From the NCBI RefSeq assembly GCF_024399475.1, contig NZ_CP101620.1, positions 1,903,608 to 1,967,607 on the forward strand: 64,000 nucleotides of DNA, written 5' to 3'. This document shows, in pieces, positions 1-64,000 of the stretch (position 1 is its first letter; each line of letters starts with the position of its first letter). This stretch comes from Allocoprobacillus halotolerans (lineage in GTDB: Bacteria; Bacillota_I; Bacilli_A; Erysipelotrichales; Coprobacillaceae). Under the pieces are notes generated by a model. It saw nothing but the letters and a program-made list of their open reading frames with translations, was not told where the DNA came from and ran no database searches. A program made the position numbers and the translations under genes.

Positions 1-1
1 T

Positions 2-856
2 AGATGTCCATTTAAAAAAATGCGTGTGATTGAAAATGGTTTTGATAAAGTGGCAGCCATGAAAAAAACATATCAAAAGTTAAAATTAGATTGCTTAGCT
101 GTTTTAGGTGGTAATGGTTCATTAAAGACTGCGAATTTATTATCACAAGAAGGGTTAAATGTTATTGGTTTACCTAAAACAATAGATAATGATACATGGG
201 GAACTGATTATACTTTTGGTTTTCAATCAGCCGTTGATATTGCTTCAAGATATTTAGATGAAATTCAAACAACAGCTTCAAGTCATAGTCGTGTCTTTAT
301 TGTTGAAATTATGGGACATAAAGTGGGGCATTTGTGTTTGTCGGCAGGTTTGGCTTCAGGGGCAGATATGATTTTGTTGCCTGAAATTCCTTATGATATA
401 GAAGTGGTTGCCAGAGATATTGAAAAAAGAATCAAGACAGGTAGAAGATCGATTCTCATTGCTTGTGCTGAAGGTGCTATTTCTAAAGAAGAATCGATGC
501 TTTCTAAAAAACATTATAAGTTAAAAGTTGCAAGTCGTGAAGGTCAATCTGTGGTTTATGAGATTGCTGAAAAATTATCTCATTATATAGAGAAAGAAAT
601 TCGTGTGTCTTGTGTTGGACATGCTCAGCGTGGTGGACAACCTTGTGCTTATGATCGTGAAATGGCGACATTGATGGGTGTCGAAGGAGCAAAATTGATT
701 CTCAATAAAAATTATGGACAATTGGTTGTTTTGGTTGATCATCATTTGACATCTATTCCTTTATTGGAAACAGCTGGACAATTAAAATATGTAGATATTG
801 AAGGAAGTGCTGTGCAAAATGCACGTTTAATGGGTATTTCTTTTGGTGATGTATAA
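2..856 (+). CDS. 6-phosphofructokinase family protein (5' end outside window)
   Basis: Phosphorylates fructose 6-phosphate in the cytoplasm, the committing step of glycolysis. The frame stays open to the window edge, reading RCPFKK before the first ATG at 20, so the gene begins upstream. Visible family motifs are the nucleotide loop GGNGS (30-34 counted from that ATG) and the catalytic PKTIDND (52-58), followed by an IMGH block. At the two donor-determining positions it has Gly and Lys (GGNG and PKT). Classical bacterial ATP enzymes have Gly/Gly and PPi enzymes Asp/Lys, so the phosphate donor is not obvious. The usual GGDGS is GGNGS here. A hairpin terminator follows directly. Family assignment is secure, donor is not. 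Confidence 0.9.
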   Translation, partial: RCPFKKMRVIENGFDKVAAMKKTYQKLKLDCLAVLGGNGSLKTANLLSQEGLNVIGLPKTIDNDTWGTDYTFGFQSAVDIASRYLDEIQTTASSHSRVFIVEIMGHKVGHLCLSAGLASGADMILLPEIPYDIEVVARDIEKRIKTGRRSILIACAEGAISKEESMLSKKHYKLKVASREGQSVVYEIAEKLSHYIEKEIRVSCVGHAQRGGQPCAYDREMATLMGVEGAKLILNKNYGQLVVLVDHHLTSIPLLETAGQLKYVDIEGSAVQNARLMGISFGDV

Positions 857-858
857 AG

Positions 859-893
859 AATCTCTTGAGATTGATTTCTCAAGAGATTTTTGT
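859..893. terminator. Bidirectional intrinsic terminator
   Basis: Arms AATCTCTTGAGA (859-870) and TCTCAAGAGATT (877-888) form a perfect 12-bp stem followed by a T-rich tract. It lies between two convergent genes, so it probably ends both. Confidence 0.85.
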
Positions 894-1757
894 TAGGCTT
901 CAATTAATCCAAAATGAACAAAAGCATTATAGAGTCCATCTTGATCGACATCATCAGTGACATAGTCAGCCATGGCTTTGATTTCGTCACCACCACGACC
1001 CATCGCAACACCTACCTGGCAGTATTCAAGCATAGGAATATCAATTTTAACATCTCCAAAAGCAAATGTATCTTCGATGCTGGCATCAAGATATTTCAAT
1101 AATTTATCAATCGTATGAGCTTTGGTAATGTTTTTACTCCTAAATCACCAAATAAAGCAATTTCACCTTTGCCACTCCAAGTTCCTGGTTTCAAATCTGG
1201 GAATTCTCCAATAGAATCTAAATGATCTTGATAGCTTTCTAAGATAAAGCTAACCTTATGTAAATCATCACGATATAATTCAACACCATAGATCATTTCA
1301 GGGAAAATATCACGTACTGTCATTTCTTCAGCATGATCTTTTCCTTTTCTTTTACAATATTCTTTAATAACAGGGTTTCCTCTTTCTTCAAAGTTTTCAC
1401 TGGCAAATAAACCATTATTACTTTCAAGATAAAATTCTAAATGTCTAGATTTAACCAATCTACAATATGACGACATTGTTCTTTGGTAATCAATTGCTGC
1501 ATCACAATATGATCTTGATGTTCTACATAACTTCCGTTTCCACCAATCATACCATCCAATCCAATATCCCAGATATAATCATAAACTTCGGCTTTACTTC
1601 TTCCTGTACAAATATAAACTTTGTGTCTATTGGCATGGGCTTTTTGAATCGCTAACGCAGCTGATTCAGGTAATTTGTTTTCATAGTCTAATAATGTTCC
1701 ATCAACATCAATAAATATAATTTTACTCTTGATTTCCACTCCTTTACTTGTTTTCAT
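893..1757 (-). CDS. Cof-type HAD-superfamily phosphatase (two frameshifts)
   Basis: Cytoplasmic HAD phosphatase of the Cof/IIB type, probably acting on sugar phosphates; substrate unknown. Read in three frames it gives one 288-residue protein. The N-terminal nucleophile motif is FIDVDGTLLD, then CTGRS, a cap region, and the C-terminal FAFGDVKIDIPML acid motif. Frames change at the TTT run at 1450-1452 and the TTTTT run at 1131-1135; one extra base in each restores continuity. Both are homopolymers, so assembly error is more likely than decay. The start chosen is ATG at 1757. An AAAGGAG lies just inside the frame, so a slightly later start cannot be excluded. Convergent with the phosphofructokinase gene. 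Confidence 0.8.
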
Positions 1758-1897
1758 TATAAAAGAAAATCAAAAACAAAACATGGATTTAAAGAGAAAT
1801 GTAAAGAATATGCAAAAAAAGAGAAAAAAATATTATCATTTCTTTAATGTTTGCGAAAGGAATAGATTTATTTTAAAATAATATAAAGGTGGTATAT

Positions 1898-2779
1898 ATG
1901 TATATTGAAACAAAACAACAGTATTCGCAATTTCAAGGAGATGAATTAACTGATTTACTTGGCAAAATGACTTTTCAGATTAATAATTTTGGTTTATGGC
2001 AAAGTGATGAAGATACCAAAGCCAGTTATATATCCAATGATATAGAAATTGTCTATTATAAAGATGGAGGTTCTACAACGATTATTGGTGATAAACAATA
2101 TGAATGTCCAGTTGGCAGTTTTTTAATTTTAGAACCTTTTCAGTTAAATACGTCTATTAATCATGGGCATGATCATTATGCTTATTATTATTTTCATTTT
2201 GAAATTGAACCAATATATTTAAAAACACAGTTTTTATCCATGTTGACGTATCATGGACATTTGATTTATCCTGATGAAGTGCGTGATTTTCAAGAAATGT
2301 TGGAGCGATTGTTGATTGAAGCGCGTGAAAAGGAAATTGGTTATTCCAGTGTTATTACTTCAGCATTAATAAGAATTATTGTTGATATTATGAGGGCTCA
2401 AATCAAAAGAGGGAATGATTTACAGATTGAAGTCAGTCAATCTTCTTATGCTGGATTAATTAATGAAAGTGTGAAATATATCCAAAAACATCTTTATGAA
2501 CCGATTCGTTTACAGGTTATGGCACAATCTTTAGGCGTATCCACAAGTGTTTTGTATAAAGCTTTTATCAATGTTTTACATACTTCACCTGCTTTCTATA
2601 TCCAACAACAAAAGATTGCCTATGTCCAAAAACAGCTTTTGCTTGGAAAAAATGTGAATACCTTATCGCAGGAACTTGGTTATTCATCAGCCTATCATTT
2701 ATCAAAGGCTTTTAAAAAGATCGTGGGGATGAGTCCTCGTGATTATAAAAAGCAAATGACATTCAAGAAAACTTTGTGA
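1898..2779 (+). CDS. AraC-family transcriptional regulator
   Basis: DNA-binding regulator of about 293 residues. The N-terminal half (to about residue 165) has the pattern of a cupin-like sensor domain, including a His-rich GHDHYAYYYFHFE strand. The C-terminal 100 residues carry two helix-turn-helix motifs typical of AraC/XylS proteins (MAQSLGVSTSVLYKAF, then LSQELGYSSAYHLSKAF and GMSPRDYKK). The ATG at 1898 is chosen over a GTG at 1889 because AAAGGTGG lies 6 bases upstream. It sits directly before two flavin oxidoreductase genes on the same strand. A pair of direct repeats spaced 21 bp in the intergenic region makes these its probable targets. The effector is unknown. Confidence 0.87.
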   Translation: MYIETKQQYSQFQGDELTDLLGKMTFQINNFGLWQSDEDTKASYISNDIEIVYYKDGGSTTIIGDKQYECPVGSFLILEPFQLNTSINHGHDHYAYYYFHFEIEPIYLKTQFLSMLTYHGHLIYPDEVRDFQEMLERLLIEAREKEIGYSSVITSALIRIIVDIMRAQIKRGNDLQIEVSQSSYAGLINESVKYIQKHLYEPIRLQVMAQSLGVSTSVLYKAFINVLHTSPAFYIQQQKIAYVQKQLLLGKNVNTLSQELGYSSAYHLSKAFKKIVGMSPRDYKKQMTFKKTL

Positions 2780-2782
2780 AAT

Positions 2783-2816
2783 AAAAAACATATATGAAAA
2801 AGTATATGTTTTTTAG
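2783..2816 (+). terminator. Intrinsic terminator after the AraC-type gene
   Basis: Arms AAAAAACATATA (2783-2794) and TATATGTTTTTT (2803-2814) with an 8-base loop. The right arm overlaps the first of two direct repeats that may be operator half-sites, so the sequence could serve two roles. Confidence 0.6.
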
Positions 2817-2836
2817 CTAAAAGCGTATGTTTTATA
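2801..2836 (+). promoter_or_regulatory. Candidate AraC-type operator (direct repeats)
   Basis: AGTATATGTTTT begins at 2801 and AGCGTATGTTTT at 2822. They are in direct orientation 21 bp apart, two helical turns, which is the geometry AraC-family proteins usually bind. The pair lies between the regulator and the oxidoreductase gene starting at 2886. Inferred from spacing only. Confidence 0.45.
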
Positions 2837-2885
2837 TATTTGTAAGTGCTATCATAGGTGTGATAAAAACAAGGAGGAAAAAAGA

Positions 2886-4819
2886 ATGAATTTATTAGAA
2901 CCTATTCAAGTAGGAAAAATCACATTAAAAAATAGAATTATGTTTCCACCGATGACAACAGGATATGAAGAAAGAGATGGAAGCATTGGAACACAAAGTT
3001 TTAATTTTTATAAAAGATTGGCTGAAGGTGGTGTCGCTTATATTGTATTAGGTGATGTTGCACCCGTGAATACTGTATCTCCAACACCAAAGCTTTTCCA
3101 TGATGGACAGATTGAAGCTTATCAAAAATTAGCTGATGCTTTACATGTATATGATTGTAAATTAGGGATTCAATTATTCCATCCAGAATATGATGTAGAT
3201 GCTTTAGCTGAACTCTTTAGAAAAGGAGATATGCAGGCTGCACGTGCAAAATTACATCATGATATGTTACATTATATTGATGAAGTGACAGAAGAACAAT
3301 TAAATACAATTTTAGAAAAAATGGGTGATTGCGTGAAACGTGCTTATCAGGCAGGTGTTGATGTGATTGAAGTCCATGGAGATCGTTTAGTAGGTTCTTT
3401 ATGTTCAACAATCTTAAATCACCGCAATGATCAATATGGTGGGGTTTTTGAAAATAGAATTCGTTTTGCATTAGATGTTGTGAAAACTATTAAAGAATAT
3501 GCACCAGATATTTGTATTGATTATAAATTACCAGTTGTCACAGTGAACCCAGATGGAACGCTGAGAGGAAAAGGTGGTTTATTAATTGAAGAAGCAGTGA
3601 AGTTTGCGAAAATCTTAGAAGAAGCTGGCGTTGATATGATTCATGTTGGTCAAGCCAATCATACTGGAAATATGAATGATACAATTCCTGCAATGGGAAC
3701 AACACCATATAGTTTTATGGCATCTTATACAAAACAAATTAAAGAAGCTGTAGCTATTCCAGTTTCTGCTGTTGGACGTATTATCACACCAGAAAACGGT
3801 GAAGCATTAATTGAAAATGGTGTTTGTGATATAATTGGATTAGGTCGTTCTTTATTGGCTGATCCTGATTATGTTAAAAAATTAGAAGCCGGTGAAGGTA
3901 CACGTATTCGTCATTGTATGATGTGTAATAAAGGATGTACAGATTCTATTCAAAACAGAAAATTCTTAAGCTGTGTTTTAAATGCTGAAAATGGATATGA
4001 ATATGATCGTGTTATTACACCAGCAACTGATAAGAAAAAGTTGTTGTTGTGGGTGGTGGACCAGCAGGTATGGAAGCTGCCAGAGTGGCCAAAACAAAAG
4101 GACATGATGTCGTTTTATTTGAAAAAGAAACAACTTTAGGTGGACAATTAAATATTGCGGCTGTGCCACCTAGAAAATATGAAATGAATCGTGGTATTCA
4201 TTATTTAACAAATGAAATGAAAGCATTAGATATTGATTTAAGATTAGGACAAGCAGTGTGCGCTAAATGTGTCCTTGATGAAAATCCAGATGCAGTGATT
4301 GTCGCTGTTGGAGCATTTAATGTCATTCCAAATATTCCAGGTTGTGATTTACCACATGTTTATGATGCATGGAAAGTGCTTAACCATGAACAATTACCAA
4401 GTGGAAAAGTTGTTGTTATTGGTGGTGGATTAGTTGGTGCTGAAACAGCTGAATTATTAGCTCAAATGGGAGCTGAAGTCACAATCGTTGAAATGATGGA
4501 TACAATCGCTAAAGAAGAATCTACAACAGTTCGTCCAACAATGATGGCTGATTTTGAAAAACATGGTGTGAAACAATATGTCAATACAAAAGTGACAGCT
4601 ATTACACCAACAAGTCTAGAAGCCCAAAATGAAGAAGGTCAGTTATCTATTGACTGTGATTATGTTGTCTTAGCTGTAGGTGCAAAACCAAATACTTTTG
4701 ATACATCATTATTAGAAGAAAAAGGTATCAAAGTTTATGTTGTCGGTGATTGCCATGACAAAGCAGCAGATATTAATCATGCCATTGAAGAAGGATATTT
4801 AGCTGCTAATGGTATTTAA
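2886..4819 (+). CDS. NADH:flavin oxidoreductase / enoate reductase, Old Yellow Enzyme-type with FAD domain (frameshift)
   Basis: Three-part reductase of the 2,4-dienoyl-CoA reductase/BaiCD type. It has an N-terminal FMN TIM barrel (residues 1-330), a [4Fe-4S] Cys cluster C-x2-C-x3-C-x11-C (CMMCNKGC then C), and a C-terminal FAD/NAD(P)H domain with GGGPAGMEAA and a second GGGLVGAE dinucleotide motif. Such enzymes reduce C=C bonds of enoates, dienoyl-CoAs or oxo-steroids with NAD(P)H; substrate unknown. The frame changes at the AAAAA run 4035-4039. One more A gives KKVVVVGGG and a 644-residue protein. GGAGGA precedes the ATG. It is followed 13 bp later by a paralogue. Confidence 0.85.
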
Positions 4820-4832
4820 GGAAGTGAATACA

Positions 4833-6779
4833 ATGAATCAATTTCCACATTTATTTGAACCTATTCAAATAGGAAATCAGATAGTTAAAAATAGAATTTT
4901 TATGCCTCCTTTATCAACCAATTTAGGAAATAAAGGTTATGTGACAGATGAACTTGTAGAACATTATAAAGCACGTGCAAAAGGTGGCGTTGGATTGTTT
5001 GTGACAGAAGTGGTGACAGTGGAACCAACTTATGTCTATCTACCTGGTGATATGTCTATTTATGATGATTCTTTCATTGAAGGATGGAAAAAATTAGTTG
5101 ATGGTGTCCATGAATATGGAGCAAAGATCTTACCACAGCTTTTCCATCCTGCCTATATGGCATTTCCTATTCCAGGAACACCACAATTGATTGCACCATC
5201 ACATGTTGGTCCTTATTATGCTAAAGAAGCACCTCGTCCTATCACAAAAGAAGAATTGAAAGTTATTATTCAACAATTTGCCCACGCAGCTTTAAGAGTC
5301 AAAAAAGCTGGTGGTGATGGAGTTGAAGTGCATGCAGCACACGCCCATGGATTGTTAGGTGGATTTTTATCACCACTTTATAATAAACGTACAGATGAAT
5401 ATGGTGGTAATATTGATGCCCGTTTAAAATTGACTTTAGAAGTCATTGAAGCGATTAGAGAAACATGTGGATCTGATTTTATTATTGATGTGCGTATTTC
5501 GGGAGATGAATATAGCGATGGTGGTTTGAATATCAATGATATGATTTATGTTGCTAAAAAATTGGAAGCACATGGTGTGGATATGTTGCATGTTTCTGGT
5601 GGAACAACGATTGCTAGAGGAAGTTCTATTCCTGCACCTGGAACACCAATGGGAAGTCATGCAGCTTTATCTGCTGAAATTAAGAAGTATGTATCTATTC
5701 CAGTTGCTACAGTTGGTCGTATTGTTGAACCTTGGGTAGCTGAAGAATTAATCGCTAATGGTAAGGCTGATGCTTGTATGATGGGACGTGCCAACCTTTG
5801 TGATCCAGAATTTGCAAATAAGGCGAAAGCTGGAGAAGTGGAAGATATTCGCCCATGTATTGGCTGTCTACGTTGTTTAAATGGCATTATGTTTGGTAAA
5901 CCAGTTGCCTGTACAATGAATCCATCATTTGCTTTAGAAAACGAAGATACCATTCAACCATCTTCAGCGAAAAAGAAAGTGCTTGTGATTGGTGGTGGAC
6001 CTGCTGGTATGGAAGCTGCGTTTATTGCGAAAAAACGTGGTCATGAAGTTGTCTTATGCGAAAAAGAAGATGAACTTGGTGGCGCATTAAAAATAGCTTC
6101 TGTTCCAATTGGTAAACAAGACTTATGTCAAGTGATTAAATGGATGAAACGTCGACTTGTTCAATCAGGTGTTGATATTCGTATGCATACACCAGTGACT
6201 TTGGATATGTTACAAAACGAATTTCATGATTATGAGGTTATTGCTGCACCAGGAGCGAAACCGCTTATCATTCAACCTTTTACAACATTTAAACAATGGA
6301 TGACTGGTGATGATATATTATCTGGACGTGCTTTTCCAGGTCGTAAGCTTGTCATTATTGGTGGAGGTTCAGTGGGTTGTGAACTAGCAGATTATTTAGC
6401 GCCATTAGTCAATGACCGTTTTCCTAGAAATCGTGATATTACGATTATTGAAATGGGTCAAGAAGTGATGTTGAAAGAGTCTGGGCCAGGTCGTTCTTTA
6501 CTTGTTCAAAGATTAATGAAAAAAGGTGTCAAGATGATTGTCAATGCGAAAGTTGAAAGCGTAACAGACAATCAAATTACATATATCCAAAATCAACAAT
6601 CTTATACGATTGATGATGCTGATACGTTAGTTCTGGCCTGTGGTTATCAACCAGACGTTACTGTTGAAGAAATGTTGAAATCTGCGAATGTATCTTATCA
6701 TTTGATTGGTGATGGACATCAGGTAGGAAATATTAAAGATGCAGTGAGTGAGGGTTATGAAATTGCACGACATATATAG
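4833..6779 (+). CDS. NADH:flavin oxidoreductase / enoate reductase, second paralogue
   Basis: Intact 648-residue homologue of the preceding enzyme, with the same order: FMN barrel (active-site region EVHAAHAHGLL), Fe-S cluster, then FAD/NAD domain with GGGPAGMEAAF near residue 395 and GGGSVGCELAD near 515. The Cys spacing is C-x2-C-x2-C-x11-C (CIGCLRC then C), one residue shorter than the usual C-x2-C-x3-C seen in the neighbour. Start is ATG 4833 with AAGGAAGTGA 7 bases upstream; an upstream in-frame start at 4809 lies inside the previous gene. Probably co-transcribed with 2886-4819 and ended by the hairpin at 6779. Substrate unknown; a pair of reductases for successive C=C bonds is a reasonable guess. 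Confidence 0.87.
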   Translation: MNQFPHLFEPIQIGNQIVKNRIFMPPLSTNLGNKGYVTDELVEHYKARAKGGVGLFVTEVVTVEPTYVYLPGDMSIYDDSFIEGWKKLVDGVHEYGAKILPQLFHPAYMAFPIPGTPQLIAPSHVGPYYAKEAPRPITKEELKVIIQQFAHAALRVKKAGGDGVEVHAAHAHGLLGGFLSPLYNKRTDEYGGNIDARLKLTLEVIEAIRETCGSDFIIDVRISGDEYSDGGLNINDMIYVAKKLEAHGVDMLHVSGGTTIARGSSIPAPGTPMGSHAALSAEIKKYVSIPVATVGRIVEPWVAEELIANGKADACMMGRANLCDPEFANKAKAGEVEDIRPCIGCLRCLNGIMFGKPVACTMNPSFALENEDTIQPSSAKKKVLVIGGGPAGMEAAFIAKKRGHEVVLCEKEDELGGALKIASVPIGKQDLCQVIKWMKRRLVQSGVDIRMHTPVTLDMLQNEFHDYEVIAAPGAKPLIIQPFTTFKQWMTGDDILSGRAFPGRKLVIIGGGSVGCELADYLAPLVNDRFPRNRDITIIEMGQEVMLKESGPGRSLLVQRLMKKGVKMIVNAKVESVTDNQITYIQNQQSYTIDDADTLVLACGYQPDVTVEEMLKSANVSYHLIGDGHQVGNIKDAVSEGYEIARHI

Positions 6780-6806
6780 AAACTGTTTTATAGCAGTTTC
6801 TTTTTT
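6779..6806 (+). terminator. Intrinsic terminator
   Basis: GAAACTG (6779-6785) pairs with CAGTTTC (6794-6800), followed by six T. Ends the oxidoreductase pair. Confidence 0.8.
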
Positions 6807-6859
6807 CGGACATAGAATGCATTTTCAGGTGTTTATATATAAAATCCTTTTGACCCATG

Positions 6860-6895
6860 AAAACATTCGTTTTCTGATATGTTTTGTTGTATAAT
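6860..6895 (+). promoter_or_regulatory. Promoter with overlapping palindrome upstream of the RpiR-type gene
   Basis: The -10 box TATAAT is at 6890-6895. The palindrome GAAAACATTCGTTTTC (6860-6875) covers where the -35 should lie. A very similar AAAACATTGTTTT occupies the same place before the paralogous regulator at 23241, suggesting autoregulation by a shared operator. Confidence 0.5.
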
Positions 6896-6914
6896 AGAAA
6901 AAAGGGGTGAAACG

Positions 6915-7678
6915 ATGGAAATATTAATATCACGTATTTTAAAGTATTTGAATGGTTGTTTAAATGATGATTATATGTATCGTATTGGAAGTTTTGTCGT
7001 CAAACATTATCATCAAATTTGTCATTATGATTTTCAAAAGTTTATTGATGAAGTTAAATGTAGTCAAGAAGATGCTATGTCATTTTTCAAGCATCTAGGA
7101 TTACATTCCTATGAAGAATTTCATCAACAGATGAATTTAGATAAACAGCTTCGTTTAGATCAAATAGAAGCCAGAATGTTACAGACTGATGTAGAAAAGT
7201 TTTTATCTCATTTACAAATTAAAGTGGAGAAAGAGAAATTTTTAAATAATATTGATGAGATTTGTAATTTGATTTTTGAGAAAAAAGAGTAGTGATTGTT
7301 GGAGCATTATATCCTAGCTGTATTGCAGTTGATTTTCAGACGGATTTAATTACTTTAGGAAAAGAAGTTATTGAATATCATCATTTTGATGAAGAATTTG
7401 AATTTTCTGATGATGATGTCGTATTGTTTATTACAGCAACTGGACGTACGATGGAAGAAAATGCTAAAAAAATGGTGAAACAGAATTTATGTGAAGCTTA
7501 TGTTGTTTTAGTGACACAAAATAAAAAGTATATTCAATTTGAAGATGTTTGCCCTGATTATGTTGTTCATGTTTCAGGAACATTTGATGGATTAGAATTT
7601 AATTATCAAACAATGATAATTTTTGATTTATTAAGAATTCGTTATTATAAAAAATTTTATATAGAAGATGAATCATAG
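6915..7678 (+). CDS. RpiR/MurR-family regulator with SIS domain (frameshift)
   Basis: Sugar-phosphate-responsive transcription regulator: N-terminal RpiR-type helix-turn-helix (residues 1-80) and C-terminal SIS domain that binds phosphosugars (VGALYPSCIAVDFQTDL, ITATGRTMEEN). The frame breaks at the AAAAAA run 7281-7286. One more A gives KKRVVIVGA, exactly matching the intact paralogue at 23241-23993 (KNKRVIVIGA), and a 254-residue protein. Start is ATG 6915 (GGGGTGA upstream), matching the paralogue start SRILKYLNGCL. The helix-turn-helix is diverged from MurR-type sequences. The CapA-like gene starts 9 bp after its stop, so the two may be co-transcribed. Confidence 0.8.
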
Positions 7679-7687
7679 GTGGTATTT

Positions 7688-8704
7688 ATGAAGAAAGGAA
7701 TACAATATTTATTGGTGATATGTTTTACATTGATGTTGATAGGATGTCAAAGTGAAAAGCCACAAGTAACACAAAATGAAGAAGAAAAAGTAGAAACGAA
7801 AGAACCTGAAGTGAAAAAGACAGAAATCACTTTATCTTTTGTGGGTGATATAACTTTAGGAAATTATGCTGGTCAAGGTTATGATGGGTCTTTTGATCAG
7901 GAATATGAAAAACAAGGTAAAGATTGTACATATTTTTTAAAGAATGTCAAATCTGTTTTTGAAGCTGATGATTTAACGATTGCCAATTTAGAAGGCCCAT
8001 TAACAACAAGTCAAGATTATGCCCAAAAGACTTTTGCGTTTCAAGGGAAACCAGAATATGTTAATATTTTAACTGAGGGTGATATTGAAGCTGTCACATT
8101 AGCCAATAATCATTCAAAAGATCATTTTGAACAAGGGATGCAAGATACGAAAGATATTTTAGATGAAAAAGAGATTGCACATTTTGGTTATGATGAAAGT
8201 TCTGTAATAGATGTCAAAGGGATTCAAGTTGGACTTTTAGGTTATGCTTTTCCTAGTGAGGTCACTACTGATATGAAAAAGGCGATTACAGAATTAAAGG
8301 AAAAATGTGATTTGGTTATTGTTTATTTTCATTGGGGAATTGAACGTGATAAGGCACCAATGGAATCACAGCGCAGTCTTGCAAAACAGACAATAGATGC
8401 TGGAGCTGATTTGATCATTGGTTCACATCCTCATGTTTTACAGGGTATTGAAACATATAAAGGGAAAAAGATTGTTTATAGTTTAGGTAATTTCTGTTTT
8501 GGTGGAAATAAAAATCCAAGTGATAAAGATACCATGATTTATCAACATACTTTTTCATTTGAAAATGATGAATTGGTTAAAGAAGAAAGTAAAGTCATTC
8601 CTTGTATGATTTCTTCTACATCTTCACGTAATAATTATCAGCCTACAATTGTAGAGGGTGATGATGCATCACGTGTTTTAAAGAAAGTCAATGACATAAA
8701 ATAG
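7688..8704 (+). CDS. CapA-family lipoprotein (metallophosphatase-like fold)
   Basis: 338-residue membrane-anchored protein. The signal peptide has a lipobox LIGC with Cys20 as lipidation site, then an acidic/Lys linker (about 21-55), then a PGA_cap-type domain. Family motifs visible are LSFVGDITLGN, IANLEGPLT, LANNHSKDHFEQG, GSHPHVLQG and VYSLGNFCFGG. CapA proteins belong to the calcineurin-like metallophosphatase fold and take part in poly-gamma-glutamate capsule handling in bacilli. No capB, capC or capE is nearby, so that role is not implied here. ATG 7688 is preceded by AGGTGG. A terminator follows at 8699. Confidence 0.85.
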   Translation: MKKGIQYLLVICFTLMLIGCQSEKPQVTQNEEEKVETKEPEVKKTEITLSFVGDITLGNYAGQGYDGSFDQEYEKQGKDCTYFLKNVKSVFEADDLTIANLEGPLTTSQDYAQKTFAFQGKPEYVNILTEGDIEAVTLANNHSKDHFEQGMQDTKDILDEKEIAHFGYDESSVIDVKGIQVGLLGYAFPSEVTTDMKKAITELKEKCDLVIVYFHWGIERDKAPMESQRSLAKQTIDAGADLIIGSHPHVLQGIETYKGKKIVYSLGNFCFGGNKNPSDKDTMIYQHTFSFENDELVKEESKVIPCMISSTSSRNNYQPTIVEGDDASRVLKKVNDIK

Positions 8705-8726
8705 CATGTTTATGCTATTTTTGTTT
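8699..8726 (+). terminator. Intrinsic terminator
   Basis: AAATAGCA (8699-8706) pairs with TGCTATTT (8713-8720), followed by TTGTTTT; it overlaps the stop codon of the CapA-like gene. Confidence 0.75.
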
Positions 8727-8794
8727 TGGAGATTTATTTGATGTTTTGATATCTCAATGATACAATAAAGATAAAGAAAAAGTGAGGAAAGCTT

Positions 8795-10219
8795 ATGGAT
8801 ATGAAAAAAACAGAATTATCTTTTGATTTTCAAGCATGGATTCAAAAACATCATAGTGATGATTATCGAATTATTGTGGATAATGATAAACTGATTCGAT
8901 TAGTAACTGATTATGGAGAAGCTTCTATTCGTTTTACAATGATTGAGGACAGTACGATTGTTGAATTTTCGATTGTGTCTCAAAAAGATGATGAAGTCAA
9001 ATTTTATTTGCATTTTGAATTGAATGATGAAGAACATGCTAAACAATTATATGATGAAATGGTAGAAACACTCATTGGATTAAAAGATAAAAAGACTTTA
9101 CAAGTTTTATTATCATGTTCTGCAGGTTTGACAACGTCAATGTTTGCTGAGAATTTAAACGAAGTTGCGAAAATGTTAGGGTTGGATTATCATTTTGATG
9201 CAGTGTCTTATTTGAGTATTTATGAAGAAGTGGAAAAATATGATGTGGTCTTGATTGCACCACAAATTGGTTATATGTTGAATCGTTTAAAAGAAAGTTT
9301 AACAGATAAACTTGTTTTACAGATTCCTACCTCTGTTTTTGCGACTTATGATGCATCAGGAGCCTTAAGATATATTCAAAATGAAGTCGAACAATATTAT
9401 GCAAGTAAAGCCAAAACAACTCAGAAACATCATAGTCATTGCACGGAATATGAAAATCGTATTTTATCTATTGTGATTTCAAACAATAAAGCACAAACAC
9501 GTATTTATTATCGTTTGAGTGATAAATGTGAAATTATTGATCATAATATGATTATTAAGCCATCTTTGAATATTTATGATCTTTATGATATTATTGATAC
9601 AGTTTTATTAAAACATCAATATGTCGATATAATTGGAATTGCGACGCCAGGAGTCGTTAAAGATGATCAACAGTTAAGAAATTCCATAGATGAGAAGATT
9701 TTAGATATCAAAAATGACTTTGAAAAGAAATATGGTGTCAAAGTATTGGTTTGTAATAATGCCAATGCAGCGGTCATGGGCTTTGCTTTGGAACATCCAG
9801 AATACCAAAATATTGTCTTCCACTCTCAGCCATTTGGCTTTGCGATAGGTGGTCAAGGTGTGATTTTTCATGGAGAGATTGTTCATGGACGTAATGGAGT
9901 GGCAGGTGAAGTGAGATATTTTCTGCGTCGTATGCAATTCTCCGATGACTGTTCAAAGTTAGCATGGACACAAGCAGGTGTTTTAGAACTCGTTACAAAA
10001 TCATTGTTACCAACACTATGCATTATGGGACCAGAAGCTGTGGCACTTTATTCTCCAATGGTACAGGATATGCATGAAGTCAAAAATAAACTCTTATCAT
10101 TTTTACCTGAAGATTTTATGCCAGAATTTTATTCAATTAAAGAAGTCAGTCCTTACATGTTAGATGGTTTAACAAAGCTTTGTGTTGATGTTTTAGAAAG
10201 CAAAAATAATGAGGATTAA
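8795..10219 (+). CDS. PTS IIB (lactose/cellobiose type) - ROK-like fusion protein
   Basis: 474-residue three-part cytoplasmic protein. Residues 1-95 form an unrecognised alpha/beta region. Residues 102-205 match a PTS IIB domain of the Lac/Cel class, with phospho-acceptor Cys108 in VLLSCSAGLTTSMFA and the family APQIGYML strand. Residues 222-470 look like a ROK-type sugar kinase/repressor core (GIATPGVV, NNANAAVMG, FAIGGQGVIFHGEIVHGRNGVAGEV). The Asp that acts as base in ROK kinases (NDAN) is Asn322 here (NNAN), so kinase activity is doubtful. I infer a sensor coupling PTS phosphorylation state to ROK sugar binding. It has its own GTGAGGAAAG ribosome site and no obvious transporter partner nearby. 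Confidence 0.75.
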   Translation: MDMKKTELSFDFQAWIQKHHSDDYRIIVDNDKLIRLVTDYGEASIRFTMIEDSTIVEFSIVSQKDDEVKFYLHFELNDEEHAKQLYDEMVETLIGLKDKKTLQVLLSCSAGLTTSMFAENLNEVAKMLGLDYHFDAVSYLSIYEEVEKYDVVLIAPQIGYMLNRLKESLTDKLVLQIPTSVFATYDASGALRYIQNEVEQYYASKAKTTQKHHSHCTEYENRILSIVISNNKAQTRIYYRLSDKCEIIDHNMIIKPSLNIYDLYDIIDTVLLKHQYVDIIGIATPGVVKDDQQLRNSIDEKILDIKNDFEKKYGVKVLVCNNANAAVMGFALEHPEYQNIVFHSQPFGFAIGGQGVIFHGEIVHGRNGVAGEVRYFLRRMQFSDDCSKLAWTQAGVLELVTKSLLPTLCIMGPEAVALYSPMVQDMHEVKNKLLSFLPEDFMPEFYSIKEVSPYMLDGLTKLCVDVLESKNNED

Positions 10220-10245
10220 AAGAAATATAAAAGGAGTTCAATGTT

Positions 10246-11195
10246 ATGAAAGAAAGAATTGTATTTATGGGAACAGCTTCTTTTTCATTAGCTGTTTTGA
10301 AAATGTTGATAGATAATGATTATCATATTGTAGGGGTTGTCACACAACCAGATCGTTATGTGGGAAGAAAAAAGTTTTAACAATGCCCGATGTGAAGGTA
10401 GAAGCTTTAAAATATGATATTCCAGTTATTCAACCAGCACGTATCAAAGAAGATTATCAGGCAATTATTGATTTACAACCAGATTTGATTATTACTGCAG
10501 CTTATGGACAAATTATTCCCCAAGCACTTTTAGATACGCCACGTTTAGGGTGTATCAATGTCCATGCGTCTTTATTGCCATTGTATCGTGGTGGTGCGCC
10601 AGTTCACCAGGCCATCATTGATGGACAAGACAAAACAGGTGTGACGATTATGTATATGGTGAAAAAGATGGATGCAGGAGATATGATTGCTCAAAAAGAA
10701 ACACCTATTAATGATGAAGATACAGTGGGGGTATTGTATGATCGTTTAAGTGATTTAGGTGCTCAGTTGTTAAAAGAAACATTACCAGATGTATTGAATG
10801 GAACAAATGCGCGTATTCCTCAAGATGAAAGTAAAGTGACTTATGCACCAACACTTTCAAGAGAAGATGAACGTATTGATTGGAACTTATCTGCCAAACA
10901 AGTTTATAATAAAGTTCGTGGAACAAATCCATGGCCAGGGAGTTATACAACTTATCAGGGAAAGACTGTTAAAATTTGGGCAGGACAAGTCCATCATTGT
11001 GAAAATGCTATGAAACACCATGCCCATCAAGATAATGGAACAATTGTTAAAATTTTTAAAGATGCCATTGGTGTCAAAGTTAACGATGGTGTGTATTTAA
11101 TTACAGAATTACAATTAGAAGGTAAAAAAAGAATGTCTGTGAAAGATTATTTGAATGGGCATTGTATTTTTGAAGTGGATACAAAGTTTGAATAA
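10246..11195 (+). CDS. fmt: Methionyl-tRNA formyltransferase (frameshift)
   Basis: Transfers formyl from 10-formyl-tetrahydrofolate to initiator Met-tRNA. The restored 316-residue protein has the usual N-terminal Rossmann formyltransferase domain and a C-terminal OB-like domain from about 205. The signature [18 protein letters not shown] includes the catalytic-site His and the SLLP loop. The frame breaks at the AAAAAA run 10368-10373; one more A replaces a premature TAA at 10378 by [13 protein letters not shown]. As the gene is important for translation initiation, a sequencing error is the likely cause. Start ATG 10246 follows AAAGGAG by 9 bases. The 3' end is embedded in a terminator hairpin. 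Confidence 0.85.
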
Positions 11196-11210
11196 AACTT
11201 TGTATTTTTT
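11181..11210 (+). terminator. Intrinsic terminator overlapping the fmt stop codon
   Basis: ACAAAGTTT (11181-11189) pairs with AAACTTTGT (11195-11203), then ATTTTTTT. The hairpin spans the last codons and stop of fmt. Confidence 0.75.
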
Positions 11211-11225
11211 TGGAGGAGAAAAACA

Positions 11226-12122
11226 ATGAAAACAATATTAGTAACCGGTAGTACAGTTTTTGTCAGTCGCTTTGTCAGTGAGTATTTTGTGAAAATGGGA
11301 TACAAAGTCTATGTTTTGAATTGTGGCACAAAATCACAACCTTAAGGCGTTCATTGGATTCAAGCAGATAGACATCATCTACAAAATCAGCTTCAATCCA
11401 TTGATTTTGATGTTGTGGTAAATGTATGTGCCTATGATGAACAAGATATTTTAGATTTGCTTCAAGCATTAGGACATTTCCAACAATATATCATGATCAG
11501 TTCAAGTGCCGTTTATCCAGAGCGTGCAAAACAGCCATTTGATGAAAAGACACCACTTAGCTTGAATCGTTATTAGCAAGATTATGGCATCAACAAAATA
11601 TCTGCTGAAAAAACTTTGCTTCAATATGTACCAAATGCTTATATCATCAGACCATCGTATCTTTATGGACCGATGAACAATGTTTATCGTGAAGCCTTTG
11701 TTTTTGAATGTGCCAATTTGAATCGCCCTTTTTATATCCCTAAAGATGGTTCTATGAAATTACAGTTTTTCTATATCGAAGATTTGAGTCATTTTCTATA
11801 TCATCTGATGATTGATTCATCATTTGAACACATCTTTAATGTTGGCAATCCTCAATCTGTAACGATTAAAGACTGGGTAGAATTATGTTATGAAACTTGT
11901 CATCAAAAACCAAACTTCATTCATGTGGATTCGACCATTGAACAAAGACAATATTTTCCATTCTATAACTATGAGTATGCTTTAGATGTTCAAAAACAGA
12001 AATTAATCTTAACAACAACAAAGTCACTTGATAAAGGATTACAAGAGTCTTATGATTGGTATCAAAATCATAGTCAGCTTGTTATGCGTAAACCATTGAT
12101 AGAATTTATTGATAAACATTAA
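11226..12122 (+). pseudogene. NAD-dependent epimerase/dehydratase family, two in-frame stops
   Basis: A single frame of 299 codons starts at ATG 11226 (GGAGGAG upstream). It has an extended-SDR dinucleotide motif (KTILVTGSTVFVSRF), ISSSAVYPE, the family's late block NKISAEK and IIRPSYLYGP. TAA at 11343 and TAG at 11574 interrupt it. The TAG sits where relatives often have Trp (RY-stop-QDYGINK), one substitution away. No indel is involved, unlike most broken genes in the window, so this looks like true inactivation. A tract from the third segment (ATG 11616) is open but lacks the cofactor site and is not a plausible independent gene. Original substrate (nucleotide sugar?) unknown. Confidence 0.7.
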
Positions 12123-12218
12123 AAAAATGATAGATTTTCCCATGAATTTATGGAATTCTACTTTTACGGGGCGTTCCTCTTTTGATAAAAAGATATAATA
12201 GAAGTAGGAGGAATCATT

Positions 12219-12307
12219 ATGGATCAAAAGAAAATAGGATTAACCCAAAAACAATTGGTTCAACAACTATCAGTGACAGATAAATCTGTATCCAAAAGGG
12301 AAAAGGG
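12219..12307 (+). pseudogene. XRE-family regulator, 5' fragment (split by integrative element)
   Basis: The 5' part of a helix-turn-helix regulator gene: MDQKKIG then LTQKQLVQQLSVTDKSVSKREKG, preceded by TAGGAGG. Its reading continues in frame at 20304-20821 once the interval between the two copies of AAGGGAAAAGGG (12296-12307 and 20292-20303) is removed. Compared with typical XRE proteins about twelve residues seem to be missing between KIG and LTQKQL (an in-frame gap). The joined protein is about 201 residues with a C-terminal membrane domain. Confidence 0.75.
12296..12307. repeat. Left attachment repeat (attL core)
   Basis: AAGGGAAAAGGG, identical to 20292-20303. It encodes KREKG of the split XRE-type regulator. 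Confidence 0.7.
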
Positions 12308-12467
12308 AGTTTCCCGAACAAAAGGATATTAAGGAATAACCTGTGTTTACCTGCTTGCGAATAAAAGAATAATACTATTAAGTTAGAAATACTGCATAAA
12401 TGTGCTGGTATCTCTTTTTCGTTGGCTTGAAACAACAGACTATTTCATTTCTGCTTAATTACTTTAA

Positions 12468-12549
12468 ACTTATCAGGATATGATTTGTCAAGGGCTTGTT
12501 GCGTAAGCAATGCTGAACAGCACCCTTAACAAATCATAGACGGATAAGT
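12468..12549. repeat. Structured repeat, copy 1 (three-way-junction-like)
   Basis: Outer arms are ACTTATC (12468-12474)/GATAAGT (12543-12549), TATGATTTGT (12479-12488)/ACAAATCATA (12529-12538) and AAGGG/CCCTT. They enclose two small hairpins, TTGC-GTAA-GCAA (12499-12510, a GNRA loop) and TGCT-GAAC-AGCA (12511-12522). A second copy at 13765-13820 keeps the core sequence and the pairing while changing paired bases. Confidence 0.6.
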
Positions 12550-12615
12550 AACCTTTTTGTACAAGAAAAAATAGTAATCTTAAGATTTTGAAATATTGTA
12601 GCAGATAGTGGAAAA

Positions 12616-12624
12616 TGGTATAAT
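12616..12624 (+). promoter_or_regulatory. Extended -10 promoter
   Basis: TGG-TATAAT, an extended -10 element 48 bases before the ATG at 12672; no convincing -35. Confidence 0.5.
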
Positions 12625-12671
12625 GTAAATACAGAGAAACATATAAATTGGAATTTAAGGAGAATTATTAG

Positions 12672-13103
12672 ATGAATATATCAGAAAATAAAAAGAAATT
12701 ACCGCAAGGTATCCATCAGAGTATATTTATATAATGGTTGGTCTTATTGGTATAGGATTTTTCTGTTTGCTTATTTGTTCCCTCATTGCACCGCCAGAAC
12801 AAAAGGAAGAAATCATTTCGTTAATTTTAGGAATTTTAGTTCTTTTATTGATATTGAGCATTGGATTTAAACGATATAAAATAATCCTTAGCAGAGATGA
12901 AATTATTGAAGTACCTATTCTTGGTAAAAAGAAACAGATACAATTTAAAGAAATCGAAAGTGTCAAAATTAGACGGTCTAAAGCAATTTCTATCTTTGGT
13001 AAAAAGAAAAAATATATATAGACCCTGCTGTAACAGAATATAAGCAAATTTTTTTATTTTATCTGACAAAGGATTTATCCAATCTGTGTTACCTCATTTA
13101 TAA
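12672..13103 (+). pseudogene. Small membrane protein with PH-like domain (three frameshifts)
   Basis: Following three frames gives a 144-residue protein. It has two hydrophobic segments (VGLIGIGFFCLLICSLIA and LILGILVLLLILSIGF), then a bacterial PH-like strand pattern (KIILSRDEIIEVPILGKKK, FKEIESVKIRR), ending SDKGFIQSVLPHL. Breaks lie at CC 12702-12703, AAAAAA 13007-13012 and the T run near 13051; one base inserted in each restores the frame. A GGAG site precedes ATG 12672. The number of lesions makes real decay possible, though each is a homopolymer. Function unknown; it resembles in layout the larger protein at 13920-15128, which also follows a copy of the structured repeat. Confidence 0.55.
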
Positions 13104-13128
13104 ATTTCAGGTTGTAGAGGTGATTAGA

Positions 13129-13437
13129 ATGAAGAAACTATATTGCATGAACTGTGGTACTGAAATAAAAGGCGGAATACCTAACAAATGTTCTTGTGGA
13201 GCTGAATTTGATTTAGCAGATACAAAAAAACATAAAAAAATAATTACAAGCATTATATTCTTTGTAATATTAATGTCTCCACTGATTATTCTTATTCACT
13301 TTGGCAGACAATATTTACAAGCGTCAATTATTTTATATGCTTTACTTCTGATTCTAGGTATTTTTTGGTATCGTATCGTACAAACTATTTTAGTTCGTCT
13401 TGGGTTAGTAACTATGACGAACATTGAAATTAAATAA
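13129..13437 (+). CDS. Zinc-ribbon membrane protein, function unknown
   Basis: 102-residue protein. The N-terminal Cys motif (C-x2-C, then C-x-C: YCMNCGTE and KCSCG) looks like a short zinc ribbon. Two membrane segments follow (about 40-60 and 66-82). GAGGTG precedes ATG 13129, and an in-frame GTG at 13120 overlaps that site and is less likely. It sits in the accessory part of the integrative element. I do not recognise the family beyond the zinc-ribbon/TM layout. Confidence 0.65.
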   Translation: MKKLYCMNCGTEIKGGIPNKCSCGAEFDLADTKKHKKIITSIIFFVILMSPLIILIHFGRQYLQASIILYALLLILGIFWYRIVQTILVRLGLVTMTNIEIK

Positions 13438-13671
13438 CAACAACATCTTCGCAACTCTACTGAGCAGGAAATCTGAAAAGGTCTCCTGTTTAAAATAAAA
13501 AAAGGCAATTCTTTTTTATTTTCCGATAAAAAAGATTAAAAATCTGATTATCTGCATAAACACAAGTACTTTAAGTAATAAGAATGAAAATACAAAAGAA
13601 ATTTACCACAAATTCACTACGATTGAAAGAACCTTGATACGACAAAGAAAAATTGCATAAAAAAGAAAACA

Positions 13672-13703
13672 GGCATTTCATACAAGATATGAGATGTCTT
13701 TTT
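13672..13703 (+). terminator. Intrinsic terminator (with wobble pairs)
   Basis: GGCATTTCATA (13672-13682) and TATGAGATGTC (13688-13698) pair with two G-U pairs; TTTTTG follows. Confidence 0.55.
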
Positions 13704-13753
13704 GTTGCTGTAACACAGCATAATTTGTTCTTTTTTCTGCTTGATTATCTATC

Positions 13754-13831
13754 ATTTTTTAGAGCATGAATTGTCAAGAGCTTGTTGCGTAAGCAATGCT
13801 TGCACTCTTGATAAGGCATGGGATAAAAAAT
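13754..13831. repeat. Structured repeat, copy 2
   Basis: Shares the core TTGTCAAGRGCTTGTTGCG plus TAAGCAATGCT with copy 1. Pairing is ATTTTTTA (13754-13761)/TAAAAAAT (13824-13831), CATG/CATG and TTGTCAAGAG (13771-13780)/CTCTTGATAA (13805-13814). Inner hairpins are TTGC-GTAA-GCAA (13785-13796) and TGC-TT-GCA. Relative to copy 1 a stem G-C pair is A-T, and the outer stems differ in sequence but still pair. Confidence 0.6.
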
Positions 13832-13919
13832 ATTCTGACAGATAGCAGAAAAATAATGACTGTTTAAATTCGTGATGATATAATTATAAAAAATATTTTT
13901 TATCAAAGGAGAAGATTGA

Positions 13920-15128
13920 ATGGAAAGGAAAATCATAAGAAATAAAAAATATGTGAAAATTATAGGTATTATAACTACTGTTGTATTTTCAATGATGAGT
14001 ATATTTTTTGGCATAGTAGCAGGTATGATTGCTTCAATATGTTTTTTGCCATTTGTAGCACTTGGAATAATTCTACTGATAGGATATGAAAGAGAAAAAA
14101 TTATCATAGAAGAAGATACACTGACTTTTTGCTATCCATTGAAGAAAACACGTGTAATAAAATATCATGATATTCATTGTTTGCTTTTTGTTCCATTGGG
14201 CAATAAGACATCAATGGTCTTAATTGATAATAATTACAACAGATTAAACGAATTGGACTCTACGCTGGACAACCTAGATGTTTTATTTGAGATGCTTGCA
14301 GAAAAAGGTGTCTCGATTATTGATTTTGAGGAACTTGTTGAACAAAATAAGAATGTATCAAAATATATTTCTGCTTTGAACTGGATAGAAAAAAATTATT
14401 ATAAATCTATATTTGATGAAAAGGATACGACTGAGAAACTGCAAAGAACAGTAGAAAAAGATAAAATTGAAAAAGTAAGACAAAGACTAAAGATTTTCGG
14501 CTGGGGATTCATAATCGCTGATGCTTTGGCATTTTTGTTCGGTGGCAAATCAATGTATATTATCTATATCCTTGTTATCCTATCCACCTATGCATTATAT
14601 GTATGGTATTACCCATATATTTATTTTGAAACCAAGAGTAAAAAAGTTGAAGATGTCATACTGCAATTACCTTTATTCGGTGCACTTATAGCGTCACTAT
14701 TCTGTATGTTTGTTTTTCAGATATGTGACTGTGACTTTTATGATTTATTGAAATTTATTTTTATCAGTGCGGTTATCCTATCTATCCCTTTTATCTTCAA
14801 ATCTTTAAAACTCAAGATACATCAAAGAAAAGCACGAATAATATCAGTATTATTCGCAACATTGTATATATCATTTATCATTGCCATGCCTGTCAATATT
14901 TTATTGACATTTGATAGAGCAACACATGAAGAAATCGTCGTTATTGATAAAGATATAGATACAGGAAGCAGTCTTACAGACTATGAACTGATAGCAAATT
15001 GGCGTGGAGAAAAACAGAGCTTCAATGTGTCAAAAAACGAATATTTGAAAACATCTGAGGGAGATACACGTAGGGTTTGCGTTCGTAAAAGTTTATTTGG
15101 CTTAGAGTATTATACTGTTCACGAATAG
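13920..15128 (+). CDS. Multi-pass membrane protein, function unknown
   Basis: 402 residues. Two N-terminal membrane segments (about 14-36 and 40-58) are followed by a PH-like soluble stretch (KIIIEEDTLTFCYPLKK) and a charged helical region (about 120-190). A cluster of four to five membrane segments (about 195-335) precedes a C-terminal extracytoplasmic-looking domain. Start ATG 13920 has AAGGAGAAG upstream and TATAAT at 13877-13882. It is an accessory gene of the integrative element and shares the TM-plus-PH layout with the broken gene at 12672. No enzymatic motif is visible, and I do not recognise the family. Confidence 0.7.
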   Translation: MERKIIRNKKYVKIIGIITTVVFSMMSIFFGIVAGMIASICFLPFVALGIILLIGYEREKIIIEEDTLTFCYPLKKTRVIKYHDIHCLLFVPLGNKTSMVLIDNNYNRLNELDSTLDNLDVLFEMLAEKGVSIIDFEELVEQNKNVSKYISALNWIEKNYYKSIFDEKDTTEKLQRTVEKDKIEKVRQRLKIFGWGFIIADALAFLFGGKSMYIIYILVILSTYALYVWYYPYIYFETKSKKVEDVILQLPLFGALIASLFCMFVFQICDCDFYDLLKFIFISAVILSIPFIFKSLKLKIHQRKARIISVLFATLYISFIIAMPVNILLTFDRATHEEIVVIDKDIDTGSSLTDYELIANWRGEKQSFNVSKNEYLKTSEGDTRRVCVRKSLFGLEYYTVHE

Positions 15129-15164
15129 ATTGTGTGTTTGTAATAAATTCATGTTTGAATTATG

Positions 15165-15249
15165 CAGACGGAGTGATCCAGACACGGTGGCAGGAAAATC
15201 TCTCGGATTTTTCTGCCATGTCTTGCAAGTGGCTGGTTCACTTCGTCTG
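15165..15249. repeat. Long imperfect hairpin beside the oriT-like site
   Basis: CAGACGGAGTGATCCAG (15165-15181) faces CTGGTTCACTTCGTCTG (15233-15249), 15 of 17 pairing. Inside, GGCAGGAAAATC (15189-15200) faces GATTTTTCTGCC (15206-15217). This would fold strongly as single-stranded DNA and may be a single-strand origin (sso) for the transferred strand; Tn916-like elements are known to have one. Confidence 0.5.
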
Positions 15250-15277
15250 TGAGCGAGCCATGGCGAGCGAAGATTAA

Positions 15278-15299
15278 GCCCCGTTATCTAACAAGGGGC
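15278..15299. other. Candidate origin of transfer (MOB_T nic region)
   Basis: GCCCC and GGGGC arms flank GTTATCTAACAA. From memory, the Tn916 and ICEBs1 oriT nic regions share the pattern C-rich arm, (T)ATCTAAC or CGCTAAC, G-rich arm. The relaxase encoded 1.1 kb downstream belongs to the same type, which supports the call. Confidence 0.6.
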
Positions 15300-15440
15300 G
15301 GAAAAAACAAAAGATAATGGGCATTTACAAACGTAAAACGTTGTATTTACAAGGTAAAACTGCATTTTACATGATGTGATATAAAAAGTATCTATTTCAC
15401 ATGGCAAATATATATAAACTTATCAAGGAGGATTATATAA

Positions 15441-15638
15441 ATGAATATTGCAATGATTTTAATAGGTGTTCTTATTTTTCTTTCTTTTCCATTTATTGTT
15501 TTGCAAAAAATCAAAAAAACGAAACAAGAAGATACAGACGAGGCAAAGAAAAAATTAAATTTATTTCTTATTTGCACAATTCCAGTTCCAGTAGTTGCTA
15601 TTATACTTTTCTTAATGGGATTGAAAGCATTATTATAA
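15441..15638 (+). CDS. Small two-TM membrane protein
   Basis: 65 residues with two membrane helices (about 3-24 and 45-63) joined by a charged loop (KIKKTKQEDTDEAKKK). AAGGAGG lies 11 bases before the ATG, a strong site that favours a real gene. Part of the integrative element; function unknown. Confidence 0.6.
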   Translation: MNIAMILIGVLIFLSFPFIVLQKIKKTKQEDTDEAKKKLNLFLICTIPVPVVAIILFLMGLKALL

Positions 15639-15710
15639 CTGAAAATCAATGATTTTTATAAATAGTGAAAACGGAATGCTTGAAAGAAATTTAATGAATG
15701 GGGGATAAAG

Positions 15711-16286
15711 ATGTTAATATCAAAATTTAACAATGAAGATATTGAGAATGCTATTCAAGAAATAGAAAATCGTTATGGTTTTATTTTTCCTACGGAATAT
15801 CGAATATTTTTACAAAAATATAATGGTGGAAAAACTCCTAACACAACCTTTCATCTTCAAGGAATTTCATCAGATATTCAAGCGTTTTATGGTCTTGGTA
15901 AAGCAGATATGAATTATAATATTTCAATGCTTGAAAATACACTATTGTTTTCAGATATGATTGATAACAACCTGTTTCCTATTGCAATCAATTCATTTGG
16001 AGATTATCTTTTAATCGGATTATGTGGAGATAATACAGGGAAAATATATTTTTGTTACCATGATATGTCAAAAAATGATATTGAATTATCATCAAGTTTA
16101 TCTGCCTTTTTCTCCTGTTGCAGAAGTCAAAAAATCGGGCATATCCGAACCGTAGAAGAACGAATTACTGATATGAAACGATTGGGAAAAGGACATAAAA
16201 TTACAGAAGAAAAATTGAAATGCTGGCAAAAAGAAATTGATGAGTATTCAAAAATCAAACAAGAGAAAGTTACTTTTGAAATTTAG
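15711..16286 (+). CDS. SMI1/KNR4 (SUKH) domain protein
   Basis: 191-residue protein. Its first 140 residues fit the SUKH fold: YGFIFPTEYRIFLQKYNGG near the N-terminus, then LLFSDMIDNNLFPIAINSFGDYLLIGLCGDNTGKIYF. SUKH proteins are widespread immunity proteins against secreted or contact-delivered polymorphic toxins. No toxin gene is next to it, so it is either an orphan immunity gene carried by the element or a diverged relative. The Lys-rich C-terminal 45 residues are extra. GGGGGATAAAG precedes ATG 15711, and a terminator follows at 16343. Confidence 0.75.
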   Translation: MLISKFNNEDIENAIQEIENRYGFIFPTEYRIFLQKYNGGKTPNTTFHLQGISSDIQAFYGLGKADMNYNISMLENTLLFSDMIDNNLFPIAINSFGDYLLIGLCGDNTGKIYFCYHDMSKNDIELSSSLSAFFSCCRSQKIGHIRTVEERITDMKRLGKGHKITEEKLKCWQKEIDEYSKIKQEKVTFEI

Positions 16287-16342
16287 ATGTTATGTAATAT
16301 CAAGGAAAGTGAAGTATCTGTAAATCTCATATTCATACGCAT

Positions 16343-16373
16343 AAGCAGTTAGTCTTAGGATTGACTGCTTTTT
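16343..16373 (+). terminator. Intrinsic terminator after the SUKH gene
   Basis: AAGCAGTTAGTC (16343-16354) pairs with GATTGACTGCTT (16359-16370) through two wobble pairs; T-rich tail follows. Confidence 0.65.
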
Positions 16374-16394
16374 CTATACAGATTTTTATTAACA

Positions 16395-16427
16395 GGCAAT
16401 TATCAGTAAATGGTAGTTGTCTTTTTT
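16395..16427 (+). terminator. Terminator/attenuator-like hairpin before the relaxase gene
   Basis: GGCAATTATC (16395-16404) pairs with GGTAGTTGTC (16412-16421) using G-U pairs, then six T. It ends only 5 bases before the relaxase ribosome site, so it could regulate that gene. Confidence 0.55.
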
Positions 16428-16445
16428 GATTGGAGGAATTTTAGA

Positions 16446-17659
16446 ATGAATGATAAAAACTTTATTGAAGAATTAAGGAAAAAACGTGAAAAATACGGTG
16501 TAACACAAACAAGGCTTGCGGTTGCCTGTGGTATCAGCCGTGAGTATTACAACCGCATTGAAAAAGGCAAACAGCCATTGAATGATGAATTAAAGGAAAT
16601 CATAGAAAAACAGATTGAGCGTTTCAATCCACGAGAGCCGTTATTTTTACTAATTGATTACTTTCGTGTCCGCTTCCTACTACGGACGCATTAAAGATTA
16701 TTCGTGATGTATTGCAACTGAAAGCAGATTATATGCTGTATGAAGATTATGGAAAATACGGGTATGAAAGCAAATATGTGCTTGGCGACATCAATGTCAT
16801 GTGTTCCATGCAGTAACATTTAGGTGTTCTATTGGAACTAAAAGGCAAAGGCTGTCGGCAACTGGAAAGTTATCTGCTGGCACAGGAACGCTCATGGTAT
16901 GATTTTATGCATGATTGTATGACGGCTGGCGGTGTGATGAAACGGCTTGATTTGGCTATCAATGACCGAGCAGGAATATTAGATATTCCAAAGTTAAAGG
17001 AAAAATATATGGCTGGGGAATGTGTTTCCTATTTCCGTAAACAGAAAAATTATGGCAGTACAGAAAAATGCGGTGATGATATGCCAAAGAACACAGGCGA
17101 AACTTTATATCTTGGCTCAACAAGTAGCAAACTATATATGTGTGCTTATCAAAAGAACTATGAGCAGTATGTCAAGAATGGCACAGAAGTTGAAGATACC
17201 GAGATTAAGAACCGTTTTGAAATACGCATGAAGAATGAGCGAGCCTATTATGCGGTTGTAGATTTACTGACTTATCGGGACGCTGAACGTACTGCTTTTT
17301 CTATCATCAATCATTATGTCCGTTTTGTAGATAGAGAGGAAGATAAACCGAAAAGTCAATGGAAAATGAATGAAAATTGGGCGTGGTTTGTAGGGGATAA
17401 CAGAGAAACGATACGCTTAACTACAAAGCCAGAGCCTTACACCTTGCAAAAGGCATTACATTGGCTACAAAGGCAGGTTGCACCGACCATAAAAATGATA
17501 CAGGCATTAGACAGAGAAAATCATACAACGATACTGAAAGATATGATTGAGCAGGCAGAACTCAAAGATAAGCATAAACACTTATTACAATTAGAAAAAT
17601 CAACCATAGAAGAACGTATAGATACCGCTATTCCACAAGAGAATGACGGTATTTTTTAA
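16446..17659 (+). pseudogene. MobT/Tn916 ORF20-type relaxase (Rep_trans), frameshift plus stop
   Basis: Relaxase/replication-initiation-like protein that nicks oriT and pilots conjugative DNA. The restored 404-codon frame has an N-terminal XRE helix-turn-helix (YGVTQTRLAVACGISREYYN) and a Rep_trans catalytic region (LELKGKGCRQLESYLLAQ, RLDLAINDRAG, YLGSTSSKLYMCAYQK, NRFEIRMKNERAY), as in Tn916 ORF20 and ICEBs1 NicK. A one-base gap lies at TT 16674-16675, and TAA at 16814 stops the frame in MCSMQ-stop-HLGVLLELKG. The indel might be an error, but the in-frame stop suggests real loss. ATG 16446 follows TGGAGGA. Confidence 0.75.
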
Positions 17660-18654
17660 TTTCTTCAAAAAATCTGCAACAAAACAAGGTGTTTATTCCC
17701 TATATGAAGTGGAAGTTGAGAAAATCTAAACTTTTTTTGAGAAATATGACGGAAATTCATGATTAGTGGACAGTGTTATGCGAAAAGAAGAAAATCTTTT
17801 CATTCTCAACTTAACATTTGGTAGTTGCCGTTCCCTATATGGAGCAAAGAAAATCTTTCATTCCACAGTTGGCAGTTACGGCGTTGCATGGGTAGTTAGG
17901 GTGTGAAAAGAAAATCGGATTTTTTCATCATCAACTTAGCAGAATGACACTTTCTTTCCCTATATGGTACAGGATAAGAAAAAAGTTTTGAAGATTGGCT
18001 ACGCTTCTGCTCTTTTCCAATGCGGTATATAGGAAAGACGATTTTCTTCTTTCGTGTTCTTTGACAACTGAATAAAGCAGTTCAATACGTTTGACAGACA
18101 GCGAGCCGTCGAAACAGATACGCCATGACCTTTCCCCTGCAAAAGCGAGCGACAACCTATCTGTGTTCCTGTAAAAGATTTGTTCTCTTTTATCGCCATG
18201 ACCTGTCCTGTCTGATAATGATACTCCCGTACAGCCACAGCTTGAGCGTTCAGAGCGTCGCACGCAATGGGTACGGCTACATAAGAACTATGCAGAGGTG
18301 GAACTCCTGTAGGCTATGACAAAAGCCGTTGAATTACTTAGAAAAGATTTTTACAGAAAGGGGGTATGTGTTATTGCTGATATTGTAAAAACAAGGTAGG
18401 AAAAGACAAATAATAAGCGTGGCATTGGCAACAGAGGAAAAACAAAGATTGTTGTAAAAGAGCATTTTTCCGAAAAGGGAAAGACAATGGAAGAACTTCT
18501 GACGGATGTTATGCTGGAAAAAGCAAAGCAGACAATCGCATAAAATCGGTGCAGTTGTAAGAAATAGATTGAATGACAAAAAGTACCCATGTTATACTTT
18601 ACTTGCAAGCAGGTATTGTAAACACGGGTTAGTTATAAAGGAGGATAACTGACA
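17660..18654. other. About 1 kb of degenerate element DNA
   Basis: No intact gene. TTCCCTATATG or a near copy recurs about three times (near 17696, 17830 and 17959). Short coding-like scraps on the plus strand include a C-terminal piece ending at 18310 (QLERSERRTQWVRLHKNYAE) followed at once by ATG 18317 (MTKAVELLRKDFYRKG), and a tail ending at TAA 18541 (EELLTDVMLEKAKQTIA). They look like remains of small accessory ORFs upstream of the recombinase. The minus-strand ORFs here look spurious. Confidence 0.5.
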
Positions 18655-20267
18655 ATGAAACAACAGATTTACAATACTGCACTTTATCTTAGGTTAAGCC
18701 GAGATGATGAATTACAGGGCGAAAGTTCCAGCATTACCACACAAAGAAGTATGTTGTGTCTATATGCAAAAGAACATCATTTGAATGTGATTGATGAATA
18801 TATTGATGACGGCTGGTCGGGAACAAATTTTGAAAGACCGTGTTTCCAGAGAATGATTGAAGATATAGAGGCAGGAAAAATCAACTGTGTTGTAACGAAA
18901 GATCTTTCCCGACTTGGCAGAAATTATATTATGACAGGACAATATACAGAATTGTATTTTCCCAGCCATAATGTCCGTTACATAGCGATTGACGACGGTG
19001 TAGACAGCGAAAAAGGCGAAAGTGAGATTGCACCATTTAAAAATATTATCAATGAATGGGTGGCAAGAGATACAAGCCGTAAAGTGAAATCGGCATTCAA
19101 GACAAAATTTGCAGAGGGTGCATATTATGAGGCTTATGCTCCGTTAGGATATAAGAAACACCCCGACATCAAAGGAAAACTGCTGGTTGATGAGGAAACA
19201 AAATGGATTGTTGAAAAAATCTTCTCCTAGCCTATCAAGGTTATGGTAGTGCCAAAATCACAAAGGTACTGCGAGAAGAAAAAGTTCCGACAGCGTCTTG
19301 GCTGAATTTCACAAGGTACGGTACTTTTGCACATATCTTTGAGGGAAAGCCCGACAGCAAGCGTTATGAGTGGACGATTGCTCATGTTAAGGCAATTTTA
19401 AAAAGTGAAGTCTATATCGGAAACAGCGTTCATAATCGACAATCAACAGTTTCATTCAAGAGCAAGAAAAAAGTGCGTAAGCTCGAAAGTGAATGGTTTC
19501 GAGTAGAAAATACCCACGAACCGATTATTGACAAAGAAGTGTTCTATCGTGTGCCGGAACAGATAAAATCAAGGCGTAGACAGACAAAGAAAAAAGCAAC
19601 GCCAATATTTGCAGGGCTTGTCAAGTGTGCGGATTGTGGCTGGTCTATGCGGTTTGCGACAAATAAGGCAAATAAAACACCATACAGTTATTATGCTTGC
19701 AGTTACTACGGGCAGTTTGGCAAAAGTACTTGTTCTATGCACTATATCTGTTATGATGTGTTGTATCAAGCCGTATTGGAACGATTGCAGTATTGGGCTA
19801 AGGCAGTACAGCAGGACGAAGAAAAGGTGCTGAATAAGATACAAAAGGCTGGGAATGCAGAGCGAATACGAGAAAAGAAGAAAAAGGCAAGTGCTTTGAA
19901 GAAAGCCGAGAACCGTCAAAATGAGATTGACCGCTTGTTTGCGAAAATGTACGAAGATAGAGCCTGTGAGAAGATAACGGAACGAAATTTCATCATGCTG
20001 TCGGGAAAATATCAGAAAGAACAGATAGAACTGGAACAGCAGATAACCGACCTAAGAGAAGAATTAAGTAAAATGGAACAGGATATGATAGGTGCTGAAA
20101 AGTGGATTGAGTTAATCAAGGAGTATTCCGTACCAAAGGAACTGACAGCACCGTTATTAAATGCAATGATAGAAAAAATCCTTATTCACGAAGCAACAAC
20201 GAATGAGGACAATAAAAGAATACAGGAAATAGAGATATACTACCGATTTATTGGAAAAGTAGACTGA
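18655..20267 (+). CDS. Large serine recombinase, TndX/TnpX-like (frameshift)
   Basis: Site-specific integrase/excisionase of the element. The restored 537-residue protein has the resolvase catalytic domain (ALYLRLSRDDE with the nucleophile Ser, then KDLSRLGRNYIMTGQY), a recombinase domain (AYAPLGYKKHPDIKGKL to about residue 300), a zinc ribbon (CADCGWSMRF ... YACSYYG ... C) and a C-terminal coiled coil. The break near 19222-19227 ends the first part at KIFS-stop and resumes as LAYQGYGSAKITK. AAGGAGGATAACTGAC precedes ATG 18655. Location 25 bp from the right attachment repeat fits an integrase. If the lesion is real, the element is locked in place. Confidence 0.8.
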
Positions 20268-20291
20268 TAATGAGGGTTCATATCTTTAACT

Positions 20292-20303
20292 AAGGGAAAA
20301 GGG
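20292..20303. repeat. Right attachment repeat (attR core)
   Basis: AAGGGAAAAGGG, identical to 12296-12307. Immediately downstream the XRE-type reading resumes as I-H-L-P-D-A-S. Confidence 0.7.
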
Positions 20304-20821
20304 TATTCATTTACCTGATGCTTCCTTGTATATGCCTTTGTGTGAAATATTGGGGATTAGACTTAATGAATTTTTTTATAGGAGAATATGAACAACATCA
20401 TGAAGACATCGTGCCAGAAATATTAAAAGAAAATTATCATCATATGTTGAAAATAGAAAGATGGAATTTCATTATCTTTATTGTTGCCATGTTAAGTGTT
20501 TTTTGGACCTCTTTTGTCTGGGCTGTGCATTTAGGTTGGTTGATATTAGAACCAGATTTAAAACCTTATAGTCATTTATATTATTTATCTTATGGTTATT
20601 GGCTGGCTTACTTTCTTATTTTTAAAAAAGTGAAATTAGGTTATCTTTTGATGTGGATTATTTATTTTATAATGGTTAGTGGTATTATTGCTTTCTTTGG
20701 TTATCAATTTAATCGTATGTTACTTCATCTTGATTTTTGGATAAATAGTGCATTAACGCTTTGGGGAGTGTATAATAGAGATATAAGATTTCGTAATCTT
20801 TTAAATCGAAATGAAAAGTGA
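20304..20821 (+). pseudogene. XRE-family regulator, 3' fragment with membrane domain
   Basis: Continuation of the gene begun at 12219. HLPDASLYMPLCEILGIRLNEFFIGEY completes the helix-turn-helix domain; a linker and four hydrophobic segments follow (about 60-160 of the fragment). The T run 20371-20377 has one T too many for the frame, opposite in sign to most breaks in this window. An ATG at 20366 in the later frame could start a truncated membrane protein lacking the DNA-binding domain. The stop TGA at 20819 lies 10 bp before the phosphorylase ATG, so the two were probably one operon. Confidence 0.7.
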
Positions 20822-20831
20822 GGACAAAACA

Positions 20832-22133
20832 ATGCGAATGGTTGATTTAATTGAAAAGAAAAAAGAAGGTAAAAAACATACTCCGGAAGAAATTCATTTT
20901 ATTATACAAGGCTATACCCATAATGATATTCCTGATTATCAGATGAGTGCATGGCTGATGGCTGTTTGTTTTCAAGGATTAGATAAAGAAGAAACAGCCA
21001 TTTTAACAAAAGAAATGATGCATAGTGGTGATGTGATTGATTTAAGTCGTATTCAAGGTATTAAAGTCGATAAGCATAGTACGGGTGGTGTTGGTGATAA
21101 AACATCAATGGTTTTAGGACCAATTGTTGCTGCTTGTGGTGTACCCGTTGCAAAAATGAGTGGTAGAGGACTGGGACATACAGGAGGAACATTGGATAAA
21201 CTAGAATCTATACCAGGACTTCATATTATGATTGATGAAGATGATTTTGTAAAACAAGTCAATGACTGTGGTCTAGCAATTATTGGGCAAAGTGGACATT
21301 TAGATCCAGCGGATAAAAAAATGTATGCCCTACGTGATGTCACAGCAACTGTTTCTTGTATTCCTTTGATTGCTTCCTCCATTATGTCTAAAAAACTAGC
21401 GGCTGGTAGTGATGCAATTTTATTGGATGTCAAATATGGTGATGGTGCTTTTATGAAAACTAAAGAAGAAGCAAAAGAATTAGCCCGTACAATGATTGAG
21501 ATTGGTGATTCTTTAGGTAAAGATACGCGTGCTACGATTTCTAATATGAGTCAGCCTTTAGGTTATGCGATTGGCAATATTCTAGAAGTTAAAGAAGCAG
21601 TGGATACACTAAATGGACATGGACCAGAAGATTTGTTGGAACTCTGTTTACAAGCAGGTAGTCATATGTTGCTTCAAGCCAAAAAAACGGATTCATTAAT
21701 AACAGCCAGAAAAATGTTGCAAGATGTCATTGAGAGTAAACAGGCATTAAGAACTTTTTGTGCGATGGTCAAAGCACAAGGAGGTGACGAGGCTTATATT
21801 CGTCATCCTGAAATGTTTCCAAAAGCAAAAGATGTTATTCCTGTATACAGTTTAAAGACAGGTTATATCAAAGATTTAAAAGCCAAACCTTTAGGAATTG
21901 TCAGTATGAAATTAGGTGGGGGACGTGAAACAACTGAGGATGAGATTGATTATAGTGTAGGTTTAGTCCTTCATAAAAAAATTGGTGACTTTGTGAAAAA
22001 AGGTGAAGTGTTAGTAGAGGTGCATACTAACAATGGACTTTCCCAAGAATTAGAACAAGATATTTTAAATGCTTATGAATTAACTGATGAATTTGTGAAA
22101 AAACCATTATTGATTGAGGAAGTTTTATCATGA
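20832..22133 (+). CDS. pdp: Pyrimidine-nucleoside phosphorylase
   Basis: Cleaves thymidine/uridine with phosphate to the base and (deoxy)ribose 1-phosphate in pyrimidine salvage. The 433-residue protein has the family signature near the N-terminus (VDKHSTGGVGDKTSM, phosphate-binding), then SGRGLGHTGGTLDKLESIPG, and the C-terminal domain (LGGGRETTEDEIDYSVG). MRMVDLIEKKKEGKKHTPEEI is the expected start; ATG 20832 has GTGAGGA upstream. It follows the XRE-type gene 3' fragment by 10 bp; element insertion in that gene will have changed its upstream transcription. deoA-type thymidine phosphorylase is the close alternative. Confidence 0.92.
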   Translation: MRMVDLIEKKKEGKKHTPEEIHFIIQGYTHNDIPDYQMSAWLMAVCFQGLDKEETAILTKEMMHSGDVIDLSRIQGIKVDKHSTGGVGDKTSMVLGPIVAACGVPVAKMSGRGLGHTGGTLDKLESIPGLHIMIDEDDFVKQVNDCGLAIIGQSGHLDPADKKMYALRDVTATVSCIPLIASSIMSKKLAAGSDAILLDVKYGDGAFMKTKEEAKELARTMIEIGDSLGKDTRATISNMSQPLGYAIGNILEVKEAVDTLNGHGPEDLLELCLQAGSHMLLQAKKTDSLITARKMLQDVIESKQALRTFCAMVKAQGGDEAYIRHPEMFPKAKDVIPVYSLKTGYIKDLKAKPLGIVSMKLGGGRETTEDEIDYSVGLVLHKKIGDFVKKGEVLVEVHTNNGLSQELEQDILNAYELTDEFVKKPLLIEEVLS

Positions 22134-22205
22134 TTATTTTCAAAAAATGATAATTTTATACCAGAGTTAAAAAAACATGTATAATAAAAGTCGGTGGTGA
22201 AAATA

Positions 22206-23048
22206 ATGGGAAAATTTTTATTTTTTGATATTGATGGGACATTAGTTGGAAAGTCTAAAATGGTGACTGAAAAAACAAAACAGGCGATTCAACAAGCAAG
22301 ACAAAATGGGCATCGCGCCTTTTTATGTACTGGACGTGCACCAACTTCACTTGTTGGTGATATTCGTGAAATTGCTTTTGATGGAGCAATTTGCTCTGCT
22401 GGTGGATTTGTGATTGTTGATGGTGAGTATATCTTTGAAAACTTTATGAATCAATATATTTTATCAGAAGTGATGACTTTATTTATCAATAATCATATTT
22501 TGTTTACATTAGAAACTAAAGAAGCGCTCTATCAGACACCTGGTGTTAATGAATTTTTTGATCAAAAACATCAAAAAGACTGTGAAAACAATTTAGAATT
22601 AATGCGTTTTTTCCAGTTAAGACGTATGGGAGAAAATCGTTTACCAATTAAAGATTTTGATATTTTAAAAACAGGTGTCACTAAAGTTTGTTTTATTGCA
22701 CCGAATAAACAAAGTTTTTATGATTGTGTTCCTTTTTTAGAAGAGTTCTTTAATATTGTGACTTTCTCTAAGGAAGAAGATGATTTTATTAATGGTGAAA
22801 TTATTTTAAAATATTGTACCAAAGCAGATGGTATTTTAAAAGTTGTCAATCATTTTAAAGGACAAATGAAAGATACAATTGGTTTTGGGGATAGTATGAA
22901 TGATTATCAAATGCTTCAAGAAGTGGAAACTGGTGTGGTCTATGAAGGTGCATCAGATAATTTAAAGGCATTAGGAAAATATTTCTTTACTGATCCAGAT
23001 CAAGATGGTATTTATAAAGTGATGAAAGAAATGGGATTAATTGATTAA
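22206..23048 (+). CDS. Cof-type HAD-superfamily phosphatase
   Basis: 280-residue cytoplasmic HAD phosphatase. Motif I is FFDIDGTLVG (nucleophile Asp), motif II CTGRAPTS, motif III Lys in the TKADG region, and motif IV GFGDSMNDYQML. Class IIB cap, as in Cof/YbiV enzymes, which dephosphorylate sugar phosphates and related metabolites. ATG 22206 is chosen over GTG 22194 because GGTGGTGA lies 6 bases upstream. It follows pdp after a 72-bp gap containing a TATAAT-like box, so it may have its own promoter. Substrate not predictable. Confidence 0.85.
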   Translation: MGKFLFFDIDGTLVGKSKMVTEKTKQAIQQARQNGHRAFLCTGRAPTSLVGDIREIAFDGAICSAGGFVIVDGEYIFENFMNQYILSEVMTLFINNHILFTLETKEALYQTPGVNEFFDQKHQKDCENNLELMRFFQLRRMGENRLPIKDFDILKTGVTKVCFIAPNKQSFYDCVPFLEEFFNIVTFSKEEDDFINGEIILKYCTKADGILKVVNHFKGQMKDTIGFGDSMNDYQMLQEVETGVVYEGASDNLKALGKYFFTDPDQDGIYKVMKEMGLID

Positions 23049-23079
23049 AATATTGAAAGATTATTTTCAATATTTTTTT
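23048..23079 (+). terminator. Intrinsic terminator
   Basis: AAATATTGAAA (23048-23058) pairs with TTTCAATATTT (23065-23075) and runs into T residues. Confidence 0.75.
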
Positions 23080-23180
23080 CATTTAGAAATAAATACGAGA
23101 ATATTGTTTCATTTTAAGAAAGTTTGCTTTTTTTATTTGTGTTTTTGTTATGATATGGTTGGTAAGTATCTATTTGAGAA

Positions 23181-23213
23181 AAAACATTGTTTTGAATCAA
23201 AAAGAACTATAAT
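23181..23213 (+). promoter_or_regulatory. Promoter with palindrome upstream of RpiR-type gene 2
   Basis: TTGTTT (23187-23192) and TATAAT (23208-23213) with a 15-bp spacer. AAAACATTGTTTT (23181-23193) covers the -35 region and closely resembles the palindrome at 6860-6875 before the paralogous regulator. Confidence 0.5.
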
Positions 23214-23240
23214 AAAATTATGAGGTAAGGAGGATGAGTT

Positions 23241-23993
23241 ATGGATATTGTTTTATCAAGAATTTTAAAGTATTTAAATGGCTGTTTAGATGATGATCAT
23301 ATGTATCGTATTGGTTTGTTTGTTGTTCATCATTATGTTGAAATGGAAGATTATTCTTTGCAAAGAGTGATGGATGAAGGAAACTTTACAAAAGATGATA
23401 TTTTAGATTTTTGTAAGCATTTAGGATTTGATACTTATGAAGAGTTTCAAAGTGAATTGGTTGGGGATTATATGCTTCGTGTGTCTCAGATTCGTGCAAG
23501 GATGCTTGGTGTTTCAGCCTCACAATTGATTGAACAATTAGATTCTTCTTATGATAAAGAAGCTTTTGTCAAAGAGTTGGAATTGATTTGTGAATTGATT
23601 TTCAAAAATAAACGTGTAATTGTGATAGGAGCGTTGTATCCAACAAGTATTGCAGTGGAATTTCAGACAGATTTCATTACTTTTGGCAAAGAAGTTATTC
23701 AATATCATCATTTTGAAAAAGATTTTCAATTTAAAAAAGATGATGTCGTTATTTTCATGAGTGCAACCGGAAGAACTTTAAATGATTATCTCAAAGAAAG
23801 TGCTGACCAGAATATTCATAGTGCTAATATTGTATTAATGACACAAAATGTAAAATATAAAAAGAATAATGATTTAGGTGCCAATTATGTCCTTCAAGTA
23901 CCAGGACGTTTTGATGGTATTCAGTTCAATTATCAGATAATGATGATTTTTGATATTTTACGTATCTATTATTATACAAAATATTATATTTAG
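23241..23993 (+). CDS. RpiR/MurR-family regulator with SIS domain
   Basis: Intact 250-residue paralogue of the protein at 6915-7678, alignable along its whole length (SRILKYLNGCLDDDHMYRIG). The N-terminal helix-turn-helix region is diverged, with MDEGNFTKDDILDFCKHLGF in the recognition zone. The SIS domain begins near 120 (VIVIGALYPTSIAVEFQTDF) and has SATGRTLND in the phosphosugar loop. Such proteins sense sugar phosphates such as N-acetylmuramic acid 6-phosphate; the ligand here is unknown. AAGGAGG precedes the ATG. A HAD phosphatase gene follows 11 bp downstream, so regulator and phosphatase are likely one transcript. Confidence 0.85.
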   Translation: MDIVLSRILKYLNGCLDDDHMYRIGLFVVHHYVEMEDYSLQRVMDEGNFTKDDILDFCKHLGFDTYEEFQSELVGDYMLRVSQIRARMLGVSASQLIEQLDSSYDKEAFVKELELICELIFKNKRVIVIGALYPTSIAVEFQTDFITFGKEVIQYHHFEKDFQFKKDDVVIFMSATGRTLNDYLKESADQNIHSANIVLMTQNVKYKKNNDLGANYVLQVPGRFDGIQFNYQIMMIFDILRIYYYTKYYI

Positions 23994-24004
23994 GGAGAAT
24001 AAAG

Positions 24005-24811
24005 ATGGATGTAAAAGCAATTATGTGTGATGTGGATGGAACTCTTCTAACAAGTGAAGGAATTGTTTCACCAATGACTGTAGAAATGATTAAAAAAGCA
24101 AGAGAAAAAGGTATTTTATTTGGTTTATCAACTGGACGTGATGTGCATAGTGTCAAAACACTTTTAAAAACATGGGGTATTGATGGTTTGGTTGATGCGA
24201 TTGTTGGAACGGGTGGTGCTGAGATTTATGATTATACCCTTCAGGTAGAAAAATCAAGCTATCCATTAGCTGGTGAATTAATCCAAGATGTAATGCGTCA
24301 TTTTGAAGATATGGATGTCAATTTTGCAATTCCTTATCAAGGTATTTTATATGCACCAAAAGATGATGAACATATTCAAATGTTATCAGTGGCTGATAAA
24401 GTACCTTATAAAGTTGTGGATTTTGATGAATTTTTAAAAGAATCACGACCAAAATTAATTATTATTTGTCATCCTGAAGAAATGGATCAAGTCGTTGCCA
24501 GAAGTCAGACTTTCTCAAATGATCAATATAAATCAGCTTCTTTAAAAACAGCGAGTGAATTATTTGAATATATGGATCCAAGAGTGACAAAAACGCACGG
24601 CTTACAGGAAGTCATGGCTATGCATGGCATTGACATGCAACAGCTTTGTACATTTGGTGATGCTGATAATGATTATGATATGACTCTTCATGCTGGTGTA
24701 GGTGTTGTTATGGCTAATGGAAGTGAGAAAACAAAAAGTGTTGCTGATTATATCACTGATGATCATAATCATGATGGAATAGGTCAATTTATAAAAAAAT
24801 ATATTTTATAA
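24005..24811 (+). CDS. Cof-type HAD-superfamily phosphatase
   Basis: 268-residue HAD phosphatase with MCDVDGTLL, STGRDVHSV and the late GDADNDYDM acid motif. Cap type IIB. It follows the RpiR-type regulator by 11 bp with GGGAGAATAAAG as ribosome site, suggesting it dephosphorylates the sugar phosphate that the regulator senses (inference from co-transcription). It is one of three Cof-type enzymes in the window. Confidence 0.87.
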   Translation: MDVKAIMCDVDGTLLTSEGIVSPMTVEMIKKAREKGILFGLSTGRDVHSVKTLLKTWGIDGLVDAIVGTGGAEIYDYTLQVEKSSYPLAGELIQDVMRHFEDMDVNFAIPYQGILYAPKDDEHIQMLSVADKVPYKVVDFDEFLKESRPKLIIICHPEEMDQVVARSQTFSNDQYKSASLKTASELFEYMDPRVTKTHGLQEVMAMHGIDMQQLCTFGDADNDYDMTLHAGVGVVMANGSEKTKSVADYITDDHNHDGIGQFIKKYIL

Positions 24812-24837
24812 GCTTTCATTTTGATGAAGGCTTTTTT
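24810..24837 (+). terminator. Intrinsic terminator
   Basis: AAGCTTTCAT (24810-24819) pairs with ATGAAGGCTT (24824-24833) around a TTTG loop; T tail follows. Confidence 0.75.
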
Positions 24838-24863
24838 CATGTATAATAGAATTAAGAGATAAT

Positions 24864-25244
24864 ATGAATATAGCATTCATTGCACATGATCGAAAAAAGG
24901 ATGAAATGATTACATTTGTTAAAGAGTATGAAGAGTTTTTAAAACATCATCAGCTTTATGCAACAGGCACAACAGGACTTAAGATTATGGAAAATACTGG
25001 ATTAAAAGTTCAATGCTTTTTATCTGGTCGTTATGGCGGCACTATACAAATGGAAGGATAAGTTGCTGAAGGAAAAATAGACATTGTTATTTTCTTCAGG
25101 GATCCTTTGACGGCTCAATCCCATGAACATGAATGCATTAATGCGTGTTTGTGATATTCACTAAATCCCTTTGGCCTCGCATATTCAAACAGCAAGGCTT
25201 ATTTTAAAATCTTTTATGCAGGAGGAAAATCAAGATGAAGTATG
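24864..25244 (+). pseudogene. mgsA: Methylglyoxal synthase, decayed
   Basis: Methylglyoxal synthase converts dihydroxyacetone phosphate to methylglyoxal. The N-terminal half is clear ([33 protein letters not shown]) but a TAA at 25060 stops it. The same frame resumes as VAEGKIDIVIFFRDPLTAQS, the frame then slips near 25131 to NALMRVCDIH, and another stop interrupts before IPLASHIQTARLILKSF. Several substitutions, two stops and an indel make this a true pseudogene. Its 3' remains overlap the ribosome site of the AIM24 gene, which probably explains why they persist. Confidence 0.8.
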
Positions 25245-25909
25245 AAATTCAAGGAACACCTTTCCCAGTTGTGATTTGTTATTTAGAAAAAGGTGAAAAA
25301 ATGATTAGTGATAGTGGAGCTATGGCTTGGATGGATCCATGTATGAAAATGGAAACATCAAGTGGTGGTATTGGTAAAGCCTTTGGAAGAATGTTTTCAG
25401 GAGAAACAATGTTTTTAAATATTTATGAAGCAACGGAAGCTGGAAAGATTGCTTTTGGTTCATCTTTTCCAGGGGAAATTAAAAAGTATGATATAGCCCC
25501 TGGACAAGAAATCGTTGTGCAAAAATCTTCAGTGCTTGTATGCGAGGAATCAGTAGAAAGAAGTGTTTTCTTTAATAAAAAAGTATCAACAGGACTTTTT
25601 GGTGGTGAAGGTTTTGTCATGAGTCGTTTATCAGGGCAAGGAGTTGCTTTTATTGAAATAGATGGTGCAACAATAGAATATCAGTTAAATCCAGGTGAGC
25701 AGATTATTGTCGATTCTGGTAATTTAGCTTTGATGGATGCCACTTGTCAATTAGCAACACAAAGTGTACCAGGAATGAAAAATAAGTTATTAGGTGGTGA
25801 AGGATTCTTCAATACTGTCATTACCGGTCCAGGACGTGTTGTTTTACAAACAATGCCAATATCTACAGTTGCGAAAAGTATTATTCCTTTTATTCCAACT
25901 GGAAAATAA
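25235..25909 (+). CDS. AIM24 family protein
   Basis: 224-residue protein of the AIM24/TIGR00266 family: a double beta-helix-like fold with repeated Gly-rich strands (MISDSGAMAWMD, PGQEIVV, LNPGEQIIVDSGNLALMD). Bacterial members are uncharacterised; the yeast namesake is mitochondrial. GGAGGAAAATCAAG precedes ATG 25235. The next gene (DUF1848) starts 2 bp after the stop, so the two are translationally linked. Confidence 0.85.
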   Translation: MKYEIQGTPFPVVICYLEKGEKMISDSGAMAWMDPCMKMETSSGGIGKAFGRMFSGETMFLNIYEATEAGKIAFGSSFPGEIKKYDIAPGQEIVVQKSSVLVCEESVERSVFFNKKVSTGLFGGEGFVMSRLSGQGVAFIEIDGATIEYQLNPGEQIIVDSGNLALMDATCQLATQSVPGMKNKLLGGEGFFNTVITGPGRVVLQTMPISTVAKSIIPFIPTGK

Positions 25910-25911
25910 AT

Positions 25912-26841
25912 ATGATTTTAAATATCAGTGGTCGCAGTGACATTGTTGCTTTTTATAGCGATTGGTTATTTCAACGCATTAAAGAAGGATATGTTTATGT
26001 TAGGAATCCTTATTATCCAACACAAGTTTCTAAATATCTGATTAATCAAGATATCATAGATGGTATTGTTTTTTGTACGAAAAACCCTCATCCACTTTTG
26101 ACACGTTTAGAAGAACTTTCGTCTTATCCTTCTTTCTTCTATATAACAATCACACCTTATGATCAGTGTATTGAGCCATTTGTTCCTCATTACGATCAAG
26201 TTATTCAAGATGTTCAACAATTATCCTTAAAAGTCGGACATCAGGCAATTGGTATTCGTTATGATCCAATCTTTTTAAATGAGGACTATACGATTGAAAA
26301 GCACATATTTTATTTTGAAGATATTTTATCAAAGTTACAAGGATATAGTCATCGCTGTGTTTTAAGTTTTATTGATTTATATCAAAAAACAAAAAGAAAC
26401 TTCCCTGGGATTCAGGAAGTTTCTTTCAAAGATCAACAAATCATTATCAAAGCATTTGTAGAAATTGCGAAAAAATATCAGTTTGAACTACAAATGTGCG
26501 GGGAACCTTATGATTTTTCTAAGTATGGTGTTATTAATCGAAGTTGTTTAACCCCACAGCTTTTAAAAGAAATAATTGGCTATGATATGGTTATACCATC
26601 ATCCAAATCATTAAGAAAGTATTGCCATTGTTATCCAAGTCGTGATATTGGTGAATATAATACATGTCCACATGGATGTTTATATTGTTATGCTAATGAA
26701 AATAAGCAGCAAGTATGGCAGAATTATCGTCGCCATGATCCTTTTTCCCCATTATTGATTGGACATGTCCATCATGATGATGTGGTTAAACAAGCAAAAC
26801 AAAAAAGTGATAAAAATATACAGTTATCATTGGATTTATAA
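25912..26841 (+). CDS. DUF1848 family protein
   Basis: 309-residue protein matching the DUF1848 pattern: N-terminal ISGRSDIVAFYSDWLFQRI, then GYVYVRNPYYPTQVS and IVFCTKNP. The C-terminal Cys-rich segment (CHCYPSRDIGEYNTCPHGC and CYAN) probably binds a metal or Fe-S cluster. The fold is thought to be TIM-barrel-like; function unknown. Initiates 2 bp after AIM24 without a separate ribosome site and ends at a strong terminator. Confidence 0.8.
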   Translation: MILNISGRSDIVAFYSDWLFQRIKEGYVYVRNPYYPTQVSKYLINQDIIDGIVFCTKNPHPLLTRLEELSSYPSFFYITITPYDQCIEPFVPHYDQVIQDVQQLSLKVGHQAIGIRYDPIFLNEDYTIEKHIFYFEDILSKLQGYSHRCVLSFIDLYQKTKRNFPGIQEVSFKDQQIIIKAFVEIAKKYQFELQMCGEPYDFSKYGVINRSCLTPQLLKEIIGYDMVIPSSKSLRKYCHCYPSRDIGEYNTCPHGCLYCYANENKQQVWQNYRRHDPFSPLLIGHVHHDDVVKQAKQKSDKNIQLSLDL

Positions 26842-26843
26842 GC

Positions 26844-26880
26844 AAAACACTTTTATGGATGTCGATAAAAGTGTTTTTAT
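26844..26880 (+). terminator. Intrinsic terminator
   Basis: AAAACACTTTTAT (26844-26856) pairs perfectly with ATAAAAGTGTTTT (26865-26877), continuing into T residues. Confidence 0.85.
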
Positions 26881-26981
26881 TTATCTTAAGGTATGCTTTT
26901 TAGCTATGGGAAATGATATTATATAAGTATTAGACATTTTTAGTGATGCGTTATATAAATATATTGAGAGGAGTGGATCAA

Positions 26982-27467
26982 TTGAAAAATGGACGAAAGA
27001 TTTTTATAGTTACAGCAATATTTATACTTTTGATAACAACTTATTTGATTATTGTAAATCATCAAAAAGTCAATAAACAAGAAGAAATACAAGATATACA
27101 TAAGGAGGATACTCACAATATGAAAAGACAAATTTCAATAATAAATCATCATATTACAATTCTTTTTGAATTAAATGACAGCCAGGCATCACAAGATTTA
27201 TACAATCAATTACCATTAGAAGTCAATGTAGAAAATTTTAGTGATAATGAAAAGATGTTTTATCCTGAAAAATTGAATACGACGAATACGCCACTTGCTG
27301 ATGCGAAAAAAGGAACACTTTGTTATTATGTACCATGGGGTGATGTCGTTATGTTTTATAAAGATTATGGAATGGGAAGTCAGTTGTATGAACTGGGAGA
27401 ATGTATTTCTGGTAAAGATGATATTGAAAAATTATCAGGTGTTATCAAAGTAGAAAAAGCAGATTAA
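26982..27467 (+). CDS. Membrane-anchored cyclophilin-like protein
   Basis: About 161 residues. One N-terminal membrane segment (IFIVTAIFILLITTYLIIV) is followed by an extracytoplasmic cyclophilin-like beta-barrel domain: ITILFELNDSQASQDLYNQL, PLADAKKGTLCYYVPWGDVV and GMGSQLYELGECISG. Related bacterial domains are called cyclophilin-like but lack demonstrated isomerase activity. TTG 26982 is preferred because GAGAGGAG ends 8 bases before it; ATG 26943/26946 lack a ribosome site. About 100 bp of the 3' end recur at 33898-34001 at roughly 85 percent identity, evidence of an old tandem duplication. Confidence 0.65.
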   Translation: MKNGRKIFIVTAIFILLITTYLIIVNHQKVNKQEEIQDIHKEDTHNMKRQISIINHHITILFELNDSQASQDLYNQLPLEVNVENFSDNEKMFYPEKLNTTNTPLADAKKGTLCYYVPWGDVVMFYKDYGMGSQLYELGECISGKDDIEKLSGVIKVEKAD

Positions 27468-27513
27468 AAATAAAAATTGAAATGAAACACCTTTTTATTC
27501 ATATAATGAATAG
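27414..27513 (+). repeat. Gene-tail direct repeat, left copy
   Basis: The last codons of the cyclophilin-like gene plus downstream sequence through TTATTCATATAATGAATAG. An imperfect copy lies at 33898-34001, where it forms the promoter region of dacF. Confidence 0.7.
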
Positions 27514-27594
27514 CATAAAAAAGATTTATTAAGGAGTATAGGCATTGTTCTAAAACAAGCTATATCATAAATATTAATATAAAAAGACAGATAT

Positions 27595-27997
27595 TTAGTT
27601 ATCTTTTGAATATGATTTTAAGTTATTGGAAACAATATATAAATGTGCATACAATATATAAAAACAGGAATAAAAATTATTGTTTTCTCCCTGTTTTGGG
27701 TATACGTACAATTGTTTTTCTTTGAAACTTTTAATATTGATTATCATGATAATATCTTCTTTTATCATGTAATAAAGATTGTATTTTATTGACATCATTT
27801 CTATCTTATAAATTTTATTTTCATAATCGTAAAGATTGAACATCTTTGGATTGTCTTTTTAATAATGTCTTTATATAAGTAAGTTCATCATAAAATAATT
27901 TTATAAAATGATTATTACCAAATTTTTCAAACTAGTAATCAGCAATTGAATAGATTTTTTCTTCTGTATAATCTGAAATTCTAATTTTATAATCCAT
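27595..27997 (-). pseudogene. ParE/RelE-type toxin, broken
   Basis: The reading from ATG 27997 gives MDYKIRISDYTEEKIYSIADY, then a TAG, FEKFGNNHFIKLFYDELTYIKTLL and, after a frame change near 27850, LYDYENKIYKIEMMSIKYNLYYMIKEDIIMIINI. This order (beta strand, two helices with an IxDY motif, C-terminal strands ending YxIKxDxI) is that of ParE/RelE toxins, which act on gyrase or on translating ribosomes. One in-frame stop and one frameshift make it inactive. It overlaps the antitoxin 3' end, as usual for such pairs. Family call is by pattern only. Confidence 0.55.
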
Positions 27998-28171
27998 ATC
28001 TTTTTTGAACCTTTCCTCAAATGTATCAAATGAAATAGAGGTGGATTCTACATCGTTAAAGATTCGTTTACTCTCATTTTTAAAAAATTCTATATGTTTA
28101 ATTTTTTCAAGTTCTTCATCAGTAATGAGATTATATGTTATACCATCAACAATCATTTTTTTATAATCCAT
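27987..28171 (-). CDS. Putative antitoxin of a ParE/RelE-type pair (frameshift near the end)
   Basis: About 60 residues: MDYKKMIVDGITYNLITDEE, a helical ELEKIKHIEFFKNESKRIF and SFDTFEERFKK. As written, the frame runs on into the toxin sequence, giving an unlikely fusion. One more A in the AAAAAA run after TTC (near 28001-28006) would end it at 27987, 8 bases into the toxin gene. AAAGGAGG (28179-28186) is an ideal ribosome site. An IS element target duplication (28187-28194) abuts this site, so the native promoter is now about 5.6 kb away on the far side of three IS elements. Confidence 0.55.
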
Positions 28172-28186
28172 ATAGCTAACCTCCTT

Positions 28187-28194
28187 TATCATAG
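28187..28194. repeat. 8-bp target duplication (left), zinc-ribbon DDE element
   Basis: TATCATAG, repeated at 32170-32177 just outside the right inverted repeat. Confidence 0.8.
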
Positions 28195-28320
28195 GGTAGT
28201 GTCAAAAGTTGCTATATGACAACACAAATGCACTACTCTTGATTTGTTTTATTTGTTCTATTTTAATAATAATTTGTATTCTTATTTTTTTACTATTTCT
28301 CTAAAATTTGTATTAAAAAA

Positions 28321-28392
28321 GTGAAATATCCATGTTATAGTATTCTTTACACAAAATCTAACGAAAGGATATTTCACATGAATACTATAACA
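28321..28392 (+). promoter_or_regulatory. Interleaved inverted repeats around the transposase start codon
   Basis: GTGAAATATCC (28321-28331) pairs with GGATATTTCAC (28367-28377), and TGTTATAGTATT (28333-28344) pairs with AATACTATAACA (28381-28392). The order A-B-A'-B' is a pseudoknot layout. A' covers the AAAGGA ribosome site and the ATG sits exactly between A' and B'. A TATAGT -10-like box (28336-28341) lies within B, so transcripts from the element's own promoter would lack A and B. Confidence 0.6.
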
Positions 28393-28481
28393 CATATCTT
28401 AAATAATTTAAATTCTTTTTCTAAATCTAACTTTAAGTTTTCCAAATATATTGATTTCTTTCAGTTGATAAAGTCTATCCC
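28383..28481 (+). repeat. 99-bp target duplication of the IS1634-like element (left copy)
   Basis: Identical to 30409-30507. It covers codons 2-35 of the outer transposase. Long, variable target duplications are a known hallmark of the IS1634 family. Confidence 0.85.
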
Positions 28482-30408
28482 CGTCTTTAGGAGTTCTCAC
28501 TATATTTTTTAGTAATCCTTTTTCATCAAATATCATATTACGCCGATTTTATCGGCTTTTTTTGTTTTTTATCTTTTTTTTATTTATTTTTTATGTTATA
28601 ATTTATATAGTGATACTAGTGATATCTATTATGGAGGTTATTTATGGCTTATTTTCTTAAAAAAACTCATCGTAATGGGCGTACTTATCTTTCTATCGTG
28701 GAAAGTTACTATTCCCCTCAAAAACGCTGCGGAGCTCATCGCACCTTTAAATCTCTCGCTTCTGTCGAATCTTGGAAAGCCAAAGGAATCGAGGATCCTA
28801 TCGCTCATTTCCAAAAAGAAGTCGATGCTCTTAATGATGAAATTTCTAACAGTCAGGCTCTCAAAATTTCTGAATCATCTCCTGAACTTTATTTAGGATA
28901 TTTTCCTTTTGTTTCTTTATTGAATAAAATGAACATCAAAAAGTTTGTTGACTATTTCAATATTTCCAATTCCTTTGAATTCGATCTGTATGAATTGCTT
29001 TCCTCTCTTGTTTTTGCCCGACTTGTGAATCCCTGCAGTAAGCATAAGACTTTTCACGAGGTTCTTCCCCAGCTGAAGGATCCTGTCCATTTTTCTTATG
29101 ACCAACTTTTAGACGGTCTTGCCTTCATGGGCAATGATTACGGCAAGTTCATCGAGATTTTTAATGAGCAGATGAAGAAAGTCTATCATATCAATACTTC
29201 AAAGACTTATTTTGATTGTACCAATTTCTATTTTGAAATCGACAAGGAAGATGATTTTAGAAGAAAGGGGCCATCAAAAGAAAACAGAAAAGACCCTATT
29301 GTGAGTTTGGGGCTATTGCTCGATGCCAATCAAATCCCTATTGGCATGAAGCTGTTTCCTGGTAATGAAAGTGAAAAGCCAGTCTTAAGAGATGTGATTC
29401 ATGATCTTAAAAAGAAAAACCAAATTTCAGGAAAAACTATACATGTAGCTGACAAGGGATTGAACTGCACTCAAAACATTGCTTTTTCTAAAGAAAATGG
29501 AGATGGCTATTTATTCTCCAAATCTGTCAAGACTCTCCCTGAAAAAGAAAAGATATGGGTATTGTTGAATAATGAAGACTGGAAAGAAATAAAAAATGAT
29601 AATGGTACATTATTATACAGATATAAGTCATGCATTGACAAATTTCCTTATCATATAGAAATTGATGGGAAAAAGAAGACTATATATTTTACTGAGAAAC
29701 GAGTAGTGACTTATAATCCAAAGCTTGCATCTAAAAAAAGATATGAAATCAGCAAACAGGTTGAAAAGGCAAGAAGCCTATGTTACAGTCAGGCAAAAAG
29801 AGCCGAATATGGAGATCTAGGAAAATACGTTAATTTCACTAATGAAAATGGAGAAAAAGCAAAGGCAACAATCAATGAAGACATCATAGAAAAAGAACTT
29901 GAACTGGCAGGTTATAATTTATTGATCACATCAGAAACAAATATGAAGTCAACAGACATCTACAATACCTATCACAATTTATGGAGGATAGAAGAATCAT
30001 TTAGAATAATGAAATCCGATTTGGATGCCAGACCAGTATTCCTTCAAAAAGAAAACAGTATAAAGGGACATTTTTTGATATGTTACCTGGCAGTATTATT
30101 GGAAAGAATATTCCAATTCAAAATCTTGAACAATAAATATAGTACACAGGAAATTATGAAATTTGTAAAAAGTTTTAAGATAGTCAAGGGAGAAAGTAAA
30201 TATATCAACGTAACAACATCAAGCAAGTTCATAAAAGACTTTGAGCAAATGACAAAATTACCGTTAACAAATTATTACTTGACAGAAAGGCAAGTAAAAC
30301 AAATATTCAGGTACAAAATATAAAAAAGCAGTAGCAATCACTTAAAAGATTACTACTGTTTTTCAATGAAAGTCTCACTATATTTTAATGTTGGATACCA
30401 AAGTCAGG
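28482..30408 (+). mobile_element. IS1634-family insertion sequence (nested)
   Basis: About 1,927 bp between two copies of a 99-bp direct repeat. The ends show a weak inverted repeat (CGTCTTTAGGAG-like at the left, inverted CTGACTTTGGTA at the right). It contains one 559-residue transposase gene. Inserted into the transposase gene of the outer element. Confidence 0.8.
28644..30323 (+). CDS. IS1634-family transposase
   Basis: 559-residue DDE transposase, intact. N-terminal YFLKKTHRNGRTYLSIVESYY is typical of the family. Catalytic residues lie in TYFDCTNFYFEI (first Asp), TIHVADKGLN (second Asp) and LWRIEESFRIMKSDLDARPV (Glu in the C-terminal motif). The insertion domain is the long stretch between the second Asp and Glu. 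TATAAT near 28599 and ATGGAGG before the ATG give it its own expression signals. It is the only intact gene of the composite at 28195-32169, so it is likely active. Confidence 0.88.
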   Translation: MAYFLKKTHRNGRTYLSIVESYYSPQKRCGAHRTFKSLASVESWKAKGIEDPIAHFQKEVDALNDEISNSQALKISESSPELYLGYFPFVSLLNKMNIKKFVDYFNISNSFEFDLYELLSSLVFARLVNPCSKHKTFHEVLPQLKDPVHFSYDQLLDGLAFMGNDYGKFIEIFNEQMKKVYHINTSKTYFDCTNFYFEIDKEDDFRRKGPSKENRKDPIVSLGLLLDANQIPIGMKLFPGNESEKPVLRDVIHDLKKKNQISGKTIHVADKGLNCTQNIAFSKENGDGYLFSKSVKTLPEKEKIWVLLNNEDWKEIKNDNGTLLYRYKSCIDKFPYHIEIDGKKKTIYFTEKRVVTYNPKLASKKRYEISKQVEKARSLCYSQAKRAEYGDLGKYVNFTNENGEKAKATINEDIIEKELELAGYNLLITSETNMKSTDIYNTYHNLWRIEESFRIMKSDLDARPVFLQKENSIKGHFLICYLAVLLERIFQFKILNNKYSTQEIMKFVKSFKIVKGESKYINVTTSSKFIKDFEQMTKLPLTNYYLTERQVKQIFRYKI

Positions 30409-30507
30409 TACTATAACACATATCTTAAATAATTTAAATTCTTTTTCTAAATCTAACTTTAAGTTTTCCAAATATATTGATTTCTTTCAGTTGATAAAGT
30501 CTATCCC
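30409..30507 (+). repeat. 99-bp target duplication of the IS1634-like element (right copy)
   Basis: Identical to 28383-28481; reading continues from here into the rest of the outer transposase. Confidence 0.85.
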
Positions 30508-32016
30508 TCATTCTGTTGAGTATCATCTTAATTCCTCTGATTTTATTTATCACCTTGAGCAGGTGACAATCCATCTCGACTGGATGATTGATTTCTTTGA
30601 TAAATACATCAATCCCACTCTTAAAAAAGAGTTTAAGAAATTAAAGAAATCCAATAAGAATGATCATACCATTCCTTATGCCGACTTTAAAATTGACGAG
30701 CCTCCTGTCTTCAAAAAGGAAGCACCTGTTCAGCTGAGTTTTGAAGATATTCTTAGAAATGCATTAAAGGATGGTCGTCCTATCAAGCCTGTCAACAGAA
30801 GAAACAATAATTTTGACTTTAAGGGTGTCTGCCCTTTTTGTGGTGCTCCTCATGAATATATCTATGACAACAATAGTCGCGGTCAATTCATGTGCAAGGT
30901 ATGCTGCCAGACATTTTCCCTGAAGATCTCTCTTTCCGGTGAAACGGGCATCTTCTGTCCTCATTGTGGCAAAAAGCTTGATATGAAGCACGACCGCCAG
31001 GGATATCTTGTTTTTGTATGCCCAAGCATGAAATGCCCCTATTACATCAAAAACAAAAAGCTTGTCGATGAAGGAAAGGGAGAACACCTTCTGACTTCAA
31101 GCAATCAGTACAGGCTTCGCTATCACTATCGTGACTTCAAGTTCAATCTTGACAGTCTTAAAAAGGCTGAAGAAAACATCACAACTCCTGTCAATCTTTC
31201 AAGAATTCATTTTGATCACAGAATCCTTGGATTGGCATTGACCTATTACGTCAACTATGGTCTTTCTTCAAGAAAGACTGCACTGATCATCAGGGAAGTC
31301 CATGGCTTTAAAATATCACACCAGACAGTCATCAACTATGCGACAACTGTATCACGTCTGGTCAAGCCTCTTGTTGACAGGTATCCATACAGGCTTGGCT
31401 CCATATTGTTCGGCGATGAAACCTATATTAAGATAAGAGGCAAGAATCATTACGTGTTCTTCTGGTCTGATCCCAAGACAAAGATCATCACTTCTTACAC
31501 AATTTATCCCGTAAGAGATACAAAATGTGCCTGTACATCTATTTATGAGTGTCTAAGTCATTACAGTGAAATCCCAGATGACATGACTCTTATAACAGAT
31601 GGGAATCCAATCTATAATGCAGCACAGGTTTTCTTTGAAATCAATGGAATCAAGTTTGACTTGCATCAGGTCATCGGTGTAAAGAATCTTGATGAGGAAT
31701 CACAGAAATACAGACCTTTCAAGCAGATTGAGGAGCGCCTCAACAGGACATACAAGCAAAACTATCAGGGAACAAATGGCTATGACAGGCTTGAATGTGC
31801 AAATAGTTATATGGTCCTGTTTGTATGCTTCTTCAATTTCTTAAGAAGGCATTCAGCACTGAACTATAAGACGCCTGTTGATGACGGTCTGTTCAAAAAG
31901 GATATGCTTATGCCTGACAGATGGCTGCAACTTATCGAGTACAGCTCACAATATCACGCAGCATAGAAAGTTCACCATTTTTAAAAAAATGACGTGAGAA
32001 ACGATACCCTCATTGC

Positions 32017-32036
32017 GCCCAAAAATGGGCTTTTTT
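32017..32036 (+). terminator. Intrinsic terminator in the outer IS element
   Basis: GCCCA (32017-32021) and TGGGC (32026-32030) around AAAA, followed by six T. Confidence 0.7.
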
Positions 32037-32169
32037 ATTGGAAAGATGGCAGTCCGTAAATTTTGGAAAAAGACAAAGAAAGATTTTCAAATAAATGCAT
32101 CCTGCCAGAGTCATCGTACACTTTGTAAAGTTGCAAAGAGTAAAACTTTCATAGATTTTTGACTCTACC

Positions 32170-32177
32170 TATCATAG
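32170..32177. repeat. 8-bp target duplication (right), zinc-ribbon DDE element
   Basis: TATCATAG, matching 28187-28194. Confidence 0.8.
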
Positions 32178-32204
32178 TATATCATTTTTTGATTTTTTAT
32201 CTAT

Positions 32205-32212
32205 AAAATAAT
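32205..32212. repeat. 8-bp target duplication, IS4-like copy 1 (left)
   Basis: AAAATAAT, repeated at 33793-33800. Confidence 0.75.
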
Positions 32213-33792
32213 TTTGACTTTCGGTTTTTTGCATTCTTTTTTGAAGGGTATGTCTTGTTGTTTATTGTCATAACCCTTGTTTTCTTATCTATATCATCTT
32301 TTTTGTTTTTGTTCTCTTTTTATTGTAGCTGAAAAAGTGTCATTTTCATGACCTTTTTTATTATTTACTATATGTTCATTTTATAGTTTCAGTTGTAGCT
32401 GCCTGTATTCCTGCTTCTCTCTTATATTTTGAAACTCCTTGATTCCCTTTTGTGCATATTTTAATATTTCCTGTATCCCTTTACTGATCTGATAGCACCA
32501 GTAATATCTCTTTCCTTTAAGCGATTTGCTTCTCTCTATCATCTTTATGACCAGTAATTTCTTGTCTACTTTCTCTGCCAACAGTGTTATATGCCCTATA
32601 TGCATCATCAATATCGTATTCAATACATTTATTGATTTCATTGTCCTTACTCTTATATTTTCAAAACCATACTGATTCTTTTTGAATCTGAATTTCTCCT
32701 CGATTCGCCACCTTGACATATATGCCCTCACTATCTTATGCACATCTCTTTTATTCCTGATCTCTCTATTCGTTAAAAGCATCATCGGTTTTTCTTCACT
32801 TAATCCATACACAATGACTAGATTTAATATCCTTCCCTTTTGTGATGGCAGTTCCACTCTCGTATGTGATACATAGACTTCACTGTCTTCCTTAGAAAAA
32901 TACATGTTCATCTTAATCTTGCCTTTTCTTCTTTTGGCGATTTCTCCTACTTTCTTTGGCTTCCCTTTAAACAATAATGTTCTATTTTCTTTGAGTCTGA
33001 TGATGAAATCATCTGCATTATGATTTTCATCTATGAAGTAATCATAAAATACATTGGCATCATATCCTCTGTCACATACAAATGTACATCTTTCAGGAAT
33101 GAGAGATTTGACATATTTTATGCTCTTTATTGTTTCATCGTTCATTGACTTGAATCCTTCACTTTCAGTTGAATAGATATGGCTATACAAAGATATTGGA
33201 TGATGTTGATCCTGTGTGAGGGCAGTTGCCTCACATACATGGTATCCAGGATAAATGTCATCCTTAAGTGAGGAAGCATCCCTGACCATACAAAGATCTT
33301 CAAATTTTCTTCCATATTTTTTGATGATTTCACTGTTATCAAGTAAAATGATCCTGTCTTCGCTAAGATGCTTGATAACCATATCATTATAATTGGATTT
33401 CATTTGGTTCATTGCTTCATCATCAAATTGAGCCAAATGATTGGATAATCTGTCAATTGTATAATTGAGCTTGATATTTTCATCAAGAGCTCTGGCAATA
33501 TCGCTAAGTAGAACACTTTGACTTCTTGCAAGACCAAACATCATGTCCATGACAAACTTGGCAGCAGGTTTATCAAGACTGTCTGATAATTTATTAGAAA
33601 AATTGACAATTTCTCTTTTCGTTTCATATAGATCTGTGGTAAAATAACTCATGGAAAATCCCTCCTAAATTTTGTTTATTGATCTAAAATTATTATAACA
33701 TTTAAGAGGCTGATTTTCCTTATAAATAAAGCAAAACAGGCAATTTGTGAATAACTTTTTACCTGTTTTTTATTTTTTTACCGAAACTCAAA
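32213..33792 (-). mobile_element. IS4-like insertion sequence, copy 1 (1,580 bp)
   Basis: Ends TTTGACTTTCGGT and (inverted) TTTGAGTTTCGGT, 13-bp terminal repeats differing by one base, with 8-bp duplications AAAATAAT. One transposase gene on the minus strand. Nearly identical to copies at 43796 and 53688. It lies 35 bp beyond the right end of the zinc-ribbon element, in what was the promoter side of the toxin-antitoxin pair. Confidence 0.88.
32381..33652 (-). CDS. IS4-family transposase, copy 1
   Basis: 423-residue DDE transposase. Catalytic Asp in RIILLDNSEI, Asp in FVCDRGYDANV and Glu in SRWRIEEKFRFKKNQYGF (the Y/R-E-K-type C-terminal motif of IS4 elements). Start ATG follows AGGAGGGATTTTCC. 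The start codon abuts GATTTTCC, which is complementary to GGAAAATC upstream of the promoter, so external transcripts would fold over the start region. Identical in protein sequence to copy 2; copy 3 differs by one Lys to Arg change (EGFKSMND to EGFRSMND). Confidence 0.9.
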   Translation of the reverse strand: MSYFTTDLYETKREIVNFSNKLSDSLDKPAAKFVMDMMFGLARSQSVLLSDIARALDENIKLNYTIDRLSNHLAQFDDEAMNQMKSNYNDMVIKHLSEDRIILLDNSEIIKKYGRKFEDLCMVRDASSLKDDIYPGYHVCEATALTQDQHHPISLYSHIYSTESEGFKSMNDETIKSIKYVKSLIPERCTFVCDRGYDANVFYDYFIDENHNADDFIIRLKENRTLLFKGKPKKVGEIAKRRKGKIKMNMYFSKEDSEVYVSHTRVELPSQKGRILNLVIVYGLSEEKPMMLLTNREIRNKRDVHKIVRAYMSRWRIEEKFRFKKNQYGFENIRVRTMKSINVLNTILMMHIGHITLLAEKVDKKLLVIKMIERSKSLKGKRYYWCYQISKGIQEILKYAQKGIKEFQNIREKQEYRQLQLKL

Positions 33793-33800
33793 AAAATAAT
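33793..33800. repeat. 8-bp target duplication, IS4-like copy 1 (right)
   Basis: AAAATAAT, matching 32205-32212. Confidence 0.75.
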
Positions 33801-33897
33801 TATTGAATCAAAGTATGTATAAAATGAAAAGATATTTTTATTTTACAATGAAATATCTTTATAAAGAAAATGATTTGAATGAGAGAATGAAATAAAA

Positions 33898-34001
33898 AAA
33901 GATGATATTGAAAAATGATCAGGTGTTTTCAGAGTAGAAAAAGCAGATTAAAAACGAATGAAAATTGGACTGAATCATTTTTTTATTCATATAATGAATA
34001 G
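33898..34001 (+). repeat. Gene-tail direct repeat, right copy (dacF promoter region)
   Basis: Imperfect copy of 27414-27513, containing the last 17 codons of a cyclophilin-like gene and then TTATTCATATAATGAATAG. TATAAT (33990-33995) probably serves as the dacF -10. Confidence 0.65.
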
Positions 34002-34011
34002 AGGTGTTTTG

Positions 34012-35157
34012 ATGATAAAAAAATGGTTCATTTGTTTATGTGTTTGTTTATTATGTATTTCTATTTCACCAGTTTATGCAACTGAACTTCAACTTGCACC
34101 TAATGCTTCAGCCTCGCTCTTGATGGAATCCTCGTCTAGACAAGTTCTTTATGCAAACAATGAAAAAACAAAATTATTTCCTGCTTCTACAACAAAAATT
34201 ATGACAATGATTTTATTATTTGAAGCGATTGAAAAAGGGAGTTTAAAATGGGATGAGGAATTAACATGTAGTGCTTATGCTGCCAGTATGGGAGGAAGTC
34301 AGATTTATCTTGAAGAAGGCGAAAAAATGAATGTTGAAGATTTGTTTAAAGCCATTAGCATAGCTTCGGCTAATGATGCTTGTGTCATGGTGGGAGAACG
34401 CATTGCGGGAACGAATGATAACTTTGTCAAGATGATGAATGAAAAAGCGAAAGAACTCAAACTTGTGAATACGCATTTTGTGAATTCAACAGGTTTACAT
34501 GATGATGAACATTATACCTGCGCTTTAGATTTAGGTACAATGGCAGCTTATTTGATTGAAATAGGTGGGGAGCGTTTATTTCAGACGACATCATTATATG
34601 ATAGCTATATTCGTGAAGATACAGCTCATCAATTCTGGCTTGTCAATACGAATAAATTATTAAAATCTTATCAAGGTGCAGATGGACTCAAAACTGGTTA
34701 TACCAAAGAGGCAGGATATTGTATTGTATCCACAGCAAAACGTAATGGTTTAAGATTGATTGGGATTGTTTTAAAAGAAAGTGATCCAAAAGTCAGAAAC
34801 CAAGAAGTTTCTCAACTATTAGATTATGGATTCTCATTATATGAAAATAAGATCTTATTTCAAAAAAATGATGTTATTGAAAAAATCAAAATTGACCATG
34901 CAAAAGTACCTGAAGTTGAAGTCATTGTCAAAGAAGATGTTCAATATATTCAAGATAAAAATGATACAACAAAGGTGACTTATCAAATCAATTATACCAA
35001 TCTTGTTCCACCACTTAAAAAAGGAGAAATAATCGGACATTTATTATTAATGCGAGGAAGTGTTAATATTGGTTCATTTGATGTGACAGTTAAAACCGAT
35101 GTTGAAGCTTTGTCTTTTGGGGAGAAAGTTGTACAACAATTAAAAGAATTTATTTAA
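34012..35157 (+). CDS. dacF: D-alanyl-D-alanine carboxypeptidase (DacF-like)
   Basis: Trims the terminal D-Ala from peptidoglycan stem peptides outside the membrane; DacF acts during spore cortex formation. The 381-residue protein has a signal peptide (KKWFICLCVCLLCISISPVYA), the SxxK motif PASTTKIMT (catalytic Ser), SxN as SANDA and the KTG motif LKTGYT, then a C-terminal beta-rich domain. ATG 34012 is chosen over 33958 because the signal peptide starts there and GAGGTG precedes it. It lies immediately before spoIIAA-spoIIAB-sigF, the same order as in Bacillus, which supports the dacF name. A terminator separates it from spoIIAA. Confidence 0.88.
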   Translation: MIKKWFICLCVCLLCISISPVYATELQLAPNASASLLMESSSRQVLYANNEKTKLFPASTTKIMTMILLFEAIEKGSLKWDEELTCSAYAASMGGSQIYLEEGEKMNVEDLFKAISIASANDACVMVGERIAGTNDNFVKMMNEKAKELKLVNTHFVNSTGLHDDEHYTCALDLGTMAAYLIEIGGERLFQTTSLYDSYIREDTAHQFWLVNTNKLLKSYQGADGLKTGYTKEAGYCIVSTAKRNGLRLIGIVLKESDPKVRNQEVSQLLDYGFSLYENKILFQKNDVIEKIKIDHAKVPEVEVIVKEDVQYIQDKNDTTKVTYQINYTNLVPPLKKGEIIGHLLLMRGSVNIGSFDVTVKTDVEALSFGEKVVQQLKEFI

Positions 35158-35187
35158 AAATCTATCTTGGGATGGATTTTTTTATTT
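35157..35187 (+). terminator. Intrinsic terminator after dacF
   Basis: AAATCTATC pairs with GATGGATTT (one G-U) around TTGG, followed by a T tract. Confidence 0.65.
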
Positions 35188-35197
35188 TGCATAAAAA

Positions 35198-35236
35198 TTC
35201 TAGTTTTGTTGAATAAGTTCTAGTTTTAGCGAAACG
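35198..35236 (+). promoter_or_regulatory. Direct repeats with Spo0A-box-like sequences before spoIIAA
   Basis: TTCTAGTTTTGTTGAATAA (35198-35216) and TTCTAGTTTTAGCGAAACG (35218-35236) are spaced 20 bp. The first contains TTTGTTGAA, one mismatch from the Spo0A box TTTGTCGAA. TATGAATTG near 35248 resembles a sigma-H -10. Spo0A-P and sigma-H control spoIIA in Bacillus, so a similar control is plausible. Confidence 0.5.
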
Positions 35237-35286
35237 ATTTTTTTCATTATGAATTGGTATATGATACCTACGAAGGAGGAAGAGAA

Positions 35287-35628
35287 ATGGATAATTATAT
35301 AGAAATTGAAAAGACTAATCATCTGCTTATTGTTCATTTTTATGGTGAAATTGATAGTGTCATGGCACCTGTTTATCGTGGACAATTAAGTGATTTGATT
35401 GATGAGAGTGAAGAAGATGTGATTTTTGATTTTACGAAAACGTCTTTTATAGATAGTTCAGGCATTGGGCTGGTTTTAGGTCGTTATAATCAATTGAAGT
35501 TCGAGCATCGTACTTTAATTTTAACAGGCTTAAATCCCGTTGCTTATCGTTTATTTGAATTAACAGGTATGTTTCAAATTATGCCTTATTATGAATCAAT
35601 AGAAAGTTTAAAGGAGGGGACACTATGA
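35287..35628 (+). CDS. spoIIAA: Anti-sigma F factor antagonist SpoIIAA
   Basis: 113-residue STAS-domain protein. When unphosphorylated it binds SpoIIAB and releases sigma F in the forespore. The phospho-acceptor Ser is in the loop SFIDSSGIGLVLGRY, typical of SpoIIAA. ATG 35287 follows AAGGAGG by 7 bases. Its stop overlaps the spoIIAB start (ATGA at 35625), so the two are translationally coupled. The order spoIIAA-spoIIAB-sigF is conserved in sporulating Bacillota. Confidence 0.93.
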   Translation: MDNYIEIEKTNHLLIVHFYGEIDSVMAPVYRGQLSDLIDESEEDVIFDFTKTSFIDSSGIGLVLGRYNQLKFEHRTLILTGLNPVAYRLFELTGMFQIMPYYESIESLKEGTL

Positions 35629-36056
35629 ATCAAATGGAAGTCAGTTTCAGTGCCATATTGGATAATGAAAACTTCGCAAGAACAACTGTAGCGACCTTTT
35701 TAACACCTTTAAACCCAACAATTGATGAAATTATTGAATGGAAAACAATTGTTTCAGAAGCTGTCAGTAATGCGATTATTCACGGATATAATCAAAATAG
35801 TGAATGTTTTGTCGTTATAAAAATGAAAATAGAAGGACGACAGATTCAATTGACTGTTCAAGATTATGGTAAGGGGATTGAAAATTTAGAAGAGGTGAAA
35901 ACACCTTTTTATACAACTGCAAAAGACCTTGAACATGCAGGAATGGGATTAACAATTATCGAGACATTAGCTGATCGTCTAGAGATAGAAAGTGTTATCA
36001 ATATAGGAACAAAACTTATCATCACAAAGAATCTCAAAGATCATGACACAATCTAA
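35625..36056 (+). CDS. spoIIAB: Anti-sigma F factor SpoIIAB
   Basis: 143-residue GHKL-ATPase-type serine kinase. It holds sigma F inactive and phosphorylates SpoIIAA. The N box is EAVSNAIIHGY, the G1 box DYGKGIENL and the G2 box AGMGLTIIE. Overlaps spoIIAA by 4 bases and sigF by 14, giving tight stoichiometry. Confidence 0.93.
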   Translation: MNQMEVSFSAILDNENFARTTVATFLTPLNPTIDEIIEWKTIVSEAVSNAIIHGYNQNSECFVVIKMKIEGRQIQLTVQDYGKGIENLEEVKTPFYTTAKDLEHAGMGLTIIETLADRLEIESVINIGTKLIITKNLKDHDTI

Positions 36057-36768
36057 AACATTAGATCTTTTAGAAAAAGTCCGTTTAGGGGATGAACAGG
36101 CAAAAGAACAAGTTGTAAAAGATAACTTAGGTTTGGTATGGTCGATTGTGCATAGATTTAAGAATAGTTATTATGATAAAGAGGATTTATTTCAAATTGG
36201 TTGTATTGGTTTGATGAAAGCTATTAATCATTTTGATACATCTTATCAGGTACAGTTTTCAACATATGCGGTACCAATTATCATGGGTGAAATTAAACGT
36301 TATTTTAGAGATGATGGCACAATCAAAGTTTCCCGTTCTTTAAAAGAATTGAATATCAAGATTACTAAAGCTAAAGATTATCTTCAAACCCAGAATAATC
36401 AAGAACCAACGATAGAAGATGTCGCAACATATCTTGGTGTTGAACCACAAGAAGTTGTTGAAGCTATTGATGCATCTTACTATCCTACATCATTAAATGA
36501 ACCAATTTATGAAAAAGATGGTTCAACTATCAGTGTTGAAGATCGTCTGGTTGATAAAAGTGATGATATGTGGTTTGAAAAAATTGCTTTAGAAATGGAA
36601 ATGGAAAAACTGGATGATAAAGAAAAAATGATTATATATATGCGTTATCAGCTTGATTATAATCAAGATAAAATCGCTAGGTATTTAGGCATTTCACAGG
36701 TTCAGGTATCACGATTAGAAAAGAAAATTGTGACAAAATTAAGAACACGCTTAAAAGATGGAAAATAG
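36043..36768 (+). CDS. sigF: RNA polymerase sporulation sigma factor SigF
   Basis: 241-residue sigma-70-family protein that directs early forespore transcription. Region 2 has DNLGLVWSIVHRF, DLFQIGCIGLMKAINHFD and FSTYAVPIIMGEIKRYFRDDG; region 3 is EPTIEDVATYLGV; region 4 is IARYLGISQVQVSRLEKKI. Its position after spoIIAB identifies it as sigma F rather than G or B. A signal peptidase gene follows 29 bp later. Confidence 0.93.
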   Translation: MTQSKTLDLLEKVRLGDEQAKEQVVKDNLGLVWSIVHRFKNSYYDKEDLFQIGCIGLMKAINHFDTSYQVQFSTYAVPIIMGEIKRYFRDDGTIKVSRSLKELNIKITKAKDYLQTQNNQEPTIEDVATYLGVEPQEVVEAIDASYYPTSLNEPIYEKDGSTISVEDRLVDKSDDMWFEKIALEMEMEKLDDKEKMIIYMRYQLDYNQDKIARYLGISQVQVSRLEKKIVTKLRTRLKDGK

Positions 36769-36797
36769 TATGCTATAATACATCAGAGGCGAGAAAA

Positions 36798-37298
36798 ATG
36801 GAAAAAAACGATTTTAAAAAATCTTTATTTGAATATATCAAAGTCATTATTATAACAGTCGTGTTAACACTGGGGGTTCTTTATTTTATACAAATTTCTA
36901 GAGTTGTTGGTTCTTCTATGGAACCAACCTACCATAATGGTAATATCATTCTGGTTGATAAATTCTTTTATAAACGAGGTAGTCCTTCTTATAATGATAT
37001 TGTTGTTGTGAAATATCATGTAGCCAAAGGTGAAGATCAGATTATTAAACGCATTGTGGGATTGCCTGGTGATCATCTGGAAATGAAAGATAACCAGCTT
37101 TATCGTAATGGTCAATTATTGGATGAAGATTATATTCAGGAACCGATGTTACAAAATGAGGATTTTTCTTATGATATTCCTGAAGGAAAGGTATTTGTCA
37201 TGGGAGATAATCGTAATCATAGTGTTGATTCACGAAATATTGGATATATTGATTTTGATGATCAAGTTGTTGGTCGTGTCTTTTTTAAGGTCTTTTGA
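36798..37298 (+). CDS. lepB: Signal peptidase I
   Basis: 166-residue Gram-positive type I signal peptidase. One N-terminal membrane anchor (VIIITVVLTLGVLYFIQI), catalytic Ser in VGSSMEPTYH, Lys in IIKRIVGLPGD, and the box GKVFVMGDNRNHSVDSR. It cleaves Sec signal peptides outside the membrane. Starts 29 bp after sigF with only GAGGCGAG as ribosome site, so it may be read from the spoIIA transcript as well as from an upstream TATAAT-like box near 36773. Ends in a strong terminator. Confidence 0.9.
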   Translation: MEKNDFKKSLFEYIKVIIITVVLTLGVLYFIQISRVVGSSMEPTYHNGNIILVDKFFYKRGSPSYNDIVVVKYHVAKGEDQIIKRIVGLPGDHLEMKDNQLYRNGQLLDEDYIQEPMLQNEDFSYDIPEGKVFVMGDNRNHSVDSRNIGYIDFDDQVVGRVFFKVF

Positions 37299-37312
37299 TA
37301 AGACCTTTTTTA
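37287..37312 (+). terminator. Intrinsic terminator after the signal peptidase gene
   Basis: AAGGTCTT (37287-37294) and AAGACCTT (37300-37307), then T residues; overlaps the gene's last codons. Confidence 0.75.
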
Positions 37313-37327
37313 TTTGATGGAGGGATT

Positions 37328-37825
37328 ATGAAAAAATTAAGATATAAACGTGTTATTATGGTTATTGTTGTTTTCTTATTGATTGTTGGAATCATTAGTT
37401 ATATGTATGCAAAAAGAAGTCGTTATTATGAATATCAAGGAACAGTCACAACCTATATTGGAACCTATCAACAAGATGAAAAGATTTATACTTTTGATTT
37501 AAAAGGGTTTCAAATAGATGAGCAATATTATTTATCTTTAAATGATTTATATAATTGGTTTGTTATTCAAGATGAAGATGCAAAAGTCTATGTTGATTAT
37601 GGCAAGCATACGATGGTTTATCAATTCAATCAAGAAATTTATTATATTGATTTTGGTAGGGATGAAATTAAATATAATAATGATTGTATAAATGTTAATA
37701 AAAACAATCAACATATTTATGTTTCTCATAAAAATATATATCTTTCTGTATCTTTTATAGAAAAAATATTGTTAAAAAGTGAAAATAATATAAAAATAGA
37801 AAATAAAAACGCTATCATTTCATAA
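37328..37825 (+). CDS. Membrane-anchored protein, possible copper-amine-oxidase-N-like domain
   Basis: 165 residues: one N-terminal membrane segment (VIMVIVVFLLIVGIISYMYA) and a beta-rich extracytoplasmic part. The pattern YLSLNDLYNWF, KVYVDYGKHTMVYQF, YVSHKNIYLSVSFIEKIL resembles the stalk domain found at the N-terminus of copper amine oxidases and on many Bacillota surface proteins. GGAGGGATT precedes ATG 37328. Function unknown; the domain resemblance is tentative. Confidence 0.6.
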   Translation: MKKLRYKRVIMVIVVFLLIVGIISYMYAKRSRYYEYQGTVTTYIGTYQQDEKIYTFDLKGFQIDEQYYLSLNDLYNWFVIQDEDAKVYVDYGKHTMVYQFNQEIYYIDFGRDEIKYNNDCINVNKNNQHIYVSHKNIYLSVSFIEKILLKSENNIKIENKNAIIS

Positions 37826-37919
37826 ATTTTATGATTTTTGTAGTCAAGATGGGATTTTTTGATAGAATTGTTTCATATTTGAAAGATGGAAAGCATCTCT
37901 CAAAGGAAAGGGTGAAAAT

Positions 37920-39674
37920 ATGGCATATAAATTTAATATTACACGAGGTAATGCAATTTTAAATTTTTCTGAAGAATTTTGTCAAAGCCGTTGTCAATTA
38001 ATAGAAAGTGAGTCTTTTGCGAAAGTTTTAGAAAAATATATTAAACATATAAAAAGAACGGATACAACAGTATACGAATATCTTCATGCTATTCAAGATG
38101 ATGATGTAGACTTATTAAAAGATTTAAGAGATGTTTTTAAATTATTATTAGTCATGTCAGTAGAAGAAGTCTGTGCAATGCGTTCTCAAATGAAAGCTTA
38201 TTTTAAAGATTGTGATATGTTTATTGCTTTAGTGGAAGATGTCTATTTATATTGGCGTCGTTTACAAAGATATGCAATTGTTTTTAATGAAACAAAAAGA
38301 GCAGGTTATCAAAATGTGCAATTTGCTGATGCACAAACTGAATTTGAAGAATTGGTGTTAGAAGTTTATCGTTCTATTCAATCAGCGGTTGGAAAGAAAG
38401 ATAAAGTTTTACGTCAGATTACAGCTGGTGTCAATGCTGGTTTAGCTGTGACTCATATGCGTCCATTTTTACCATATGAATATCGTAATCTTGATGAAAT
38501 TCCATTTATTGAATCTGTTGTTATTCATCCACCATTTATTGCTTATTCTAAGCGTAATAAACGTGATGGTGTTTTCCCAGAAATTAAAACAAATCCAATT
38601 GAAGATAAGAAATTTGATGCTGATTCATGGTTATGTTATCCAGCTAAAGTTGGAGATTTGTTATGTTTTGTATACTTTAATACCAAATTCATGGCACAAG
38701 GTGTGACTTTATGTAACTTATTTGATTTAGCTGATGAAACAGAATATCGTAATCGTAAACCTGATTTGATTTATGTTTATGGATATGAAGATGGTGAAAT
38801 GAATCAGGCTTTCTATCAAGATGAATCAAATGATATGATTGTGGCTTTATTATCAGCAAGTGATGATTTTGATTATTTTGGATATATGAAAAAAATGTGT
38901 TTAACTTTGCATAATGTACAAAAGATTAATCACAGAGAATTGCCAGTTCATGGAGCTATGGTGAAAATGACACTTCGTAATGGCGAAACAAAGAATATCG
39001 TTGTTATGGGAGATAGTGGTGCTGGAAAGAGTGAAACGATTGAACAAATTAAAGTTCTTGGAGAAGCTTATATTACTGATTTAAAGACTATTTATGATGA
39101 TATGGGATTATTGTCTTTAGGTGATAAAGGCAAAGTGAAAACGTCAGGAACTGAAATTGGGGCTTTCGTGAGATTGGATGACTTGGATGCTGGATATAGC
39201 TTTAAGGAATTAGATAGATCTGTCTTTATGAATCCTGATAAAGTCAATGCACGTATTGTTATTCCAATTACAGATTATAAAGATGTTGTTGCAAAACATG
39301 ATGTTGATTTATTCTTATATGCGAATAACTATGATGAAGAAGGTGAAGCCTTAAGTTTCTTTGAAACACCTGATGAAGCTTTAAAAGTCTTTAGAGCGGG
39401 AAATCGTATGGCGAAAGGAACAACAACAGAATATGGTTTAGTTGGAAGTTATTTTGCTAATCCATTTGGTCCGGTTCAAAGAAGAGAACAGACAGAACCT
39501 ATTTTACAAGATTATTTTAAAAGAATGTTTAAACAAGGTGTCAAAGTAGGTCAATTACGTACACGTCTTGGTATTAAAGGAAATGAACACCAAGGACCTA
39601 AAGATGCTGCTATGGCAATCTTAAAATATGTGACTGGTGAAGAAACATTAAAAGAATTACCAGTTGAAGAATAA
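37920..39674 (+). CDS. PEPCK/HPr-kinase-like P-loop protein
   Basis: 584 residues. The first 350 have no motif I recognise, apart from a helical N-terminal region. At about 364-372 is a P-loop, GDSGAGKSETIEQIK, closer to HPr kinase (GDSGVGKSE) than to classical PEP carboxykinase (GLSGTGKTT). An Asp pair, IYDDMG, follows near 392, and a C-terminal block AKGTTTEYGLVGSYFANPFGP resembles PEPCK. The two families share a fold. It might be a divergent ATP-dependent PEPCK or a kinase of unknown target. AAAGGGTGAAAAT precedes the ATG, and a good terminator follows. Monocistronic. Confidence 0.55.
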   Translation: MAYKFNITRGNAILNFSEEFCQSRCQLIESESFAKVLEKYIKHIKRTDTTVYEYLHAIQDDDVDLLKDLRDVFKLLLVMSVEEVCAMRSQMKAYFKDCDMFIALVEDVYLYWRRLQRYAIVFNETKRAGYQNVQFADAQTEFEELVLEVYRSIQSAVGKKDKVLRQITAGVNAGLAVTHMRPFLPYEYRNLDEIPFIESVVIHPPFIAYSKRNKRDGVFPEIKTNPIEDKKFDADSWLCYPAKVGDLLCFVYFNTKFMAQGVTLCNLFDLADETEYRNRKPDLIYVYGYEDGEMNQAFYQDESNDMIVALLSASDDFDYFGYMKKMCLTLHNVQKINHRELPVHGAMVKMTLRNGETKNIVVMGDSGAGKSETIEQIKVLGEAYITDLKTIYDDMGLLSLGDKGKVKTSGTEIGAFVRLDDLDAGYSFKELDRSVFMNPDKVNARIVIPITDYKDVVAKHDVDLFLYANNYDEEGEALSFFETPDEALKVFRAGNRMAKGTTTEYGLVGSYFANPFGPVQRREQTEPILQDYFKRMFKQGVKVGQLRTRLGIKGNEHQGPKDAAMAILKYVTGEETLKELPVEE

Positions 39675-39698
39675 AGAGCATAAAAATGCTCTTTTTTG
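39674..39698 (+). terminator. Intrinsic terminator
   Basis: AAGAGCAT (39674-39681) and ATGCTCTT (39686-39693) around AAAA, then TTTT. Confidence 0.8.
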
Positions 39699-40020
39699 AC
39701 CATCAAAATAGATGATGGATATGAATTGTTCCTTTAGATAGAATATATGACTAATGTTATATCAAAAATAATCATTCAACAATAAAATCGATGGACAGTA
39801 TTCATAAAAACAAATTATGACAAATGATATTGAAAAAGATGATTTATCAATATTATTGATTTTATCCAAAATTTATTTATATAAATAGGTTCATTACGAA
39901 TTTAGGGACAATTTACCCTTTTTTCGTAATAGAAATGTCTTATTGATTTAAAGGACTATGTTTAGTGTATATTATTAAAGAGTGATGAATAATAAAAAAG
40001 GTTGTTAGATTTAATCATCC
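39699..40020. other. Intergenic region between convergent genes, with hairpins
   Basis: No gene. ATTACGAA (39893-39900) and TTCGTAAT (39923-39930) form a hairpin with an inner AGGG/CCCT pair; its purpose is unknown. Confidence 0.4.
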
Positions 40021-40030
40021 AACAACCTTT
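39997..40030 (-). terminator. Intrinsic terminator of gdhA
   Basis: AAAGGTTGTT (39997-40006) and AACAACCTTT (40021-40030) with an inner GAT/ATC pair; on the minus strand it runs into T residues. Confidence 0.75.
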
Positions 40031-40038
40031 ATTTTGTA

Positions 40039-41382
40039 TTAATAGATTCCTTGAGAAATCATTGCAGCTACAACTTTTTCAAATCCAGCAATATTTGCCC
40101 CTTTGATTAAGTCATAACCTAAACCATATTTTTCAGCCGCTTTGACTGAAGAATTATGAATATCTACCATAATATCATGTAATTTTTGATCAACTTCTTC
40201 AGCTGTCCAGCTATAACGCATAGAGTTTTGAGCCATTTCTAATGCAGATACAGCAACTCCACCAGCATTAGCTGCTTTAGCAGGTCCTAATGTTCCACCA
40301 TTTTCTAAGAAATAAGCGATAGCTTCAGGTGTTGTAGGCATATTTGCACCTTCAATAATATATTTGACACCATTAGCCACTAATTGTTTAGCTTCTTCTA
40401 AACCAATTTCATTTTGTGTTGCACATGGGAATGCCATATCAACTTTTAATCCCCATGGTTTTTCACCAGCATGGAATTCACAACCGAATTTTTCAGCATA
40501 ATCTTTCAATTTAACATCATTTGATCCTCTGATTTGTAATAAGAAATCAATCTTTTCATCAGTTGTAATACCTTCAGAATCATAAACATAACCATCTCTA
40601 CCAGAAATAGATACAACTTTTGCGCCATATTCTCTTGCTTTTAAGCATACACCCCAAGCAACGTTTCCATATCCAGAACAAGCAATTGTTTTTCCTTCAT
40701 AAGAATCATTGAAATGACTTAATACTTCTTTACCATAATAAACGGCACCAAATCCAGTTGCTTCAGGTCTAATTAATGAACCACCATAAGGCAATGGTTT
40801 ACCAGTTAAGACACCATTTTCATAAGCACCTCTGATTCTTTTGTATTGTCCATACATATATCCAATTTCTCTTGCACCTGTACCAATATCACCAGCAGGA
40901 ACGTCTACATCAGGTCCAATATGACGATATAATTCAGTCATAAATGATTGGCAGAAACGCATAATTTCATTGTCTGATTTTCCTTGTGGATCAAAATCAG
41001 AACCACCTTTTGCACCACCGATTGGTAAAGTTGTTAATGAATTCTTAAAGATTTGTTCAAAACCTAAGAATTTAATAATTCCTAAGTTAACAGATGGGTG
41101 TAATCTTAAACCACCTTTGTAAGGTCCAATTGCATTTGAGAATTGAACACGATATCCTCTGTTCACATGAACTTTTCCTTGGTCATCTTGCCAAGGCACT
41201 TTAAACATAATTGCTCTATCAGGTTCTACTAATCTTTCTAAAATTGCCATATCCTCATATTCAGGATGCGCTTCAATTACAGGTTCTAAGCTTTCTAAAA
41301 CTTCTTCGACAGCTTGAATAAATTCAGGCTGATCAGCATTTTTTGCTTTTACATCTTCTAATACTCTATCAATATATTTCAT
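40039..41382 (-). CDS. gdhA: NADP-specific glutamate dehydrogenase
   Basis: 447-residue enzyme making glutamate from 2-oxoglutarate and ammonia. N-terminal substrate domain with KGGLRLHPSVNLGIIKFLG and the catalytic-Lys motif PIGGAKGGSDFDP, then DVPAGDIGTGAREIGYMYG. The C-terminal Rossmann domain has ACSGYGNVAWG and ends AGFEKVVAAMISQGIY. Length and the DVPAGD motif match the hexameric NADP class. AAGGAGG precedes the start. It is monocistronic, with an AT-rich upstream region of 200 bp shared with a divergent gene. Confidence 0.95.
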   Translation of the reverse strand: MKYIDRVLEDVKAKNADQPEFIQAVEEVLESLEPVIEAHPEYEDMAILERLVEPDRAIMFKVPWQDDQGKVHVNRGYRVQFSNAIGPYKGGLRLHPSVNLGIIKFLGFEQIFKNSLTTLPIGGAKGGSDFDPQGKSDNEIMRFCQSFMTELYRHIGPDVDVPAGDIGTGAREIGYMYGQYKRIRGAYENGVLTGKPLPYGGSLIRPEATGFGAVYYGKEVLSHFNDSYEGKTIACSGYGNVAWGVCLKAREYGAKVVSISGRDGYVYDSEGITTDEKIDFLLQIRGSNDVKLKDYAEKFGCEFHAGEKPWGLKVDMAFPCATQNEIGLEEAKQLVANGVKYIIEGANMPTTPEAIAYFLENGGTLGPAKAANAGGVAVSALEMAQNSMRYSWTAEEVDQKLHDIMVDIHNSSVKAAEKYGLGYDLIKGANIAGFEKVVAAMISQGIY

Positions 41383-41609
41383 AGTTTGAATCCTCCTTGA
41401 AACTTATTATATACAATGATAAATAAAAAACAAGCATTTTAATAAAAAATTATTATAATTTTTGAAATTTAGATAATAAATTCTTGTTTTTTTAGCTTAA
41501 TTAGAATTAAAAGGTTATATTTCTTAAGAATTAATAAATTTTTATAATCTTTTGTTTAAAGTTTTCATTCTTTATAAAATATGATAAACTACTAATGGTG
41601 ATGAAAATA

Positions 41610-41981
41610 ATGAAAAAATTTAAAGAGTATAGAACATTTTTATTGTGTCTTGTGTTATTTATTTTATTTATTGGGATTGGTTTTTATGCCTATATGCAAA
41701 AGGCTTATGCGCAGTCTATTGGTTGTTTTTTACTGGGCTTGATTGCTTTGGTATTAATGAGTGCTAGATATAAGATTATATTGTTTGATGATGAAATGAT
41801 GATTTATGAATGGAAGATTGCTGCTTTTTTACCTGTTTTAATTCCTTATCAAAATATTCAATCTATTCAAACAAAATCAAAGCATCATGTCGTGATTCAA
41901 CATCAAAAAACAAGTCATGTTTATGTTTTTAATAGTGAAGCGTTTATCAATGCTTATCAGGAGTTTAAACAATCTGTATGA
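41610..41981 (+). CDS. Small membrane protein with PH-like domain
   Basis: 123 residues: two membrane helices (about 8-30 and 34-53), then a bacterial PH-type strand pattern (ARYKIILFDDEMMIYEWKIA, IPYQNIQSIQTK). Three in-frame ATGs exist (41595, 41601, 41610); the last has GGTGATG at a suitable distance. Its stop overlaps the next ATG (ATGA at 41978), so it is coupled to the RpiR-type gene. Function unknown. Confidence 0.6.
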   Translation: MKKFKEYRTFLLCLVLFILFIGIGFYAYMQKAYAQSIGCFLLGLIALVLMSARYKIILFDDEMMIYEWKIAAFLPVLIPYQNIQSIQTKSKHHVVIQHQKTSHVYVFNSEAFINAYQEFKQSV

Positions 41982-42763
41982 ATTTAGTTGTGATGTCACT
42001 TTTAGATTGGATGGCACATCCACAAATATCATCTGTTGACAAAATAATTGTGAAATATATATTAGAAAATGATGAGAAAGTCCAAGATATGACGATTGTT
42101 GATATGGCTGATACATTACATGTTTCATGTTCACAAATCAGTCGTTTTGTTCGTCATATTGGTTTTTCATCTTTTTCTACTTTTAAAGAATCTTTATCTT
42201 ATCATGGCAATCCTCAAAGACATTCAATGGTACAAAGAAGAGTTGAACAACGTTTTTTTCAACAATATCTTCATGAAGATATTGATTATTTTTAAACTCA
42301 TTTTGACTATCAACAAGGTGAGTGTTTGATTGATATTATTCAAAATCATGAAGTTGCCCTCTTTGGAATTTTTAATAGTGAAAATTATGCGAGAGAACTT
42401 CAATATAATTTAGCGTTTCATCAAAAAATATGTTTCACTTTTTTAGATATTCATAAACAGATTGAATATCTACGTGAAAGTCAAGGCTGGGTTATTATTT
42501 ATTCAATGTCTGGAGAATATGTTTTAGATAATGGTTATTCACGATATTATGGGATTTTAAAAGCTTTAAAAGAAAGTCAGGCACATATTGTTGTCATAAC
42601 TTGTCAGCCAAAAGTAGCGACTTTGGATTACATTGATGAAGTCGTTATGATTCATTCGAAGCATGGTTATCATTCTTATTTGGTTCATTGTTTAAATGAT
42701 TGGATTCTTGCAAGCTACATAAAAAGAAATAAACAATTTCCAAAAGTTGGAAATAAAAACTGA
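41978..42763 (+). pseudogene. RpiR-family regulator with in-frame stop
   Basis: One frame of 262 codons with a TAA at 42293. The first part is a good RpiR helix-turn-helix (MTIVDMADTLHVSCSQISRFVRHIGFSSFSTFKESL). After the stop come a SIS-like domain (EVALFGIFNSENYARELQ, WVIIYSMSGEYVLDN, AHIVVITCQPK). The frame is the same on both sides (HEDIDYF-stop-THFDYQQGE), so a single substitution, for example AAA to TAA, explains it. The N-terminal product alone could still bind DNA. A DUF89 gene follows 45 bp later. Confidence 0.7.
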
Positions 42764-42808
42764 GAGAGAATCAATATGTTATCCTAAGTAAGGAAGGTGA
42801 TCAGCTAT

Positions 42809-43687
42809 ATGAAAATGAATAAACAATGTTTACCATGTTTGATGAATCAAGTCGTCAAAATGGCAAAAATGACAAACTGTCTCAATCAGGATGCATTATT
42901 TCATCAAGTCTTTCAATATATGAGTCAAGTTGATTTTGATAAAACAAATCCTGAGATTATTGGTGAAGTTTTTGCGATAGTGAAAGAGTATACACATCAT
43001 GATGATCCTTATCAGTCATTAAGAACTTATTATAATCAGTTGTTTTTAAAACAGTTGCCTCAAATAGAAAAGCAAATTCATTCTTTTGAAGAGGCAATAA
43101 TTTCTGCGATTGTGGGCAATATTATAGATTTTAGTCCTATGCATCAAAATGTTGAGCAGGATATCACAACATATTTTCAAAATGTTCATCAGTTATCGCT
43201 TGCTATTAATCATGTAGAAAGATTGAAAGATGATTTAAAGAACAGTTCTTCTTTATTGTATTTAGGAGATAATTGTGGTGAGATTTGTATGGATTTACTT
43301 TTTATCAAAACAATCAAAGCTTTCTATCCACAATTACATATTTATTTTGCGACTAGAGGAAAACCCGTTGTTAATGATTCGATATTAGAAGATGCATATT
43401 TTGTAGGTATGGATCAATATGCAACGATTATTTCTAATGGAGATGGCTCATTAGGAACGGTTTTATCACGTGTCAGTCAAGAATTTCTAGATATTTATCA
43501 ACAGGTGGATATTGTCATAGCAAAAGGGCAAGCGAATTTTGAAAGCTTGAGTGAAGAAAAACACAACATTTATTTTTTGTTAATGGTCAAATGTGAAGTC
43601 ATTAGTCAATATATAGGTGTTCCACAAAAGTCATTGGTATGTATGTCTAATCTCAATAAGGAGTTAGAAAATGAAAATAACAATTAA
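42809..43687 (+). CDS. DUF89 / ARMT1-like protein
   Basis: 292 residues. N-terminal CLPCLMNQVVKMAK with a C-x2-C pair, then a DUF89 core: GNIIDFSP, LYLGDNCGEICMDLLFIKTI, TRGKPVVNDSILEDA and KGQANFESLSEE. The family are metal-dependent phosphatases thought to hydrolyse damaged sugar or pantothenate phosphates; the Asp/Asn pair in LGDNCGE and the NDS motif are consistent. ATG 42809 sits 11 bases after AAGGAAGG; a GTG at 42797 overlaps that site. The next gene starts 17 bases before its end. Confidence 0.8.
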   Translation: MKMNKQCLPCLMNQVVKMAKMTNCLNQDALFHQVFQYMSQVDFDKTNPEIIGEVFAIVKEYTHHDDPYQSLRTYYNQLFLKQLPQIEKQIHSFEEAIISAIVGNIIDFSPMHQNVEQDITTYFQNVHQLSLAINHVERLKDDLKNSSSLLYLGDNCGEICMDLLFIKTIKAFYPQLHIYFATRGKPVVNDSILEDAYFVGMDQYATIISNGDGSLGTVLSRVSQEFLDIYQQVDIVIAKGQANFESLSEEKHNIYFLLMVKCEVISQYIGVPQKSLVCMSNLNKELENENNN

Positions 43688-43787
43688 AAGAATAATGGAT
43701 TCATCATTGTGGCAAAAAGAACTTCAAAATACAAAAAAGAGTATATTTTTAATAGTATCAGACTGTTTGATGGTTGTGGGATATCAT

Positions 43788-43795
43788 TATAATAT
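43788..43795. repeat. 8-bp target duplication, IS4-like copy 2 (left)
   Basis: TATAATAT, repeated at 45376-45383. Confidence 0.8.
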
Positions 43796-45375
43796 TTTGA
43801 CTTTCGGTTTTTTGCATTCTTTTTTGAAGGGTATGTCTTGTTGTTTATTGTCATAACCCTTGTTTTCTTATCTATATCATCTTTTTTGTTTTTGTTCTCT
43901 TTTTATTGTAGCTGAAAAAGTGTCATTTTCATGACCTTTTTTATTATTTACTATATGTTCATTTTATAGTTTCAGTTGCAGCTGCCTGTATTCCTGCTTC
44001 TCTCTTATATTTTGAAACTCCTTGATTCCCTTTTGTGCATATTTTAATATTTCCTGTATCCCTTTACTGATCTGATAGCACCAGTAATATCTCTTTCCTT
44101 TAAGCGATTTGCTTCTCTCTATCATCTTTATGACCAGTAATTTCTTGTCTACTTTCTCTGCCAACAGTGTTATATGCCCTATATGCATCATCAATATCGT
44201 ATTCAATACATTTATTGATTTCATCGTCCTTACTCTTATATTTTCAAAACCATACTGATTCTTTTTGAATCTGAATTTCTCCTCGATTCGCCACCTTGAC
44301 ATATATGCCCTCACTATCTTATGCACATCTCTTTTATTCCTGATCTCTCTATTCGTTAAAAGCATCATCGGTTTTTCTTCACTTAATCCATACACAATGA
44401 CTAGATTTAATATCCTTCCCTTTTGTGATGGCAGTTCCACTCTCGTATGTGATACATAGACTTCACTGTCTTCCTTAGAAAAATACATGTTCATCTTAAT
44501 CTTGCCTTTTCTTCTTTTGGCGATTTCTCCTACTTTCTTTGGCTTCCCTTTAAACAATAATGTTCTATTTTCTTTGAGTCTGATGATGAAATCATCTGCA
44601 TTATGATTTTCATCTATGAAGTAATCATAAAATACATTGGCATCATATCCTCTGTCACATACAAATGTACATCTTTCAGGAATGAGAGATTTGACATATT
44701 TTATGCTCTTTATTGTTTCATCGTTCATTGACTTGAATCCTTCACTTTCAGTTGAATAGATATGGCTATACAAAGATATTGGATGATGTTGATCCTGTGT
44801 GAGGGCAGTTGCCTCACATACATGGTATCCAGGATAAATGTCATCCTTAAGTGAGGAAGCATCCCTGACCATACAAAGATCTTCAAATTTTCTTCCATAT
44901 TTTTTGATGATTTCACTGTTATCAAGTAAAATGATCCTGTCTTCGCTAAGATGCTTGATAACCATATCATTATAATTGGATTTCATTTGGTTCATTGCTT
45001 CATCATCAAATTGAGCCAAATGATTGGATAATCTGTCAATTGTATAATTGAGCTTGATATTTTCATCAAGAGCTCTGGCAATATCGCTAAGTAGAACACT
45101 TTGACTTCTTGCAAGACCAAACATCATGTCCATGACAAACTTGGCAGCAGGTTTATCAAGACTGTCTGATAATTTATTAGAAAAATTGACAATTTCTCTT
45201 TTCGTTTCATATAGATCTGTGGTAAAATAACTCATGGAAAATCCCTCCTAAATTTTGTTTATTGAGATAAAATTATTATAACATTTTAGAGGCTGATTTT
45301 CCTTATAAATAAAGCAAAACAGGCAATTTGTGAATAACTTTTTACCTGTTTTTTATTTTTTTACCGAAACTCAAA
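43796..45375 (-). mobile_element. IS4-like insertion sequence, copy 2 (1,580 bp)
   Basis: Same ends (TTTGACTTTCGGT, inverted TTTGAGTTTCGGT) and length as copies 1 and 3, with 8-bp duplications TATAATAT. Differs from copy 1 by only a few bases. Inserted in a membrane-protein gene. Confidence 0.9.
43964..45235 (-). CDS. IS4-family transposase, copy 2
   Basis: 423-residue DDE transposase identical in protein sequence to copy 1; coding differences are silent. Catalytic motifs as in copy 1 (LLDNSEI, FVCDRGYD, RWRIEEKFRFKK). Near identity among the three copies indicates recent spread in this genome. Confidence 0.9.
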   Translation of the reverse strand: MSYFTTDLYETKREIVNFSNKLSDSLDKPAAKFVMDMMFGLARSQSVLLSDIARALDENIKLNYTIDRLSNHLAQFDDEAMNQMKSNYNDMVIKHLSEDRIILLDNSEIIKKYGRKFEDLCMVRDASSLKDDIYPGYHVCEATALTQDQHHPISLYSHIYSTESEGFKSMNDETIKSIKYVKSLIPERCTFVCDRGYDANVFYDYFIDENHNADDFIIRLKENRTLLFKGKPKKVGEIAKRRKGKIKMNMYFSKEDSEVYVSHTRVELPSQKGRILNLVIVYGLSEEKPMMLLTNREIRNKRDVHKIVRAYMSRWRIEEKFRFKKNQYGFENIRVRTMKSINVLNTILMMHIGHITLLAEKVDKKLLVIKMIERSKSLKGKRYYWCYQISKGIQEILKYAQKGIKEFQNIREKQEYRQLQLKL

Positions 45376-45383
45376 TATAATAT
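45376..45383. repeat. 8-bp target duplication, IS4-like copy 2 (right)
   Basis: TATAATAT, matching 43788-43795. Confidence 0.8.
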
Positions 45384-45969
45384 AACACTGGCTGGTTCAG
45401 GAATGCTCTGTTTTTTTGGCGCTCTCATTTTTATAGTGACGCAACTGATTATAAAACAAATTCATTTTTTATGCATAAAAGGACAAACTATAGAGATTCA
45501 TCAAAATCAAGATTTTATTTATCATAATAAGACTTTCCAAGATAATCAACTCAAACGTATTTATTTTTTCCTTTAATATTGGATATTTAGAATTTAAAAA
45601 TGAAGTTTTATCTTTTCAAAGTTCTCGTCAAATCAAAAATCAACTGAGATTATTTTATCCAAAACAGTTTCAAGCAGGAGAATTATTATATAACGAAAGA
45701 CTGATAACACAATTGACATATATTCTATTATTTTATGGAATGGTTATTTTATTAAATAATGTGGCTGGTATTTTTTATTGTCTACAAAAGAATACAATGT
45801 TGATTGATATCAGTCAGTTGTTAGGTGACTTGTTCATTTTAATAATGATAAGTGTGAGTCTGATGCTTTTTAAAAAGTTTAAAAAACAGCGTTGGACAAT
45901 TGGATGGTCAATTCTCTTTTTAGCTGTATTTATATCTATTTTTCAACTGGTCATATCAAGAAAATTATT

Positions 45970-47027
45970 GTGAATCAAAAAATGATAGGATATTGTCAAG
46001 TTGAAGAGGGTATTCAAATTTATCGTGATGTTGCTTATGTTTATGGAAAAAAGAAACAATCATTCCTTTAGAACAATTGAATGATATTTATGCTTTTCAA
46101 AATCTTATTTGTATTGAACATGATGATCAGTATACTTTTTATAGCTTGCAGTCAATCACACAATCATTAGACGATATTTATGAAAAATATGATGGATATA
46201 CATATAAAAATCAAACAAGTCGAATCAGTATTCAAGATAAAGTGATGAAGATCAATGATATAGAATGTCCAGTGAAAGTTGTCGGAGAAAATATTTTGTA
46301 TACAGATGCTTTACAAACACCATTACTGATATACTTGAATCATGAAAAAACAGATTTAAATGTAGGAAAATGTGAGCTTTTTGATTTGAATACTCAATCA
46401 TCAAAAACTCTATATAAAAGTTATAACACATCTATTCAAATGCCAAAACAAGATCAGGAAACTTCTGATCAAGATGAAGTGATCAATGAACAGCCTGAAG
46501 TCAAAGAAGATGAAGTTGTAGAACCTGAAGTTGATCCTTATATGGAAAAAATAGAGAAAGAAAAAGCCCAAAAAGACCAAAACAATTATCAGGCTTATCA
46601 GGAAGTCATCAAAAAACAAGATATATCATCATTTGAGTCTAATCAAAATGTTGTGAAAATCCATAATGAAAGTGATGATATTTATCAAGTGATTAAAGCA
46701 TTGGATAGAGAATATACACGTATCAATAATGATAAGGATACGATTTTAGATGTCCAAATCTTATCCATGTTGATTTATTCACAGTATGACAATCAGTATG
46801 GGATTTATATAAATAGAAGAGTTGATTCTTCAACATCGGAAAGTCAAACTTTCAGTGAAGTGATTGTGATGAAAAAATATGGCAATGATTATGTAGGTAC
46901 GAGATTTTATGATAGTCAATATATGCCAATGGATCATCCAACTAATAATGGAAGTTATAAAACACGACAGACCACAGAATATCTCTATCGTATTGAAGGG
47001 AATCGGGTTGGAGAAAATGCGTGGTGA
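45970..47027 (+). CDS. Hypothetical protein with acidic, coiled-coil middle (frameshift)
   Basis: About 352 residues after adding one A to the run 46047-46052. GTG 45970 overlaps the stop of the preceding membrane-protein gene (GTGA). The N-terminal third is beta-rich with no signal peptide seen (MIGYCQVEEGIQIYRDVAYVYG, IIPLEQLNDIYAF). Residues about 140-210 are Glu/Lys/Gln-rich and probably form a flexible or coiled-coil segment (QPEVKEDEVVEPEVDPY). The C-terminal part is folded-looking (YDNQYGIYINRRVDSSTSE). I do not recognise the family. A terminator follows, then the his leader. Confidence 0.55.
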
Positions 47028-47044
47028 AATGATATGAATATTGA

Positions 47045-47072
47045 AAAAGAATTTGAAAAAATTCTTTTTTTA
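47045..47072 (+). terminator. Intrinsic terminator before the his operon
   Basis: AAAAAGAATTT faces AAAATTCTTTTT with a short loop and T tail; insulates the his promoter from the upstream gene. Confidence 0.6.
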
Positions 47073-47084
47073 TTGATTGAAATA

Positions 47085-47093
47085 TGGTATAAT
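47085..47093 (+). promoter_or_regulatory. his operon promoter (extended -10)
   Basis: TGG-TATAAT at 47085-47093, 22 bases before the leader peptide ATG; the -35 is poor. Confidence 0.6.
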
Positions 47094-47115
47094 GATAAAA
47101 AATGAGGTGATATTT

Positions 47116-47172
47116 ATGAAAAAGACAATTTTAAACAAACAATTTCATCACCATCATCATTGGAACACTTAG
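47116..47172 (+). CDS. hisL: his operon leader peptide
   Basis: 18-residue ORF MKKTILNKQFHHHHHWNT with five consecutive His codons (47146-47160), preceded by a strong GAGGTGA ribosome site and an extended -10 promoter. It ends 121 bp before hisZ, with mutually exclusive stem-loops and a terminator in between. Ribosome stalling at the His codons when charged His-tRNA is scarce would favour the anti-terminator. The layout is that of the classic enterobacterial his attenuator. Leader-peptide control is unusual in Bacillota, where his genes are more often under T-box control. Confidence 0.85.
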   Translation: MKKTILNKQFHHHHHWNT

Positions 47173-47187
47173 GGTTATATCTATGAA

Positions 47188-47276
47188 AGATACAGCCCAT
47201 TTTACATATAGTTTATAAATGGGTGTATCTAATGACTTAATATTTGATGGACGAGTCATTAAGACTCGTCTTTTTT
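47188..47276 (+). promoter_or_regulatory. his attenuator: pause stem, anti-terminator and terminator
   Basis: AGATACAGCCC (47188-47198) pairs with GGGTGTATCT (47221-47230, one bulge). AATGACT (47231-47237) pairs with AGTCATT (47254-47260) as anti-terminator. GACGAGTC (47250-47257) pairs with GACTCGTC (47263-47270), followed by six T, as terminator. The last two share 47254-47257, so they exclude one another. Confidence 0.8.
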
Positions 47277-47293
47277 GTTGAAGGGGGATTAAG

Positions 47294-48258
47294 ATGGAAG
47301 AATTTAAGTATTTGATACCAGAAGAAAGTATTGATGCGATTATGGATAACGTATCGAAGTTAAGAGAGATTGAAAAAGATTTAAGAGCTATTTTTGTAGA
47401 ACATGGTTATTTAGAAGTGTTAATGCCTTCTTTTGAATATGTTGATTTGTATAATGATATGGATATTGGCATAGATGAAGAAAAGATGTTTCAATATGTC
47501 AATTATGAAGGAAAGCGTGTTGCATTAAGAGTTGATTATACAGTGCCTTTAGCGAGATTGTATTGTTCACAAGATGAAAATGGTGAAAAAAGATATTGTT
47601 ATTTTGGGAAAGTTTATCGTAAAGAAAAAGACATAAAGGTAGAAGCAGTGAGTTTTTTCAGGCTGGAATTGAATTGATTGGGAAATCTGGAATGTTTGGT
47701 GATTTAGAATGTTTGGAACTTGTTTTACAGACAATGAAATGTTTAAAGTTACAAAATATTCGTATTGAAATGGGTTCAGCCAAATTTTATAACCGTTTGG
47801 TAGAGATTGTTGATGATGAGCAATTTGTAGATATTTTAAAAAGACGTGATTTAAGTGCCATGAAAATATTTGTTGAAAGTCATGATTTTGATAAGAGTTT
47901 GCAAACTTTGCTTATGCATTTACCTCAGGCATTTGGTGATGTACAAGTTTTATATGATGTCAAAAATCAAATTCAAGATCAATTATTAAAAGAGGCCATT
48001 GAAGATATGATTCAATTATATGAAAAAATACCTGCCAAAGAGCTTTTGACTTTTGATTTGGCGATGACACCGATGATGAAATATTATACGGGTATCATGT
48101 TGAAAGGTTATTCTCCATATAGTGCGCAACCCATTATGAATGGTGGACGTTATGATCATTTGATGAATCGTTTTCATCGTAAAGTGCCAGCAATTGGGTT
48201 TAGTTATGATTTAAGTCATATTTTAAAAGCGTTAGAAAAAGAGGAGGAAGAGTCATGA
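47294..48258 (+). CDS. hisZ: ATP phosphoribosyltransferase regulatory subunit HisZ (frameshift)
   Basis: Catalytically inactive histidyl-tRNA synthetase paralogue needed by short-form HisG. The restored 321-residue protein has class II synthetase-like blocks: [46 protein letters not shown] and the C-terminal [11 protein letters not shown] and PAIGFSYDL. The frame breaks at TTTTTT 47653-47658; one more T gives [10 protein letters not shown]. No anticodon-binding domain, as expected for HisZ. First gene of the operon, with AAGGGGGATTAAG upstream. Overlaps hisG by 4 bases. Confidence 0.88.
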
Positions 48259-48881
48259 TTAAAATAGCCATTACAAAAGGACGTATTGAAAAACAAGTCT
48301 GTCAACTCTTATCAAAACAAGGTTTTGATATGGAACCCGTTATTCATAAAGATCGCGAGTTAATGATTGAAACCCAAGATGGTCTTTCAATGATTTTTGC
48401 GAAAGCTAATGATGTTTTAACCTTTTTAGAACACGGGATTGTTGATGTTGGTTTTGTTGGTAAAGATACTTTAGAAGATAGTGATTTTCAAGATTATTAT
48501 GAAATGCTGGATTTAAATATTGGGAAATGTTATTTTGCGTTAGCCGCTTATCCTGAATATCGTGATAAAGTTTTTAAACGTCGTCAACGAATTGCTTCTA
48601 AATATACAAAAGTGGCGAAAGATTATTTTCATCAAAAACAACAGGATGTCGAAATTATTAAATTAGAAGGTTCGGTGGAACTTGGACCAGTTGTTGGGTT
48701 AAGTGATGCGATTGTGGATATTGTGGAAACTGGTTCAACCCTTAAAGCTAATGGTCTTGAAATTATTGAAAAGATTAGTGATGTATCAACGAAGATGATT
48801 GTTAATAAAGTGAGTTTAAAATTTAAAAAAGATGAGATATTTCATTTGATTCAAATGTTGAAGGAGGAAGAAGAATGTTAA
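48255..48881 (+). CDS. hisG: ATP phosphoribosyltransferase, short form
   Basis: First enzyme of histidine synthesis: ATP plus PRPP to phosphoribosyl-ATP. 208 residues, the short form that needs HisZ, which is encoded directly upstream. Motifs: [21 protein letters not shown], and the PRPP-binding [15 protein letters not shown]. It has a GGAGGAAGAGTC ribosome site inside hisZ and overlaps hisD by 7 bases. Confidence 0.95.
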
Positions 48882-50176
48882 AGGTATATGATGTACAAGG
48901 ACAATTAAAAGATGTTGTGAAAAAGTTTTCAACACGTAAAACAGAGATTTCTAAACAAGTCAATGATACAGTGATGGAAATGATTGATAATGTTGAGAAA
49001 AATGGAGATCAGGCCATTATGAAATATTGTCGTCAATTAGATGGCTTTATGATTGAAAATCCACAAGACTTACTTGTTTCTAAACAAGAAATTTTAGATG
49101 GTGTGACAGCTGTTGGTAAAGATTTTATGCGTATTTTAGAACGTACCAAAGAACAGTTGACAGATTTCCACCAACATCAAGTTGATCGTTCATGGTCTAT
49201 CTATAAAGAAAATGGTGTGATGATGGGGCAGGTTGTACGTGGTTTGGAAAAGGTGGCTTTATATGTACCAGGTGGTACAGCAACATATCCATCAACAGTT
49301 ATGATGAACGCTATTCCAGCAAAATTGGCTGGTGTAAAAGAATTAATCATCATTACACCAGTGAAAGCCGATGGAAAAGTCAATCCTTCAATTTTGGCAG
49401 CGGCTTATGTCTGTGGTATTGAACGTATTTATAAAGTAGGAGGAGCTCATGGTGTAGCTGGTGTTGCGATAGGAACAAACACCTTACCAAAAGTCGATAA
49501 GATTGTTGGACCAGGAAATATTTACGTTGCGACGGCGAAAAAATGTTGTTATGGACGTGTGGATATTGATATGATTGCAGGACCAAGCGAAATCTTGATT
49601 GTTGCTGATGAAAAAGCCAATCCAAAATATATTGCGGCTGATTTAATGAGTCAGGCTGAACATGATGCTTTAGCCAGTGCGATTCTTGTTACAACATCTT
49701 TGTCTTTAGTCAAAAAAGTTAATGAAGAACTCAAAAGACAGATTCAAACATTATCAAGAGCGAAAATGATTGAAGAATCACTAACAAATTATGGTGGAGC
49801 TTTTTTAGTGAGTTCTATTGAAGAAGCTTTTCAAGTATCCAATGAATTTGCACCAGAACATTTAGAAGTGCTGGTAGATAATCCAATGAATACTTTGCCA
49901 TTGATTTATAATGCGGGTTCTATCTTTTTAGGGGAATATACACCTGAACCATTGGGTGATTATATGTCAGGCACAAACCATGTGTTACCAACTGGTGGAA
50001 CAGCTAAGTTTTATAGTGCTTTAGGGGTTTATGATTTTGTGAAATATTCATCTTATAGTTATTATCCAAAACAAGTTTTAAAGACTTTTAAAGATGATGT
50101 GATGACATTTGCGAAAAAAGAAGGATTAGATGCACATGCTAATAGTATTGGTGTGCGTTTTGAGGAGGAAGAATAA
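48875..50176 (+). CDS. hisD: Histidinol dehydrogenase
   Basis: Oxidises L-histidinol to L-histidine in two NAD-dependent steps. 433 residues with [15 protein letters not shown], the signature region ([25 protein letters not shown]) with zinc and catalytic residues in [13 protein letters not shown] and APEHLEV, and [11 protein letters not shown] near the end. GGAGGAAGA precedes the ATG. It ends at the hisB start (overlap of one base). Confidence 0.96.
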
Positions 50177-50763
50177 TGCGACAGAGTCAAATCAAACGTC
50201 AAACGAATGAAACAACAATAGAAATGTCCATCAATCTTGATGGACAAGGACAAGCAACCATTGATACTGGTGTTGGTTTCATGGATCATATGTTAGAATT
50301 ATTTGCTTTTCATAGTGGTATTGATTGTACCATTACGTGTATAGGTGATTTAAAAGTAGATAGTCATCATACTGTTGAAGATTTAGGAATTGTTTTAGGT
50401 GAATGTTTAAAAGAAGCATTGGGTGATAAAAAAGGTATTTATCGTTATGGACAAATGGCAATTCCAATGGATGAAACATTAGTCACCACAACCTTGGATT
50501 TGAGCGGGCGACCTTATCTTGTTTATCAGGCCAATTTACCTTGTCAGCAGTTAGGTAATTATGAAACAGAAATGACCAAAGAGTTTTTTAAGGCTGTTAG
50601 TGATCACGCATTGATGACTCTACATATCCAACAAAACTATGGTGAAAACACACATCATATTATTGAAGCTATGTTTAAAAGTTTTGCCAGAGCTTTAAAA
50701 CAAGCTATTCGTATTGATGAAAACCATAAGGAACAGATTGTTTCTTCTAAAGGGGTTTTATAA
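50176..50763 (+). CDS. hisB: Imidazoleglycerol-phosphate dehydratase
   Basis: Sixth step of histidine synthesis. 195-residue single-function enzyme with the two His-rich metal motifs DTGVGFMDHML, DSHHTVED and EAMFKSFARALKQA. There is no phosphatase domain, so histidinol-phosphatase must be encoded elsewhere. Starts one base inside hisD's stop. Confidence 0.95.
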   Translation: MRQSQIKRQTNETTIEMSINLDGQGQATIDTGVGFMDHMLELFAFHSGIDCTITCIGDLKVDSHHTVEDLGIVLGECLKEALGDKKGIYRYGQMAIPMDETLVTTTLDLSGRPYLVYQANLPCQQLGNYETEMTKEFFKAVSDHALMTLHIQQNYGENTHHIIEAMFKSFARALKQAIRIDENHKEQIVSSKGVL

Positions 50764-50764
50764 T

Positions 50765-51369
50765 ATGATTGTGATTATTGATTATCATGTAGGGAATTTG
50801 ATGAGTGTCCAAAATGCTTTGATGAAACTTAACATGGATGTTATCGTGAGTCGTGATCATGATGTTATTCGCCAAGCCAAAGGGATTGTTTTACCAGGTG
50901 TAGGAACTTTTCCGGTCGCTATGGAACATTTAAAACGATATGATTTGATTGATATTTTAAAAGAAAGACAACAGGCTGGGATTCCGATTTTAGGTATTTG
51001 TTTAGGAATGCAAATTCTATTTGAAAAAGGATATGAAGTCTATCCTACAAAAGGCTTAGGTTTTTTAAAGGGTGAAGTCAAACGTATGGAAGTTCAAGCA
51101 AAAATTCGCATATGGGATGGAATGAATTAAACATCACAACACAATATCCTTTAATGAAATATATTCATAACGGCGATTATGTGTATTTTGTCCATTCTTT
51201 TATGGCATATCCTAGTGATGATGAACTGATAGCCTATTGTGAGTATGGGCAAGAAAAAATTACCGCTGTTGTTGCGAAAGACAATGTCATGGGCTGTCAG
51301 TTTCATCCTGAAAAAAGTGGAGCCATTGGCAAGAAAATTTTATTAGCGTTTAAGGAGATGGTGCAATGA
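50765..51369 (+). CDS. hisH: Imidazole glycerol phosphate synthase, glutaminase subunit (frameshift)
   Basis: Provides ammonia to HisF. Class I amidotransferase of 201 residues after repair: IDYHVGNLMSVQNAL, the oxyanion strand GIVLPGVGTFP, catalytic Cys in GICLGMQILF, and the His-Glu of CQFHPEKSG. The frame breaks at a single C (51107) in AAAATTCGCAT; CC gives IPHMGWNEL, the conserved HisH motif. The nucleophile is in the first part and the His/Glu in the second, so a real frameshift would kill the enzyme. ATG 50765 follows hisB directly. Overlaps hisA by 4 bases. Confidence 0.9.
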
Positions 51370-52103
51370 TTATAATTCCAGCAATTGATTTAAAAAACGG
51401 TGAAGCTGTCCGTTTATATAAAGGTGATTACAAACAAAAAACAGTTTATAGTAGAACTCCAGAAACATTAGCTTTACAATTTCAAGACATGGGAGCTAAA
51501 TATTTACATGTTGTGGATTTAGATGGAGCCAAAGAAGGTAACACAACCAATTTACAGACAATTCAAAAAATCCGTCAGACAATTACCATCCCTATGGAAG
51601 TTGGTGGTGGGATTCGTGATGAGAAAACTGTGTCATTATATCTTGATGAAATAGGTGTTAATCGTGTGATTTTAGGAACAGCAGCCATTGAAAATCCTGA
51701 TTTTTTACAAGCTATGTTAAAACGATATGGATCAGAAAAGATTGTGGTTGGGGTGGATATTCAAAATGAATATGTGGCTACATCTGGATGGTTAGTGACA
51801 ACCAAAGTGCATTACTTAGATTTTTTAAAAACACTAGAAACAATGGGTGTTCGTTATATTATTTGTACGGATATTTCTAAAGATGGCACATTACAGGGAC
51901 CAACATTTTCCATTTATCAAAAGATTCAAGAAACAACATCTTTACAATGTATTGTATCAGGTGGTGTCAAAGATCAAGATGATATTCTAGAAGCTGCAAA
52001 ACAAGGCTATCATGGATGTATTGTTGGAAAAGCTTATTATGAAGGAAAAGTGGATTTAAAAGAGGTGATAGGATGCTTGCCAAAAGAATCATCCCTTGTT
52101 TAG
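51366..52103 (+). CDS. hisA: ProFAR isomerase
   Basis: 245-residue TIM barrel that isomerises the aminoimidazole ribotide intermediate. [20 protein letters not shown] with catalytic Asp8, [25 protein letters not shown] with the second Asp, and [11 protein letters not shown]. The C-terminus (CLPKESSLV) extends into hisF, a 31-bp overlap. Many operons have the hisA stop right at the hisF start, so this tail may be a recent read-on. Confidence 0.95.
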
Positions 52104-52839
52104 ATATTAAAGATGGAAAAGTCGTTAAGGGTGTAAATTTTGTAGGATTAAAAGATGTTGGTGATCCTATTGAAATCGCTAAAAGATATGATGAACAATG
52201 TGCTGATGAAGTGGTTTTTTGGACATTACTGCCACTTATGAAAATCGTGATATTATTAAAGATTTAATTCAAAGAGCAGCCAGTGAACTTTCCATTCCTT
52301 TAACAGTTGGTGGTGGCATTCGTACACTTGATGATTTTCGTATGATTTTATCAAGTGGTGCTGATAAAGTTTCTGTTAACTCGGCTGCCATTCAAAATCC
52401 ACAGTTAATTCAACAGGCATCGGATGAATTTGGAGTTCAATGTGTTGTTGTGGCTATAGACGCTAAAAAACGTGAAGACAATTCAGGTTATGATGTCTAT
52501 ATTGCTGGTGGTAGAAAAAATACGGGATTAGATTTGATTGAATGGGTCAAACAATGTGAAAGTTTAGGTGCTGGAGAAATTTTACTCACTTCAATGGATA
52601 AAGATGGCACAAGAGATGGCTTTGATATTGATATGTTAAATGCAGTGCTTGATGTTGTGTCGATTCCAGTCATTGCCAGTGGTGGCTGTGGAGATCAAAA
52701 TGATATTGTTGAAGTTTTTGAAAAAACAAATTGTGATGGCGCATTAGCAGCTTCCTTGTTTCATTATCAGGAAGCCACGATAGATGATGTCAAAGCCTTA
52801 TGTGCCAAACATCATATACCAGTAAGGAGGAACATATGA
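52073..52839 (+). CDS. hisF: Imidazole glycerol phosphate synthase, cyclase subunit (frameshift)
   Basis: Forms imidazole glycerol phosphate and AICAR using ammonia from HisH. The restored 255-residue TIM barrel has [20 protein letters not shown] (catalytic Asp11), [26 protein letters not shown] (second Asp) and [11 protein letters not shown]. The frame breaks at TTTTTT 52215-52220; one more T gives [14 protein letters not shown]. It overlaps hisA by 31 bp and hisIE by 4. The AAGGAGG inside its 3' end serves hisIE. Confidence 0.9.
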
Positions 52840-53480
52840 AACCAGATTTTCAAAAAGGAAATGGCTTAGTTCCAGCAATTGTCCAAGATTATCAGACAAA
52901 TGCTGTATTAATGTTGGCTTATGTCAATGAAGAAGCCTATGAAAAGATGTTAGAAACGAAGGAAACTTATTTTTATTCACGATCACGTCAAGAATTATGG
53001 CATAAAGGAGAAACATCAGGTCATTTTCAATATATTCAAGGAATGTATTTAGATTGTGACAAAGATACTTTATTAATTATTGTTAAACAAATTGGGGTGG
53101 CTTGTCATACCGGTGCTTATTCATGTTTCTTTCATGAAATCATGCCTTATGTGACTTCTCGCAATATTTTCCATGAAGTCTATGATGTCATTGCTGATCG
53201 AAAGGAACATCCTGTTGAAAAATCATATACCAATTATTTATTAGATCAAGGTGTTGATAAGATTTGTAAAAAAGTTGGTGAAGAAGCCAGTGAAACAATT
53301 ATTGCAGCAAAAAATCAAGATAAAGAAGAATTAATTGGTGAAATCAGTGATTTATTTTATCATGTACTTGTTTTGATGTATCAACAAGGAATTCAAGTAG
53401 AAGATATTGAAAGAAAGCTACAAGATAGACACCAAGTGACGGGAAATAAAAAAGATTTTCATCAACGTGGAGATTATTAG
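52836..53480 (+). CDS. hisIE: Bifunctional phosphoribosyl-AMP cyclohydrolase / phosphoribosyl-ATP pyrophosphatase
   Basis: Second and third steps of histidine synthesis in one 214-residue chain. The HisI part (1-110) has [18 protein letters not shown] and metal-binding Cys/His in LDCDKDTLL and [10 protein letters not shown]. The HisE part (120-214) has [19 protein letters not shown] and [21 protein letters not shown] precedes the ATG. Last gene of the operon, followed by a terminator; hisC and a histidinol-phosphatase are absent. The last 48 codons plus terminator recur at 56202-56367. Confidence 0.95.
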
Positions 53481-53500
53481 AATTTCTAATAATCTTTTTT
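53335..53500 (+). repeat. hisE-tail direct repeat, left copy (166 bp)
   Basis: From TTGGTGAAATCAG in hisIE through the terminator. Matches 56202-56367 with one difference (a silent T/C in an Asp codon). Confidence 0.85.
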
Positions 53501-53501
53501 T
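53472..53501 (+). terminator. Intrinsic terminator of the his operon
   Basis: GATTATTAG (53472-53480) pairs with CTAATAATC (53486-53494), then seven T. The stop codon lies in the stem. Confidence 0.85.
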
Positions 53502-53679
53502 ATTTATAAAGTAAATAAAAAGAGTGATATAAATGTAAAGAGTCTAAATCTTAATACAAAAAGAAAATGCAGATGTGATACTTATGATATAGCAAGAAAT
53601 TGTTTTTTCATTAAATTTTTTATATTGTTAATAATTGTATATGCTGTTTCTTTTGATTCGAATGTGTTAGATCGATAGT

Positions 53680-53687
53680 GTTTAGTT
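53680..53687. repeat. 8-bp target duplication, IS4-like copy 3 (left)
   Basis: GTTTAGTT, repeated at 55268-55275. Confidence 0.8.
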
Positions 53688-53760
53688 TTTGAGTTTCGGT
53701 AAAAAAATAAAAAACAGGTAAAAAGTTATTCACAAATTGCCTGTTTTGCTTTATTTATAA

Positions 53761-53827
53761 GGAAAATCAGCCTCTTAAATGTTATAATAATTTTAGATCA
53801 ATAAACAAAATTTAGGAGGGATTTTCC
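53761..53827 (+). promoter_or_regulatory. Inverted repeat able to mask the IS4-like transposase start in read-through RNA
   Basis: GGAAAATC (53761-53768) lies upstream of the -10 (53783-53788). Its complement GATTTTCC (53820-53827) ends directly at the ATG and abuts the AGGAGG ribosome site. Only transcripts entering from outside would contain both arms. Present in all three copies. Confidence 0.5.
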
Positions 53828-55099
53828 ATGAGTTATTTTACCACAGATCTATATGAAACGAAAAGAGAAATTGTCAATTTTTCTAATAAATTATCAGACA
53901 GTCTTGATAAACCTGCTGCCAAGTTTGTCATGGACATGATGTTTGGTCTTGCAAGAAGTCAAAGTGTTCTACTTAGCGATATTGCCAGAGCTCTTGATGA
54001 AAATATCAAGCTCAATTATACAATTGACAGATTATCCAATCATTTGGCTCAATTTGATGATGAAGCAATGAACCAAATGAAATCCAATTATAATGATATG
54101 GTTATCAAGCATCTTAGCGAAGACAGGATCATTTTACTTGATAACAGTGAAATCATCAAAAAATATGGAAGAAAATTTGAAGATCTTTGTATGGTCAGGG
54201 ATGCTTCCTCACTTAAGGATGACATTTATCCTGGATACCATGTATGTGAGGCAACTGCCCTCACACAGGATCAACATCATCCAATATCTTTGTATAGCCA
54301 TATCTATTCAACTGAAAGTGAAGGATTCAGGTCAATGAACGATGAAACAATAAAGAGCATAAAATATGTCAAATCTCTCATTCCTGAAAGATGTACATTT
54401 GTATGTGACAGAGGATATGATGCCAATGTATTTTATGATTACTTCATAGATGAAAATCATAATGCAGATGATTTCATCATCAGACTCAAAGAAAATAGAA
54501 CATTATTGTTTAAAGGGAAGCCAAAGAAAGTAGGAGAAATCGCCAAAAGAAGAAAAGGCAAGATTAAGATGAACATGTATTTTTCTAAGGAAGATAGTGA
54601 AGTCTATGTATCACATACGAGAGTGGAACTGCCATCACAAAAGGGAAGGATATTAAATCTAGTCATTGTGTATGGATTAAGTGAAGAAAAACCGATGATG
54701 CTTTTAACGAATAGAGAGATCAGGAATAAAAGAGATGTGCATAAGATAGTGAGGGCATATATGTCAAGGTGGCGAATCGAGGAGAAATTCAGATTCAAAA
54801 AGAATCAGTATGGTTTTGAAAATATAAGAGTAAGGACAATGAAATCAATAAATGTATTGAATACGATATTGATGATGCATATAGGGCATATAACACTGTT
54901 GGCAGAGAAAGTAGACAAGAAATTACTGGTCATAAAGATGATAGAGAGAAGCAAATCGCTTAAAGGAAAGAGATATTACTGGTGCTATCAGATCAGTAAA
55001 GGGATACAGGAAATATTAAAATATGCACAAAAGGGAATCAAGGAGTTTCAAAATATAAGAGAGAAGCAGGAATACAGGCAGCTACAACTGAAACTATAA
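53828..55099 (+). CDS. IS4-family transposase, copy 3
   Basis: 423-residue DDE transposase, same as copies 1 and 2 except one Lys to Arg change (EGFRSMND). All catalytic residues are kept (LLDNSEI, FVCDRGYD, RWRIEEKFRFKK), so it should be functional. AGGAGGGATTTTCC precedes the ATG. Confidence 0.9.
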   Translation: MSYFTTDLYETKREIVNFSNKLSDSLDKPAAKFVMDMMFGLARSQSVLLSDIARALDENIKLNYTIDRLSNHLAQFDDEAMNQMKSNYNDMVIKHLSEDRIILLDNSEIIKKYGRKFEDLCMVRDASSLKDDIYPGYHVCEATALTQDQHHPISLYSHIYSTESEGFRSMNDETIKSIKYVKSLIPERCTFVCDRGYDANVFYDYFIDENHNADDFIIRLKENRTLLFKGKPKKVGEIAKRRKGKIKMNMYFSKEDSEVYVSHTRVELPSQKGRILNLVIVYGLSEEKPMMLLTNREIRNKRDVHKIVRAYMSRWRIEEKFRFKKNQYGFENIRVRTMKSINVLNTILMMHIGHITLLAEKVDKKLLVIKMIERSKSLKGKRYYWCYQISKGIQEILKYAQKGIKEFQNIREKQEYRQLQLKL

Positions 55100-55267
55100 A
55101 ATGAACATATAGTAAATAATAAAAAAGGTCATGAAAATGACACTTTTTCAGCTACAATAAAAAGAGAACAAAAACAAAAAAGATGATATAGATAAGAAAA
55201 CAAGGGTTATGACAATAAACAACAAGACATACCCTTCAAAAAAGAATGCAAAAAACCGAAAGTCAAA

Positions 55268-55275
55268 GTTTAGTT
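55268..55275. repeat. 8-bp target duplication, IS4-like copy 3 (right)
   Basis: GTTTAGTT, matching 53680-53687. Confidence 0.8.
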
Positions 55276-55363
55276 ATATTGAAAAAAACAAAAAATATGT
55301 TACAATTCAGTTGCAAGTAAATATATATCATGAGTACCATAATATATTATGGAGGTGATAATT

Positions 55364-55521
55364 ATGGCTACTGAAAGTTTTGAAAAAACTTTTATTGTCA
55401 ATCATGAATCTGAAGAGTGCATGGAAAGAATTTTAAAAGAAACAAACCCTTTGATAATTAACAGAAAAAAAGTTGTAAACAAATTTCAAATGAAGAATTA
55501 ATTGAGTTATTTAGGAAATGA
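55364..55521 (+). CDS. Putative antitoxin upstream of a GNAT-type toxin (frameshift)
   Basis: About 52 residues: MATESFEKTFIVNHESEECM, then ERILKETNPLIINRKK and, after adding one A (run 55464-55470 or 55477-55479), QISNEELIELFRK. A short acidic protein placed directly before an acetyltransferase-like gene, with ATGA overlap at 55518, is typical of antitoxins. TGGAGGTGATAATT is a strong ribosome site. Too short for a firm family call. Confidence 0.45.
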
Positions 55522-56144
55522 TAAAATTAGAGAAAACTGATTTTATTAAATTTAGCTTGAGTGATTTTTTGAATAAAATCGGAGAAGATGCTTTTAAAGA
55601 GCTTGTCTCCGATTTTTCTTGCCCATATGATAAGGATATTGAAGATTTTTTAATTCATAAAGCAATTCCATTTGAAAAAGCAGAATATCAGTCAAGTAGA
55701 ACGTATTTAGTTGGGTTTGCTAATGATCAACAGCAATTTTCATTGTGTGGATATTATACTTTAAGCAATAAACCTTTTATTTTATCTGAAGAGTTAAGCA
55801 AATCGAAAAGAAAGAGTTTAACTGGAGGAAAGACAAATCAGGATGCGATTTCGGTTGTTTTAATTGGTCAATTATCTAAAAATTATAATAAAGCATTAAA
55901 TTATACAATAGAGGGTTCTGATTTATTGGCTTTTGCATTAGAAACGATTTTTTAGGTATATAATTCAGTTGGCTTAGACTTGGTTTATCTTGAATGTAAA
56001 GATGCTCTTGCATTAAGAGATTTTTACAGTCGTAATCATTTTGAATTATATGTTAATTCAAAAAATGAGCCAATATATACTGGAAAGAATAGCAATCTTT
56101 TATGTTATATTGCTAAGTATAAAAACATAAAAATTTTTGAATAA
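55518..56144 (+). pseudogene. GNAT-type toxin-like protein with in-frame stop
   Basis: A 209-codon frame with TAG at 55953. The first part has features of the acetyltransferase-like proteins found in toxin-antitoxin pairs: LVGFANDQQQFSLCGYYTLSN, an LSKSKRKSLTGG stretch, and SVVLIGQLSKNYN. After the stop the expected C-terminal strands follow: VGLDLVYLECKDALALRDFYSRNHFELY, a pattern typical of GNAT folds (acid residue then FYxxxxF). If functional it would acetylate an aminoacyl-tRNA or protein. The same frame on both sides of the stop indicates a point nonsense mutation. Confidence 0.5.
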
Positions 56145-56178
56145 AGATGACTCAAAATTATCTTGAGTCGTCTTTTTT
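56144..56178 (+). terminator. Intrinsic terminator of the GNAT cassette
   Basis: AAGATGACTCAA (56144-56155) pairs with TTGAGTCGTCTT (56163-56174), one wobble, then T residues. Confidence 0.8.
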
Positions 56179-56201
56179 ATCTCATTTAAGAATTGATGAT
56201 T

Positions 56202-56367
56202 TTGGTGAAATCAGTGATTTATTTTATCATGTACTTGTTTTGATGTATCAACAAGGAATTCAAGTAGAAGATATTGAAAGAAAGCTACAAGATAGACACC
56301 AAGTGACGGGAAATAAAAAAGACTTTCATCAACGTGGAGATTATTAGAATTTCTAATAATCTTTTTT
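56202..56367 (+). repeat. hisE-tail direct repeat, right copy (166 bp)
   Basis: Second copy of hisE codons [14 protein letters not shown] to RGDY plus terminator. It has no start codon of its own and no function beyond a possible terminator role; the hydrogenase promoter follows it. Confidence 0.85.
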
Positions 56368-56380
56368 GTAAAGAAATAAA

Positions 56381-56409
56381 TTTCAAGCGCTTTCAAATTA
56401 TGTTATAAT
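56381..56409 (+). promoter_or_regulatory. Hydrogenase operon promoter with cre-like site
   Basis: TTTCAA (56381-56386), 17-bp spacer and TATAAT (56404-56409). TTCAAGCGCTTTCA (56382-56395) fits the catabolite-response consensus TGNAANCGNTNNCA with one mismatch and covers the -35, a position where CcpA would repress. Confidence 0.6.
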
Positions 56410-56438
56410 ATCTCTATAAAGATGAAAGGAGTATGTGT

Positions 56439-56933
56439 ATGGGTGGTTTAAAACAAGAGTATTTAGATAAGATTGATGCGATTGTTGATAAGCATAAAGA
56501 TCAAAGAGGTCCCATGAAATTAATGCTTCATGATATTCAAGATGAACTTGGATATATTCCTTTTGAAGCGATGCAAAAAATAGCAGAAACATTAAATGTT
56601 CCCGTTTCTAAGGTTTATGGTGTTGTGACTTTTTATTCACAGTTTACAACTGAACCTAAAGGAAAACATGTCATTTCTGTATGTTTAGGAACAGCTTGCT
56701 ATGTTAACGGGGCACAAACAGTATTAGACTTACTTTGTGAAATGACGGAATGTGAAGTCAATTCAACAAGTGAAGATGGTCTATTTTCCATTGATGCGAC
56801 ACGTTGTGTAGGCGCTTGTGGGTTGGCACCAGTTGTGAGTGTGGATGGAACTGTTTTTGGCTGCAATAAGCAATTGGAAGATTTGAAAATGTTGATTCTT
56901 GATTATTTAAAGGAAGAGAGTCATGCTAGTTAA
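56439..56933 (+). CDS. hydC: NuoE/HydC-type [2Fe-2S] subunit
   Basis: 164-residue thioredoxin-like ferredoxin subunit of NADH-linked bifurcating hydrogenase. N-terminal helical bundle (YLDKIDAIVDKHKDQRGPMKLMLHDIQDELG), VYGVVTFYSQF, then the four cluster Cys in ISVCLGTACYVNGA and DATRCVGACGLAPVV (C-x4-C ... C-x3-C). ATG 56439 is chosen over 56433 for its 8-base distance from AAAGGAG. First gene of the hydrogenase operon, under the cre-like promoter; overlaps the next gene by 11 bases. Confidence 0.9.
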   Translation: MGGLKQEYLDKIDAIVDKHKDQRGPMKLMLHDIQDELGYIPFEAMQKIAETLNVPVSKVYGVVTFYSQFTTEPKGKHVISVCLGTACYVNGAQTVLDLLCEMTECEVNSTSEDGLFSIDATRCVGACGLAPVVSVDGTVFGCNKQLEDLKMLILDYLKEESHAS

Positions 56934-57275
56934 AGAAATTGTGGAAATTTTAAATGCAAAAGAAGTTTATATTGCTAATCAGGATATTTATGAAAAAAAT
57001 TATGATAAGGCTTTTGCAACAGATTTGATGTCAGATGCTCTTGCTATGTTGAAAGATGAAGTTGAAGATCTTCTTTTTTAACTGGATTAGCTAATGTGCA
57101 ATCTTTAAGAACAGCAGAAGTGTTAGATTTAGATACTATTTTTTTGGTCAGAGGAAAACCTATTGACATGAATATCATAGAAACTGCCAAAGAATTGCAT
57201 ATTAATCTTTTTCAAACAAATCAAACAATGTTTGAAGCTTGTGGAAAGCTTTATGGTAGAGGAATGAGAGAATGA
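56923..57275 (+). CDS. DRTGG-domain protein (frameshift)
   Basis: 117 residues after repair. MLVKEIVEILNAKEVYIANQ, then LFLTGLANVQSLRTAEVLDL and TIFLVRGKPIDMNIIETAKEL fit the DRTGG domain, a small alpha/beta module also found in HPr kinase and pyrophosphatase regulators; ligand unknown. The frame breaks at TTTTTT 57074-57079. Such genes recur inside hydrogenase operons with hydC and Fe-S proteins. Overlaps neighbours on both sides. Confidence 0.72.
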
Positions 57276-57679
57276 AAAAAGTCTATCAAGTTGAAAAGGA
57301 TAATTTTGAAGATGCAGGTAAGGCATCTACAGATATCAAGAGAACTTTAAAATCAATTGGGATTGATCGTAAAGTGTTAAAAGCAGTGGCAATTGCCTGT
57401 TATGAAGCCGAGATGAATATTGTGATTCATTCTGATGGTGGAACAGTGACATTTGATATTGATGATAATGGTGTGATTTCTTTAGCATTTGATGATGTTG
57501 GACCTGGTATTGAAGACCTTGAATTAGCACAGACACCAGGATATTCCACAGCTTCTCCTAAAGCACGTTCCTTAGGTTTTGGTGCAGGAATGGGTTTATA
57601 TAATATGAAAAGTGTGTCATCTTCTTTTGACATTCATTCATCCCATGAAGGGACACATATTTATATGACATTTCAATGA
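57272..57679 (+). CDS. RsbW/SpoIIAB-like GHKL ATPase
   Basis: 135 residues. GHKL ATP-binding fold of the anti-sigma/serine kinase class: N box in IACYEAEMNIVIHSDGG, G1 box DDVGPGIEDLE, and G2 box GFGAGMGLYNMKSV. Proteins of this type recur in hydrogenase operons. No partner sigma factor or STAS protein is adjacent, so an operon-specific signalling or maturation role is inferred. ATGA-type overlaps on both sides. Confidence 0.82.
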   Translation: MKKVYQVEKDNFEDAGKASTDIKRTLKSIGIDRKVLKAVAIACYEAEMNIVIHSDGGTVTFDIDDNGVISLAFDDVGPGIEDLELAQTPGYSTASPKARSLGFGAGMGLYNMKSVSSSFDIHSSHEGTHIYMTFQ

Positions 57680-58835
57680 AACCAGTCATTCATTTTTTAG
57701 GAGAAAACTGTAAAAACTGTATCAAATGTGTGAAATCATGTCCCACTGAAGCTATTTCTCTGATTAACGGAAAAGTTATGATAGATGATGCTCATTGTAT
57801 CAATTGTCATGTCTGTGTTCAGTCCTGTGATTATAAACAGCTCAAAATTAGAGAAGTGAATCTGGAAAAAGCTTTTCAGGAGCATGAATATAATATTGCA
57901 TTAATTCCCACATCTATATTGTCAGATTTTAAAGAGTTTAATGAATTAAAAGAATTTGTTTATGCGATTAAAAAGTTTCATTTTGATGAAGTCGTTCAAT
58001 ACAGTGATATAGAAGGAGAGCTTTATCATCAGGCAATGATTGATAGTTTGAAAGCTGATAAGGTGATGTTGACATCTTTTTGTCCAACTATTAATCGTCT
58101 GATTAAACGTGAATATCCAACTCTTTTGGATCATTTATTGCCTTATGATTATCCTGTTGAGATTGCTGCAAAACGTTTAAGAAAAAGTATCAGGACAAGG
58201 ATATTGGTATTTTTTCACTTTGTGAATGTGTTGGAAAACTCACTCTAGCCAAAGAGCCTTTAGGGAAAATAGATTCACAAATTGATTATGCTTTAAGTAT
58301 TTCACGTATGTTTCCACATTTTAATAAAAGAAAAGGGAAAGAAAAAGAGGAAATGGTTATCAATCGTGATGGTGTAAAAAGTAATGTGAGTGATTTGTTT
58401 GGTGATCATCAATTATCTATTATGAGTGTGGAAGGATTATCACAAATTCGAATGGTATTAGATTTAATTGAATTTGATCAATTAAAACATATTCGTTTAA
58501 TTGCTTTATATCATTGTTATCAGGGGTGTATTGGTGGTTATTATCTATGGAACAATCCCTTTGAAGGACGTTATCATATTGAAAGTATGTTAGATCATTG
58601 TGAGGGAGAGCGTGTTCCCTTAGAATTAGAAGAATATTATAAAAAACGTCATATCAATGAACAGAAACAAACGTTTAAAGAACGTATGGCATGGTTTCAA
58701 AAAGTCAATGCGATTTTAGAAACATTACCACAATATGATTGTGGCAGCTGCGGTTTTGCTAATTGTCGAGGTTTAGCAATGCGTATTGCCAGTGGTGAAG
58801 TCGATGATTCATTGTGTCGTATTAAAAGAAGGTGA
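57676..58835 (+). CDS. Ferredoxin/[Fe] hydrogenase-like Fe-S protein (frameshift)
   Basis: 386 residues after adding an A at 58182-58186. Two N-terminal [4Fe-4S] sites (CKNCIKCVKSCP and CINCHVCVQSC), a middle region related to the hydrogenase large-subunit C-terminal fold but lacking most H-cluster Cys, and a C-terminal four-Cys Fe-S domain (YDCGSCGFANCRGLAMRIA with a later Cys). Relatives occur next to bifurcating hydrogenases in Thermotoga and clostridia and are proposed sensors or electron carriers. A stop in the middle is unlikely for such a conserved gene, so assembly error is favoured. Confidence 0.78.
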
Positions 58836-58839
58836 AAAC

Positions 58840-59166
58840 ATGAAATGCCAAGATTTATTAACATTATCCTTAAAACAAGTGAATGATGTTACATTGGATG
58901 GAGACATTGAAGATGTTTATATTGGTGATTTATTGAGTGAAGTCATGGCAAGTGGACAAGAAGGGATGTTGTGGTTGACGGTACAAAAGCATTTAAATGT
59001 GATTGCGATTGCTCATTTACATGATTTTGCTGGTATTGTTTTTGTACAGGACCATTATCCTGACGGAGATGCTATTGATAAAGCGACTGATTTACAAATC
59101 CCTTTATTTGTCAGTGATAAGGATGCCTTTACTTTAGCTAAAGAGCTTATCACTTTGGGGTTATAA
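58840..59166 (+). CDS. DRTGG-domain protein, second
   Basis: 108 residues. YIGDLLSEVMASGQEGMLWL, LNVIAIAHLHDFAGIVFVQ and DGDAIDKATDLQIPLFVS give the alternating strand-helix pattern of DRTGG modules. GAAGGTGAAAAC precedes ATG 58840, 4 bases after the previous stop. Likely co-functional with the first DRTGG protein of this operon. Binding partner unknown. Confidence 0.65.
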   Translation: MKCQDLLTLSLKQVNDVTLDGDIEDVYIGDLLSEVMASGQEGMLWLTVQKHLNVIAIAHLHDFAGIVFVQDHYPDGDAIDKATDLQIPLFVSDKDAFTLAKELITLGL

Positions 59167-59167
59167 A

Positions 59168-59890
59168 ATGTTTTATGATTTGCATATTCACTCGGCTTTA
59201 TCGCCTTGTGGTGATGATACCATGACCATTTATAATATATTCAACATGGCTTATATTAAAGGTTTAGATTTGATTGCGATTACTGATCATAATTCTTTGA
59301 AACAACAATATCATTTAGAAAAAGTCATTCAAAGTCCAATATTACAAGGCAAGATTAATTTTTTACATGGTGTAGAGTTACAGACATGTGAAAATATCCA
59401 TGTTTTGGCTTATTTTCAAAGAGGAACAGATTTAAAACCTATTCAACAATGGATTGATAAACATCTTATCAAAAAAGTCAATGATTCTTTGTATTATGGT
59501 CATCAGTATATATTTGATGATAATGATGAAATTGTTGATGAAGAACCACATCTTTTATTAAGTTCTTTAGATGTTGATGTCTATGAAGTTGTTAATATGA
59601 TACATCATTTTCAGGGACTTGCTGTTTTGGCTCATGTGTTTGCGAAAAAATATAGCATTTATGCTTTCTATCATGATATTCCTGACAATTTAGATTATGA
59701 TGGTCTAGAAGTAGGCAGTATCAAAGAACAGCGTGAATTAAAAATAAGATGTCCCCATGCTAGAGATGAATTTGTTTTGATTAATAGTGATGCACATCAA
59801 TTAGAAGATATTAATGAACCTGTTTATCAAATTCAACAGGCTCAATTCAATCAATTATGGAGAAAACGATTATGCAGGAAATTGCAATGA
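59168..59890 (+). CDS. PHP-domain phosphoesterase
   Basis: 240 residues. N-terminal metal motif FYDLHIHSALSPCGDDTM, then ITDHNSLKQ, GVELQTCENIHVLAYF, LAVLAHVF and NSDAHQLEDI, so a complete PHP metal site. Probably a phosphoesterase. It is not an obvious histidinol-phosphatase, and its place in the hydrogenase operon speaks against that role even though the his operon lacks one. One base separates it from the preceding stop. Confidence 0.8.
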   Translation: MFYDLHIHSALSPCGDDTMTIYNIFNMAYIKGLDLIAITDHNSLKQQYHLEKVIQSPILQGKINFLHGVELQTCENIHVLAYFQRGTDLKPIQQWIDKHLIKKVNDSLYYGHQYIFDDNDEIVDEEPHLLLSSLDVDVYEVVNMIHHFQGLAVLAHVFAKKYSIYAFYHDIPDNLDYDGLEVGSIKEQRELKIRCPHARDEFVLINSDAHQLEDINEPVYQIQQAQFNQLWRKRLCRKLQ

Positions 59891-60405
59891 CAATTTTAGA
59901 TATTGTTCAAAATGCAATACGAGCCAAAGCCACTTTGATTCGTATTCATATTATAGATAGTTTTCAAAACAATAAAATTCATATTGAAATTAGTGATAAT
60001 GGTTGTGGAATGAGTCAGGAAATGTTAGAGAAAGTGATTAATCCTTTCTTTACAACTCGTACAACACGTCCCATTGGATTAGGTATTCCAATGTTTAAAG
60101 AAAGTGTGGAAGCTACGGGTGGTACATTTTCCATTCATTCTCAAGAAGGATTGGGTACCACAATTATTGGTGTTTATACTAAAGATCATTTAGATACGCC
60201 ACCTATGGGAAATCTGGTGGAAACAATGATTACACTGATTCAATATGATGAACATATTCGATATGTATTCAAATATCAGGAAAATGATTTTGAATTTGAT
60301 TTGGATACATTAGAGATTCAAGACATTCTTGATGATGTTCCTATCAATCAACCAGAAATTATACTATGGTTAAAAGATTATATAAAGGAGGGTATGCGTA
60401 AATGA
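59872..60405 (+). CDS. Histidine-kinase-like ATPase (GHKL), second in operon
   Basis: 177 residues. N box IVQNAIRAKAT, G1 box SDNGCGMSQE, F box NPFFTTRTTRP, G2 region GLGIPMFKESVEATGG, then a C-terminal extension of about 65 residues. It has no dimerisation/phosphoacceptor or sensor domain, so it is a stand-alone ATPase module. ATG 59872 is preferred to 59857, with GGAGA 8 bases upstream. It overlaps the PHP gene by 19 bases and the next by 4. Confidence 0.78.
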   Translation: MQEIAMTILDIVQNAIRAKATLIRIHIIDSFQNNKIHIEISDNGCGMSQEMLEKVINPFFTTRTTRPIGLGIPMFKESVEATGGTFSIHSQEGLGTTIIGVYTKDHLDTPPMGNLVETMITLIQYDEHIRYVFKYQENDFEFDLDTLEIQDILDDVPINQPEIILWLKDYIKEGMRK

Positions 60406-60769
60406 AATCATTAGATGAATTAAAAAAGATTAGATATCAAGCCAAAGAAAGAATGGCTATGCGTGGTCAAGAAGACCAGGATTATCGTGTTGTTGTTGGT
60501 ATGGCCACTTGCGGCATTGCAGCGGAGCTAGACCAGTTTTAAATACATTGGTTGAAGAAGTTGCCAAAGCACATTTAGCTGTGACAGTGATGCAGACTGG
60601 ATGTATTGGAATGTGTGCTTTAGAACCTATTGTGGAAGTTTTTGATAAAGATAATCAAAAGACAACTTATGTATTGATGGATGAAAAGAAAGCAAAAGAT
60701 GTTGTCTTACGTCATTTGATACATGGTGAAGTGATAGAAGAATATACTGTTGGACAATATCAGAAATAG
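60402..60769 (+). CDS. [2Fe-2S] thioredoxin-like ferredoxin (frameshift)
   Basis: 122 residues after adding a G at 60524-60525. MKSLDELKKIRYQAKERMAM, then cluster Cys in VVVGMATCGIAAGARP and MQTGCIGMCALEPIV. Matches the small ferredoxin encoded just before hydB in bifurcating hydrogenase operons. The chain's first cluster Cys precedes the break and the others follow it, so a true frameshift would abolish the cluster. Confidence 0.78.
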
Positions 60770-60780
60770 GAGGGTAGACG

Positions 60781-62580
60781 ATGCCGTATAAAAGAACACA
60801 AGTATTGGTTTGTGCAGGAACAGGCTGTACAATTGGAAATTCTGGCGAATTAATTGAAGAATTTGAAAAAGAAATCAAGTCAATGGGACTTGATAAAGAA
60901 ATTGAAGTTTTAAGAACGGGATGTTTGGGTTTATGTGGAGCTGGTCCTAATATTTCTATTTATCCTGATAACATTATTTATAAAGGAGTCAAAAAAGAAG
61001 ATGTTAAAGAGATTGTAATGGAACATTTTTATAAAGGACGACCTGTTCAACATTTGATGTTAAATGAAGCCGATCAAGAAACAAAGGAAATCCATGATAT
61101 TAATCATACCCGTTTCTATGAAAAACAAAAACGTGTTGCGTTGCATAATTGTGGTGTGATTGATCCTGAAAATATTGAAGAATATATTGGTCAAGATGGT
61201 TATTTTGCATTGGGACAAGTTTTATCACAGATGACACCTCAAGAAGTTGTTGATGTCATTAAGGCAAGTGGTTTAAGAGGTCGTGGTGGAGGAGGTTTCC
61301 CAACTGGACTCAAGTGGCAATTTGCATTGGATGAACCTGGTGATGAAAAATATGTGATTTGTAATGCTGATGAAGGAGATCCTGGTGCCTTTATGGACCG
61401 TTCAATTCTTGAAGGAAATCCTCATAGTGTTATTGAAGCCATGATTATTGCTGGTTATGCCATTGGGGCACATCATGGATATATTTATATTCGTGCTGAA
61501 TATCCAATTGCCGTAGAACGTTTGAAAACAGCGATTTCACAAGCTAAAGAACTTGGATTATTAGGTGAAAATATTTTTGATTCAGGTTTTGATTTTGATT
61601 TAGAAATTCGTTTAGGTGCGGGAGCCTTTGTCTGTGGTGAAGAAACAGCGTTAATTCAATCTATTGAAGGTGAACGTGGTATGCCTATCTCTAAACCACC
61701 ATTCCCTGCCCAACGTGGAGTATGGGGAAAACCAACCATTATTAATAATGTTGAAACATATGCCAATATTGCGCAAATTATATTAAATGGTGCTGATTGG
61801 TTCCGTTCAATTGGAACAGAATCGTCACCAGGAACAAAAGTCTTTGCATTGGGTGGAAAAATTACCAATACTGGATTAGTTGAAGTTCCAATGGGAACAA
61901 CATTACGTGAAGTTATTTATGAAATTGGTGGCGGTTGTCCTAATCATAAACGTTTTAAAGCGGTTCAAACCGGTGGACCATCTGGTGGATGTTTAACAGA
62001 AGAACAATTGGATACACCGATTGGTTTTGATGAACTTGTCAAACTTGGTTCGATGATGGGATCAGGTGGAATGATTGTTTTAGATGAAGATAACTGTATG
62101 GTTGATGTAGCACGTTTCTATATGGACTTTATTGTTGATGAATCATGTGGAAAGTGTACACCATGTCGTGTGGGAACAAAGCGTATGTTAGAATTGCTTG
62201 AACAGATTTGTGATGGTGAAGGGACAATGGAAACATTGGATGAACTTGAAACTTTAGCTATGACAATTAAAGATACGGCATTATGTGGTTTAGGTCAATC
62301 AGCGCCAAATCCTGTTCTTTCAACAATTCATCAATTTAGAGATGAATATTTGGCACATATTGTTGATAAACGCTGTCCTGCAGGTGTTTGTAAGAAGTTA
62401 TTACGTTATGAAATTAATAAAGACGAATGTCGTAAATGTGGTCTTTGTGCAAGACAATGTCCAGTTGGAGCTATTAGTGGAAAAATTGGTAAAGAAGCCT
62501 TTGAAATTGATCCAGAAAAATGTATCCGCTGTGGTTTATGTATGAAAGCTTGTCACTTTAAGGTTATAGAAAGAAAGTAG
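60781..62580 (+). CDS. hydB: NADH-oxidising hydrogenase subunit, NuoF/HydB type
   Basis: 599-residue FMN and Fe-S subunit that exchanges electrons with NAD(H) in the bifurcating hydrogenase. N-terminal thioredoxin-like [2Fe-2S] domain (CAGTGCTIGNSGE, RTGCLGLCGAGPN), FMN/NADH site GLRGRGGGGFPTGLKW and NADEGDPGAFMDR, the NuoF-type 4Fe-4S motif ESCGKCTPCRVGTK, and a C-terminal pair of ferredoxin clusters (CRKCGLCARQCP and CIRCGLCMKAC). AGGAGGGTAGACG precedes the ATG. hydA follows by 9 bases. Confidence 0.93.
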   Translation: MPYKRTQVLVCAGTGCTIGNSGELIEEFEKEIKSMGLDKEIEVLRTGCLGLCGAGPNISIYPDNIIYKGVKKEDVKEIVMEHFYKGRPVQHLMLNEADQETKEIHDINHTRFYEKQKRVALHNCGVIDPENIEEYIGQDGYFALGQVLSQMTPQEVVDVIKASGLRGRGGGGFPTGLKWQFALDEPGDEKYVICNADEGDPGAFMDRSILEGNPHSVIEAMIIAGYAIGAHHGYIYIRAEYPIAVERLKTAISQAKELGLLGENIFDSGFDFDLEIRLGAGAFVCGEETALIQSIEGERGMPISKPPFPAQRGVWGKPTIINNVETYANIAQIILNGADWFRSIGTESSPGTKVFALGGKITNTGLVEVPMGTTLREVIYEIGGGCPNHKRFKAVQTGGPSGGCLTEEQLDTPIGFDELVKLGSMMGSGGMIVLDEDNCMVDVARFYMDFIVDESCGKCTPCRVGTKRMLELLEQICDGEGTMETLDELETLAMTIKDTALCGLGQSAPNPVLSTIHQFRDEYLAHIVDKRCPAGVCKKLLRYEINKDECRKCGLCARQCPVGAISGKIGKEAFEIDPEKCIRCGLCMKACHFKVIERK

Positions 62581-62589
62581 GTGTAAAAT

Positions 62590-64000
62590 ATGTCAAAAAT
62601 AAAAATAACTATTAATAATAGAGAAGTTGAAGCTTATGAAGGACAAACAATCCTTGAAGCTGCCAAAAACAATGGCATTCATATTCCTACTTTATGTTAC
62701 TTTAAAGATATCACTGGAGCAGGTGCTTGTCGTGTGTGTCAAGTTGAAGTAGAGGTGCCAAAACATTATGTGCTGCTTGTGTTTATCCCGTTAGAGCAGG
62801 CATGGTGATTAAAACCAATTCACAACGTGCATTAGATGCCAGAAGACGTGTTGTTGAATTAATTGTTTCTAATCATTCAAAAGACTGTCTTTCTTGTATT
62901 CGTAATACCAACTGTGAATTACAACGTTTATGTCAAGAATTAGGTGTACGTGAAGATGCGTTTGCAGGTGAAAAGAGCGAACCAACATTTGATACCGTTT
63001 CACCAGGAATTGTTCGTAATACATCAAAATGTGTTTTATGTGGACGTTGTGTGGAAACATGTACAAAAGTACAGGGATTAGGTATTCTTGGTTATATGAA
63101 TCGTGGTTTTAAAACGAAAGTTGCACCAATTTATGATAAAAGTTTTGCTGATGTGAACTGTATGCAATGTGGTCAATGTATCAATGTTTGTCCAGTTGGA
63201 GCATTACATGAAAAAGAAGAAATTCATTATGTGATTGAAGCTTTGAATGATCCTCAAAAACATGTTGTGGTGCAAACAGCACCAGCTGTTCGTGCTGCAT
63301 TAGGTGAAGAATTTGGGATGAGTATTGGGACAAGAGTCACAGGTAAAATGGTTCATGCCTTAAAACTTGTTGGTTTTGATAAAGTTTATGATACAAACTT
63401 TGGAGCTGATTTAACAATTATGGAAGAAGGTTATGAATTTTTAGGACGTTTGAAAAATCAAGGAACTTTACCAATGATTACATCATGTAGTCCAGGTTGG
63501 GTAAATTATGTTGAACATGAATATCCAGATTTATTAGACCATCTTTCAACTTGTAAATCTCCACATATGATGCTTGGAGCAATGGTAAAATCAGTCTATG
63601 CTCAAAAAAATGGAATTGATCCACGTGATATTTTTGTTGTATCAATCATGCCATGTGTTGCTAAAAAAGGTGAAAAAATACGTCCCGAAAATAAAACGGC
63701 TGAATATCAAGATGTTGATGCTGTTTTGACAACACGAGAACTTGCCAAATTGATTAAAATGTTTGGTATTAATTTTAGAGATTTAAAAGATGATGACTTT
63801 GATCAGGATCTTTTTGGAGAATATAGTGGAGCTGGTGTTATCTTTGGTGCCAGTGGTGGTGTTATGGAAGCTGCTTTAAGAACAGTGGCTGATGTGATGG
63901 CACATGAAGATTTATCTATGATTGATTATTATGCTGTAAGAGGTGTTGAAGGTGTCAAAGAATCAACAATTAAAATTGGTGATCAAACATTAAAAGTAGC
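62590..64000 (+). CDS. hydA: [FeFe] hydrogenase catalytic subunit, bifurcating type (frameshift; 3' end outside window)
   Basis: Reduces protons to H2 with electrons from NADH and ferredoxin. Domain order: [2Fe-2S] ferredoxin-like (CYFKDITGAGACRVC and, after repair, CAAC), a His/Cys cluster (HSKDCLSCIRNTNCELQ), two [4Fe-4S] sites (CVLCGRCVETC and CMQCGQCINVCP), then the H-cluster domain with TSCSPGWVNYVEHEYP, the IMPCVAKK box and SGAGVIFGASGGVMEAAL. The frame breaks at GG 62754-62755; one more base gives VEGAKTLCAACVYPV. The last H-cluster Cys motif lies beyond the window edge. Confidence 0.9.

Follow-up and report, generated by a model that had tools for sequence, protein, structure and literature searches.

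The window, a stretch of 64,000 nucleotides from the Allocoprobacillus halotolerans contig NZ_CP101620.1, harbors an integrative mobilizable element (IME) that sits inside an XRE-type regulator gene. The element is bounded by a 12-nt direct repeat, AAGGGAAAAGGG, at 12296-12307 and 20292-20303, and joining its flanks yields a single XRE-like regulator frame that continues through the junction and breaks once more after ~60 codons. The features of the element are listed below, with the evidence or gene content of each in parentheses.

12296-20303, + strand: integrative mobilizable element, ~8.0 kb (direct repeat, interrupted gene)
12734-15128, + strand: upstream cargo (EbsA-like 12734-13021; 13120-13437; 402-aa ORF 13920-15128 without a Pfam match)
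15165-15249, + strand: hairpin A, an outer stem around two inner hairpins, the larger at 15188-15218 and the small one at ~15219-15228 (folding, alignment)
15253-15268, + strand: hairpin B, a short stem, GC-GA-GCC-AT-GGC-GA-GC (folding, relatives)
15278-15299, + strand: IR1, the nic inverted repeat, GCCCC-GTTATCTAACAA-GGGGC (sequence, relatives)
15374-15402, + strand: IR2, putative relaxase bind site, ATGTGATATA..TATTTCACAT (inverted-repeat search, ICESt3 comparison)
15441-16286, + strand: cargo between oriT and relaxase (65-aa ORF 15441-15638; SUKH/SMI1-KNR4 immunity-like gene 15711-16286)
16446-17659, + strand: MobT (Orf20-like) relaxase gene, HTH then Rep_trans part (Pfam; frame broken as assembled)
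17660-18654, + strand: conserved, mostly non-coding stretch (TTCCCTATATG repeats; pemK RNA match 18215-18312)
18655-20267, + strand: large serine recombinase gene (Resolvase, Recombinase, Zn ribbon and DUF4368 domains; the assembly has a single frameshift near 19226)

The element has its own recombinase together with a relaxase and oriT, and it lacks a conjugation apparatus, as is typical of IMEs. An earlier note on this DNA had proposed that it encodes an ORF20/NicK-type relaxase. Such a gene is indeed present (Rep_trans domain PF02486, E 3e-72), with linked HTH and Rep_trans parts downstream of the oriT, but its frame is not intact, a point on which the note was silent: as assembled, it is broken by a frameshift near 16674 and an in-frame TAA. 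Relaxase and recombinase are both frameshifted in the window copy as assembled and intact in relatives; an intact relative of the relaxase scores 581 bits against NF041493 MobT, for which the cut-off is 600. Elsewhere in the genome there is no intact MobT, all other copies being partial or interrupted by stops, and a search of the genome for Tn916 Orf16 homologues returned none, while six were found in a control genome carrying Tn916-like elements. With neither relaxase nor recombinase intact in the assembly, the element looks unable to move on its own, and any present mobilization, which the earlier note had thought possible with a helper, would need outside help. Several nearby host genes also appear split or short (the HAD hydrolase at 893-1757, 2886-4819, where two adjoining domains lie in two frames, 24864-25061, hisZ at 47294-48258 and 50714-51130), which suggests either indel errors in the assembly or broad gene decay.

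The relatives are simple in content: L010, L014 and L019 contain only cargo, oriT, relaxase and a serine recombinase of 537 aa. Their cargo varies and includes riboflavin genes, a P-type ATPase with an ArsR regulator, and dihydrofolate reductase. In L019 a riboflavin synthesis gene set (3741-7205) lies directly upstream of the oriT, and dihydrofolate reductase genes adjoin the oriT module in L005 (6003-8234, a predicted dfrF on an E. faecium plasmid) and L014 (4107-6500, a DHFR domain). Several relatives share the right end AACTAAGGGAAA, which is then followed by another target gene; in L010, L013, L014 and L019 the gene after the right end resembles, by eye, the remainder of a regulator gene. 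Judged by eye in the window and at the right ends of L007, L010, L013, L014 and L019, the serine recombinase apparently targets K-W-E-x-G codons of XRE-type regulator genes and so splits the gene. Element ends proposed for the relatives by an automatic direct-repeat search were mostly spurious and were dropped; the repeat of the window and the shared right end were kept.

A 300-nt oriT segment is letter-identical in L005, L012, L013 and L014, found on an E. faecium plasmid and in Blautia, Eubacterium ramulus and Dielma, and this identity across hosts implies recent movement. Among plasmids searched with the oriT region there was a single match, E. faecium p5_70kb, and among phages there was none. 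The identical segments, the target-site repeat and the interrupted gene bear out the suggestion of the earlier note that the element once transferred, so that past transfer is well supported by sequence comparison.

The conserved stretch of ~1 kb between relaxase and recombinase has two further features. A pemK RNA (RF02913) at 18215-18312 on the + strand exceeds the Rfam gathering score and has no evident pemK gene beside it; the same match occurs in L010 and L014, which have intact genes. The motif TTCCCTATATG(G/A) is present in three copies (17696, 17831 and 17956) that are kept in relatives and are possible binding sites or a possible single-strand origin (sso).

IR1 consists of GCCCC (15278-15282), GTTATCTAACAA (15283-15294) and GGGGC (15295-15299), as read from the window, and thus has the makeup of MOBT-type oriTs, a G/C-rich inverted repeat with CT'AA inside its loop. 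By homology with the portion of the ICESt3 work available to us (PMC9371924), the nick at CT'AA is expected between 15289 and 15290; the transferred strand is then expected to be the + strand, with the downstream, relaxase-gene side entering first. The window and 21 of the 25 loci L001-L025 contain the nic core GTTATCTAACA between C/G arms; the pattern is absent from L003, L021 and L025 and from L001, a locus that begins beyond nic. The arms are slightly longer in the family form (GCCCCC/GGGGGGC) than in the window (GCCCC/GGGGC). Twenty loci were fetched as relaxase relatives for the oriT comparison. Every one of the 44 fetched MobT genes that gave a stop-free alignment of 375 residues or more has a nic nearby; six re-fetched copies, of the window and of L002, had been set aside beforehand. 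No nic match was found in L071 and L072, whose relaxases, at 28-30% identity over 370-373 aligned residues, fall under the 375-residue limit.

The earlier note had likened these arms to the Tn916/ICEBs1 nic region and had proposed alignment to known MOB_T oriT sequences as a check. The likeness holds in the published Tn916 oriT, in a Tn916-like copy on an E. faecium plasmid (L067) and in relatives. In the published work, as far as its available text goes, the deletion of the Tn916 oriT removes CCCCCCGTATCTAACAGGGGGG, which starts 41 nt after orf21 (PMC11658703); L067 has exactly CCCCCCGTATCTAACAGGGGGG at 2478, with its FtsK-type gene, the orf21 homologue, 41 nt upstream. Tn916 thus shares with the window a nic core, TATCTAACA, in C/G arms, and an IR2-type repeat follows, ~72 nt downstream in Tn916.

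In the window, IR2 has 10-nt arms with 9/10 positions paired (one mismatch) and lies 74 nt downstream of IR1. The relaxase of ICESt3 binds and requires an IR2 located 68 bp downstream of IR1, according to the accessible text of PMC9371924. In 17/26 non-redundant regions an inverted repeat of comparable form starts 72-80 nt downstream, judged on the two best listed matches for each; this count comes from a narrower search, a broader automatic one having also picked other repeats. Shorter or lower-ranked versions are visible by eye in five further regions (L006, L008, L009, L022 and L023), and none was found in the remaining four (L004, L056, L069 and L070), an unlike repeat at +73 in L069 having been left out of the count. 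Since both known parts, IR1 and IR2, are present, the identification of the site at 15278-15299 as a MOBT-type oriT is strongly supported at the level of sequence. It probably doubles as a rolling-circle origin, and oriT and element both belong to known kinds.

Directly 5' of nic lie the two hairpins. The outer arms of hairpin A (15165-15185 and 15229-15249) are 86% complementary and enclose 85 nt in all, and its larger inner hairpin has arms (15188-15200 and 15206-15218) that are 92% complementary. On the transferred strand hairpin A would likely form an arm resembling a three-way junction. The layout of the tip varies among relatives, some having one long inner hairpin and others two, and because several have two inner hairpins, the arm amounts to a three-way junction in those. 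Hairpin B contains tandem G.A mismatches that presumably pair. In the IME family it is of GCGAGC..GCGAGC types with tandem G.A, in Tn916-like ICEs it is a longer, fully paired stem, and a simple search misses it in some regions (e.g., L002, L009, L020 and L054).

Folded as DNA, the segment 15155-15312 reaches -34.5 kcal/mol on the + strand (z -6.0) and -27.2 kcal/mol on the complement (z -3.9), and none of 200 shuffles folds as well on either strand. The two 120-nt windows that cover the hairpin rank first and second by + strand z among the 134 that tile the element. The 85-nt imperfect hairpin that the earlier note had drawn beside nic is therefore real, and it is part of the oriT. Across 14 aligned sequences, 13 of them distinct, 93.1% of the cells in the stem of hairpin A are paired and 8 of its 20 pairs have changed on both sides; the covariation score is 0.276 against 0.180 +/- 0.016 for shuffled alignments, a value that 0/500 shuffles reached, and sliding the partner strand cuts pairing to at most 40.3%.

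The same arrangement of the arm accompanies relaxases that are ~54-57% identical (including the Tn916 copy, z -9.9) and even those that are ~37-38% identical (L056 and L070). The arm keeps company with nic while the neighbours change: an FtsK-type gene lies upstream in the Tn916 copy, where hairpin A runs over the stop codon of that gene, unrelated cargo lies upstream in the IMEs, and in the window element ~1 kb of cargo separates arm and oriT from the relaxase. Of 60 nic loci, 44 have an intact relaxase, defined as 375 or more aligned residues and no stop, and in each of these the upstream fold has z of -1.9 or lower; the other 16 have no intact or complete relaxase in the locus. Values above -1 occur in L004, L024, L031 and L032, all without an intact relaxase, and these are also the four of the 26 non-redundant regions that lack a significant upstream fold. 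Because the loci are related, and some are apparently one contig fetched twice (L007/L030/L038), these counts are not independent, and the association between relaxase and fold is a tendency rather than a test.

The earlier note also held that the hairpin would fold on the transferred strand, and the strand bias of the upstream regions supports this. In 25 of 26 non-redundant regions (less than 90% mutual identity, the window itself being excluded because a relative is nearly identical to it) the transferred strand folds more stably than the complement, the exception being L055. Summed over the regions, the stability difference comes to -109.6 kcal/mol, whereas 100 dinucleotide shuffles give -41.1 +/- 8.1, a comparison that somewhat flatters the bias because the shuffles have weaker structure. 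G.T pairs account for 48 of the 823 pairs that the transferred strand forms and for 6 of the 750 formed by the complement, and the difference in fraction (0.050) exceeds the largest of 60 shuffles (0.042), an excess of ~3 sd. In a control segment of 110 nt downstream of nic there is no such bias in G.T pairs (23/605 versus 25/627), and the transferred strand is more stable in 17/26. The conserved hairpin arm on the transferred strand thus appears built to fold there. A function in duplex DNA would favour neither strand, so a preference for one strand speaks either for single-stranded transferred DNA or for a + strand RNA.

On balance, we read the locus as the oriT of a MOBT-class IME in which the arm formed by hairpins A and B most likely aids the end of the transfer cycle and does not prime the second strand. 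The MobT relaxase would bind IR2 via its N-terminal HTH and nick CT'AA within the IR1 loop, and the + strand would be led into the recipient with AACAAGGGGC first. Unwinding would reach the A+B arm last, immediately ahead of the new 3' end; once this last stretch before nic became single-stranded, the arm could fold and keep the regenerated nic and 3' end exposed and positioned for the closing reaction of the relaxase. More tentatively, at a little under even confidence, MOBT oriTs including that of Tn916 may share a third component, covarying hairpins 5' of nic that are selected for folding on the transferred strand and serve to end transfer. Ending transfer might here mean closing, protection or timing of the 3' end, and the component would be separate from nic, bind site and sso, a proposal that we hold equally tentatively.

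The earlier note had identified the hairpin as an sso, that is, a hairpin on the displaced strand that recruits RNA polymerase or primase and starts the complementary strand. The correct strand does fold strongly, and this is the strongest transferred-strand fold in the element; between relaxase and recombinase no window has a transferred-strand z below -2.5, and the 134 windows over the element offer no other strong transferred-strand fold downstream of the relaxase as an sso candidate. Plasmid ssos usually sit just 5' of the leading-strand nick, a placement that the arm fits. In L067, moreover, the DNA following the orf19 homologue (identified from gene order), the place of sso916, has a like strand-biased hairpin (z -5.6 versus -2.7), which is distinct from the still stronger oriT fold of the same locus. 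The position of the arm nevertheless does not match the ssos mapped in this superfamily, since in the accessible parts of the literature sso916 lies downstream of orf19 (PMC9154091) and sso1 of ICEBs1, which resembles pTA1060-type ssos, lies downstream of nicK (PMC4595007). Tn916 thus has both an equivalent oriT arm and a separate sso, so that its arm differs from the mapped sso; in addition, the inner loops and tips vary in sequence between relatives, and no shared priming motif is evident as a result. The identification as an sso is therefore unsupported, and we consider it unlikely, though deserving of real weight.

The strand bias would suit a structured element in a + strand transcript just as well, whether the 3' end of the upstream gene or the leader of a relaxase operon, because the + strand is also the coding strand and RNA folding would give an equal bias; every gene assigned to the element is on this strand. 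Against such a transcript stand the constancy of the arm beside nic while genes up- and downstream change, the lack of a T-run after it, and the absence of any Rfam match to it at E up to 5, which together make this reading rather improbable. The palindromes could instead act as duplex, either as protein-bound repeats or as an extruded cruciform that opens the origin. The inverted repeats are extended, and a cruciform has been suggested for IR2 of ICESt3 in the available text of PMC9371924, but the preference for one strand in 25/26 regions and the excess of G.T pairs (48 versus 6) leave this quite improbable. As for a chance hairpin, or an independent MITE/REP-like repeat that landed beside nic, L004 and L032 do carry nic without any such hairpin. 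The whole genome, however, holds only two copies, both beside nic, and the hairpin is therefore not a dispersed repeat; with the stem covariation, the conservation across families and the 0/200 shuffles that match the fold, we give this explanation next to no weight.

If the arm that we propose to aid the end of transfer is a working part of MOBT oriTs, then a piece has been missing from the picture of one of the commonest transfer systems in Firmicutes, and the oriTs of mobilizable elements would be predicted more sharply. For ICESt3, the mobilization plasmids poriT1 and poriT5 worked with segments of ~300 bp (PMC9371924); the sizes, as stated in the available text, seem to include the upstream side, and the plasmids so bear neither way on a need for it. 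The upstream arm is not described in the main text, as available to us, of PMC9371924, PMC12614216, PMC11658703, PMC9154091 and PMC7563843, the original Tn916 and ICEBs1 oriT papers lying outside this set, and we claim no priority for its description, since earlier Tn916 oriT work may cover such repeats. In the Rfam search no family covered either the hairpin or nic; a match to caiA at 15366-15443 was weak, far below the gathering score, and was dismissed.

Of the closest known systems, Tn916 was compared in sequence. Its relaxase, Orf20, is 57% identical to that of the window over the query, and strong hairpins lie directly 5' of nic with the transferred strand folding better, as in the window. 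Tn916 is, however, a self-transmissible ICE with its coupling gene just upstream, the 3' end of which overlaps hairpin A, whereas the window element carries cargo upstream, lacks a T4SS and has oriT and relaxase set ~1 kb apart by further cargo. ICESt3 (RelSt3) and ICEBs1 were compared by description: the former shares the CT'AA loop of IR1 and has IR2 at 68 bp rather than 74, with no upstream hairpins described in the available text (PMC9371924), and the latter belongs to the same CT'AA nic class but differs in its sso1 downstream of nicK, of the pTA1060-like kind (PMC4595007, available part). The MobT IMEs of streptococci are likewise mobilizable, with a MobT relaxase and no T4SS (PMC5357655). 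In the accessible part of that survey of 144 streptococcal IMEs, all single-relaxase MobT IMEs have tyrosine integrases; the window family differs in having a large serine recombinase, and its pairing of MobT with such a recombinase is absent from the survey to that extent.

Two other repeated features were observed in the window. Two similar structured repeats around GCTTGTTGCGTAAGCAATGC lie beside the cargo genes at 12480-12540 and 13750-13820, and both of their strands fold. Three nearly identical transposase-like genes of 423 aa are located at 32381-33652, 43964-45235 and 53828-55099.

Follow-up and report, generated by a model that had tools for sequence, protein, structure and literature searches.

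A probable histidine-sensing leader-peptide attenuator upstream of the his operon of Allocoprobacillus halotolerans and its family

The his operon and the elements of its leader

The his operon of Allocoprobacillus halotolerans is located within the analysed window, a stretch of 64,000 nucleotides of a genome consisting of a single contig of 2.93 Mb. Downstream of an intrinsic terminator, the gene order is hisZ-hisG-hisD-hisB-hisH-hisA-hisF-hisIE, and the operon holds histidine biosynthesis genes only (Table 1). The reading frames of hisZ, hisH (50714-51369) and the 5' end of hisF (near 52103-52219) are broken, and hisS of the same genome (G000:C1:2330155-2331365) is split like hisZ. The hisS gene should be essential, and the breaks in these genes are most likely assembly indel errors rather than marks of pseudogenes. 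Programmed frameshifting was rejected as the likeliest reading of hisZ because four congeners encode an intact hisZ of 320 codons and the window copy is one base short. Two identical IS4-like elements of 1580 bp, inverted with respect to each other (43796-45375 and 53688-55267), flank the operon together with the gene upstream of it. Movement of the operon as a composite transposon between the two copies was considered and rejected; the elements appear to have inserted in place, because congeners share the gene order without the IS. The window also contains a match to the Rfam pemK RNA (RF02913, 49 bits) at 18215-18312 on the forward strand.

The leader precedes hisZ and has an extended -10 promoter element, the first base of which is the start that the initial annotation had given for the leader (47085). 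Motifs of the TGGTATAAT type are kept in the orthologues 20-30 nt upstream of the leader start codon. The annotation had proposed a His-rich ORF with five His codons and its own ribosome-binding site, and both are found ahead of the first gene of the operon, with the tandem codons specifying the amino acid made by the operon's own products (hisZGDBHAF-IE). In the orthologues, the positions of the run are occupied by His only, with rarely one Arg inside, and both CAT and CAC are in use.

The RNA from the end of this ORF to hisZ can be divided into segments that form competing helices. Helix 1:2 (GGGUUAUAUC/GAUACAGCCC) is a hairpin whose first nucleotide is also the final one of the stop codon, and it is followed by a conserved AUUUUG-like stretch, which reads AUUUUA in the window. 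Segment 2 pairs alternatively with segment 3 in helix 2:3 (GAUACAGCCC.../...GGGUGUAUC). Helix A:B joins the coding tail of the ORF (His-Trp-Asn-Thr-stop) to UGGGUGUAUCUAAUGA, which overlaps the 5' arm of the antiterminator. The core of the antiterminator (helix 4:5) is AATGACT (47231-47237) paired with AGTCATT (47254-47260), and the terminator (helix 5:6), which reads GGACGAGTC-ATTAA-GACTCGTCT as DNA (47249-47271, followed by the T run), shares segment 5 with it. Helix A:B competes with 2:3 over segment 3 and with 4:5 over segment 4, and 4:5 competes with 5:6 over segment 5. Antiterminator and terminator are mutually exclusive with one common strand, and the sensor codons lie in or next to the strand that controls the antiterminator. 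The 500-nt region surveyed holds one terminator-like site against 0.1 expected by shuffling, and the leader RNA of 179 nt folds better than each of 200 shuffled versions (z -4.3).

The antiterminator and the overlapping terminator with its T run had been assigned correctly from the beginning, and two pairings needed correction. The stem that fits the one first put forward for pausing (GATACAGCCCATTT/AAATGGGTGTATC) corresponds to helix 2:3, an alternative to the conserved hairpin adjoining the stop codon; the pause-type hairpin is helix 1:2, which probably acts as a pause hairpin. The coding-tail helix A:B was missing from the earlier scheme.

Table 1. Features of the his operon leader and the operon downstream of it (positions are those of the window)
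Feature	Sequence or description	Coordinates	Strand	Basis or remark
Extended -10 promoter element	TGGTATAAT (TGnTAnnAT)	47085..47093	+	sequence; orthologues
Ribosome-binding site (SD) of leader ORF	GAGGTG	47104..47109	+	conserved in alignment
Leader peptide ORF	MKKTILNKQFHHHHHWNT, 18 codons, stop TAG	47116..47172	+	His run in 38/38 leaders read
Sensor codons	CAT CAC CAT CAT CAT (tandem His, n=5)	47146..47160	+	sequence; orthologues
Segment A, coding tail	UCAUUGGAACACUUA (last His, Trp, Asn, Thr, stop)	47157..47171	+	partner of B
Segment 1, pause-type hairpin 5' arm	GGGUUAUAUC	47172..47181	+	overlaps last base of stop codon; nearly invariant
Segment 2, pause-type hairpin 3' arm	GAUACAGCCC	47189..47198	+	alternative partner is segment 3
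Segment 3, alternative partner of segment 2	AAAUGGGUGUAUC	47217..47229	+	its GGGUGUAUC is the 5' half of B
Segment B, anti-antiterminator	UGGGUGUAUCUAAUGA	47220..47235	+	pairs with coding tail A
Segment 4, antiterminator 5' arm	UAAUGACU	47230..47237	+	pairing over 38 genomes
Segment 5 (C), antiterminator 3' arm	AGUCAUUA	47254..47261	+	also in terminator 5' arm
Intrinsic terminator	GGACGAGUC-AUUAA-GACUCGUCU and U-run	47249..47276	+	terminator search; covariation
hisZ	first gene of controlled operon	47294..48258	+	frame broken near 47640, one base relative to congeners
Remainder of operon	hisG, hisD, hisB, hisH (split), hisA, hisF (5' end frame broken), hisIE	48255..53480	+	

Conservation of the leader and covariation of its helices

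The his operon was located in the genomes of the family by means of HisG, and hisG is present in 40 of the 43. A script found 38 leaders directly among these 40 genomes, all of them orthologous and distributed over 16 genera. Each of the 38 has an SD sequence, an ORF of 16-23 codons, three to five tandem His codons and an in-frame stop, so that the His-rich ORFs predicted to stand before the his operons of related genomes were encountered in every leader read. The tail after the last His codon is one to four residues long and the stop is nearly always UAG. A covariance model built from the alignment matched 39 of the 43 genomes, exactly once each, and recovered one leader that the script had missed. 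This conservation is the main proof of the element. Of the four genomes without a match, three have no hisG (G007, G008, G017), and in the fourth the contig breaks off within the upstream gene (G039); among the 43 genomes searched, the leader is present wherever the sequence upstream of hisG was readable. Homologues of the leader were found in Thomasclavelia, Kandleria and Sharpea independently of Ashniev et al. 2022.

The model gave no match at E <= 0.01 in any other family of the order (316 genomes in all). When 395 genomes were drawn from the whole class, two weak matches turned up in another family (E 0.005 and 0.009). Both are His leaders (MTNAIFLQVHHHKT; MFTILISVHHHHSTT) directly upstream of a long ORF that occupies the position of hisZ and is followed by a hisG-like ORF. 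Three MAGs labelled Clostridia, with HisG identity of 62-66%, encode ...VHHH leaders before hisZ; the RNA sequence differs and the alternative hairpins are similar. Leaders with His runs were observed before hisZ (L098, L101, L102) and before an apparent hisIE (L104) in MAGs labelled Clostridia or Clostridium, with peptides ending in ...VHHH, ...VHHHF and ...LHHHCRCTGIA and with apparent alternative hairpins and terminators. These four were not matched confidently by the covariance model of the window's family.

The A:B duplex of the window has a predicted energy of -15.5 kcal/mol, whereas shuffled versions of A average -5.6 and none of them was as good. Over the 38 leaders, the duplex has a mean z of -3.6, and the pairing is not convincing in three of them (G026, G009 and G010). 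In the alignment, 87.8% of the cells of the terminator-state structure are paired, compared with 33-44% when the structure is slid by 1-3 columns, and nine of its pairs have changes on both sides; within the terminator hairpin itself this is the case for 5 of 8 counted pairs. The antiterminator state is paired in 93.0% of cells. For the segment 4/5 helix, the value over 38 genomes is 96.7%, including a compensatory change from G-C to A-U.

Co-evolution of the arms was examined by permuting them between genera (2000 permutations), a design that takes account of composition and coding. Arms exchanged in this way paired as well as the matched arms in 0/2000 cases for A:B, 1/2000 for 2:3, 10/2000 for 4:5 and 0/2000 for 5:6, fractions that are not exact probabilities because the permutation ignores the relatedness between genera. 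Three unrelated segment pairs exhibited no clear effect in the same test, and hairpin 1:2 is uninformative here because it is almost invariant. As read from these aligned leaders, the predicted helices of the antiterminator, the terminator and the coding tail co-vary between genera, and the arms of A:B, 2:3, 4:5 and 5:6 co-evolve. Loss of the ORF and its pairings in relatives, which had been named at the outset as a finding that would speak against an attenuator, was looked for and is not the case, as the ORF is kept in 38/38 leaders and the helices co-vary. A pairing of segment 1 with segment 4 (GGUUAU/AUGACU) was suggested by the fold of a truncated window and was rejected; it is weak in leaders with GGUUUUAUC, and 132/2000 permutations were as good, so that matched arms are not clearly better.

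Predicted mechanism and alternative modes of control

The leader very probably controls the his biosynthetic operon as a transcription attenuator whose leader peptide senses histidine, which upholds the original his attenuator interpretation with the two pairing corrections described above. RNA polymerase would start just downstream of 47093 and transcribe the leader ORF, and hairpin 1:2 beside the stop codon probably pauses the polymerase until the ribosome catches up. A ribosome covers about 12 nt of RNA downstream of its A site. When histidine, and with it charged histidyl-tRNA, is short, the ribosome would stall on the five His codons and cover A, while 1:2 could form ahead of it. Since the antiterminator's 5' arm is the pairing partner of coding tail A, the stalled ribosome would free that arm; B would remain unpaired, segment 4 would pair with segment 5, and transcription would proceed into hisZ (ON). 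When histidine is sufficient, the ribosome would reach the stop codon and cover A and segment 1, upon which 2:3 would pair and take the 5' part of B, or A would pair with B again after release. Segment 5 would then pair with segment 6, and transcription would stop at the terminator (OFF). Without translation, A:B would enclose 1:2, both helices would form and the terminator would stand (OFF).

Equilibrium thermodynamics was tried as proof of switching and set aside as weak, as the terminator nearly always wins: its mean advantage is 7-9 kcal/mol whichever ribosome state is considered, and it is favoured in nearly every leader and state. With the ribosome on the last His codon, as compared with the stop codon, the antiterminator is favoured in 24 of the 38 leaders and disfavoured in 7, and the directional support that the energy model lends to switching is weak. 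Because equilibrium favours the terminator in the ribosome states, the switch would have to be kinetic. Helix 4:5 is also able to form with the ribosome at the stop codon, as long as segment 6 has not yet been transcribed, and what exactly the ribosome does at this position is the least certain step of the mechanism.

The same energies would suit a leader whose small ORF is translated and which does not sense histidine, serving as a constitutive premature terminator or as a general sensor of translation coupling. This is unlikely, since His codons, and no run of any other residue, are kept in all leaders of 16 genera, in one copy per genome and before the his operon, and since the switching strand is the His-Trp coding tail itself, which co-evolves with the strand it pairs with.

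A somewhat smaller chance is given to a DNA-binding repressor acting at the promoter as the main control, with the attenuator only fine-tuning. A palindrome, TTGTATACAA, does lie within the his operon promoter in two genera, but it is absent from the his promoter in the window's genus. No PF01371 match indicating a repressor of the TrpR/HisR family was obtained in the window's genome, and no HisR-type core site (cacTTTAnnnnnnTAAAgtg operator) was found between 46000 and 48000.

The palindrome was followed as an observation in its own right. It occurs in the his promoter of 14 genomes of the two genera (upstream in L029-L031, L033-L036, L038-L040, L042-L044 and L046), always with nine matching bases, and is absent from the remaining leaders read. 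Its distance to the leader start codon downstream is 25-26 or 46-47 nt, and it lies after the -10 element in one genus and between -35 and -10 in the other. Two Thomasclavelia-like genomes also have it before genes that were named by eye as serC, citrate synthase and a sodium/amino-acid symporter, with two copies 38-39 nt apart before the apparent serC in both. In the window's genome, the palindrome precedes genes likewise named by eye as threonine synthase and aconitase. It is not enriched genome-wide over a reversed control. The palindrome is possibly the operator of an amino-acid regulator.

Control of the operon by a tRNA-sensing T-box or another known riboswitch, with the His-rich ORF as an incidental feature, is hardly tenable: T-boxes are common in the genome, with 21 matches above the cut-off, and his operons of other Erysipelotrichales are under their control (PMC9413887), but neither a T-box nor another Rfam family has a plausible match at the leader, and the ORF is conserved throughout the family. 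The absence of a T-box motif, already stated in the initial annotation, holds for the whole window, where the T-box covariance model (RF00230) has no match while its 21 matches in the whole genome show that the search works; the GGUGG antiterminator bulge does not occur in 47085-47294. The T-box of this genome with CAC (His) at the specifier place, as read from the alignment by eye, sits just before hisS and not before the his operon. From its location, hisS would be under T-box control and the his operon under that of the leader peptide.

The attenuator reading can be taken one step further. The leader may be an independently evolved two-sensor attenuator that is ancestral to the whole family and also present in at least one more family of the class, a proposal held as somewhat less than an even prospect. 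Segment A would signal that a ribosome stands on the His codons, and segment 1, at the stop codon, that a ribosome has finished; together they would let the RNA tell apart no ribosome, a stalled ribosome and a finished ribosome with one competing strand.

Relation to known his leaders and significance

The leader of the enterobacterial his operon features tandem His codons, alternative hairpins, a terminator before the operon and a probable polymerase-pausing hairpin. The resemblance to this design noted at first extends to the logic only, as the RF00514 covariance model gave no match at the gathering score and none up to E 10. The window operon differs further in that it starts with hisZ, in that segment 1 abuts the stop codon, and in the number of tandem His codons (five in the window, three to five in relatives).

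Closer counterparts have been reported within Bacillota. Ashniev et al. 2022 (PMC9413887) searched the upstream regions of Firmicutes his genes, where RF00514 had no match, and described attenuators with His leaders in six species of Erysipelotrichales, with Eggerthia, Erysipelatoclostridium, Catenibacterium, Coprobacillus and [Clostridium] as the listed genera. The present leader agrees with these in its order, its target operon, a short ORF with a run of three to five His codons, a terminator and antiterminator downstream, the lack of a T-box at the leader and an order without HisR, and it can be assigned to the same group. Massilimicrobiota, taken in the analysis as the window's genus, is absent from the table of that study. 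Naville & Gautheret 2010 (PMC2965389) described leader peptides with His codons upstream of hisZ and hisS* in bacilli; at the level of gene context, the likeness consists of a His-codon ORF before hisZ in Bacillota in place of a T-box, and the difference is that hisS of the window's genome keeps its T-box. The leucine-rich attenuator peptide of Staphylococcus aureus (PMC5794164) is likewise a case of leader-peptide attenuation of an amino-acid operon in Bacillota and differs in the amino acid and the operon. As the first two studies (PMC9413887, PMC2965389) reported His leaders, the attenuator is already published in kind. What is added is the genus, the survey showing the element across the family, its occurrence in a second family of the class, and the coding-tail helix together with the co-evolution of its strands; the supplementary alignments of PMC9413887 may already show this helix or the hairpin at the stop codon.

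On the attenuator reading, ribosome-stalling attenuation of his operons would be a fixed feature of an entire family of gut Bacillota otherwise rich in T-boxes, and two mechanisms would split the work in one genome, with a T-box on hisS and a leader peptide on the his operon. The element has no Rfam family match, and the present alignment could seed one. The co-evolution of the coding tail with the downstream strand amounts to a set of ready-made natural compensatory mutants for tests of the mechanism. Most likely, the leader lets this gut bacterium turn on its genes for histidine synthesis when histidine is low.
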